Positions 1-35,679 of a DNA stretch of 35,679 bases are shown one piece after another (position 1 is the first letter of the stretch; every line of letters starts with the position of its first letter). Source of the stretch: an uncultured Ectothiorhodospiraceae bacterium (GTDB taxonomy: Bacteria > Pseudomonadota > Gammaproteobacteria > UBA6429 > Thiohalophilaceae); assembly GCA_947259575.1 (NCBI GenBank), contig CAMYMU010000062.1, positions 1 to 35,679 on the forward strand, read 5' to 3'. The notes under the pieces were generated by a model that saw only the letters and a list, made by a program, of their open reading frames with translations, made no database searches and had not been told where the DNA came from. The position numbers and the translations under genes are program-made.

Positions 1-369
1 GCTGGAAAGGGCGATGGCGAAGCAGATATAAAAACGGGTTTGATGTTGTTCTTTGTTACCGCGCATATAGCCGATGGAATAAAGTGTATTGATTGGCCAT
101 AACAGAGCTGCGACACAGGCAAACAACATGCCCAGTGGTTCAAGAACAAATTTAATCGCCAAGCCTGGCGCGATATCCAGCAGGGTAACCGATGGTTGGT
201 TACCGGCCAGGACAGTGGGTAACAAAGACAGAACCGTCGTTAGTAGTGCCAGTGAAGTCAGCAGTGACATGCTTTCACGCAAGTTCGGTTTTTTACCCGT
301 TAATGCGATCAAAAGCGCGCCGAACAACGGTATTAAGACGGCCATGATTATTGACCATTCAGCTGTCAC
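1..369 (-). CDS. Mrp/NuoL-type antiporter subunit (D/A-like), 5' part only
   Basis: This is the N-terminal 123 residues of a gene that continues past the left edge of the window. The translation begins MTAEWSIIMAVLIPLFGALL and is strongly hydrophobic, with at least three probable membrane helices. It contains FVLEPLGMLFACVAALLWP, typical of the proton-translocating NuoL/M/N and MrpA/MrpD family. The GTG start at 369 overlaps the stop of the preceding mrpD in a GTGA, which argues for translational coupling and a second large antiporter-like subunit in the same operon. It could be a second MrpD-like or a shortened MrpA-like subunit. The missing C-terminal part would decide this. Confidence 0.8.
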   Translation of the reverse strand, partial: MTAEWSIIMAVLIPLFGALLIALTGKKPNLRESMSLLTSLALLTTVLSLLPTVLAGNQPSVTLLDIAPGLAIKFVLEPLGMLFACVAALLWPINTLYSIGYMRGNKEQHQTRFYICFAIALSS

Positions 370-1859
370 GGTTTGTCTCCCAACAACATAGTGGCGGCAG
401 GTTCGGCTATGCCGACCGTGAGTGAGGTGTCAAAGCCGAAATAAATGTTGGCAATGACCAGCAACCAAAGTGGTAGTAGCAGGCTAAGTGGCGCTTCTTT
501 GATATCTTCTGAACTAGTTTTGGAGCTGGCGTTGGGTCCGGAATTGAAATACATGATTTCAACCAGCTTCCAGACATAGGCAACGGCGAGTAATGAGCCT
601 GTCAGTATGACAGCGACAACTATCCATGATTGTTGTTCTAACGCAGCAAGTACCAGATACCATTTACTGATAAACCCAGCAGTGCCCGGCACACCAATTA
701 AACTTAAACCACCGATAACAAATGCGGCGAAGGTCCAGGGCATTTTATGAGCCAGCCCGCGCATATCCTTTACCTGGTTACTACCAGTACGATACAGGAT
801 GGCCCCGAGCGCCATAAATAGCGCGGCTTTCATAATGGCGTGGTTAAAGATGTGAACAAAACTAGCCGTTAAGCCGAGTACTGAACCAAAACCGATGCCA
901 AGTACCATGTAACCAATTTGTGCAACACTGGAATAAGCAAACAAACGTTTGGCGTTTGTCTGGTAAATAGCACTTATAGAAGCTGCAATGACCCCAGCCA
1001 TGCCAAGTAACAGGAAGAGCTCATCAGTTGGTGTAGACTCAATCAGGTGTAGGCTAAAGACACCAAAAATGACTCTTATCATTACGTAGACGGCAACTTT
1101 GGTAGCCGTTGCTGCCAGGAAGATTGTTACGATAGAGGGCGCATAGGTGTAGGCATTGGGTAACCATAGATGTAATGGAAACATCGCAAGTTTAAGAGCA
1201 AAGCCGACCATGATAAAGGCAAAGGCTGTATGAATGGTTCGGTGTTCAAATATTTCGGGTAAGCGTTGCGACAGGTCCTGCATGTTTAAAGTGCCTGTCA
1301 TTGCATAGAGTAGACCGACACCGATCAAAAAGAAGGTCGCACCGATGGTGCCCATGATTAGATACTGGTAAGAAGCAGTGAGCGCCTGTCTCTGCCGACC
1401 CAAACTAATCAAGGCATAGGATGATAAGGATGAGATTTCTAAAAATACAAACAGGTTAAAGATGTCACCGGTTTGAGTTATACCAAGCAAACCCGTTAAG
1501 CACAGAAGAAAAGCGGCATAAAAAAGTGAAGTCTGTTTCTCCGGGATTTCTTTAGCGACACTGGTCAGGGCATAGGGCAGCGATATTGCTGCAATACCCG
1601 AGACAATCAGCGCAACCAGGGCGTTGACACTATCGATACGATACTCAATTCCCCAGGGTGGTGCCCAACCTCCCAACTCATAACTAACCACGCCACCAGT
1701 CGATACATTGGCTAGCTGAAGAATAGCCAGGTAAAAAACCGACCATGTAACCAATGTGCTGAATAACCAGGGTGCACGACCATTGGGTAACACTGCAACA
1801 ACAGGCGCAGCAATCAAGGGAATGACAACGATTAACAGGCTTAAATGACTTTCTATCAC
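366..1859 (-). CDS. mrpD: Na+/H+ antiporter subunit D (MrpD/MnhD)
   Basis: A 497-residue multi-pass membrane protein of the proton-conducting NuoL/M/N family, which moves H+ against monovalent cations across the inner membrane as part of the Mrp complex. The family landmarks are present: GDIFNLFVFLEISS with the conserved membrane glutamate (E141), and FALKLAMFPLHLWLP with the conserved lysine (K223). About 14 hydrophobic helices fill the length, which is normal for MrpD. The start overlaps the stop of mrpC by 4 nt and the stop overlaps the next subunit, as expected for a tightly coupled membrane complex. NuoM or NuoN is the alternative reading, but the small Mrp neighbours make MrpD clearly better. 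Confidence 0.93.
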   Translation of the reverse strand: MIESHLSLLIVVIPLIAAPVVAVLPNGRAPWLFSTLVTWSVFYLAILQLANVSTGGVVSYELGGWAPPWGIEYRIDSVNALVALIVSGIAAISLPYALTSVAKEIPEKQTSLFYAAFLLCLTGLLGITQTGDIFNLFVFLEISSLSSYALISLGRQRQALTASYQYLIMGTIGATFFLIGVGLLYAMTGTLNMQDLSQRLPEIFEHRTIHTAFAFIMVGFALKLAMFPLHLWLPNAYTYAPSIVTIFLAATATKVAVYVMIRVIFGVFSLHLIESTPTDELFLLLGMAGVIAASISAIYQTNAKRLFAYSSVAQIGYMVLGIGFGSVLGLTASFVHIFNHAIMKAALFMALGAILYRTGSNQVKDMRGLAHKMPWTFAAFVIGGLSLIGVPGTAGFISKWYLVLAALEQQSWIVVAVILTGSLLAVAYVWKLVEIMYFNSGPNASSKTSSEDIKEAPLSLLLPLWLLVIANIYFGFDTSLTVGIAEPAATMLLGDKP

Positions 1860-2212
1860 AAAGATTGGTCCTGTTTATGAATATCGTCTTCTTCAATCGT
1901 GCCATAGGCCTCTTTGATACGTACGACTAATGCAAGACCTAAAGCCGTTGTTGCTACACCCACTACGATAGCGGTCAGGATCAGGACATGAGGCAGAGGG
2001 TTTGAATAAACCGTCACATCACTTTCGATAATCGGTGCGGCACCGTCCTTGACATGACCAATGCTGATATACAGCATAAAAACAGATACCTGAAATATAC
2101 TCAGACCTGCAATTTTTTTGATCAGGTTGCTACGACTGATAACAGTATAAAAGCCAGCCATCATTAAAATGATAACTAGCCAGTAGTTGTAGTGATCTAT
2201 AATAAATTGCAT
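1856..2212 (-). CDS. mrpC: Na+/H+ antiporter subunit C (MrpC/MnhC, NuoK-like)
   Basis: A 118-residue protein with three hydrophobic helices, the size and layout of the NuoK-like MrpC subunit. The motif LPHVLILTAIVVGVATTALGLAL is characteristic of this family. The C-terminal tail is charged and cytoplasmic-looking (EAYGTIEEDDIHKQDQ). Its ATG shares one base with the stop of the upstream mrpB gene, and its stop overlaps mrpD. In the complex it is a small membrane subunit beside the D subunit. Identification rests on size, motif and position and is firm. Confidence 0.92.
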   Translation of the reverse strand: MQFIIDHYNYWLVIILMMAGFYTVISRSNLIKKIAGLSIFQVSVFMLYISIGHVKDGAAPIIESDVTVYSNPLPHVLILTAIVVGVATTALGLALVVRIKEAYGTIEEDDIHKQDQSL

Positions 2213-2631
2213 CAGGAACGGCCTCTTTCTGCAAAGGCAAAAAAGATGATCATCATGACCGAGGCCACAGTGATACCCACCCCTAATTCAATGACGAGAA
2301 TACCGATGTGTTGGCCCGCGATCTGGTTCGAGGCCAGGACGCCGTATTCAAGATAGTTGCCACCCAGTATCAGACCCGCAATACCGGTTCCGGCATAGAT
2401 AAGCACGCCAAGACTTGCTAGCACTTTTAAGACGCCTGGTGGGATAATTTTCTTTGCGGCATCAAGACCAAACACGATGGTGTAAAGAATAAAAGCAGCA
2501 CTGAATATCACACCGGCCTGGAACCCACCGCCAGGACCAAAGTCGCCATGAAACTGTACATAAAGTGCGAAAAGCATAATTAGCGGGATCAAAAACTTCG
2601 AAATAACCTTGAGGATTAAATTATGCATCAT
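2212..2631 (-). CDS. mrpB: Na+/H+ antiporter subunit B (MnhB domain)
   Basis: A 139-residue membrane protein with four probable helices. The segment YVQFHGDFGPGGGFQAGVIF is the signature of the MnhB domain, found in MrpB and at the C-terminus of some MrpA proteins. NQIAGQHIGILVIELGVGIT near the C-terminus is also family-typical. It overlaps the upstream DUF4040/MbhE-like gene by 11 nt and touches mrpC. Length and order fit a stand-alone MrpB/MbhF subunit. Confidence 0.92.
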   Translation of the reverse strand: MMHNLILKVISKFLIPLIMLFALYVQFHGDFGPGGGFQAGVIFSAAFILYTIVFGLDAAKKIIPPGVLKVLASLGVLIYAGTGIAGLILGGNYLEYGVLASNQIAGQHIGILVIELGVGITVASVMMIIFFAFAERGRS

Positions 2632-3208
2632 GGTTATCGTCTCCAGACTCAGAGTTTTCTGGTTTGGTTTTTCTGCGTCTGCCTATCAATAACATTACGG
2701 CAACACCTGCGGTAAAAATCACAGTTACCTCTCCCAGGGTGTCGAAGCCACGATAACTAGCCAACACTGCAGTTACTACGTTAGGCACACCGGTTTCAGG
2801 CATGCTCTTTTCTAAGTAATAAGGCCCGACATGAGTTTGCGAAGGGGCCTTGGGATCACCAAAGGCAGGAATATCTGAGGTACCATAAATCAACAACGAT
2901 CCGGTGATGAGAACGACAATTAAGGGTAACAAGCCAGCGTGAATCGGGGTCTTCTCTGTTTTTTCTTCTTTGTGTTTATAGGTTAGTGCCAGGGTAGTTA
3001 ACATGAGTACCGTGGAAATACCGGCTCCGACAGCTGCTTCGGTGAAGGCCACATCAACTGCATCCAGTACCACAAACACCCCAGCAGATAACAGGCTAAA
3101 GATGCCGAACAACATCACCACGGCAAGCAGGCTATGTAAACGTATAATCGCTAGCGCGGTGATCACCAGAAAAGTCATAAGGGTAATATCAATAATACTG
3201 TCAATCAT
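2621..3208 (-). CDS. Mrp subunit with DUF4040 (MbhD-like) and MbhE-like parts
   Basis: A 195-residue membrane protein equivalent to the C-terminal extension of large MrpA proteins, here as its own gene. Residues about 1-80 contain DVAFTEAAVGAGISTVLML, the DUF4040/MbhD signature. Residues about 130-180 contain ASYRGFDTLGEVTVIFTAG, the MbhE-like motif seen just before MnhB domains. A charged tail follows. It overlaps mrpG by 8 nt and mrpB by 11 nt. A separate gene between G and B is the arrangement known from Mrp modules of archaeal Mbh-type complexes. It could be annotated as a hydrogenase subunit, but no hydrogenase genes are visible. Confidence 0.85.
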   Translation of the reverse strand: MIDSIIDITLMTFLVITALAIIRLHSLLAVVMLFGIFSLLSAGVFVVLDAVDVAFTEAAVGAGISTVLMLTTLALTYKHKEEKTEKTPIHAGLLPLIVVLITGSLLIYGTSDIPAFGDPKAPSQTHVGPYYLEKSMPETGVPNVVTAVLASYRGFDTLGEVTVIFTAGVAVMLLIGRRRKTKPENSESGDDNHDA

Positions 3209-3521
3209 TGCTGCTCGATCCTGAGTTACTCAATTTGGGTTTCAATCCCCCGAGCATCGCTGCATTGGCCAGTGAATGAGAGGCAGTTGGACTGGTAAAG
3301 AAAATGAATGCAAAAATTAGAAATAATTTAAAGCTAGCCAGGGTTAATCCAGCCTGTAAACCTAGACCGAGCAAAAATAATGCTGCACAAAGTGTATCGG
3401 TTGTGCCAGCTGCATGAAGGCGGGTATAAAAATCCGGGAAGCGGTGCATACCAATGCCTCCAATTATACCAAGCAGGCCTCCAGCGAGTAGACATGTCCA
3501 GCTTAAAACCTCAACAATCAT
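3201..3521 (-). CDS. mrpG: Na+/H+ antiporter subunit G (MrpG/MnhG)
   Basis: A 106-residue protein with three hydrophobic helices. The segment GGIGMHRFPDFYTRLHAAGTT is the classic MnhG/PhaG signature, followed by the second motif FIFFTSPTASHSLANAA. Length is normal for the family. It overlaps both neighbouring genes by a few bases (mrpF upstream by 4 nt, the DUF4040 gene downstream by 8 nt), so the operon is continuous here. It is a small accessory subunit of the inner-membrane antiporter. Confidence 0.94.
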   Translation of the reverse strand: MIVEVLSWTCLLAGGLLGIIGGIGMHRFPDFYTRLHAAGTTDTLCAALFLLGLGLQAGLTLASFKLFLIFAFIFFTSPTASHSLANAAMLGGLKPKLSNSGSSSND

Positions 3522-3811
3522 TTTTTATTCACCTCGTCGGCGCTTTTACCGTCGGTGAAGAAATTCCCATGTTCAACCAACTTAAGTACTGCGACGACAC
3601 CTATGAAGTTGATCAGGGCATAGACAATAGCAATATCCAGCAAGTCAGCACGGCCGGACATAAAAGCAAGCACCGCAATCAATAATACGGTCTTGGTGCC
3701 AAACATATTGACCGCTGCAATGCGGTCATAAACGGTTGGGCCGAGCAGGGCACGAGTAAGTGCTAAACCCAGGGTAATAAGAATTGCAATTGCGGCGGCA
3801 GCGTACATCAT
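3518..3811 (-). CDS. mrpF: Na+/H+ antiporter subunit F (MrpF/MnhF)
   Basis: A 97-residue protein with three probable helices. The motif RALLGPTVYDRIAAVNMFGT is typical of MnhF/MrpF, and the later ADLLDIAIVYALINFIG segment fits as well. Its ATG overlaps the mrpE stop by 4 nt and its stop overlaps mrpG by 4 nt. It is a small membrane subunit of the Mrp complex. Confidence 0.93.
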   Translation of the reverse strand: MMYAAAAIAILITLGLALTRALLGPTVYDRIAAVNMFGTKTVLLIAVLAFMSGRADLLDIAIVYALINFIGVVAVLKLVEHGNFFTDGKSADEVNKK

Positions 3812-4284
3812 GATGCTGACTTCTCATCGTCGGGTATGGTATCGGCCATTCGACCCATTGCAAGATCGTCGGCAGCCTCTTCAGCGAGGGCGTGTATCTG
3901 CAATTCATTATTTGCCAGATCCATCGTAACCGTACCTGGCGTCAAAGTGATGGAATTTGCATAAATGACTTTACTTAAATCTGAATGCTTTTTGGCTGGT
4001 AGTCGAATAACTTTGGGACTGATTGATTTTCCAGGCTTTAAAATTCTTTTGATAACGTCCAGGTTAGCCAGCACAATTTCCTTTGCCAGGAAAAAATAAT
4101 ACTTGAACAAACGCGGTAACATTTCAATGGGATAGCTTTCGCCATCGATGACCTTCATTCTACTGGCGAGGAAAATGGTCAGTAGGCTGGAAATGACACC
4201 TAGCACTATAAGGAGCGGTTCAGTATGGCCAGAGAGCAGTAACCAAAAAGCAAAAATCAGCACGGCCGTTATTATTGTTCTCAT
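3808..4284 (-). CDS. mrpE: Na+/H+ antiporter subunit E (MrpE/MnhE)
   Basis: The first gene of the Mrp operon, 158 residues from the ATG at 4284. The reading frame stays open to 4497, but the extra 71 upstream residues are polar and unlike MrpE. MRTIITAVLIFAFWLLLSGH looks like a genuine MrpE N-terminus and the resulting length matches the family. VIYANSITLTPGTVTMDLAN is the conserved MnhE motif in the cytoplasmic C-terminal half. The long untranslated stretch upstream probably holds the operon promoter. MrpE is thought to help assembly of the complex. The family call is firm and the start is fairly sure. Confidence 0.9.
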   Translation of the reverse strand: MRTIITAVLIFAFWLLLSGHTEPLLIVLGVISSLLTIFLASRMKVIDGESYPIEMLPRLFKYYFFLAKEIVLANLDVIKRILKPGKSISPKVIRLPAKKHSDLSKVIYANSITLTPGTVTMDLANNELQIHALAEEAADDLAMGRMADTIPDDEKSAS

Positions 4285-4525
4285 TGTTGTTGAGGATTCC
4301 TTAGCCTGTATCGCGCGGCAAAGTTTATCTTTGTGACCGCAAATTACATCAGTACACCAGTGTTGAGTATACCAAGCCCGTGATTTTCTCCCAGTGTTAT
4401 CGATGTGTTTGGCTATAGCCTGGCGGGCTCTGTGATGGATGAAAATTGCTCGGTTTTGTTTGTTGGCGCGGTTCAAAAGTGGGTAAATATCAAGCAAAAA
4501 TTCACTAAAATCTGTTTTTATTACT

Positions 4526-4553
4526 TTATTAATAATTAGTTTAATGAAATCAA
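4526..4553 (-). promoter_or_regulatory. Possible sigma-70 promoter of the mrp operon
   Basis: On the minus strand a TTGATT box (4548-4553) lies 16 bp upstream of TAATAA (4526-4531). It would give a leader of roughly 240 nt before mrpE. The surroundings are AT-rich, so chance matches are likely. This is a pattern match only. Confidence 0.3.
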
Positions 4554-4570
4554 TAGGATAGGATGTTTAG

Positions 4571-4657
4571 ATGAAGCGCTCCGAGCAAAAAATTGTGCGA
4601 TTTTTATCAATAATTCCTAAAGTTCAGCTTCTGGGTGCCGAAAAACAAAGTGGTTAG
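4571..4657 (+). CDS. Possible 28-residue small ORF
   Basis: An ATG at 4571 opens a 28-codon frame (MKRSEQKIVRFLSIIPKVQL, then eight more residues) that ends at TAG 4657. It is basic, with a short hydrophobic stretch and no recognisable family. AGGATAGGA lies a short distance upstream and could serve as a ribosome binding site. It sits upstream of three hairpins that end in a terminator, so it could be the coding part of a short transcript or a chance frame. The intervals 4285-4525 and 4760-4885 around it show no other gene that I can support. Confidence 0.15.
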   Translation: MKRSEQKIVRFLSIIPKVQLLGAEKQSG

Positions 4658-4665
4658 GTAAGAAG

Positions 4666-4720
4666 TCTCAATATTTGAGATTTAGCAGTAATGATTCCTC
4701 CCCCTGCGCAGAGATGCGCA
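4666..4720 (+). repeat. Two small hairpins upstream of a terminator
   Basis: TCTCAA (4666-4671) pairs with TTGAGA (4675-4680) across a 3-nt loop. TGCGCA (4705-4710) pairs with TGCGCA (4715-4720) across a GAGA loop. With the terminator hairpin that follows they could form a structured RNA of about 100-200 nt. No known RNA family is recognised. Confidence 0.3.
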
Positions 4721-4731
4721 ACACACCCTTG

Positions 4732-4759
4732 CCCTGCTTCACAAGCAGGGTATTTTTTT
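4732..4759 (+). terminator. Rho-independent terminator
   Basis: A perfect 8-bp GC-rich stem (CCCTGCTT at 4732-4739 with AAGCAGGG at 4743-4750) and a 3-nt loop are followed by TATTTTTTT. No annotated plus-strand gene lies upstream, so it may end a short transcript starting in the mrp-chemoreceptor gap. Confidence 0.65.
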
Positions 4760-4790
4760 GCCAGAGGAAAAGTTTTGCAAATGTAAGGAC

Positions 4791-4818
4791 TTGTTTAAAA
4801 ATGAGATACTTATATTAA
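4791..4818 (+). promoter_or_regulatory. Possible promoter of the chemoreceptor-like gene
   Basis: TTGTTT (4791-4796) is followed after 16 bp by TATTAA (4813-4818), about 68 nt before the start codon at 4886 and just after the terminator. It is a moderate match to sigma-70 boxes only. Confidence 0.3.
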
Positions 4819-4885
4819 AGTGTTGGCCCCAAAAAGACGATATTGATACTACTAACAAAACCAAAAACGCTATTCAAGGGAAGAC

Positions 4886-6076
4886 ATGCAAAGCGGGCCT
4901 ATTCTAAAAATCAGCATAGTAATCACAACTCTCTTGGCAACAGCTATGTCCTGGTACACAGGCAGTCACTGGTCAGTGACAGGTCTGTGTGCAATATCAG
5001 TTGTTGCCTCAGTGTTGGCTATTTTGGCAACACGTTCACAGCAAACCAACCACCAAGACGAAGATCCATCTCAAACTGACCTGGTATTGCAAATACAAGG
5101 TATGAACAATGAAATATCTGTTGCCTTTCAAAACCAACTAAACATGGTTAAGGATGATTTAACCCAACTCCGCTCGCTGATTCATGATGCCACAGTTGAA
5201 TTGCAGTCTAGCTTTAATGGTTTATCTGGAACCAGTAATCACCAGTCAGAGTTGGTGATGGAATTGATTTCAGACAGCGGATTCTCTGAGAACGAAGACA
5301 AAGAAAATTCGTTCAGTTTCGGAGAATTTGCCGACGAAACAAAATCTGTGTTGACTCAGTTTGTTGGACAAATAGTAGAAGTAAGCCGCGATAGCGTGAT
5401 GGTGATGCATGTGATTGATGATGTAGCGGATGAAATGGAGTTGGTCGTTAAGCTGCTGGATGATGTTAAAGGGATTGCCGACAAAACAAACTTGCTAGCC
5501 TTGAATGCAGCGATTGAATCAGCACGTGCGGGTGAAGCCGGCCGAGGCTTCGCTGTCGTTGCGGATGAAGTCCGAAAGCTATCACAGAGCTCAAATGCAT
5601 TTAGTGATGAAATTAGAGATGTCGTCAATAAAGCGGATGATAATATCAAGTTGGCTCAGCAAACTGTTGCAACCATGTCATCGCGGGATATGAATGAGGC
5701 GATTAAGTCCAAAGACAAAGTCGACAAGATGCTGCGGCGTACAGAGACCATGAATCAGGTGATGGCTGAAAAGCTAAATGATGTCAACGCTATTAGCGAC
5801 AAGATTAATCAAGATGTTGGCACAGCGATAAGATCACTACAGTTTGAAGATATGACAACCCAGCTGTTACAACATATAACACGGCGTGTTGATCAGATTC
5901 AGGATGCATCAAATGAATTTACTTCGGCAGTAAATAGTTTTGTCGATCCGCCTGAAGATGTTGATCCTCATCAGTACTATGAAAGGGCGAGTATGGCTGT
6001 TTCAACAATGAAAGACACTCTCTCCAGTGCGGTATCACAGTCCAATGTGGAAGAGGGCGAGATCGATTTGTTCTGA
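4886..6076 (+). CDS. Methyl-accepting chemotaxis protein-like signalling protein
   Basis: A 396-residue protein with two closely spaced N-terminal membrane helices (about residues 8-26 and 31-47) and hardly any periplasmic loop, so it has no evident extracellular sensor domain and no HAMP. The cytoplasmic part is mostly helical and contains [20 protein letters not shown] followed by [15 protein letters not shown], the CheA/CheW-contacting hairpin tip of methyl-accepting proteins. Near the C-terminus is [15 protein letters not shown], common in this class of non-canonical receptors. An AAGGGAAG ribosome binding site precedes the ATG. It lies 6 nt before a STAS gene, which suggests a role in a local signalling module rather than classical ligand taxis. 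The domain call is sure and the signal is unknown. Confidence 0.88.
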
Positions 6077-6082
6077 TAAAAT

Positions 6083-6388
6083 ATGAATAGATTAACAGTT
6101 ACAAAATCTGATACTGGAAATCAAATTATCATTGAGATTATCGGTACCTTTGATTATCAGTTGCACAGAGATTTTCGAGCAGCATACCGTGATGAAGATG
6201 CTCGCGTCTCATACATTATCAACCTCAATAAAGCCGAATATATGGATAGCGCAGCGCTAGGCATGTTGTTATTGCTGCGTGAGCATGCCGGTGGCGATAA
6301 ATCGAATATTAAGATTGATGGCTGCAGGCCGAATATCAGACGAACCTTAGAAGTGGCTAAGTTTGATGAGTTGTTTACTATTTACTAA
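6083..6388 (+). CDS. STAS-domain protein (anti-sigma factor antagonist-like)
   Basis: A 101-residue single-domain STAS protein. YMDSAALGMLLLLREH carries the conserved phosphorylatable serine (S56) of the SpoIIAA-type family, and the length equals one STAS domain. It probably acts in the cytoplasm by partner switching, or as a partner of a receptor or phosphatase. It starts 6 nt after the chemoreceptor-like gene and was probably transcribed with it. Its 3' end overlaps the convergent Hpt gene by 11 nt. No anti-sigma kinase or phosphatase is visible in the window. Confidence 0.88.
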   Translation: MNRLTVTKSDTGNQIIIEIIGTFDYQLHRDFRAAYRDEDARVSYIINLNKAEYMDSAALGMLLLLREHAGGDKSNIKIDGCRPNIRRTLEVAKFDELFTIY

Positions 6389-6719
6389 GTTTTTCAAGTA
6401 AAACTAATAATTTTTCCAGCTCTCTATTTATTTCATCCGTCAATCGCGTCACTGAATTAGCCGTATTAACCTCTTTAATATAATCTAGCGCTGACCTGGC
6501 TTGTTTTGTTAGCTCAGGGAAACCAAATGTTTCAGCTGAACCCGCAATGCCATGAATTATCAAGTACATTTTTGTCCCTGTCTCTTCATCTGCATTTTCT
6601 TTTAAAACAGACCAGTGTGTATCAATCGCATTTCGTTTTTCAATAAGTGTACTGATATATGATTGTCTAACCTTTTCCAGTTTTTCCTTGATGCTTTCGC
6701 CCGTAGTTTCGTTGATCAC
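6378..6719 (-). CDS. Hpt (histidine phosphotransfer) domain protein
   Basis: A 113-residue helical protein. MYLIIHGIAGSAETFGFPEL matches the Hpt active-site helix, with the phospho-accepting histidine at H56 followed by the usual small residues. A stand-alone Hpt protein relays phosphate between a hybrid kinase receiver and a response regulator. The start at 6719 overlaps the stop of the GH100 invertase gene in an ATGA, so it appears to be the second gene of an invertase-Hpt unit. It converges on the STAS gene with an 11-bp overlap. No cognate kinase is in the window. Family assignment is good and the pathway is unknown. Confidence 0.82.
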   Translation of the reverse strand: MINETTGESIKEKLEKVRQSYISTLIEKRNAIDTHWSVLKENADEETGTKMYLIIHGIAGSAETFGFPELTKQARSALDYIKEVNTANSVTRLTDEINRELEKLLVLLEKLSK

Positions 6720-8089
6720 GGTAATAAATCCAGCATCGCGGGATTCTCCAGCAGCTTATGCGAAAGTATAAGTGAGGTAGCGGTCCAGACCTGTTTGAAA
6801 TTAGAACGGCGACCGATCAATCTACCCGCGCGACCATCATAATATTCCGGCCAGGTATCATTTGATAATCGGCTGAGGGCCGTATCAAATGCGCGTTCGG
6901 CTAGATCACCACGTCCTGATTTCAAAGCAGCTGCGACAAAGGGCCATAATAGAGCTGGCCAGTTGCCACCATTTTGATATGACCAGGGTACATTTTTCGG
7001 ATCACTTCCGGTACGTACTTGCCATTCAAGTCCTTCCATGGCGGGGTAACAAATCTTGACGGGCATTGCACCAACAAGGTCATCCCAGCGTAACTCATAG
7101 AGTTTCATAATACGTGCAGCCTGCACATCTGAAGTCAGGCCAAACATTACAGAAAGAAAGTTACCTAATGCAAAAAAGCGAAAGTCCATTCGGCTGGCAC
7201 CGACGTTACCAACTAAATAACCACCTTCGTCTGGTAACCAGTCAGGCACCCAGGTAGGAATGGATTCAGGATAAATATTTAAAACGTTAATACTATCGAT
7301 GCCAAACTCTTCAGTGGTATAGCGATGAATCTCATTTAGCCGATCAAGATCTAGCCAATAAAAAATTCGTACGTAATTAAGTAGAGCTTTTTCACGCACA
7401 ATGGCTGTATTGAGTACGGACTTGTCTTTATCGGTTTCTGCCTTGAAAAGCGAGTGCACGATGCGGAGCACGCCATAGAATAATGACTGAATCTCGATCG
7501 GATGGCCGTAGATGCCCATACGCCGGTCAATCATTGTGCATGCATCCGGCACCAACAGGGCCGGGCTCACTTCAAAAGTGTCCTGCAGGCACAAGTAAAG
7601 TATCTGAGACATCGTATCCTGGAATTCAGGACGTTGCGAAAGCTCTTTGTCACCGGTGCTCTTTTCATAGATATTGAGAAGAATGAGCCACCACATCATC
7701 GAGTCAACAGGTGCGACTCTTCCTATGGCACGCTCACCAAAATCGGCCTGGACGTGTTCCTGACCATGCTCATTCACAACTCTGAAACTAGCCGGCATCA
7801 CACCTGGCTGGATTTCGTGACCAGCGACTAACCTGCGTCGTGTTCTTAAGGTTAATACTGTCTCAAGAAAATTCTTTACGATATCGCTACGTCCATCAGC
7901 CAGGAAAACCAGGGCCGAGGGGACAAAATCACGGACAAAACATTCAGAATAGTTTTCTGCTGAAAGATCAGGCGATTGTAGTGCTGCAATCGTGCCAATG
8001 GGCTGACCATTATGGTACATAATCGATTGCTCGAGAATCTCGTATGCGTTATCGAGGGCCAGGGTCTTTTGTTTAGTTTGCATTTCCAT
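6716..8089 (-). CDS. GH100 neutral/alkaline invertase
   Basis: A 457-residue protein of the plant/cyanobacterial neutral-alkaline invertase family (GH100), which hydrolyses sucrose to glucose and fructose in the cytoplasm. There is no signal peptide. Family segments are ECFVRDFVPSALVFL, QADFGERAIGRVAPVDSMMW with the catalytic-type Asp (D129), YGHPIEIQSLFYGVL and YPESIPTWVPDWLPDEGGYL. Length matches the bacterial enzymes. It is divergent from a fructokinase and sucrose-phosphate synthase, so synthesis and breakdown of sucrose share one intergenic region. Met3 is an alternative start. The downstream Hpt gene overlaps its stop. Confidence 0.92.
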   Translation of the reverse strand: MEMQTKQKTLALDNAYEILEQSIMYHNGQPIGTIAALQSPDLSAENYSECFVRDFVPSALVFLADGRSDIVKNFLETVLTLRTRRRLVAGHEIQPGVMPASFRVVNEHGQEHVQADFGERAIGRVAPVDSMMWWLILLNIYEKSTGDKELSQRPEFQDTMSQILYLCLQDTFEVSPALLVPDACTMIDRRMGIYGHPIEIQSLFYGVLRIVHSLFKAETDKDKSVLNTAIVREKALLNYVRIFYWLDLDRLNEIHRYTTEEFGIDSINVLNIYPESIPTWVPDWLPDEGGYLVGNVGASRMDFRFFALGNFLSVMFGLTSDVQAARIMKLYELRWDDLVGAMPVKICYPAMEGLEWQVRTGSDPKNVPWSYQNGGNWPALLWPFVAAALKSGRGDLAERAFDTALSRLSNDTWPEYYDGRAGRLIGRRSNFKQVWTATSLILSHKLLENPAMLDLLP

Positions 8090-8182
8090 ACTTATCGACC
8101 ATTAAACGATTACAAGATAATTGGTGAGGTTATAAATTAAAGCAAGAAGTGCCCTTTGAGGCAAATCAAATATAGCTTTAAT

Positions 8183-8210
8183 TTGATGTGTTATCATTAA
8201 TATATACAAT
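8183..8210 (+). promoter_or_regulatory. Possible promoter for the sucrose synthesis genes
   Basis: In the 167-bp divergent gap between the invertase and the sugar kinase, TTGATG (8183-8188) lies 16 bp before TACAAT (8205-8210), about 47 nt upstream of the kinase start. It is a reasonable sigma-70 match. No clear operator is seen. Confidence 0.4.
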
Positions 8211-8256
8211 CCTTATGCCAGTTTTAATATTTTGTGCGTAATTGGTGGTAAATTCT

Positions 8257-9153
8257 ATGTCTATGGCCCTTGTAGCAGGCGAAGTTCTTTTTGATATTTT
8301 TGAGGATGGCTCTCATATATTGGGTGGGGCGCCCTTCAATGTAGCCTGGCATCTGCACGGTCTGGGTCTAAATCCACTACTCGTTTCTGCCGTCGGTGAT
8401 GATATGTACGGCGACCAGATTCGCAAGTCGATGCAGGCCTGGGGAATGAATACCGAGGCAGTACAGACAATTCAGCGCTATCCAACCGGTACCGTTCAAG
8501 TCGGTTTACAAAATGGCTCACCAAGTTTCGATATAGTAAAAGATGTCGCCTATGATTTTATCGAAAAGCCTGAGAAGCTTGAGAACCGGATCAATACTTG
8601 CAAATTAATGTATCACGGTTCGCTCGCTTTACGTTCAGCGACTTCAAAACAGACAATAATGGGGCTGCGCAAGGAAAGTTGTTTGCCGGTATTTGTTGAT
8701 GTAAATTTGCGCGCACCATATTGGGATAAAAATTCTATAGAAGAGATCATTAATGGGGCAGATTGGGTAAAGCTTAATGATGAAGAGCTACAATTATTGA
8801 GCAATAAAAATAGTAAAGACTTTGATCAGAGTGAGTTAGTGGTCAATGCACAGTCGTTTCGCAACCAGCATGATATTAAGGCCGTCATTATTACTCGAGG
8901 TAAAGAAGGCGCCTTTGTGGTAGCTGAGAATATGATTGAACATGTACAGGCCGCGCCAGTAGTGGAGATGGTTGACACAGTGGGCGCCGGTGATGGCTTT
9001 AGTGCGATGACCATTGCAGGAATATTGCAGGGATGGGACTACATAAAAACGCTTGAGGCAGCGAGTTTGTTTGCCTCCAAAATTTGTGGTCTGCGAGGTG
9101 CAACAAGCAAGGATAGGGCATTTTATGATGATTTTATGGATGAGATAGATTGA
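8257..9153 (+). CDS. PfkB-family carbohydrate kinase, probable fructokinase
   Basis: A 298-residue ribokinase/PfkB-type kinase. HILGGAPFNVAWHLHGLG is the N-terminal sugar-binding signature, and VDTVGAGDGFSA the C-terminal ATP/anion-hole signature with the catalytic Asp (D246 from this start). The frame opens at a TTG at 8242, but the ATG at 8257 has GGTGG 7 nt upstream and is preferred. Its stop overlaps the TTG start of sucrose-phosphate synthase, and the divergent gene is an invertase. It therefore most likely phosphorylates fructose released from sucrose, feeding it back to fructose-6-phosphate. Substrate is inferred from context, since this family also includes ribokinases and adenosine kinases. 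Confidence 0.88.
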   Translation: MSMALVAGEVLFDIFEDGSHILGGAPFNVAWHLHGLGLNPLLVSAVGDDMYGDQIRKSMQAWGMNTEAVQTIQRYPTGTVQVGLQNGSPSFDIVKDVAYDFIEKPEKLENRINTCKLMYHGSLALRSATSKQTIMGLRKESCLPVFVDVNLRAPYWDKNSIEEIINGADWVKLNDEELQLLSNKNSKDFDQSELVVNAQSFRNQHDIKAVIITRGKEGAFVVAENMIEHVQAAPVVEMVDTVGAGDGFSAMTIAGILQGWDYIKTLEAASLFASKICGLRGATSKDRAFYDDFMDEID

Positions 9154-11321
9154 TTGTCAGCAAAACAGGATCAGGAAAGTATTATATTGTCCTGATCAGC
9201 ATCCACGGTTTAATCAGAGGTCACGATCTTGAGCTGGGACGTGATGCCGACACTGGCGGACAAACCTTATATGTAATTGAGTTGGCCCGGGCGCTTGCTG
9301 CACATCCAGAGGTTGAGCGGGTTGACCTTTTAACTCGCCTAGTTGTTGACAGTAAAATTGATAAAAGTTATTCAGTTGCCAACGAACCATTAGGGAATAA
9401 CGCCTGGATTGTACGATTGAACTGTGGTCCGCGTCGGTATTTACGCAAAGAAGTCCTATGGCCACATTTGCAAGGCTTTATTGATAGTGCGCTACAACAT
9501 GTCCGAAGTGTAGGAAGGGTACCTGATATTGTGCACAGTCACTATGCCGATGCGGGTCTGGTAGGCTCCCGCCTGGCTGGATTACTTGGTGTGCCGCTCA
9601 TACATACTGGACATTCTCTTGGCAAAGAAAAATTAGCGCGCTTACTCGAAAAAGGTGTTAAAGAAAGCACTATAGAAGAACAATATAATATGAGTACCCG
9701 CATTGAGGCAGAAGAAATTGCGCTTGGTACTGCCGCAAAAGTTGTGGTTAGCACCCAACAGGAAATTGATGAACAATATGAGAGTTATGATAATTACCAA
9801 CCCTCACGTATGGTTGTTATCCCCCCTGGTGTTGACCTAAGCCGATTTCACCCAGCGGATGGAACTGAGCTAGGGACACCCATTGCTAAAGAACTCAATC
9901 GATTTCTTGAAGAAACAACCAAACCGATGATCCTGGCATTATCGCGCCCGGATGAGCGAAAAAATATTGCGTCACTGGTTCACGCCTATGGTGAATCGAT
10001 CGATTTACAAAACCAGGCTAATCTGGTCATTGTTGCAGGTAATCGTAATAACATTCCTGAAATGGATAAAGGCGCGAGGTCGGTCCTGACTGAACTGCTT
10101 ATGTTGATCGATCGCTATGACCTTTATGGCAAAGTCGCTTATCCAAAACACCACAGCGCAGATGATGTGCCGGTACTTTATCGGATTGCTGCAAAACGGC
10201 GAGGTGTGTTCATTAATCCTGCCTTGACTGAACCATTCGGTTTAACCTTGATTGAGGCAGCAGCCAGTGGCTTACCGATTGTGGCCACCCATGACGGTGG
10301 TCCACAGGAAATTATTGCGTATTGTAAAAATGGCTTATTGATAGATCCTTTAAATATAGATGATATTAAGCGCAAATTAATTGATATTTTTTCCAATAAG
10401 CGACGTTGGAGTAGTTATTCAAGAAATGGAGTGACAGGCGCTAATCGTCATTTTTCCTGGCCAGGGCATGTTGAGAGTTATTTGAGTCAGATCGCAGGGG
10501 TCATAAATAAATCGAAACTCAGACACCATGTACGTCCCACGAAATCACGTTTGCCGACAGTGGATCGAATGGCATTTTCCTCTATTGATAATGCTTTGTT
10601 TGGTGATGATCAATCAATGCGTGAACTAGTTGAATTGCTGAAAGCAAACAAAAATCACTGTGGCTTTGGGATTGCTACTGGCCGCAGTCTTGCTAGTACT
10701 ACACGCTTTATTAAAAAAATGGGCATCCCCACTCCGGATATTTTAATTACGTCAGTGGGAACTGAAATTCACTATAGCCATCGTGGTATGCGTTTAGTCG
10801 AAGATGCCTATTGGCCACAGCACATAGATTATCGCTGGGAGCCCGAGGCACTGCTTGACATAATGCAGCGTGTACCAGGTTTAAAAATTCGGGCTAAGAG
10901 CGAACAGTCTAGACATAAAATTAGCTACACATACGATAAAACGATCACACCAACCTCTAGAGAGATAAAACGCCTGTTAAGAACCCATGACTTGGCTACC
11001 AAAATTGTCATGACAGATGAGACCTGTCTTGATCTATTACCGATTCGTGCTTCTAAAGGACTGGCGATACGCTATCTTGCGATGAAGTGGGGGCTGTCAC
11101 TGGACCGTATTTTGGTTGTGGGAGACTCAGGGAATGATGAAGAAATGTTAACAGGTGACACATTGGGTGTTGTTGTTGGAAATCACTCACCTGAACTAGA
11201 CAAGTTAAAAAATAAACCTCGAATTTATTTTGCGCGCGGTGAGTTTGCTCTTGGTATCATTGAAGGACTGGAGCATTATCGGTTTTTTTCAGATATCGTC
11301 GTGCCGGAGGAAAATCAGTAG
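9150..11321 (+). CDS. sps: Sucrose-phosphate synthase with degenerate C-terminal phosphatase-like domain
   Basis: A 723-residue GT4 glycosyltransferase fused to an HAD-like domain. Residues 1-460 are the synthase: SIHGLIRGHDLELGRDADTG near the start, VPLIHTGHSLGKEKLARLLE in the middle, and NPALTEPFGLTLIEAAASGL as the nucleotide-sugar binding signature. It makes sucrose-6-phosphate from a nucleotide glucose and fructose-6-phosphate. Residues about 470-715 resemble sucrose-phosphatase, but motif I reads FSSIDNALFG with Ser (S478) where the nucleophilic Asp should be, so this domain is probably not a phosphatase. The later VVGDSGNDEEM motif remains. The TTG start overlaps the kinase stop by 4 nt. 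It is the first usable start upstream of the catalytic domain, but is not certain. Confidence 0.92.
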   Translation: MIVSKTGSGKYYIVLISIHGLIRGHDLELGRDADTGGQTLYVIELARALAAHPEVERVDLLTRLVVDSKIDKSYSVANEPLGNNAWIVRLNCGPRRYLRKEVLWPHLQGFIDSALQHVRSVGRVPDIVHSHYADAGLVGSRLAGLLGVPLIHTGHSLGKEKLARLLEKGVKESTIEEQYNMSTRIEAEEIALGTAAKVVVSTQQEIDEQYESYDNYQPSRMVVIPPGVDLSRFHPADGTELGTPIAKELNRFLEETTKPMILALSRPDERKNIASLVHAYGESIDLQNQANLVIVAGNRNNIPEMDKGARSVLTELLMLIDRYDLYGKVAYPKHHSADDVPVLYRIAAKRRGVFINPALTEPFGLTLIEAAASGLPIVATHDGGPQEIIAYCKNGLLIDPLNIDDIKRKLIDIFSNKRRWSSYSRNGVTGANRHFSWPGHVESYLSQIAGVINKSKLRHHVRPTKSRLPTVDRMAFSSIDNALFGDDQSMRELVELLKANKNHCGFGIATGRSLASTTRFIKKMGIPTPDILITSVGTEIHYSHRGMRLVEDAYWPQHIDYRWEPEALLDIMQRVPGLKIRAKSEQSRHKISYTYDKTITPTSREIKRLLRTHDLATKIVMTDETCLDLLPIRASKGLAIRYLAMKWGLSLDRILVVGDSGNDEEMLTGDTLGVVVGNHSPELDKLKNKPRIYFARGEFALGIIEGLEHYRFFSDIVVPEENQ

Positions 11322-11355
11322 CAGGTAACAAATTTAAATATTCAGCCTGATGCGT

Positions 11356-12225
11356 TCAAGTTTTAGCTATATGTTCTGCGATTAGTTTTTCAAATTCGCC
11401 ATAATAATAAGCCAGGCCCTCAAGGACACCAGAACAGTAACAGCCATTCAGGCCATAGAAATCACCTTTAGCAATATAAAGTTGTTCAGCATGATGATTT
11501 TGTTCTGCAAGTTGTAGTGCATGTTGTTTTACTGCCGGCTGGGTGTTATTAACTAACACCGAGGGTATTTCACTAACGGCAACTTCCATATCATTACCAC
11601 TATCTCCACAGAAAATAATTTCTCTACTGGCAATACCATATTTATCCATCAGAAAGCGTATCGCGTGATATTTTGAAGCAGCAGCAGGAAGAATATCCAA
11701 CAGGCCCGTGTCGGTTGTTTCATCATGGCTGGCGATGAGGTTGCAGGCAAGTCCACTCGCATCAGATACTTTTTTCACTTTCTGACCAAGAAGAGAGGAA
11801 TCAGCTTGATCATCAACATAATAACTGAGTTTAAACTGTGATTGTTTTTCAGGTTCCTGCAATTGCAATTCAGAAACGACAGCAAGCTGAGTTACCAGGT
11901 GTTTGAGTTTGGAAGAATCCCAGTCTTTTTGCAGGTATTGTGTGTAGTTTTCATCGGGCTTCCAGCTATATTTATCTGCTGTATTATTCTCACTAATATG
12001 ATAAATCTTTGTGCCGACATCGGTAATTGCATGATCTGGTATGGGTAGATCGTATTCTTCCATGGCTTGTTCAACCAGTTTTCTATCACGGCCTGTTACA
12101 TAAATCAGAGTGATATCTTTTTGTCGAATTAATTCTTTAAGTAATGGAATGGCTTGCGGATCACTTTCTTGTAAGCCATTTGGCAAAAGCGTTCGGTCTA
12201 AATCTGTGCAGAGTGTAATGTTCAT
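11356..12225 (-). CDS. spp: HAD phosphatase, probable sucrose-phosphate phosphatase
   Basis: A 289-residue HAD-superfamily hydrolase of the Cof/sucrose-phosphatase type. Motif I is intact, CTDLDRTLLPNG with D8 and D10, and the C-terminal motif is FCGDSGNDMEVAV. It most likely releases sucrose from sucrose-6-phosphate, completing the pathway started by the convergent synthase, whose own phosphatase-like domain lacks the nucleophile. The frame continues 37 codons upstream to 12336, but that stretch has no family similarity, and MNITLCTDLDR is a natural N-terminus. Mannosyl- or glucosyl-3-phosphoglycerate phosphatase would be the alternative, but the sucrose neighbours decide for SPP. Confidence 0.82.
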   Translation of the reverse strand: MNITLCTDLDRTLLPNGLQESDPQAIPLLKELIRQKDITLIYVTGRDRKLVEQAMEEYDLPIPDHAITDVGTKIYHISENNTADKYSWKPDENYTQYLQKDWDSSKLKHLVTQLAVVSELQLQEPEKQSQFKLSYYVDDQADSSLLGQKVKKVSDASGLACNLIASHDETTDTGLLDILPAAASKYHAIRFLMDKYGIASREIIFCGDSGNDMEVAVSEIPSVLVNNTQPAVKQHALQLAEQNHHAEQLYIAKGDFYGLNGCYCSGVLEGLAYYYGEFEKLIAEHIAKT

Positions 12226-12304
12226 ACAAGTGGTTATGTCAGTATAGTGAAAGTGTATCATTAATTTCATATAATAACTGAAAACATGTAAAAACTTGAT
12301 TACA

Positions 12305-13075
12305 ATGATTCTCATGAAAGCAAAAATTACCCACACTTACGGAAATAATTTGGTTCATGTCTATGACTCCGCTGCTAACCTGAAGATGGCAGCTACCGAA
12401 CTGATTGCACAACAGGCCGTGGAGATGGTTGCCCGGCAATCACGTTTTAGTATCGCATTATCCGGTGGTTCAACACCGGTTGGTGTCTATCAAGGTCTGA
12501 TCTCCGATAAGTGGTTAAAGCGGTTTCCCTGGGAGCAGACACAGTTTGTGTTTGGTGATGAGCGATACGTACCAGCCGATGACGCAATGAGTAATTACAA
12601 AATGGCAATGGATGCTTTTCTGCAAGCGGCGCCAGTCAGTGACGCGAATATATACCCGGTACCGACCCACTGTGAGCATCCCGATGATTGTGCAGAAATC
12701 TATGAGCGAACATTACGAGAAGCATTACATACCAAGGACAACTCAGAAATACCTGTAATCGACCTGGTTTTACTCGGGATGGGAGATGATGGCCACACTG
12801 CTTCTTTATTCCCTGACACGGAGATTTTAACTGAGTCAGCATCTGCGGTTGCAGCAGTCTATGTCGACAAACTGGATAGCTGGCGTATTAGTTTGACCTT
12901 CCCAACGATAAATAATGCCAGTCAGGTCGTCGTGTTAGTTGCGGGTGAAAACAAGGCAGCAGTGTTGCGTGAAGTCTTCACCACGCAAACGAAGAAATAT
13001 CCAATACAATCACTAGACAATCCAAATGGCGTGGTGTGGCTGGTTGATCAGTCTGCAGCAAGCCAATTGGATTGA
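12305..13075 (+). CDS. pgl: 6-phosphogluconolactonase
   Basis: A protein of about 256 residues of the DevB/Pgl family, which hydrolyses 6-phosphogluconolactone in the oxidative pentose phosphate pathway. Signatures are IALSGGSTPVGVYQGL, FVFGDERYVPADDAMSNYKM and DLVLLGMGDDGHTASLFPDT. The frame can start at TTG 12296, ATG 12305 or ATG 12314; none has a clear ribosome binding site and 12314 is nearly as good. It is convergent with zwf, 9 bp apart, and divergent from the sucrose-phosphatase gene. Confidence 0.93.
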   Translation: MILMKAKITHTYGNNLVHVYDSAANLKMAATELIAQQAVEMVARQSRFSIALSGGSTPVGVYQGLISDKWLKRFPWEQTQFVFGDERYVPADDAMSNYKMAMDAFLQAAPVSDANIYPVPTHCEHPDDCAEIYERTLREALHTKDNSEIPVIDLVLLGMGDDGHTASLFPDTEILTESASAVAAVYVDKLDSWRISLTFPTINNASQVVVLVAGENKAAVLREVFTTQTKKYPIQSLDNPNGVVWLVDQSAASQLD

Positions 13076-13084
13076 TTTACGCTT

Positions 13085-14560
13085 CTAACTATCGATCTCG
13101 TTACGCCATACCTGGTCATCTCGATCGAATAATTTACTATCATCTGGCCCCCAACTCCCGGCAGGGTAAGTATGGATGTAATCCTGTTGTGTATCCCAGG
13201 CTTTGAGTACCGGGTCAACGGTCTCCCAAGCATGATGTATTTCATCATAACGAAGGAACAGAGAACAATCGTTTTCAATGACATCGAGTAGCAGCGCTTC
13301 ATAGGCATCAAGCTGGGTGGAGCCGGTGGCACAATAGCTGGCATCTAACTGGGTAGTATGGGCATCCATTTCGAGACCGGGTTTTTTAACCTGTAATTCC
13401 ATACGTAGGCATTCACTAGGCTGGATGGCAAGAACGATCCAGTTTGGTTCCAGCTGTTCGATCTGGGTTTGACGGAATAATTGTTGCGGTGGATGCTTGA
13501 AACGGATACTGATAACTGAACTATTTTTCGCCATGCGTTTGCCGGTGCGTAAATAGAAGGGCACATTACGCCAACGCCAATTATCAATATATAATTTTAG
13601 TGAGGCGTAAGTTTCGGTGATACTGTCTGCAGGTATATTTTGTTCCGATAAATAACCAGGGACCGACTCGCCATTGATATTACCGGTAGCATATTGAGCC
13701 CGGTAGGCGTGCGCATTGACCGAGCGCCGTGTAATGGGGCGGATTGATTTTAATACTTTTACTTTTTCATCACGTAATGACTCGGCATCAAGACTAGCGG
13801 GTGGCTCCATGGCTACCAGGGTTAACATCTGTAACAGATGACTTTGTAGCATATCGCGTAGGGCACCGGCATCATCATAGTAGGCAGCTCTATCGGCAAT
13901 GCCTTGTGATTCGGAGTGAGTAATTTGAATATGATCGATATGATTTCGATTCCATATAGGCTCAAGCATAAGATTGGCAAAACGAAACACCAGTACGTTC
14001 TGGACCATGGATTTACCAAGGTAGTGATCAATTCGAAAAATCTGATTTTCGCTAAAGTGTTTATGCAGACTCTCATTGAGGATCATGGCACTTTCTGTAT
14101 CATAACCAAATGGTTTTTCGATCACGATGCGTCGCCAGCCACCATTTTCATCACTTAGGCCGGCATCATGCAAGGCCTGTGTTACACGTGCATAAAGGCT
14201 CGGTGGGATAGCCATATAAAAGATTAAATTATTAGAAATCGATTCGTTGCTATCGATATATTCTTTAAGTTTCTTCAGTGACTCAGCGTCGGTCATGTCA
14301 CCACTTAGCATATGCATACGGGCACGTAAGTTAGCAAGTACATTATCTTTTAAACCATCGCGCGCGCGGGCTGTGAGTATTTCATTTACCTGGTCATTCC
14401 AGCTGTCATCGTCAAGAGCTTGTCGGGTAAAACCAATAATAGACGTTTTATCTGGGATGCGTTCAGCCTCTTCAAGATGATACATCGCAGGTAATAGCTT
14501 ATTTCGCGCAAGGTGCCCGGTTGCGCCGAATACAATGAATGTACAAGGTTCGGATGACAT
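13085..14560 (-). CDS. zwf: Glucose-6-phosphate 1-dehydrogenase
   Basis: A 491-residue NAD(P)-dependent enzyme of normal length that oxidises glucose-6-phosphate to the lactone. The dinucleotide motif is FGATGHLARNKLLPAMYHL, with His where many homologues have Asp (GASGDLA). The active-site signature is FRIDHYLGKSMVQNV, containing the catalytic His and the substrate Lys, and VIEKPFGYDTESA is also present. It lies 8 nt downstream of gnd on the same strand, with a GGGGAAA ribosome binding site inside the end of gnd, so gnd-zwf is an operon. With pgl opposite, all three oxidative-branch enzymes are together. Confidence 0.96.
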   Translation of the reverse strand: MSSEPCTFIVFGATGHLARNKLLPAMYHLEEAERIPDKTSIIGFTRQALDDDSWNDQVNEILTARARDGLKDNVLANLRARMHMLSGDMTDAESLKKLKEYIDSNESISNNLIFYMAIPPSLYARVTQALHDAGLSDENGGWRRIVIEKPFGYDTESAMILNESLHKHFSENQIFRIDHYLGKSMVQNVLVFRFANLMLEPIWNRNHIDHIQITHSESQGIADRAAYYDDAGALRDMLQSHLLQMLTLVAMEPPASLDAESLRDEKVKVLKSIRPITRRSVNAHAYRAQYATGNINGESVPGYLSEQNIPADSITETYASLKLYIDNWRWRNVPFYLRTGKRMAKNSSVISIRFKHPPQQLFRQTQIEQLEPNWIVLAIQPSECLRMELQVKKPGLEMDAHTTQLDASYCATGSTQLDAYEALLLDVIENDCSLFLRYDEIHHAWETVDPVLKAWDTQQDYIHTYPAGSWGPDDSKLFDRDDQVWRNEIDS

Positions 14561-14568
14561 ACTGATCT

Positions 14569-15477
14569 TTATTTCCCCTTGGTTAGGTGTCCACCAAATG
14601 CGTTACGCATCATGGCAAGTAATTTATTACTGTAGGCATCACTGTCCTGACTGGCAAAACGCATATGTAAGGCTAAGGCGAGTACCGGTGTGGCGACACC
14701 CTGCTTAATACTTTCTTCAACTGTCCAACGACCCTCACCCGAGTCTGCGACGTAGGGTGCTATATCTTTTAATTCCTGATCCTGATCAAGAAAGTCAGCA
14801 CAAAGATCTAGTAACCAGCTTCTGACCACTGAACCATGCCGCCACAGTTCGGTGACTTGCGCCATGTCGTAGTTAAACTCGGTTTTATTTTTTAACAGCG
14901 CAAAGCCTTCGGCATAGGCCTGCATCATACCGTACTCAATACCGTTATGAATCATCTTACTAAAGTGACCCGCGCCGACAGGGCCGACATGGGCCCAGCC
15001 ACTTTCAGCCGAAGGGGCCAGGACTTTTAATACAGGTTCGATTTGTTTTACGTTTGCAGTGTCACCACCAACCATCATGCAATAGCCGTTATCCAGTCCC
15101 CACACACCACCCGAGGTGCCGGCATCGATATAGCCAATGCTATTTTTCTTGAGCAGCTCACCACGGCGTATACTTTCCTGGTAATTGGAATTACCGCCAT
15201 CAACGACGATGTCATTCTTGGAGAGTTTGCTGTTTAATAGTTCGATATGATGCTCGGTAATTTCACCCGCGGGTAACATCAACCAGACAATTTTAGGTGA
15301 GGGTAATTGTTGGATGAGATCATCGATGGATGAGGCGGCCAACATGCCTTCTTCGTCAGCGAGTTGTGAAATGATATCTTTAGAGCGGTTGTAACCGACG
15401 ACTTCGATACCTGCTCGGCATAATCGACGCGCCATGTTTGCGCCCATCCGTCCCAGACCGATCATGGCTATTCGCAT
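14569..15477 (-). CDS. gnd: 6-phosphogluconate dehydrogenase, short (GndA-like) form
   Basis: A 302-residue enzyme that decarboxylates 6-phosphogluconate to ribulose-5-phosphate. The Rossmann motif is MIGLGRMGANMARRLCRAG at the N-terminus. VDGGNSNYQESIRRGELL, DAGTSGGVWGLDNGYCMMVG and MIHNGIEYGMMQAYAEGF carry the substrate and catalytic residues. At about 300 residues it is the short bacterial form rather than the 470-residue E. coli Gnd; short forms often prefer NAD. An AAGGAAA ribosome binding site precedes the ATG. It is first in the gnd-zwf operon. About 110 bp without features lie upstream. Confidence 0.94.
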   Translation of the reverse strand: MRIAMIGLGRMGANMARRLCRAGIEVVGYNRSKDIISQLADEEGMLAASSIDDLIQQLPSPKIVWLMLPAGEITEHHIELLNSKLSKNDIVVDGGNSNYQESIRRGELLKKNSIGYIDAGTSGGVWGLDNGYCMMVGGDTANVKQIEPVLKVLAPSAESGWAHVGPVGAGHFSKMIHNGIEYGMMQAYAEGFALLKNKTEFNYDMAQVTELWRHGSVVRSWLLDLCADFLDQDQELKDIAPYVADSGEGRWTVEESIKQGVATPVLALALHMRFASQDSDAYSNKLLAMMRNAFGGHLTKGK

Positions 15478-15590
15478 TTTTTTTCCTTTCCAGTTTGTTG
15501 TTTATATTTAAGAGTAGCAGCTATACAGATAATGCAATGCAAGATCTAAACCATACAGTAAGTGGTTATTTAAGGGGCTTGATATATAGA

Positions 15591-16280
15591 TCAGCGCTTA
15601 AGTAGTGCGTCTTGTGCCTCACGTGTGAGCGCTTTTAGTGCATTCTCCATTTGCAATCGCAATGGTTCGAGATCTTCGGCTAACAAGCCTTTGGGGATAG
15701 TGACAGGTTCACCAATCGCAATCGCGATACGCGAGAACGGTTTGGGAATCATAAATTTATCCCAACTCTTGAGAGTCCAGGCTCGCTCAGCGGCATAGGC
15801 GAGAGGTAGCAGGGGTGCTTGCGTAAATTGTGAGAGCAAAATGTCACCAATCTTGAATACATGAATGGGTCCCTGAGGTCCATCTGAGGTGGTGACAGGG
15901 GAAACACCTTGTTTGACGACCAGGTTGTACATGTCTCGCATCGCCTGTGCGCCAGTGCGTGTTGTTGAACCACGAATAACTTCGCCACCCCATGAACGTG
16001 CCAGGTTGGCGGGAATTTCACCATCCACCGATGGGCTGATCAAAAATCCAATTTTCAATCCACGCTTAATCAAACGCCTCATGTACCAGGTACAAAAGAG
16101 ATGGTGTTGATGCCAGTAGCAGGGGATAAATGCTTTACCACTATCGCTGACCGCGGTGATAGATTGTTCACCGCTGATACTTACCACGCGGCAAGTACGC
16201 CAGATGACAAAAAGTATCAGCTTAATCAACGGGGTTAGCAACAAATGGGTAATTTGCCGCTTGAGGTTCATAGTCCGCAT
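15591..16280 (-). CDS. DUF374 / lysophospholipid acyltransferase-like protein
   Basis: A 229-residue protein with an N-terminal hydrophobic segment (about residues 10-28) that could anchor it in the inner membrane. FIPCYWHQHHLFCTWYMRR, FLISPSVDGEIPANLARSWG, VIRGSTTRTGAQAMRDMYN and VTTSDGPQGP are the conserved blocks of the DUF374 family. This family is related to lipid A and glycerolipid acyltransferases and is usually linked to lipid A or outer-membrane lipid assembly. It is divergent from the P450-fatty acyl ligase pair. Met4 is an alternative start. The acyl acceptor cannot be told from sequence. Confidence 0.8.
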   Translation of the reverse strand: MRTMNLKRQITHLLLTPLIKLILFVIWRTCRVVSISGEQSITAVSDSGKAFIPCYWHQHHLFCTWYMRRLIKRGLKIGFLISPSVDGEIPANLARSWGGEVIRGSTTRTGAQAMRDMYNLVVKQGVSPVTTSDGPQGPIHVFKIGDILLSQFTQAPLLPLAYAAERAWTLKSWDKFMIPKPFSRIAIAIGEPVTIPKGLLAEDLEPLRLQMENALKALTREAQDALLKR

Positions 16281-16367
16281 ATCTGAGTAACCGACTTGCC
16301 TAACATTTATAGGCGGATGACTTTATCATGTTCGCCCGGCTGTAGTACAATTCGGCTTTAGAGACGA

Positions 16368-16386
16368 CCATATATATAGTATATGG
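16368..16386. promoter_or_regulatory. Palindrome in the P450 upstream region
   Basis: CCATATA (16368-16374) and TATATGG (16380-16386) form a 7-bp inverted repeat around a 5-nt centre that contains a TATAGT, a possible -10 box for the P450 gene. It could be an operator. AT-rich palindromes arise easily by chance. Confidence 0.3.
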
Positions 16387-16458
16387 AGTAATCTCTGCGA
16401 ACTAACTGGCGAGCCTTTCTGCTATCAAATCTACAAGCAATCAAACAGGATTTTCTCG

Positions 16459-17775
16459 GTGACCTCATCCCATATCCAGGATCCTTGCCTCCCTGAAGGG
16501 CCCGACCTGGCCTATGACATGAACACCACCGCTGAGTGTTTTGAGCAGCTGGCGGAATGGGTAAAAATCTACCCGGATATTTTCGCGCTCAAGCCTGACA
16601 AACGCAAAGATATGACCTTGTTTGTCAATCACCCGGATTACATTAAACATATCCTGGTTTGCGATAATGATCGTTATCAGAAGGGTGTTGGTTTTGAACG
16701 GGTCAAGATGTTATTGGGTAATGGCATTATCGTTAGTGATGGGCCTTTCTGGCGTAAACAGCGCCGCATGATCCAGCCTGCTTTCGGGAAAGATGTGATT
16801 GCGAAGCTTGTCGATCAGGTTAAACATGCCAACCTGCAGTTGTTTGAGAAGTGGCACGAGCTGGCTAAACAAGAGGCGATCATCAACATCACTGATGTGA
16901 CAAATGAACTGGCATTGGAGATAATTTTACTCGCGCTATTTAGTGATGATCTCGACTCCGTCTTCGCCCGAGCAGGTGGTAATCCATTCTCCATTTTGAC
17001 GGATAATAGTGCGCGTGATTTACAGCTGGCAGTCAAATTTCGTGGGCTAACCAAACTGGTCGGTGAGGTCATTGAGCAACGCCGCCAGGAATGTGCAGAA
17101 CGTACAGATTTCTTGTCGGTGTTTATGGATGCGCGTGATAAAGATACCGGTGAACCGATGAGTGACAAAGAGCTTATCGATGAAGTTATGACTTTAATCG
17201 TTGCCGGTTCAGAAACAAGTGCCACAACCTTGAATTGGATGTGGTATAGCCTGTCGCAACATCCAGAAGTCGAAGCACGTTTACACCAGGAGGTTGATGA
17301 GGCCAGTTATGATCACGTCCCAGGCTTTGAGAATATTATGGAACTTGCCTATACCCGGCAGGTAACAGAAGAAGTGCTAAGATTATATCCGCCAGTTTGG
17401 TTATTTACGCGTAAGGCCATAAAAGAGGATAAGCTGGGTGACTATGATGTTTTACCCGGGACAGATATTTTTATCGCACCTTATTTTCTTCATCGTCATG
17501 CAGACTATTGGCAAGCCCCGGAAAAATTTAACCCGGAACGATTTACTCCAGAGGCGATTAAACAGCGCCACAAGTTTGCCTTTATTCCTTTTTCAGCCGG
17601 GCCGCGCCGTTGTATTGGAGATTTTTTCGGCATTGTTGAAGCGCAAATTCATTTTGGTTTAATGGCACGCCATTTTAGAATGGAGCACATTGAAGATAAC
17701 CCTATTGAACTAGCGCCTGAAGTTAACTTAAGGACACGGCACCCCATTAATATGCGGATACTTCCGCGGACTTGA
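16459..17775 (+). CDS. Cytochrome P450
   Basis: A 438-residue soluble P450 mono-oxygenase. IVAGSETSATTLNW is the oxygen-binding I helix, EEVLRLYPPVW carries the ExxR motif, and FIPFSAGPRRCIGDF is the heme loop with the cysteine ligand C385. No membrane anchor is seen. The start is a GTG with AGGA 8 nt upstream. The stop lies 6 nt before a fatty acyl-AMP ligase with a built-in carrier domain, which suggests that the P450 oxidises a fatty acyl chain, perhaps while it is bound to that carrier. The sequence around the heme resembles bacterial CYP102/CYP4-like fatty acid hydroxylases more than CYP107-type enzymes, but the subfamily is not certain. No ferredoxin partner is encoded nearby. Confidence 0.92.
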   Translation: MTSSHIQDPCLPEGPDLAYDMNTTAECFEQLAEWVKIYPDIFALKPDKRKDMTLFVNHPDYIKHILVCDNDRYQKGVGFERVKMLLGNGIIVSDGPFWRKQRRMIQPAFGKDVIAKLVDQVKHANLQLFEKWHELAKQEAIINITDVTNELALEIILLALFSDDLDSVFARAGGNPFSILTDNSARDLQLAVKFRGLTKLVGEVIEQRRQECAERTDFLSVFMDARDKDTGEPMSDKELIDEVMTLIVAGSETSATTLNWMWYSLSQHPEVEARLHQEVDEASYDHVPGFENIMELAYTRQVTEEVLRLYPPVWLFTRKAIKEDKLGDYDVLPGTDIFIAPYFLHRHADYWQAPEKFNPERFTPEAIKQRHKFAFIPFSAGPRRCIGDFFGIVEAQIHFGLMARHFRMEHIEDNPIELAPEVNLRTRHPINMRILPRT

Positions 17776-17781
17776 GCCATC

Positions 17782-19743
17782 ATGATTAAACACACAACAC
17801 TTAATGCTGCACTGCTTGCTCAGCAAGAGAATAAATATGGCGTAACCTTCGTCGAAGGGAAACAGGACCATCGTTCACTCTCATATAAAGACCTCTATGC
17901 ACGGGCAATGATGTTGTTGTTTGATTTTCAGGAGGCGGGGATAAGCGTCGGCGATCAGTTAATTATTTTGCACAAAGATAATCAGACCTTTGTAGAAGCC
18001 TTCTGGGCATGCGTCATGGGAGGGATTGTGCCCGTACCGATTGCAGTCGGTATTAGTGATGAGCACAAAGGAAAACTATTTCGCATTTTCAACAAACTGG
18101 AACGCCCACACCTGTTTACTACAGATGAGCATTTTCAACGTCTGACCCAGTTTGCCGATACTAACAATTTACATGAGTCACTACAGGTTTTAAAAAATAA
18201 AACCCTTTTGTCTAACTTGATGGAAAGCCATGAACATCGGGGTAAAGCACACACACCCGCTGAAGATGAAACAGCATTTATTCAGTTTTCATCAGGTTCG
18301 ACCAGTGAACCAAAAGGCGTGGTGCTGACACACAAGAATATTATGACAAATCTCAACGCGATTGCGGTTGGGGCGAATTACACTAACAACGATATTAGTT
18401 TGAGCTGGATGCCATTAACTCATGATATGGGTTTGTTAGGTTTCCATTTGAATATGATCGCGGTCGGTATGTCACAATGTTTAATGCCAACCGATCTATT
18501 CAGTCGCAGGCCCTTATTGTGGATGGAAAAAGTAAGCGAACTCAAAGCGACAGTAACATGTTCCCCCAATTTCGGTTATAAACATTTCCTGAAGGCCTTT
18601 CAAAATAAAACGATCGAGTCACTCGACTTATCTCATGTACGTGTAATCTATAATGGTGCTGAGCCGATTTCGGTTGATTTATGTGAACAATTTCTTGAAG
18701 CACTGAAACCTTTTGGATTACCACGAGAGAGCATGTTTACGGTCTATGGTTTGGCAGAGGCTACGCTTGCCGTTGCATTTCCGACACAGGGTGAAGTCTA
18801 CCGTGCTATCTATCTGGATCGCCATGCCTTATTGATGGGCGATGAAGTGCATGTTGTGAAGCAGGATCATTCTGATGCAGTTGGTTTTGCCATAGAAGGT
18901 CCGGCTGTACTAGACATGCATATAAAGATCACTGATGAAAGTAATGCTAGCTTGCCTGCAAACTGTATTGGTCTTGTGCAGATGAGAGGACCCAGTGTTA
19001 CCTCATGTTATTACCTGGATGCAGAGGCGAACCGCAATGCACTCACTGGCGATGGCTGGCTTAATACGGGAGACCTTGGATTTCTAACCGAACATGATGA
19101 ACTCGTGATCACTGGGCGTGAGAAAGATATCATTTTCTCAAACGGTCTAAATTATTATCCACATGATATTGAAGCGGTGGCCTTACAGCTACAGGAGCTG
19201 GAGCTAGGTAAGGTGGTTGCTTATGGTGTCCGCAAACCGGGTCAAGATACCGATCAACTCATCGTGTTTATTTTGTTTCGTGCTGACCCTAAAGATTTCG
19301 TCGGCATTGTCCGCGACGTTACCCGTCATATTAACGAACAGACTGGGCTGGAAGTCGAGCAGGTCATACCTGTAAAGCGGATTCCCAAAACCACCAGCGG
19401 GAAATTACAACGCCGCCTGCTGGGCGACGCCTATTTGAATGGGGAATATGATGAGGTGCTTGCGCAAATTAGTGAAAGTTTGTCGGCGGCACATAGTGAG
19501 CAGCAAGGTGATTTGAGTGAAGTGGAGTTCAAGCTGAAATCAATATTTGAAGAAATAATCAAAGAAAAAACCATCGATATCCAGGACAACTTCTTTGAAA
19601 TGGGTATCAGCTCCTTGAGCCTGACCGAGGTACACCAGGAAATCGACAGCCAATACCCTGGTATCGTCGACATTACTGATATGTTTGAATACCAGTCAAT
19701 CAAAGAACTGGCGCTGTTTATCGAAGAGAAATTATCGATTTAA
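17782..19743 (+). CDS. Fatty acyl-AMP ligase fused to an acyl carrier domain
   Basis: A 653-residue two-domain protein. Residues about 1-560 are an AMP-forming ligase: FIQFSSGSTSEPKGVVLTHK (ATP loop), SLSWMPLTHDMGLLGFHL and VYGLAEATLAVAFPTQGEVY as in fatty acyl-AMP ligases, GREKDIIFSNGLNYYPHDIE, and the C-terminal KTTSGKLQRR with the catalytic Lys. Residues about 580-650 are a carrier domain with DNFFEMGISSLSLTE, where Ser611 is the likely phosphopantetheine site; the usual preceding Asp is Ser here. It would activate a fatty acid as adenylate and load it on its own carrier. It follows the P450 by 6 nt. No ketosynthase, NRPS or reductase is adjacent, so the released product is unknown. Confidence 0.9.
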   Translation: MIKHTTLNAALLAQQENKYGVTFVEGKQDHRSLSYKDLYARAMMLLFDFQEAGISVGDQLIILHKDNQTFVEAFWACVMGGIVPVPIAVGISDEHKGKLFRIFNKLERPHLFTTDEHFQRLTQFADTNNLHESLQVLKNKTLLSNLMESHEHRGKAHTPAEDETAFIQFSSGSTSEPKGVVLTHKNIMTNLNAIAVGANYTNNDISLSWMPLTHDMGLLGFHLNMIAVGMSQCLMPTDLFSRRPLLWMEKVSELKATVTCSPNFGYKHFLKAFQNKTIESLDLSHVRVIYNGAEPISVDLCEQFLEALKPFGLPRESMFTVYGLAEATLAVAFPTQGEVYRAIYLDRHALLMGDEVHVVKQDHSDAVGFAIEGPAVLDMHIKITDESNASLPANCIGLVQMRGPSVTSCYYLDAEANRNALTGDGWLNTGDLGFLTEHDELVITGREKDIIFSNGLNYYPHDIEAVALQLQELELGKVVAYGVRKPGQDTDQLIVFILFRADPKDFVGIVRDVTRHINEQTGLEVEQVIPVKRIPKTTSGKLQRRLLGDAYLNGEYDEVLAQISESLSAAHSEQQGDLSEVEFKLKSIFEEIIKEKTIDIQDNFFEMGISSLSLTEVHQEIDSQYPGIVDITDMFEYQSIKELALFIEEKLSI

Positions 19744-19748
19744 GCTGA

Positions 19749-19865
19749 TTAAGTGACTGCTCATTTCGTGGCTCCAAATATCAGGGCTATTTCCTCGCCT
19801 CCAAGCAGAGCAAAGACCTTCTGAAATGGCTGGGCAACTGGAATGAGGCACTTGGGGTTAGCTAA
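19749..19865 (+). pseudogene. Possible 3' remnant of a coding sequence
   Basis: Between the ligase and gltX a 38-codon open stretch without a start codon ends at TAA 19863-19865. Its second half reads GYFLASKQSKDLLKWLGNWN, which has protein-like composition. It may be the tail of a decayed gene or chance. No family is recognised. Confidence 0.15.
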
Positions 19866-19975
19866 AGTTGGGGACCGAAGAGCTAAATTTACCAAGCCCC
19901 TCTTCGATCTGTATTTTTCCGTCATAATCAGTAGAATAGCGCCTTTCTTTGACGAATCAGCGGCATGCTTTATTT

Positions 19976-21391
19976 ATGACAATCCGTACGCGTTTTGCCC
20001 CAAGCCCAACGGGATACCTGCACATTGGTGGAGCCCGTACCGCTCTTTTTTCCTGGTTGTTTGCTCGTAAGCACGGTGGCCAGTTTGTTCTGCGTATTGA
20101 AGACACCGATCTGGAACGCTCAACACCCGAATCCGTCAATGCTATTCTCGAAGGAATGACATGGCTTGGACTTGAATACGATGAAGGGCCTTTTTATCAG
20201 ACACACCGATTTGATCGCTATAAAGAAGTCATTCAGCAGTTAATGGATGAGGGACATGCCTATCGCTGTGATTGTAGTAAAGAGCGCCTGGATCAAATGC
20301 GCGAGCAGCAAAAAGCGAACAAGGAAAAACCCCGTTATGATGGTTGCTGCCGAAATAAAAAAGAAGGCGAAGTCAGAGTCGATGAACCACATGTGATACG
20401 TTTTCGTAACCCCATTGACGGCCAGATTGTCATAAATGATTTGATTCGGGGTAAGGTCGTGATACAGAACACTGAACTGGATGACCTTATTATCCAGCGC
20501 ACAGACAATTCACCTACCTACAATTTAACCGTGGTAGTGGATGATCTCGATATGCAGATAACCCATGTTATTCGAGGTGATGATCATCTGAATAACACCC
20601 CGCGTCAAATCAATATTCTTAAGGCGATGGGTGCGGAGGCGCCAACCTATGCGCATGTCCCAATGATACTCGGTGAAGATGGTGCGCGCTTATCAAAGCG
20701 TCATGGCGCGACGGGTGTTATGAGCTATCGTGATATGGGTTACCTACCAGAGTCTTTGTTGAATTACCTGGTTCGACTGGGCTGGTCACATGGCGATCAG
20801 GAAATATTTTCACTCGATGAGATGATCGAGTTATTTGATATTGAAAAGGTTAATAAGGCCGCTTCGACTTTCAATTCAGATAAACTGCTTTGGTTGAACC
20901 AGCATTACATAAAGAATGATACGGCTGAGCGTGTTGCGCATTTATTGAGTGTGCACATGGGCGAGCTCGGTATCGATCCAGCAGAATGGCCAGCACTGGC
21001 AGACGTCGTTGAAGCACAACGAGAAAGGGCACAGACACTAAAGGATCTTGCTGAAATATGTGTCTTCTTTTATCAAGACTTTGAAGAATACGATGAAAAA
21101 GTGGCAAGCAAGCAACTCAAACAGCCCGCAGCAGCACCACTGAAATTAACAAAAGAAAGATTAACTAGCCTTGATGACTGGAATCAGCAAGCGATCCATG
21201 ACATTGTGCATGGAGTTGCGGAAGAGCTAGAACTTAAGATGGGCAAGGTCGGTATGCCACTGCGTATTGCGATGACAGGCGGACAGCCCTCACCATCAAT
21301 TGATACTATTATATATCTGCTAGGTAAAGAGCGCGCTATGCGACGCATTGAAAAAGCGCTTGATTTTATCGCGAGTCATGACGCAGAGTAA
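19976..21391 (+). CDS. gltX: Glutamyl-tRNA synthetase
   Basis: A 471-residue class I tRNA synthetase that charges tRNA-Glu. [20 protein letters not shown] gives the N-terminal catalytic motif, and [12 protein letters not shown] is the KMSKS-equivalent loop. Length is normal. The frame is open from 19949 (TTG), but the ATG at 19976 gives the canonical N-terminus. It is followed after 39 nt by glnS. A tRNA-Glu gene, a substrate of this enzyme, lies about 2.2 kb downstream. Confidence 0.97.
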
Positions 21392-21430
21392 TATACCTGG
21401 CAAATATCACTGAAACACGGAAAATATAGC

Positions 21431-23113
21431 GTGAACCAAAAAAAAGAAAATACAACACCTAGCAATTTTATTCGACATATTATCGATAAAGATCTCGCTG
21501 CCGGAAAAAATGAGGGCAAGGTCGTCACCCGTTTTCCACCTGAGCCGAACGGTTATTTACATATTGGCCATGCCAAATCAATTTGTCTGAATTTTGGTAT
21601 TGCCGATGCCTATAAAGGCACCTGTAACTTACGCTTTGATGATACCAACCCAAGCAAGGAAGACATTGAATTTGTTGACGCAATTAAAGACGATGTGCAG
21701 TGGTTAGGTTATAACTGGAACGAGCTCCACTATGCATCTGATTATTTTCAGAAGTTATATGATTATGCGGTTGACCTGATTAAACAGGACAAGGCCTATG
21801 TCGACGATCTATCCGCGGAAGAAATTCGTGAGTATCGCGGCACCTTGAAAGAACCCGGCAAGAATAGCCCACATCACGATCGTAGCATCGAAGAAAATTT
21901 AGATTTGTTCGAACGTATGAGAAATGGTGAATTCGAAGACGGTAGTCATGTACTGCGTGCAAAAATTGATATGGCATCACCGAATATTAATTTACGTGAC
22001 CCGACGATTTATCGTATTCGTAAAGGTGTACATCACCATCAAACCGGTGATGAGTGGTCAGTGTATCCTATGTATGATTACACCCATTGTGTTTCAGATG
22101 CCCTGGAGAATATTACTCACTCCCTATGCACGCTCGAATTTGAAGACCACCGGCCCTTGTACGACTGGTTCCTGGATCAACTGGATGTCCCTTGTCACCC
22201 ACAACAAATAGAATTTTCACGTTTGAACCTCGAGTACACGGTAATGAGTAAACGTAAATTAACTGAACTGGTTAATCAAAAGCATGTTGATGGCTGGGAT
22301 GATCCACGCATGCCTTCAATTGCCGGATTACGACGTCGTGGTTTTACTCCTGCATCGATACGTGAATTCACTAATCGTATCGGGGTAACCAAAGTTGATA
22401 ACGTGATTGAAATGGGTGTGCTAGAAGATTGTATTCGTACCGACTTAAATGAAAATGCCCTGCGCCGCATGGCCGTGCTACGCCCATTAAAAGTCACGTT
22501 GACTAATTATCCAGAAGGGCAGGTAGAAGAACTGAGTGCAGCGAATCACCCGCAAAAAGAAGAGCTCGGCAGACGCACTATTCCATTTAGTCGTGAGCTT
22601 TATATTGATCAAAATGACTTTGCCGAAATCCCACCACCAAAATTCAAACGTTTAATTCTTGAAGGTGAAGTCCGCCTGCGCGGCAGTTATGTCATCAAGT
22701 GTGAAGAAATTATCAAAGACGCTAGTGGTGAGATCATAGAACTGAAGTGCAGTTACGATCCCGCGACCCTGGGCAAGAACCCCGAGGGTCGAAAAGTGAA
22801 GGGCGTAATCCACTGGGTCTCGGCTCCCCATGCAATTGAGGCCAAAGTCAGGCTCTATGACCGACTCTTCACGGAGCCTAACCCCGATTCCAGCAAAGAT
22901 GGCCAGGATTATCATGATTTCCTCAATCCTGAGTCCCTGGTTGAGCTGGAAAAATGCTATTTAGAGAAGAATCTGGCCGATGCAGAGCCGGGTGTGGCGG
23001 TGCAATTCGAGCGGGAAGGCTACTTCTGTTTGGACAAATATAGCCCGAAATCAGAGCCGATATTCAACCGAACCGTGACTTTGAGAGATACCTGGGCCAA
23101 GCTGACCAAATAA
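21431..23113 (+). CDS. glnS: Glutaminyl-tRNA synthetase
   Basis: A 560-residue class I synthetase that charges tRNA-Gln. [20 protein letters not shown] contains the HIGH motif, [20 protein letters not shown] and [20 protein letters not shown] are GlnRS blocks, and [11 protein letters not shown] is the KMSKS loop. The C-terminal beta-barrel anticodon domain is complete. The start is a GTG at 21431. Presence of GlnRS next to gltX supports a gammaproteobacterial host, since many other bacteria use the transamidation route instead. Confidence 0.97.
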
Positions 23114-23167
23114 TCGCTAACTTATTGATTAATGGTAAAAAAAGTCCTGATTGCGGCATAAGAATTG

Positions 23168-23196
23168 TTGACATGAGGCCGGGACTTCAATATAGT
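23168..23196 (+). promoter_or_regulatory. Near-consensus sigma-70 promoter for tRNA-Ala
   Basis: TTGACA (23168-23173) and TATAGT (23191-23196) are separated by exactly 17 bp and followed by a GC-rich GCGCG discriminator, typical of growth-rate and ppGpp-controlled stable RNA promoters. The tRNA begins 15 nt further on. Confidence 0.88.
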
Positions 23197-23211
23197 GCGC
23201 GACTTCCATTT

Positions 23212-23287
<76 letters not shown>

Positions 23288-23364
23288 GAATTTTTATACT
23301 TGGTATCCCCAGAGGGGCTAGCCTGGTAAATGAAGGTGGCAGCCCTGGAAATGAGAGATGACAC

Positions 23365-23577
23365 ATGCATCAGGTCGGTAGAGTTACTATATATATTGGT
23401 ATCGCCCTGATAGTCATCGGTATGATTGTCGGTTTTACTGCCATGTTTATGGACAGCGACAATCTGGCAAAGATTTTTATCGGTCTCGTACCGATTGGAT
23501 TTGTTTTACTGTTAACCGGTACAGTGATGACACAATTGTCAGCACCCAACCAGAGCAACAAAGACGAATCAGAATAG
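23365..23577 (+). CDS. Small membrane protein of unknown function
   Basis: A 70-residue protein with two clear membrane helices (about residues 7-30 and 37-57) and a short hydrophilic, charged C-terminal tail (SAPNQSNKDESE). No family is recognised. It sits between tRNA-Ala and tRNA-Glu on the same strand, with no separate strong promoter seen, so it may be co-transcribed with the tRNAs. The hydrophobic pattern and clean start and stop make a real gene likely. The function is unknown. Confidence 0.6.
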   Translation: MHQVGRVTIYIGIALIVIGMIVGFTAMFMDSDNLAKIFIGLVPIGFVLLLTGTVMTQLSAPNQSNKDESE

Positions 23578-23610
23578 TTTTTTGTACTACCTAGGCAAAA
23601 ATCTTTACAC

Positions 23611-23686
23611 GTCCCCATCGTCTAGAGGCCTAGGACACCGCCCTTTCACGGCGGTAACAGGGGTTCGACTCCCCTTGGGGACGCCA
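23611..23686 (+). tRNA. tRNA-Glu (anticodon TTC)
   Basis: A 76-nt cloverleaf with encoded CCA. The acceptor stem GTCCCCA pairs with TGGGGAC, and CCGCC/GGCGG encloses the loop CTTTCAC with anticodon TTC. Its last 48 nt recur exactly at 35581-35628, marking it as an integration target. Confidence 0.97.
23639..23686 (+). repeat. Left copy of 48-bp direct repeat (attachment-site candidate)
   Basis: The 3' half of tRNA-Glu, from the anticodon stem to the CCA, is identical to 35581-35628. The identity stops at C23638 on the left and at the CCA end on the right. This is the pattern left by site-specific integration into a tRNA 3' end. Confidence 0.85.
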
Positions 23687-23692
23687 TCTATC

Positions 23693-23724
23693 AAAGGGTT
23701 GCATTCGCAACCCTTTTTTATTTT
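23693..23724 (+). terminator. Terminator after tRNA-Glu
   Basis: A 10-bp stem, AAAGGGTTGC (23693-23702) with GCAACCCTTT (23707-23716), and an ATTC loop are followed by a T-rich tract. It lies just after the tRNA. A closely similar hairpin follows the repeat copy at the other end of the island. Confidence 0.85.
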
Positions 23725-24169
23725 CACAGCATGAAAAATGTGCTTTCAGAAATTATTTCTTTCTCATTCAATTTTACCAAAATATCATGACACGAAATAT
23801 CAAACTGCTAGCGAGAAAATTATAATTGATGTTGGTTACCGGAAATACTGTTTGTAATGGCGACCTTGACGGTAACTAGGTAGTGGGATGCAATCTATGT
23901 CATAGAAAGCGACATTGCCTATGCGGCATGTTTCGTCAAACGTTGTTCAGTTATGCTCGTATAAAAATTTAAACTGCAACCAATGTCTTAAATGTAAATC
24001 ATAATTAACGATTGTGAATAAACTTTAATAGGAAAAACATAATAAATTACATTTTTCTTACAATGTAATTATTTCACAATTTTATTGGGCATAATTATCT
24101 TTAATGTCATGCATGGTGATTTACAATCGATACCATAAATTAGACGTTTGGTATTCTTTTGGGGGATGC
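23725..24169. other. AT-rich non-coding leader of the island
   Basis: About 445 bp between the tRNA terminator and the first ligase gene. No coding sequence that I can support is present apart from in-frame upstream ATGs of the ligase. The last 170 bp are very AT-rich and contain nested inverted repeats (24011-24080), so the region probably holds the promoter and operator of the seven-gene unit. No integrase remnant is seen. Confidence 0.6.
24011..24080. promoter_or_regulatory. Nested inverted repeats, possible operator
   Basis: The inner repeat is AATTACATT (24045-24053) with AATGTAATT (24062-24070), a perfect 9-bp palindrome around 8 nt. The outer, slightly imperfect arms are ATTGTGAATAA (24011-24021) and TTATTTCACAAT (24069-24080). 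They lie 90-160 nt before the ligase start, where a dimeric regulator or a DNA loop could act. The TGTGA and TCACA halves are too far apart for one CRP site. Confidence 0.4.
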
Positions 24170-25861
24170 ATGGTAACAATCATAAATAAGCTAGAAGAGC
24201 ACAGTGCTGGGCACAACTCAGTCTGGCGCTTTCCGGCTGAGAATCAGGAAGTCGATCTAGTACAGCTTGGCCATCTGTCGCATCAATATGCGTTGGCTCT
24301 TCGAGAGCTAGGTGTGCAAAGGGGGCAACGCGTTGCCACGATTCTGGATAACGGTCTGGACCTGGTGGTATTGCTACTGGCGATCTGGCGCATAGGTGCC
24401 GTTGCTGTTCCATTACGTCCACGCGGAAACGTGCAGCTCAGTTACCGTAAGCACCTGCAAAACTATGATGACGTGTGCGATTTGTCACTGGCGATCCATG
24501 CGTCAGGCTTCGATCAGGAAACTCTGGATTTCTGTCAGCAGCGGAACAAACGTGCGGTTTGCGTCGATTACTTTCATGCTTACCGATCAACCGATAGTCA
24601 ACTCCCGAAAAATGTTGCTGTAGCAGCAGATGACCTTGCTCTGTTGCAATTCTCTTCCGGCAGTACAGGAAAACCGAAAGGTGTCATGGTGACCCATGGC
24701 ATGATGATGGCGCAACTGGACAATATCAGGGAAAACCATGCTATTTCCCGTGGAGGTGAGACGGTAGCTTCTTCAGCCTCATGGTTACCCATCAATCACG
24801 ACATGGGTTTGTTTATCGGCGTGTTATCACCCGTGCATACTGGTTGTGACAATTTACTGGCTCCGCCATCGTTTTATATGCGAAATCCAAAACGATGGTT
24901 TAAGTTGCTTTCTGACTATAACGTTGATTTCACGTTCAGTACCAATAGTGTTTTAGCCTCAACCTTAAACAACGTAAGCCGCTTGCAGGGTACAGATGAG
25001 GTTAATCTAGAACAGCTTCATATGTATGTAGCGGCTGAAAAAGTCAGCCCGGTCATTATTCGAAAATGTTATGAAGTACTTTGCCCGCTCGGTATGGATA
25101 AAAGCCAGGTCCATATTGGCTATGGAATGGCGGAAAATTCCCTGGGGTGTGCCTGTACCAAAAGTCATTATATAAATATCAACCAGTTTGTATTTGAAGA
25201 GAATGGTCAGGTCAGTGTGGTAAAGAGTCATCACCCCCATGCGATTGAACTGGTGGCCATCGGGCCGCCGGATAAAAATCATGTCATTACGATTCGTGAT
25301 CATTTTAACAATATCCTGCCAGAGTTGCGCTTGGGTGAAATTAATATCGAAAGCCCCTGTGTCAGTCCTGGCTACTACAATAACCCCGCTGCAACACAAC
25401 GTTCATTAGAAGGTGGCCGGTTACGCACGGGCGATCTGGGATTCTTCTACCAGGGTGAATTGTATTTTTATTCGCGCCGTGATGACATGTTGGTGATCGG
25501 TGGCCGAAATATTATTCCCGAAGATGTCGAGTTTACGGTAGAAGAAAAACTCAGTTTTGTAAGAGTGGGGGGTAGCTTCCTGTTAGGGATTGAAAATAGT
25601 GCTAAAGGCGTGACCGAGTTGGTTTTGTTGGTAGAGAACCATGCCTTGCGCTCAACAGAAGAAATGCTGGCAAACAGGGTGAAAATTCAAAAGCGGGTCT
25701 ACCAGGAGCATGACTTATTGTTAAATAAAATAATAATTTGCGCGAAGGGGACAATGGAAAAAACCTCCAGTGGCAAGAAAAGAAGAAAAATAATTCGCGA
25801 TCGTTTCGTTAACAATCAAATTGATAACCTGGAGATGGAATATGTCTCTACAGCAATATAA
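24170..25861 (+). CDS. Fatty acyl-AMP ligase (FAAL-like)
   Basis: An AMP-forming ligase of 563 residues, first gene of the island operon. LLQFSSGSTGKPKGVMVTHG is the ATP loop. SWLPINHDMGLFIGVLSPVH and VHIGYGMAENSLGCACT are typical of fatty acyl-AMP ligases, RLRTGDLGFFYQGELYFYSR is the hinge region, and MEKTSSGKKRRK holds the catalytic Lys. The expected role is to activate a fatty acid as adenylate and transfer it to a carrier protein, here probably the separate carrier encoded at 30783. The frame is open from 24104, but the ATG at 24170 follows a GGGGGA and gives an N-terminus of normal family length; the short spacing leaves some doubt. Its 3' end overlaps the next gene by 20 nt. Confidence 0.88.
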   Translation: MVTIINKLEEHSAGHNSVWRFPAENQEVDLVQLGHLSHQYALALRELGVQRGQRVATILDNGLDLVVLLLAIWRIGAVAVPLRPRGNVQLSYRKHLQNYDDVCDLSLAIHASGFDQETLDFCQQRNKRAVCVDYFHAYRSTDSQLPKNVAVAADDLALLQFSSGSTGKPKGVMVTHGMMMAQLDNIRENHAISRGGETVASSASWLPINHDMGLFIGVLSPVHTGCDNLLAPPSFYMRNPKRWFKLLSDYNVDFTFSTNSVLASTLNNVSRLQGTDEVNLEQLHMYVAAEKVSPVIIRKCYEVLCPLGMDKSQVHIGYGMAENSLGCACTKSHYININQFVFEENGQVSVVKSHHPHAIELVAIGPPDKNHVITIRDHFNNILPELRLGEINIESPCVSPGYYNNPAATQRSLEGGRLRTGDLGFFYQGELYFYSRRDDMLVIGGRNIIPEDVEFTVEEKLSFVRVGGSFLLGIENSAKGVTELVLLVENHALRSTEEMLANRVKIQKRVYQEHDLLLNKIIICAKGTMEKTSSGKKRRKIIRDRFVNNQIDNLEMEYVSTAI

Positions 25862-28796
25862 GGACTTTTGTAAACCGAAGTTAGCCGAGCTTCTGACGGC
25901 GTTGAAGCTGGACTCCCATTTTACTAAGGCGCAAGGCGATTACCTGTTCACGGATGATGGCCGGGAAATTCTGGATTTTATTGGTGGCTTTGGTTCGACT
26001 GTGCTTGGGCATAATCATCCTGAGATAGTTCGGACTGTCGTTGAATCGTTACAAGAGAGCAAGCCCATTCATGCGCAAGGTTCAATTCGCGATGGTGCAG
26101 CACATCTTGCACAACGTTTAAATGAACTGACACCACACGGTGGAGGTTATTACGTTAACTTCAGTAATAGCGGCGCAGAAAGTGTTGAGGCCGCCATCAA
26201 GCATGCCTACAAAGTACAGTTTGATAAGGTCCGGCGTGAATATGAAAGATTAACTCGGGTCCTGAATGATTTTTACTACAAGGTCGAAAGAGAGGGTCTT
26301 GAGCTTGAGCTGCCTGGCAAAAATAAAGATCTGATCGATTTTAGAGACGACCTGGATGAATATAATTTGTCCCAGTTTGAGGCATTTCAGAACAACCCGG
26401 TCATCATTGCATTCAAAGGATCGTTCCATGGAAAAACAGCTTCAGCTTTGAAGGTGACGTTTAACAAATCTTATCGCGAAGCATTTGAAGGTCTGTCGGC
26501 TTTACGTCCCGTTTATATCGACATCAACGATTCGCATCGTATACCGGAAATCTTAAATGAGCAGGTGAGTACGTTTTACTATCCTGTGATTAAAGGGAAT
26601 CAGGTGGAATTGCGTCCGGTGTCACTGCCCCGAGTGATTGCAATGGTATTTGAAGTTGTTTTAGGCGAGGGAGGTATTAAACCGGTACCGGATAAAACCC
26701 TGGCGCACATGGCAGAGTTTCATGCTCAGTGGCAAGTCCCTTATATTATCGATGAGGTCCAAACCGGTTGTGGGCGTATCGGTGAAATATACGCGCATGC
26801 ACAAACGCCTTTACGGAATATTCAGCCAGACTATATTGTGCTCAGCAAGGCCCTGGGTGGCGGGGTTGCGAAAATTGGTGCCACGTTGATTCGTAAAGAT
26901 ATTTATGATCACGATTTCGGGATTCTACATACTTCCACTTTTGCAGAAGATGAGTTGTCAGCGCGGGTAGGGTTGTGCGCGCTTGATATTTTGACGCGCA
27001 ATGATCGATCGCTACTGCAGGGTGTGATTAATCAAGGTGAATATTTATTGCAGAAACTAAAAGGCCTGCAGGAAAAGTTTCCGCAAATCATCAAGGACGT
27101 GCGTGGCAAGGGGTTAATGCTGGGTGTGGAATTTACCCCGCTCAAAGAGCGTTCGCCATTCTTTCGTGCCAGTGGGCGGCAAGGTGTTTTGTCGTTACTC
27201 ATCGCCAGTTACTTGCTGGAATACCATAACATTCGTTTGCTTGCACCTTTAAGCACGATGCTCAAAGGGAATCCAGGAAAAACTCGTCAGTCCATCCTCA
27301 GGGTACAACCATCGGCACTAGTGGGCACGGAGGAAATAGATCGTTTTATCACGGGCTTTGATGAAGTCTTACAAATTATTGAAAATAACAATGAGTATTG
27401 TCTGATCGGTCATCTAACAGGTTCACCCGTTCCCAAGTCGTTGCGTGAGAACGCACAATTTTTTAAAGTCAGCTGGCCGGTTACGGAACAAGAAAAACAT
27501 ATTGATGCGCGTACCGGTTTTGTGGTGCATCCAACCACGCTGGACAATCTGGTTGAATATTATTTTCCCTCATTTCTTGCCTATGACTGGGATACTAAAG
27601 GTGTCACGGACTGGTGGAATCGAATTAGTCGTTTCCTTGAACCTGTTCATGTCAAAAGTACCTATGTATCAGCCAATGACTTCGTGTTGGAAAATAATAT
27701 GGTCTTCGTGCCCTATTTGCCGGAAATGTTAAACGACCTGTCGCTGCCTTATTTGCGAAGGGAAGTACAGGATAAGGTACAGGATGCGGTTACGGTCGCG
27801 AAAGAACTGGGTGATGATAATATTCCGGTATCCATTGTCGGGCTTGGTGCCTATACCTCTATTGTTACTCAGAATGCACAGTTGATTAATGACTTTGAAG
27901 TGCCGGTTACCACTGGCAACACGTTTACCATCGGGCTGACAGTCTTGGGTATCATTGAAGCGGCACGGCGAAAATCGGTGGATCTGACTCAGGCGACGGT
28001 GGCTGTGGTGGGCGCGGCCGGTAATATCGGAATGGTGTTAGCACAATTGCTCGCGCAAAATGTCGGTAAACTGCAGCTCATTGGACGCCCAGGTGATCAG
28101 TCCGTACAACGATTGAAACATGTTCGCCAAAGTTGTTGGCAAGAACTGTTAAAGCACATTCATAATGACAAACTAAGTGGATTATCGGCCAGCGATACGC
28201 AACTGACGGGTATCGGTCTGGCTGTTTTCGAACTGCTCGAACAAGCAAAAGAAGATAGCCATCCCCTGCATCCCGTTGCCGCCGCACTCAATCAGGAAGA
28301 ATTGCCAACGCAACTTGGCCGCTTAATGGATGATGCACTTTGCCAGTTATTTGCGGATGACATTCCCTGGGTGGAGTTAAACGCAGGACTGGGAGATTTA
28401 ACCGGCTGTGATGTCGTCATCGTTTCCACAAATTCTCATGATGCAGAACTGATAAAACCAGCAAACCTTAAGCCCGGTGCCATTGTTTGTTGCACTTCGG
28501 TGCCCTCTAACCTGAGTCATGACTTTGATAATAATAAAAAAGATTGCCTGGCGTTTGATGGTGGGCTGGCAATGTTGCCGGATGATTCACGAGTAGACTT
28601 TGTTGGCATGCCGGGCGGGGCACTTGCATATGGTTGTCTGGCGGAAACATTTTTACTGGGTTTTGACGGGCAAAACCATTCCTACAGCAAGGGCGCGGTC
28701 ACCCTCGATCAGGTTTACCAAATGATGGAAATGGCGCAAACCCATGGTTTTGAACTGGGTAGTTTGAAACTGGGCGAGCAGATACTGCATGAATAG
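25842..28796 (+). CDS. Class III aminotransferase fused to acyl-ACP reductase (AAR-like)
   Basis: A 984-residue fusion. Residues about 15-510 are a fold-type I, class III PLP aminotransferase: FSNSGAESVEAAIKHAYK, FKGSFHGKTASALKVT, YIIDEVQTGCGRIGE, and VLSKALGGGVAK with the PLP lysine K336. Residues about 518-984 resemble cyanobacterial long-chain acyl-ACP reductase: CLIGHLTG, LPEML, GLGAYTSIVTQNAQL, TTGNTFTIG, ATVAVVGAAGNIGMVLAQ (NADPH-binding, from G724) and YGCLAETFLLGFDG, with C932 at the place of the thioester-forming cysteine. About 80 extra residues sit inside the reductase Rossmann region. Inferred role: reduce acyl-carrier thioester to fatty aldehyde and transaminate it to a long-chain amine. 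The start is the ATG after GGAGATGG; a TTG at 25821 is less likely. Confidence 0.88.
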   Translation: MSLQQYKDFCKPKLAELLTALKLDSHFTKAQGDYLFTDDGREILDFIGGFGSTVLGHNHPEIVRTVVESLQESKPIHAQGSIRDGAAHLAQRLNELTPHGGGYYVNFSNSGAESVEAAIKHAYKVQFDKVRREYERLTRVLNDFYYKVEREGLELELPGKNKDLIDFRDDLDEYNLSQFEAFQNNPVIIAFKGSFHGKTASALKVTFNKSYREAFEGLSALRPVYIDINDSHRIPEILNEQVSTFYYPVIKGNQVELRPVSLPRVIAMVFEVVLGEGGIKPVPDKTLAHMAEFHAQWQVPYIIDEVQTGCGRIGEIYAHAQTPLRNIQPDYIVLSKALGGGVAKIGATLIRKDIYDHDFGILHTSTFAEDELSARVGLCALDILTRNDRSLLQGVINQGEYLLQKLKGLQEKFPQIIKDVRGKGLMLGVEFTPLKERSPFFRASGRQGVLSLLIASYLLEYHNIRLLAPLSTMLKGNPGKTRQSILRVQPSALVGTEEIDRFITGFDEVLQIIENNNEYCLIGHLTGSPVPKSLRENAQFFKVSWPVTEQEKHIDARTGFVVHPTTLDNLVEYYFPSFLAYDWDTKGVTDWWNRISRFLEPVHVKSTYVSANDFVLENNMVFVPYLPEMLNDLSLPYLRREVQDKVQDAVTVAKELGDDNIPVSIVGLGAYTSIVTQNAQLINDFEVPVTTGNTFTIGLTVLGIIEAARRKSVDLTQATVAVVGAAGNIGMVLAQLLAQNVGKLQLIGRPGDQSVQRLKHVRQSCWQELLKHIHNDKLSGLSASDTQLTGIGLAVFELLEQAKEDSHPLHPVAAALNQEELPTQLGRLMDDALCQLFADDIPWVELNAGLGDLTGCDVVIVSTNSHDAELIKPANLKPGAIVCCTSVPSNLSHDFDNNKKDCLAFDGGLAMLPDDSRVDFVGMPGGALAYGCLAETFLLGFDGQNHSYSKGAVTLDQVYQMMEMAQTHGFELGSLKLGEQILHE

Positions 28797-28870
28797 CAAA
28801 TCCTGAATTTACGGCTGTAGCCGGACAGATATTCACGATTAAAAAACTAACGGCAAGGAAGGACACGGGC

Positions 28871-30715
28871 ATGTTTAATTTTACGACTGAAAAGCAAAAA
28901 CAGGTTTTCAAGGCATTTAACTCTATCAACAGTGTTACTGATATTGTCGAAAGCCATATCACCGCTTACGGTGACCGGTCTGCGATTCGTTATGATACCG
29001 GGGTAACCTACCGTTCTATCAGCTTTGCCGAGTATCAAAAATATTTACTGGCCATGATTCAGTTTTTTTCACGCGAAGGTGCTGAAGCAAAAGTTGTGGC
29101 CACGTTCTGTAAAAACAGGATTGAATGGGATATGACGGCATTGGGGGCCTTTTATACCGCCAATATCATATTTCCACTGGATACCAAGCTGAATGATGAT
29201 GAGCTTAATCATGTTTTATCAATCAACCCGCCGGATTACGTGTTGGTTTCCAGGGCACAATTACCTCGGCTCAGGGAGTTGCTTGCTAAGCATCAGCTTG
29301 CGTCCATTGTGTTGGTGGCAGATATTATCGAGGTGTTTGAAGATCAGGATGTCGATCCCATTGCATTGAATGCAAATGAAATCAGCCTGCGCCAGGTGAT
29401 GCAAGACTATGATCCGGATCTGAACATATTGCCCAGCCCGCTGTTGAATGATCCAGAAACCATTCTGGGCCACTATCCCACTTCGGGCACGACCAGTTTG
29501 CCAAAAATTGTGCAGATCACTCATGGAAATATTGTTGCAGAAGTCAATGAGGCAGTGGACGTTATTAATCTGCGCGCCAACGAAGAACTATTGAATATTG
29601 GTCCCTATACGCATATTGCCACACTGGTCGAGTTCTTGGTTACCAAGACCCGCGGTTTTTCGGTCACTTACTTCACGCGCGAACCGGATGACGATGATGT
29701 GCTGGAAGATGAAATCAAAAAACTAAAAAAGCTTGGTGTGCGCATCAAAGTATTGATGGCGGTGCCCAAATTTTGGATTTATTTGCTAAAAGAACTTCTG
29801 GAGGAAATGAAAAACAAGCACACCTTGCGCAACCTATATGAATATCTTGTCAGTATCGAGAAGAACGGCAAGTTATATGATATCGGCAGTCTGGACAAAG
29901 CAAAGCTTACTGCTATGCGCATATTGTTGCGTAATAAACTTGGTGGTTATTTCAGTTACGGAATTTCATCCTCCATGAAACTAGATGGGGCACTGGTCGA
30001 GATTTTTGGCAAGCTGGGCATCACGGTGATTGATATTTACGGTGCGACGGAATGTTGCGGAATCATTTCACGCAACCGTCTAAATGATCTCAAGCCAGGG
30101 TCCTGTGGCAGGATTATCGGTATGCTGGACTACCAGTTTGCAGATCAACGTCGTATTCCGGGAATTGAAAAGGAAGTAGGGATACTCGAAGTAAAAGGTC
30201 CGACTATCATGCATTCTTATAAAGGAATGGAACGGAATGCGGTACTTGATAACGATGGCTATTATTCAACCGGGGACCTGTGCTGGGAAGACGATGATGG
30301 TTTCTTGCATATCGTCGGACGTGAGAAAGAATTAATGCGCTGGAAGGATGGCACTTATATTGATCCACAACACTTGTCTAATCTGATGGTGCGTAGCATT
30401 TTTGTTAAAGATGCTCTGGTAACCCGCTTAAATCCTGAAGATGATTATTTAAGTGTTTATGTTTATCCAGATTATAAACGCATACACAAAGATCCTCAGT
30501 GGAACAAAGAAATTGAAACAGGGGTGAGCGAAAATGCTGCGCTTCGACATAGGTTTGAGAGTGCTATCGATTATGCTCAATCTATAGCCAATATCACGCC
30601 AGAGTTAAGTAAGAAAGTCATTTATATATTACCCAGGTCGTTACAACGTACACCTACTCACAAGATAAAGTTTATTTACGAATTTGAGCGGTTGCACCTG
30701 GCTGAGCCTATCTGA
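28871..30715 (+). CDS. Second AMP-forming acyl ligase (long-chain acyl-CoA synthetase-like)
   Basis: A 614-residue ANL-superfamily enzyme, more like long-chain acyl-CoA synthetases than the first ligase. GHYPTSGTTSLPKIVQITHG is the ATP loop, DIYGATECCGIISRNRL the second motif, DGYYSTGDLCWEDDDG the AMP-binding Asp, GREKELMRWKDGTYIDPQHL the hinge and THKIKFIYEFERLH the C-terminal Lys. AAGGAAGGA precedes the ATG. It lies 74 nt after the aminotransferase-reductase and 67 nt before a carrier-protein gene. It may load that carrier, make an acyl-CoA, or, like some ANL enzymes, acylate an amine directly. The substrate is unknown. Confidence 0.85.
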   Translation: MFNFTTEKQKQVFKAFNSINSVTDIVESHITAYGDRSAIRYDTGVTYRSISFAEYQKYLLAMIQFFSREGAEAKVVATFCKNRIEWDMTALGAFYTANIIFPLDTKLNDDELNHVLSINPPDYVLVSRAQLPRLRELLAKHQLASIVLVADIIEVFEDQDVDPIALNANEISLRQVMQDYDPDLNILPSPLLNDPETILGHYPTSGTTSLPKIVQITHGNIVAEVNEAVDVINLRANEELLNIGPYTHIATLVEFLVTKTRGFSVTYFTREPDDDDVLEDEIKKLKKLGVRIKVLMAVPKFWIYLLKELLEEMKNKHTLRNLYEYLVSIEKNGKLYDIGSLDKAKLTAMRILLRNKLGGYFSYGISSSMKLDGALVEIFGKLGITVIDIYGATECCGIISRNRLNDLKPGSCGRIIGMLDYQFADQRRIPGIEKEVGILEVKGPTIMHSYKGMERNAVLDNDGYYSTGDLCWEDDDGFLHIVGREKELMRWKDGTYIDPQHLSNLMVRSIFVKDALVTRLNPEDDYLSVYVYPDYKRIHKDPQWNKEIETGVSENAALRHRFESAIDYAQSIANITPELSKKVIYILPRSLQRTPTHKIKFIYEFERLHLAEPI

Positions 30716-30782
30716 ACAACCAGATTAGCTAACAGCGCAGCTATTTTCGAACAGTACGCTGCAGGGTTATAGGGAGATAAAC

Positions 30783-31046
30783 ATGTCATCTAAGCAAGGT
30801 ATGCTGAAAGAGTTAATCAGCTTGTGCCACGAAAATGATGTCAGTAGCGTTAGCGAACTTGAACAATATGCTGATGCCGATATTTTTGAGGCCGGCATCA
30901 TTGATTCTTCTGGCATGGTGTATATACAGGCTATTATTGATCAACATTATTCTGTTGAAATACCAGCAGAAATGTTTGTTACCGAGTTGCGCAGTCTGGA
31001 TGCCATAGCAAATTATTTACAGGAAACAATAAATGAAAGGCAATAA
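30783..31046 (+). CDS. Acyl carrier protein, DltC-like
   Basis: An 87-residue acidic helical protein. DIFEAGIIDSSGMVYIQAII matches the phosphopantetheine motif of small carrier proteins, with Ser42 as attachment site; the II-D-S pattern is closer to D-alanyl carrier proteins (DltC) than to AcpP. AGGGAG lies 6 nt before the ATG. It is the only carrier in the island and therefore the probable acyl holder for the ligase and the reductase domain. Its stop overlaps the next gene by 14 nt. A phosphopantetheinyl transferase is not encoded here. Confidence 0.85.
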   Translation: MSSKQGMLKELISLCHENDVSSVSELEQYADADIFEAGIIDSSGMVYIQAIIDQHYSVEIPAEMFVTELRSLDAIANYLQETINERQ

Positions 31047-31836
31047 TTTATTTATGAAATATTTTCTAGCATGCTTACTTGTGAGCTTGCTATTTGTTTC
31101 GACACAGAGTTTTGCTAATGATGCGGCACGCATCGGGCTAGAAATTGCCAGGGAGGCTGATCGGCGCGATCAGGGCTTTGCTGATCTTACGGCGAATATC
31201 ACCATGATCATAAAACAGGATGGCAGTCAACAACAACGAGAGTTGAAGTTTTCTGCGCTGGAACTCAACGATGATGGCGAAAAGCGCCTGTTTGTTTTTC
31301 GGCATCCAGCAGACATCAAGGGTACTGCCGTGCTGAATTATTCCCATATCAAGGGTGATGACGATCAATGGATATTTTTGCCGGCATTTAAACGGGTTAA
31401 GCGTATATCATCTGCCAATAAAACCACGCCCTTTGTGGGTAGCGAATTCGCCTATGAAGATCTGGTTTCTATCGAAGTACCGAAATATCATTACCTGTAT
31501 CTGGGTGACGAAGAGATACAAGGCCAGTCCTGTTTCAAGGTGCAGTTCACCCCCAGTTATGAAAACTCAGGTTATAGCAGGCAGATTGTCTATCTTGATA
31601 AACAGTACTACCGGATTCTAAAAGTCGATTTTTTTGACCATCAAAATGCGCTTTTTAAAACATTAACTGCGAATGGTTACAAACAATATTTGGGAAAATA
31701 CTGGCGGCCGGATAGTTTGCATATGGTGAATCACAGGGATAATCGACAAACGATTATGCAATGGCAAAATATAAAGATGAAAAACGGTTTAAGTCAGCGA
31801 GACTTTACTGTTATGGCATTAAAAAGATCACGCTAG
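31033..31836 (+). CDS. LolA-like periplasmic (outer membrane lipoprotein-sorting type) protein
   Basis: A 267-residue exported protein. The N-terminus (FLACLLVSLLFVSTQSFA, then ND) is a signal peptide with a probable cut after SFA. The mature part matches the LolA-like family often named outer membrane lipoprotein-sorting protein: FRHPADIKGTAVLNYSHI, DDQWIFLPAFKRVKRISSAN, FVGSEFAYEDLVS and YSRQIVYLDKQYYRILKVDF. The fold should be an open beta barrel with a lipid-binding cavity. AGGAAA 8 nt before 31033 supports this start; ATG 31054 is the alternative. It lies next to an RND exporter and would shuttle a lipid through the periplasm. Confidence 0.86.
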   Translation: MKGNNLFMKYFLACLLVSLLFVSTQSFANDAARIGLEIAREADRRDQGFADLTANITMIIKQDGSQQQRELKFSALELNDDGEKRLFVFRHPADIKGTAVLNYSHIKGDDDQWIFLPAFKRVKRISSANKTTPFVGSEFAYEDLVSIEVPKYHYLYLGDEEIQGQSCFKVQFTPSYENSGYSRQIVYLDKQYYRILKVDFFDHQNALFKTLTANGYKQYLGKYWRPDSLHMVNHRDNRQTIMQWQNIKMKNGLSQRDFTVMALKRSR

Positions 31837-31844
31837 GTACGAAT

Positions 31845-34172
31845 GTGATCAACATCGCCAGCCTCTATAAACACCGCTACTGGTTGCTCGCTGCCTGGAT
31901 CATGATAGTCGGAGGGTTTCTAGCCGTCATTGGACACAGATTGCTATCGCCTGTACCTGTTATTGATAATTCTGTTGGGGTTTGGTTTTTACAGGACGAT
32001 CCATTACGAACTTTTTATGAGCAATACAACAGAGACTTTGGCGAAAAGGAATGGAGCCTGTTGCTGCTGGAGACCGATGATATCTACAGCCCGGTTTTCC
32101 TGAGGGATCTACAAACACTGACCGAACAACTAAAAAAAATTCCTCACATCAAGAAAGTCACTTCGCTGACCAATGTGCGTGATAATAAGCTTAGCCCCGA
32201 TGGTGTGCTGGATTATTTGCCGATATACAGGGTTAAATACGGTGAACTGGCCAGCCAGTCACAACTCACGACCTTTAAACAACGATTAATGGCGAATGAA
32301 TTATTTGATAAAAATCTTTTCCGCCGTGATAGCCGACAGTATACCGTGGTACTTATTCAAAATGACAACTTGATCTATGAACAACAGCCATACCGTATAG
32401 AACTGGTTGATAGAATTAAGCAACAGGTTGTTTTGTTTGACTCCATCAAGCGCTATGCATTGGCAGGGACAACCGTTGTCAACGCAGAACTCAACAGGGC
32501 GGCAAGAGATGACGCTATTTTATTTTATATATTGATTACGGTTTTTTTGGCGATCTTTGCCCTGGTTTCATTAAGAAGTATCCGGGATATTGTTGTGCTG
32601 TTTTCTGTAGTGCTCGGAAGTATGTTACCCGCGATGGGGCTGCTGGCATTATTGGATATTGCTTACAATATGGTAACGATTATGATGCCAACGATCCTGA
32701 TTTCATTGTCGGTAGCCGGTGTGGTGCATGTAATTAGCGAATTCCATATGTTACGTGTTAAACAACGCCCATTACAGGCGGCACAAACCACCATACAGCA
32801 ACTATGGAAGCCGGCTTTGTGGACTGCCCTGACAACGATAGTCGCTTTCTCATCTCTGACACTCAGTACGGTCAATCCAGTCTTTCAGTTAGGCCTGTTT
32901 GCAGCCATCGGTATTTTTCTTGCTTGGTTGAATACCGTGTTTGTTGCCCCGGTACTGCTGGTCATGTTGTGGCAGAACGCAGAGCAAAAAATCAGTTCAG
33001 CGAAGCGAGGGCTCAGTCTTCGTGTCATTGATATGGCTCGTCGTGGGCGAGGCATTTCACTGTTGTTGTTTGTACTGCTTTTATTACCACTTTACGGGTT
33101 AGGCAACCTGGAAACGGATACGAACTATACCAAATTCTTTGATAGTAAAATGGACGTTAGTCAATCTTATGATGCTATAGCTAGGGCCGGTTTTGCACAG
33201 AACCCATTGATTATCTCTGTGGAATATCCTGAAAATTCTGAGTTTGGTTCAGAGCAAACTTTTTCCGGTATTGTGCAATTCGAACAAGCGATAAATTCTC
33301 TTGCTGGAGTCATCAAGATCATGTCGACAACGGAGCTGGTTCGACAGATTGACCGCGCTTTTAATGCAGAGCATACATCAGAGCAAAAGTTTCTGGGCTA
33401 TAACAGGCAACAAATAAATCAGCTGTTACTACTGGGTGAACTCAGTGGTAATGATGATATTAAGGATTTTCTTAGTCAGAATAAACGCAAGACTCAAATT
33501 GTTGCCCTGACACCGTACATGAGTTCAAAGGAACTCGCACAGTTCAATAAAAAAGTACAGGCACTGCGTGCGCAGTTTTTTCCACCATCCGTTAAAGTGC
33601 GAATGACAGGTACCACGGTATTATGGGCAAACATGGATGAAAATGTCAGTCAGACACAACTGACATCTATCCTGGGAGTTGGATTATTCCTGATTATATT
33701 TCTTATCACCGTGTTTCGTTCGATAAAACTGGGTGTGATAACGGTGATCGCCAATTTTTTACCATTGGCGATTACACTCGGTACCATGGGCTGGTTCGAT
33801 ATAAAGATCAATCTTGCCACTGCTTTGATAGGGGGTGTGTCATTAGGGGTGGTAGTCGATGATACCCTGCATTTTATTTATCGTGTACAGCTGAATTTAA
33901 AAAATAAAATGGATTGGGATGAGGCGATTGATAACGCCATGCTGACGGTTGGGCAAAGCATAATTAAAACGACCGTCATTATTACGGGTGGGTTTATAAC
34001 ATTGGCCAGTTCCAGTTTCCTTCCCAGTTCCCACTTCGGTATTTTTATCAGCATTGCCATCGTGACCGCATTGTTTTTCGATTTATTTGTGCTTCCAGCC
34101 GTACTGAAAATGCTTAATCCAGGAAAAACCCCCGATCTTATATCCTCAGCAGAGCGTGTAGATAAAAATTAA
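31845..34172 (+). CDS. RND-superfamily (MMPL-type) exporter
   Basis: A 776-residue inner-membrane transporter. One helix near the N-terminus (about residues 9-31) is followed by a large periplasmic domain, a block of five helices (about 225-385), another periplasmic domain, and a second helix block near the C-terminus containing GGVSLGVVVDDTLHFIY, with the paired Asp typical of proton-driven MMPL/RND proteins. Such proteins, including MmpL and HpnN, export lipids. I prefer the GTG at 31845: it follows AGGT by 6 nt and the preceding stop by 8 nt. The ATG at 31761 would force a 76-nt overlap and a polar N-terminus. It is translationally close to the LolA-like gene. Confidence 0.88.
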   Translation: MINIASLYKHRYWLLAAWIMIVGGFLAVIGHRLLSPVPVIDNSVGVWFLQDDPLRTFYEQYNRDFGEKEWSLLLLETDDIYSPVFLRDLQTLTEQLKKIPHIKKVTSLTNVRDNKLSPDGVLDYLPIYRVKYGELASQSQLTTFKQRLMANELFDKNLFRRDSRQYTVVLIQNDNLIYEQQPYRIELVDRIKQQVVLFDSIKRYALAGTTVVNAELNRAARDDAILFYILITVFLAIFALVSLRSIRDIVVLFSVVLGSMLPAMGLLALLDIAYNMVTIMMPTILISLSVAGVVHVISEFHMLRVKQRPLQAAQTTIQQLWKPALWTALTTIVAFSSLTLSTVNPVFQLGLFAAIGIFLAWLNTVFVAPVLLVMLWQNAEQKISSAKRGLSLRVIDMARRGRGISLLLFVLLLLPLYGLGNLETDTNYTKFFDSKMDVSQSYDAIARAGFAQNPLIISVEYPENSEFGSEQTFSGIVQFEQAINSLAGVIKIMSTTELVRQIDRAFNAEHTSEQKFLGYNRQQINQLLLLGELSGNDDIKDFLSQNKRKTQIVALTPYMSSKELAQFNKKVQALRAQFFPPSVKVRMTGTTVLWANMDENVSQTQLTSILGVGLFLIIFLITVFRSIKLGVITVIANFLPLAITLGTMGWFDIKINLATALIGGVSLGVVVDDTLHFIYRVQLNLKNKMDWDEAIDNAMLTVGQSIIKTTVIITGGFITLASSSFLPSSHFGIFISIAIVTALFFDLFVLPAVLKMLNPGKTPDLISSAERVDKN

Positions 34173-34212
34173 ACGCATTCATATTGACTCTCAAGCTTAT
34201 AAAAAGACAGAT

Positions 34213-35436
34213 ATGCTGGATAATAATATAGCGCTACAGATAAACAGACTTTTGCAATTACTGCTCATTATTGGCACTAGCCTTGTTTCGCTGAGTACAC
34301 CTGCCGCTGAGTGGCGTGGTTTGTTTGCACTTGAGTTTCGTCAGTATCTGCAAGACAAGTTAGATAGTCGTCAATATGACAATTATCTATCGGCTGTGAT
34401 TAATCCAGAGTTTTACCATGCCTGGGATAATAACCGTCATTCACTGACCATATCACCTTTTTATCGATGGGATGAGTATGACGAACAACGTTCGCATGCC
34501 GATATGCGAGAGCTTTACTGGCTATACATTGCCGACAGTTATGAATTCTCCGTTGGCCTGCGCAAGGTGTTTTGGGGGACAACCGAGTCACAACATCTTG
34601 TTGATGTGATTAATCAAACTGACCTGGTCGAAAACCCGGATGGTGAGGATAAGCTGGGGCAGCCAATGCTTGCCAGTTTAGTGTTAACAGACTGGGGGAA
34701 CGTGGAATTGTATGTATTGCCGTATTTTCGTGAGCGGACTTTTCCTGGTAAGCATGGCAGGCTGCGAACCATACCACGGGTTGATACCGAGGAGGCGGCC
34801 TTGTATGAAGATTCAAAACGTAACAAACATATTGACTTGGCCTTGCGTTGGTCGAATACCTTGCAAAGCTGGGATATAGGTCTTTCCTATTTTAATGGAA
34901 CCAATCGTGAGCCCTTACTGGTACCTACTATAAACAGTGAAGGTGAACCCGTATTGCTTCCATTTTATGAACTGATGCAGCAGAGTGGACTGGATATACA
35001 GGGGGCAGAGGGTGCCTTGTTATGGAAAATGGAAGCCATTTACCGGGATACACGAACAACGGATTATTTCGCTTCTACAGCGGGCCTTGAATATACGTTC
35101 GTCAACCCGATAGATTCTGGTATTGATATCAGCGTCCTGGCCGAGTATCTGTATGATGATCGTGGTCCCGATGCGACAAGTCCGTTTGATGATGACGTGA
35201 TGCTGGGCATCAGAATGACCACGACTGACGTGGATCCAACCGAACTGCTGTTTGCGGTCATTGCAGATCGTTCAAGTGAAGCTAGAATCTATCGCCTTGA
35301 GCTGAAACGCCGTATAACAAACCATCTAAAACTGAACCTGGAGGGCATGATATTTTCCAACTTGCAGGAGACAGATCCATTTTTTAGTTTTCAGCAAGAT
35401 GACTATCTGAAGGCGGAACTGGTTTTTTTCTTCTGA
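34213..35436 (+). CDS. Outer-membrane beta-barrel protein (DUF1302-like)
   Basis: A 407-residue exported protein. A hydrophobic stretch at residues 12-32 (LLQLLLIIGTSLVSLSTPAA) looks like a signal peptide. The rest has alternating polar and aromatic residues typical of barrel strands, and it ends in ELVFFF with a C-terminal Phe, the outer-membrane insertion signal. VGLRKVFWGTTESQHLVDVI recalls DUF1302-type proteins, which are often encoded beside LolA-like and MMPL genes; this assignment is from memory of the family. It lies 40 nt after the exporter and is the last gene of the island operon. No strong ribosome binding site is seen. Confidence 0.75.
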   Translation: MLDNNIALQINRLLQLLLIIGTSLVSLSTPAAEWRGLFALEFRQYLQDKLDSRQYDNYLSAVINPEFYHAWDNNRHSLTISPFYRWDEYDEQRSHADMRELYWLYIADSYEFSVGLRKVFWGTTESQHLVDVINQTDLVENPDGEDKLGQPMLASLVLTDWGNVELYVLPYFRERTFPGKHGRLRTIPRVDTEEAALYEDSKRNKHIDLALRWSNTLQSWDIGLSYFNGTNREPLLVPTINSEGEPVLLPFYELMQQSGLDIQGAEGALLWKMEAIYRDTRTTDYFASTAGLEYTFVNPIDSGIDISVLAEYLYDDRGPDATSPFDDDVMLGIRMTTTDVDPTELLFAVIADRSSEARIYRLELKRRITNHLKLNLEGMIFSNLQETDPFFSFQQDDYLKAELVFFF

Positions 35437-35580
35437 GAGTTCGATTCAAGGAATCATAATAATCAGACTGGTGTTTTACTGTATTTCATCATTTTTTGGG
35501 AATAGGAAAAAATTTGAAATGTAGTTAGCACATTTTAAGCACACTCTGAGAAAAGGTTAATATAGTTCACTAAGTTGTCA

Positions 35581-35628
35581 CGCCCTTTCACGGCGGTAAC
35601 AGGGGTTCGACTCCCCTTGGGGACGCCA
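35581..35628 (+). repeat. Right copy of 48-bp direct repeat (tRNA-Glu 3' fragment)
   Basis: An exact copy of 23639-23686, beginning inside the anticodon stem and ending with CCA. The sequence to its left (TAAGTTGTCA) does not continue the tRNA, so it is a fragment and not a gene. The 144 bp before it (35437-35580) hold nothing that I can assign. Confidence 0.9.
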
Positions 35629-35646
35629 ATTTATTAAAGTAAATAC

Positions 35647-35675
35647 AAAGGGTTACGAAAGTAACCCTTTTTTTA
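35647..35675 (+). terminator. Terminator after the right repeat
   Basis: A perfect 10-bp stem, AAAGGGTTAC (35647-35656) with GTAACCCTTT (35661-35670), and a GAAA tetraloop are followed by TTTTA. It resembles the hairpin after the intact tRNA-Glu and was probably the original terminator of the tRNA gene before integration. Confidence 0.85.
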
Positions 35676-35679
35676 TCCC

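Follow-up and report, generated by a model that had tools for sequence, protein, structure and literature searches.

What could be made by an operon which joins two adenylate-forming ligases, an acyl carrier protein and a transaminase-reductase fusion to genes of envelope transport? The question is raised by positions 24170-35436 of the window (the whole stretch of DNA analysed, which is the whole of contig C62, 35,679 bp), where the open reading frame list places seven genes, g1 to g7, all on the + strand. We favour, with moderate confidence, the reading in which this island-borne operon makes and exports a long-chain primary amine; here we infer the substrate, its chain length, the direction of the pathway, its product and the export of that product.

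Operon layout and island boundaries

A preliminary reading made from the sequence only (the sequence-only reading) had described a same-strand block of seven genes of named families, with gaps of at most 74 nt. The block and, g7 apart, its families are confirmed by the open reading frame list and by Pfam, TIGR04058 and PDB matches, and the largest gap listed is indeed the 74 nt between g2 and g3: g1 overlaps g2, 67 nt separate g3 from g4, g4 overlaps g5, and g6 and g7 are 40 nt apart. We judge 24170 to be the right start of g1, because GGGGG is found just 5' of it and because the g1 matches in three other loci (L050, L051 and L055) start at the residue encoded there. For g6, whose reading frame opens with the ATG at 31761, translation probably begins at the GTG at 31845. 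A promoter scan was uninformative (28 sites vs 26.6 expected).

The left boundary of the island is an intact tRNA-Glu gene (23611-23686, + strand, anticodon ttc, detected by ARAGORN). The right, attR-like boundary is an exact 48-bp copy of nucleotides 29-76 of this tRNA, that is, of its 3' end (35581-35628, + strand); the number of such exact repeats expected in 100 shuffles is 0.00. The word "island", already used in the sequence-only reading, is justified because these two elements flank the operon. Nothing beyond the operon genes is contained in the island. It holds no integrase open reading frame, and the six PF00589 matches of the genome sit on contigs other than C62, C41 and C11. The window ends 51 bp past the 48-bp repeat, and its last 99 bp are identical to the first 99 bp of C41, which suggests, short of proof, that C41 follows C62. 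The GC and GC3 of the island genes are unremarkable when compared to those of gltX and glnS, the exception being the short g4.

A predicted route from fatty acid to amine

The first gene, g1 (24170-25861), encodes a fatty acyl-AMP-ligase-like enzyme (FAAL), in which the Pfam domains AMP-binding and AMP-dom_DIP2-like both score above cut-off. In the PDB ranking, fatty-acid AMP ligases (FadD23, 3PBK, FadD32) come above CoA ligases, while the top chains, 7R7E-G and 3KXW, are labelled polyketide synthase and saframycin synthetase; we take both to be FAALs despite these labels. The spacing between motifs A5 and A7 is 101 residues in g1 vs 76 in g3, that is, 25 more in g1, and in a comparison of sequences g1 aligns with 7R7E across the FAAL insertion region with small gaps. 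The FAAL features applied here come from the accessible parts of PMC11837247 and PMC8460268. The best NCBIfam match of g1 is labelled CoA ligase (which was counted against the fatty-amine reading), the second and the third AMP ligase, and all of them are under cut-off.

The carrier g4 (30783-31046) is DltC-like: it matches PF00550 (E 3.7e-6), has Ser42 in an IDSS motif, and finds DltC as its best NCBIfam match, under cut-off. This likeness had raised D-alanylation (Dlt) as a candidate function, which we rejected: no DltB- or DltD-type match is found among g1-g7 (Pfam).

The 984-aa product of g2 (25842-28796; residues are numbered with M=1 at 25842) has an N-terminal class-III transaminase, PF00202 (Aminotran_3), E 4.3e-64, and a C-terminal acyl-ACP-reductase-like domain. 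The latter half has no Pfam match in a scan of the whole protein; it matches the long-chain acyl-ACP reductase TIGR04058 (E 1.3e-18, under the curated cut-off) and the solved acyl-ACP reductase structures PDB 6JZQ/6JZU, and the PDB matches of g2 are 4PPM, 5DDS and 6JZQ. The PLP lysine K336, the G-rich NAD(P)-binding motif GAAGNIG at 724 and the reductase cysteine C932, which aligns with the active-site cysteine of AAR, are all kept. The catalytic lysine and cysteine are invariant in 13/13 aligned fusions (an alignment which omits L039). By domain order and catalytic residues we class g2 as a TamH-type fusion, with a predicted acyl-ACP-to-amine activity. Against the PigE equivalog NF053554, whose domain order is reversed, g2 scores 336.8 bits vs a cut-off of 850; that g2 falls under the curated cut-offs of both PigE and the acyl-ACP reductase was counted against the fatty-amine reading.

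In the proposed pathway, g1 would adenylate a free fatty acid and load it onto the phosphopantetheine of g4. The C-terminal half of g2 would take the acyl chain onto Cys932 and reduce it with NAD(P)H to the fatty aldehyde, which the N-terminal half would transaminate to the fatty amine (the amino donor is glutamate in PtTamH). We propose the same chemistry for g1, g4 and g2 because of the domain and residue matches and of the PtTamA/PtTamH precedent. The succession of fatty acid, acyl-ACP, aldehyde and amine, put forward in the sequence-only reading, is supported by the family matches, by a lysine and a cysteine that never vary among the 13 aligned fusions and by PtTamA/PtTamH, as described in the accessible part of PMC9594044.

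There is a second adenylate-forming ligase, g3 (28871-30715, 614 aa, PF00501), which retains the adenylation motifs and whose best PDB matches are luciferases and acyl-CoA ligases. A structure model built from a 3-row alignment has a mean pLDDT of 37. Among the complete loci no gene of the operon is as well conserved as g3 (71-72% identity vs 42-63% for g1, g2, g4, g5 and g6), and at E<=1e-40 it is found in 3/369 genomes of the class, each an operon carrier; among the 12 matches listed, its plasmid-borne relatives are about 20-25% identical. The high conservation and the restriction to the operon suggest that g3 carries out a defined step. It would be a dedicated second acid-activating enzyme, whose role would be either to supply acyl groups by a second route or to cap the amine by amide formation.

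If capping were its role, the end product would be an amide: g3 would adenylate a second acid and couple it directly to the amine made by g1, g4 and g2, and an N-alkyl amide would be exported. The conservation of g3, its adenylation motifs with their shorter A5-A7 spacing and its confinement to operon carriers all speak for such an ending, and if the acyl chain came from g1 only, there would be little reason for the operon to have a second activating enzyme of its own. We nevertheless hold it to be unlikely, for two observations weigh on the other side. No acyltransferase or condensation match is found among g1-g7 (Pfam), and the N-acylation contemplated in the sequence-only reading was left without support. 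Moreover, the ligase fused behind the transaminase-reductase of Leisingera is benzoate-CoA-ligase-like, which suggests a ligase feeding the reductase rather than one capping the amine.

Export genes and the spread of the operon

The LolA-like periplasmic protein g5 (31033-31836; PF17131, LolA_like, E 1.1e-57; N-terminus hydrophobic by eye) is followed by g6 (31845-34172), a transporter of the MMPL/HAE3 type in the RND superfamily (PF03176, E 9.9e-25; TIGR00921, E 1.9e-48, under cut-off). The last gene, g7 (34213-35436), has no Pfam match. By eye, it has a hydrophobic N-terminal stretch and ends in VFFF; a prediction from the single sequence has a mean pLDDT of 33. Its homologues are 40-44% identical, the remote ones 18-26%, and they have LolA beside them and mostly MMPL too. 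The g7 profile finds the barrels of Photobacterium (8e-11) and Leisingera (4.6e-10), neither of which was used in building it. From this context, g7 is a probable outer-membrane barrel, the partner of MMPL and LolA. In the fatty-amine reading, g6 and the periplasmic g5 would extract the amine, or a simple derivative of it, from the inner membrane, after which a barrel would take it across the outer membrane: g7 here, one encoded elsewhere in the other carriers.

By tblastn and in the fetched loci, the order of g1-g6 is identical in L050 (JAKIUF010000023.1), L051 (DROS01000027.1) and L055 (in genome G241). Across these three loci the identities are 49-51% for g1, 61-63% for g2, 71-72% for g3, 42-44% for g4, 42-45% for g5 and 46-49% for g6. 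The g7 profile has no match in their fetched stretches (this too was counted against the fatty-amine reading), and their genomes, G232, G241 and G796, encode g7 homologues elsewhere. The conserved core, as judged from these loci, is therefore six genes, g1-g6, with g7 outside it, and not the seven of the sequence-only reading. Partial copies of the operon, cut by contig edges, are found in L052, L053 and G795.

The operon is a rare and patchy unit in three gammaproteobacterial families. At E<=1e-30, g2 matches 7/369 genomes of the class, its own included: besides the window's genome, these are G232 and G241 (62%), G069 and G124, which have distant fusions, and G085 and G327, which have the transaminase only. 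A sample of 398 genomes drawn from the phylum yields 11 matches, namely the window's, the distant fusion of G444 and nine transaminase-only ones; the transaminase-only matches (nine in the phylum, two in the class) were removed before fusions were counted. The close form occurs in 5/24 genomes of the order of G232, all of one genus, and in 1/6 of the order of G241. Among 58 relatives, the window's genome included, only the latter has it, the next best being a 30% fusion in G010; g2 matches in 57/58 of them because ordinary class-III aminotransferases match. The patchy pattern and the tRNA site lead us to infer that the operon has moved horizontally.

The adjacent MMPL/HAE3, LolA_like and g7-type barrel genes of the window (g5-g7) are also met in other contexts. 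The g7 profile gives 20 further match rows in eight genomes; among the 8 that were fetched, the barrel has LolA as a neighbour in 8/8 and MMPL as well in 6/8. In the plasmid collection, MMPL and LolA are present in 5/5 g7 loci fetched, of 9 matching records, and these include a Sulfitobacter PKS locus and an Acinetobacter locus (L097). The trio is found alone or with PKS/NRPS genes; hence we place g5-g7 in an export module of general use, and the presence of this exporter does not by itself point to an amine. The transporter of the operon nonetheless looks specialised, because g6 shares 46-49% identity with the other operon MMPLs and about 20-27% with those of the trios.

We searched with profiles of the g5, g6 and g7 families around 14 non-duplicate fusion loci: the window, L037-L041, L050, L051, L055-L059 and L098. 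Left out were L052, L053 and L099, where contig ends cut the operon (the fusion of L053 is also split in two frames), the duplicates L054 (= L051) and L100 (= L050), and further full or long plasmid matches, H3 and H7-H10. MMPL is found at 8/14 loci, LolA at 6/14 and the g7-type barrel at 3/14, the g5 and g6 matches in operon loci being there by construction, since the proteins of the four operons had gone into those profiles. Outside the operon clade, the raw counts are 4/10 loci for MMPL and 2/10 for LolA with the barrel. In Photobacterium DA100 (L037), the export trio accompanies a distant fusion, alongside genes for ketosynthase and carrier proteins; in Leisingera (L041), it is beside a likewise distant triple fusion of transaminase, reductase and benzoate-CoA-ligase-like domain. 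In G124 (L057) the fusion forms the end of a roughly 3,010-residue NRPS, with an MMPL gene nearby, and in G232 an MMPL gene adjoins a second, distant fusion (L058). No MMPL is found near the fusion at 6/14 loci (L038, L039, L040, L056, L059 and L098), an absence which was counted against the fatty-amine reading. Biosynthetic and export genes do co-occur across genomes, so that the check proposed with the sequence-only reading did not refute its claim. The link between biosynthesis and envelope export is supported by the g1-g6 order shared by the window and three loci and by the MMPL at 4/10 fusion loci outside the operon clade.

The amine could also be an intermediate, as in tambjamine, with the remaining pathway genes elsewhere in the genome. 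Transaminase-reductase units do lie within larger pathways in the tambjamine and koreenceine clusters, according to the accessible parts of PMC6667630 and PMC6498172, as well as in the NRPS locus of G124; but no other biosynthetic gene adjoins all four complete operons (open reading frame lists, by eye) and the island holds nothing else, which makes this quite improbable. A reversed pathway for the detoxification of alkylamines, in which the transaminase would remove the amine and the MMPL pump would expel it, recalls the monoterpene tolerance conferred by a related HAE3 system (accessible part of PMC6394551) and the TetR-like gene that by eye adjoins the stand-alone trios L095, L120 and L122, but a dedicated acyl-activating enzyme and a carrier are a loading machinery, and published work, as far as its accessible parts go, places PtTamH, KecF and PpKTFusion in biosynthesis: we give it hardly any credit.

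Of the overall interpretation in the sequence-only reading, the acid-to-amine route and its link to export have stood, while N-acylation and the seven-gene unit have not. Long-chain amines are membrane-active, and to our knowledge few bacterial routes to them have been described. It is conceivable, and we propose it tentatively, that the operon stands for an undescribed kind of exported lipid. Its six genes, spread patchily over three gammaproteobacterial families, would then suffice to turn ordinary fatty acids into this lipid, either a long-chain alkylamine or an N-alkyl amide. The same tentative proposal includes a modular plan, in which transaminase-reductases that make amines from differently supplied acids (through FAAL, type II FAS, aryl ligase or NRPS) would be coupled to an envelope exporter of the MMPL type, to which LolA and a barrel are often added. 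So small an operon, complete with an exporter, would provide MMPL/LolA/barrel systems of unassigned function with a cargo that can be tested, offer a ready ligase-carrier-fusion cascade from fatty acids to fatty amines, and name a lipid to seek at metagenome sites rich in carriers. An exporter recurring beside differently fed amine-making fusions would open export specificity to comparative study.

Comparison with known systems

We compare the operon with published systems as the accessible parts of the cited papers describe them. A close one, of the same design, is the characterised pair PtTamA/PtTamH, from the pathway of tambjamine YP1 in Pseudoalteromonas tunicata (PMC9594044), where an adenylation enzyme and a carrier load a fatty acid and where PtTamH, which like g2 has an N-terminal class-III transaminase and a C-terminal acyl-ACP-reductase-like domain, yields the fatty amine. 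PtTamH uses L-Glu and prefers a C12 aldehyde, and, together with PtTamA, it yields amines from fatty acids in a one-pot reaction in vitro (PMC9594044). TamA is a ligase-ACP fusion, whereas here ligase and carrier are separate genes. The tambjamine cluster has bipyrrole genes; here there are none, but a second ligase, g3. Neither bipyrrole (MBC) genes nor a TamQ-type condensing enzyme are among the Pfam matches of g1-g7. The transporters in the tam gene table are permeases and an ABC transporter, not MMPL/LolA (PMC6667630, accessible part).

KecF and PpKTFusion of Pseudomonas share the transaminase-reductase domain order of g2 (PMC6498172, PMC10829540). KecF sits in koreenceine clusters (PMC6498172); the transaminase activity of PpKTFusion, of the same architecture, was measured, and more distant orthologues occur in other cluster types (PMC10829540). 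In koreenceine-type clusters the chain is assembled by type II ketosynthases (the koreenceines are tetrahydropyridine alkaloids), whereas in the reading proposed here a preformed acid is loaded, and no ketosynthase match is found in g1-g7 (Pfam). One is present in the Photobacterium locus L037, which resembles a koreenceine-type cluster with MMPL, LolA and barrel added. PigE, of prodigiosin biosynthesis, unites the two activities predicted for g2 in one protein, but in the reverse order, reductase then transaminase (PMC10829540, and the matched segments).

On the export side, the acinetin-505 operon of Acinetobacter baumannii (A1S_0112-0119; PMC5376624) likewise has genes for acyl activation, a carrier and an RND/MMPL transporter, but its product is an NRPS lipopeptide. 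The gene sizes of L097 fit this operon (PMC5376624); L097 encodes, in addition, a LolA-like domain and a g7-type barrel, and gives no g2 match. AmeABCD of Castellaniella defragrans is alike in its HAE3 pump, its periplasmic protein of the LolA superfamily (DUF1329) and its outer-membrane DUF1302 protein; it differs in serving monoterpene tolerance, in having four components and in that the accessible part of PMC6394551 describes no such biosynthetic genes. We found no description of an operon uniting FAAL, transaminase-reductase, LolA and MMPL, a weak negative given the limited literature coverage. The fusion, the loading by ligase and carrier and the type of exporter are each known, and it is their stand-alone combination which appears, perhaps, to be new.

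Serial copies of the tRNA-Glu 3' end

The 3' end of tRNA-Glu is repeated exactly, in copies of 47-49 nt that form series, in the source genome and in one genome of the same genus. The window holds the tRNA gene (23611-23686) and one such copy (35581-35628); in the fetched loci, each with its own coordinates, copies lie at 1-48 and 1537-1584 (L072), at 9691-9738 (L073) and at 622-670, 2125-2171 and 8207-8254 (L074). Bounded by these copies are the lipid operon (putative fatty amine synthesis and export), small gene pairs and one large ORF, which gives weak matches to STAND NTPases. A 1.5-kb stretch of L072 with a copy on either side encodes the candidate defence pair PDC-M21A/B (260-1466), identified with PADLOC (E = 7.9e-47 and 3.6e-66). 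By eye, a hairpin that has a T run comes after several copies. The arrangement looks like the result of integrase-less cassettes inserted serially at a single tRNA gene.

Outside the island, at 16459-19743, the window also encodes a cytochrome P450 and, after it, a fusion of an AMP-binding enzyme with a carrier domain; a similar-looking pair was noticed by eye upstream of gltX-glnS on a same-genus contig (L077).

The export genes elsewhere

Another contig of the source genome, C11, which also bears a tRNA-Glu 3' copy, encodes a further LolA protein paired with a barrel of the type of g7, the probable outer-membrane barrel of the lipid operon (L119, 9300-11286). The two barrels share 64% identity, and the genes around the pair appear, by eye, related to ABC export and to metals. 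On a 24-kb Pseudoalteromonas plasmid (L093, 1465-11926), LolA, MMPL and g7-type barrel genes adjoin gamma-mobile-trio recombinase genes; the export trio may therefore itself be mobile.

Transaminase-reductase fusions at other loci

On a Leisingera plasmid, a protein of 1,395 aa joins transaminase, reductase-like and benzoate-CoA-ligase-like parts (L041, 9431-13618); it is surrounded by PabB, LolA, MMPL and barrel genes, and the locus looks like an aromatic amine route. Elsewhere, the transaminase-reductase forms the terminal part of an NRPS of about 3,010 aa (L057, 10033-19071), which also comprises two AMP-binding domains, two carrier domains, a condensation domain and a PilZ domain, and near which lie an MMPL gene and an acyl-CoA dehydrogenase gene.
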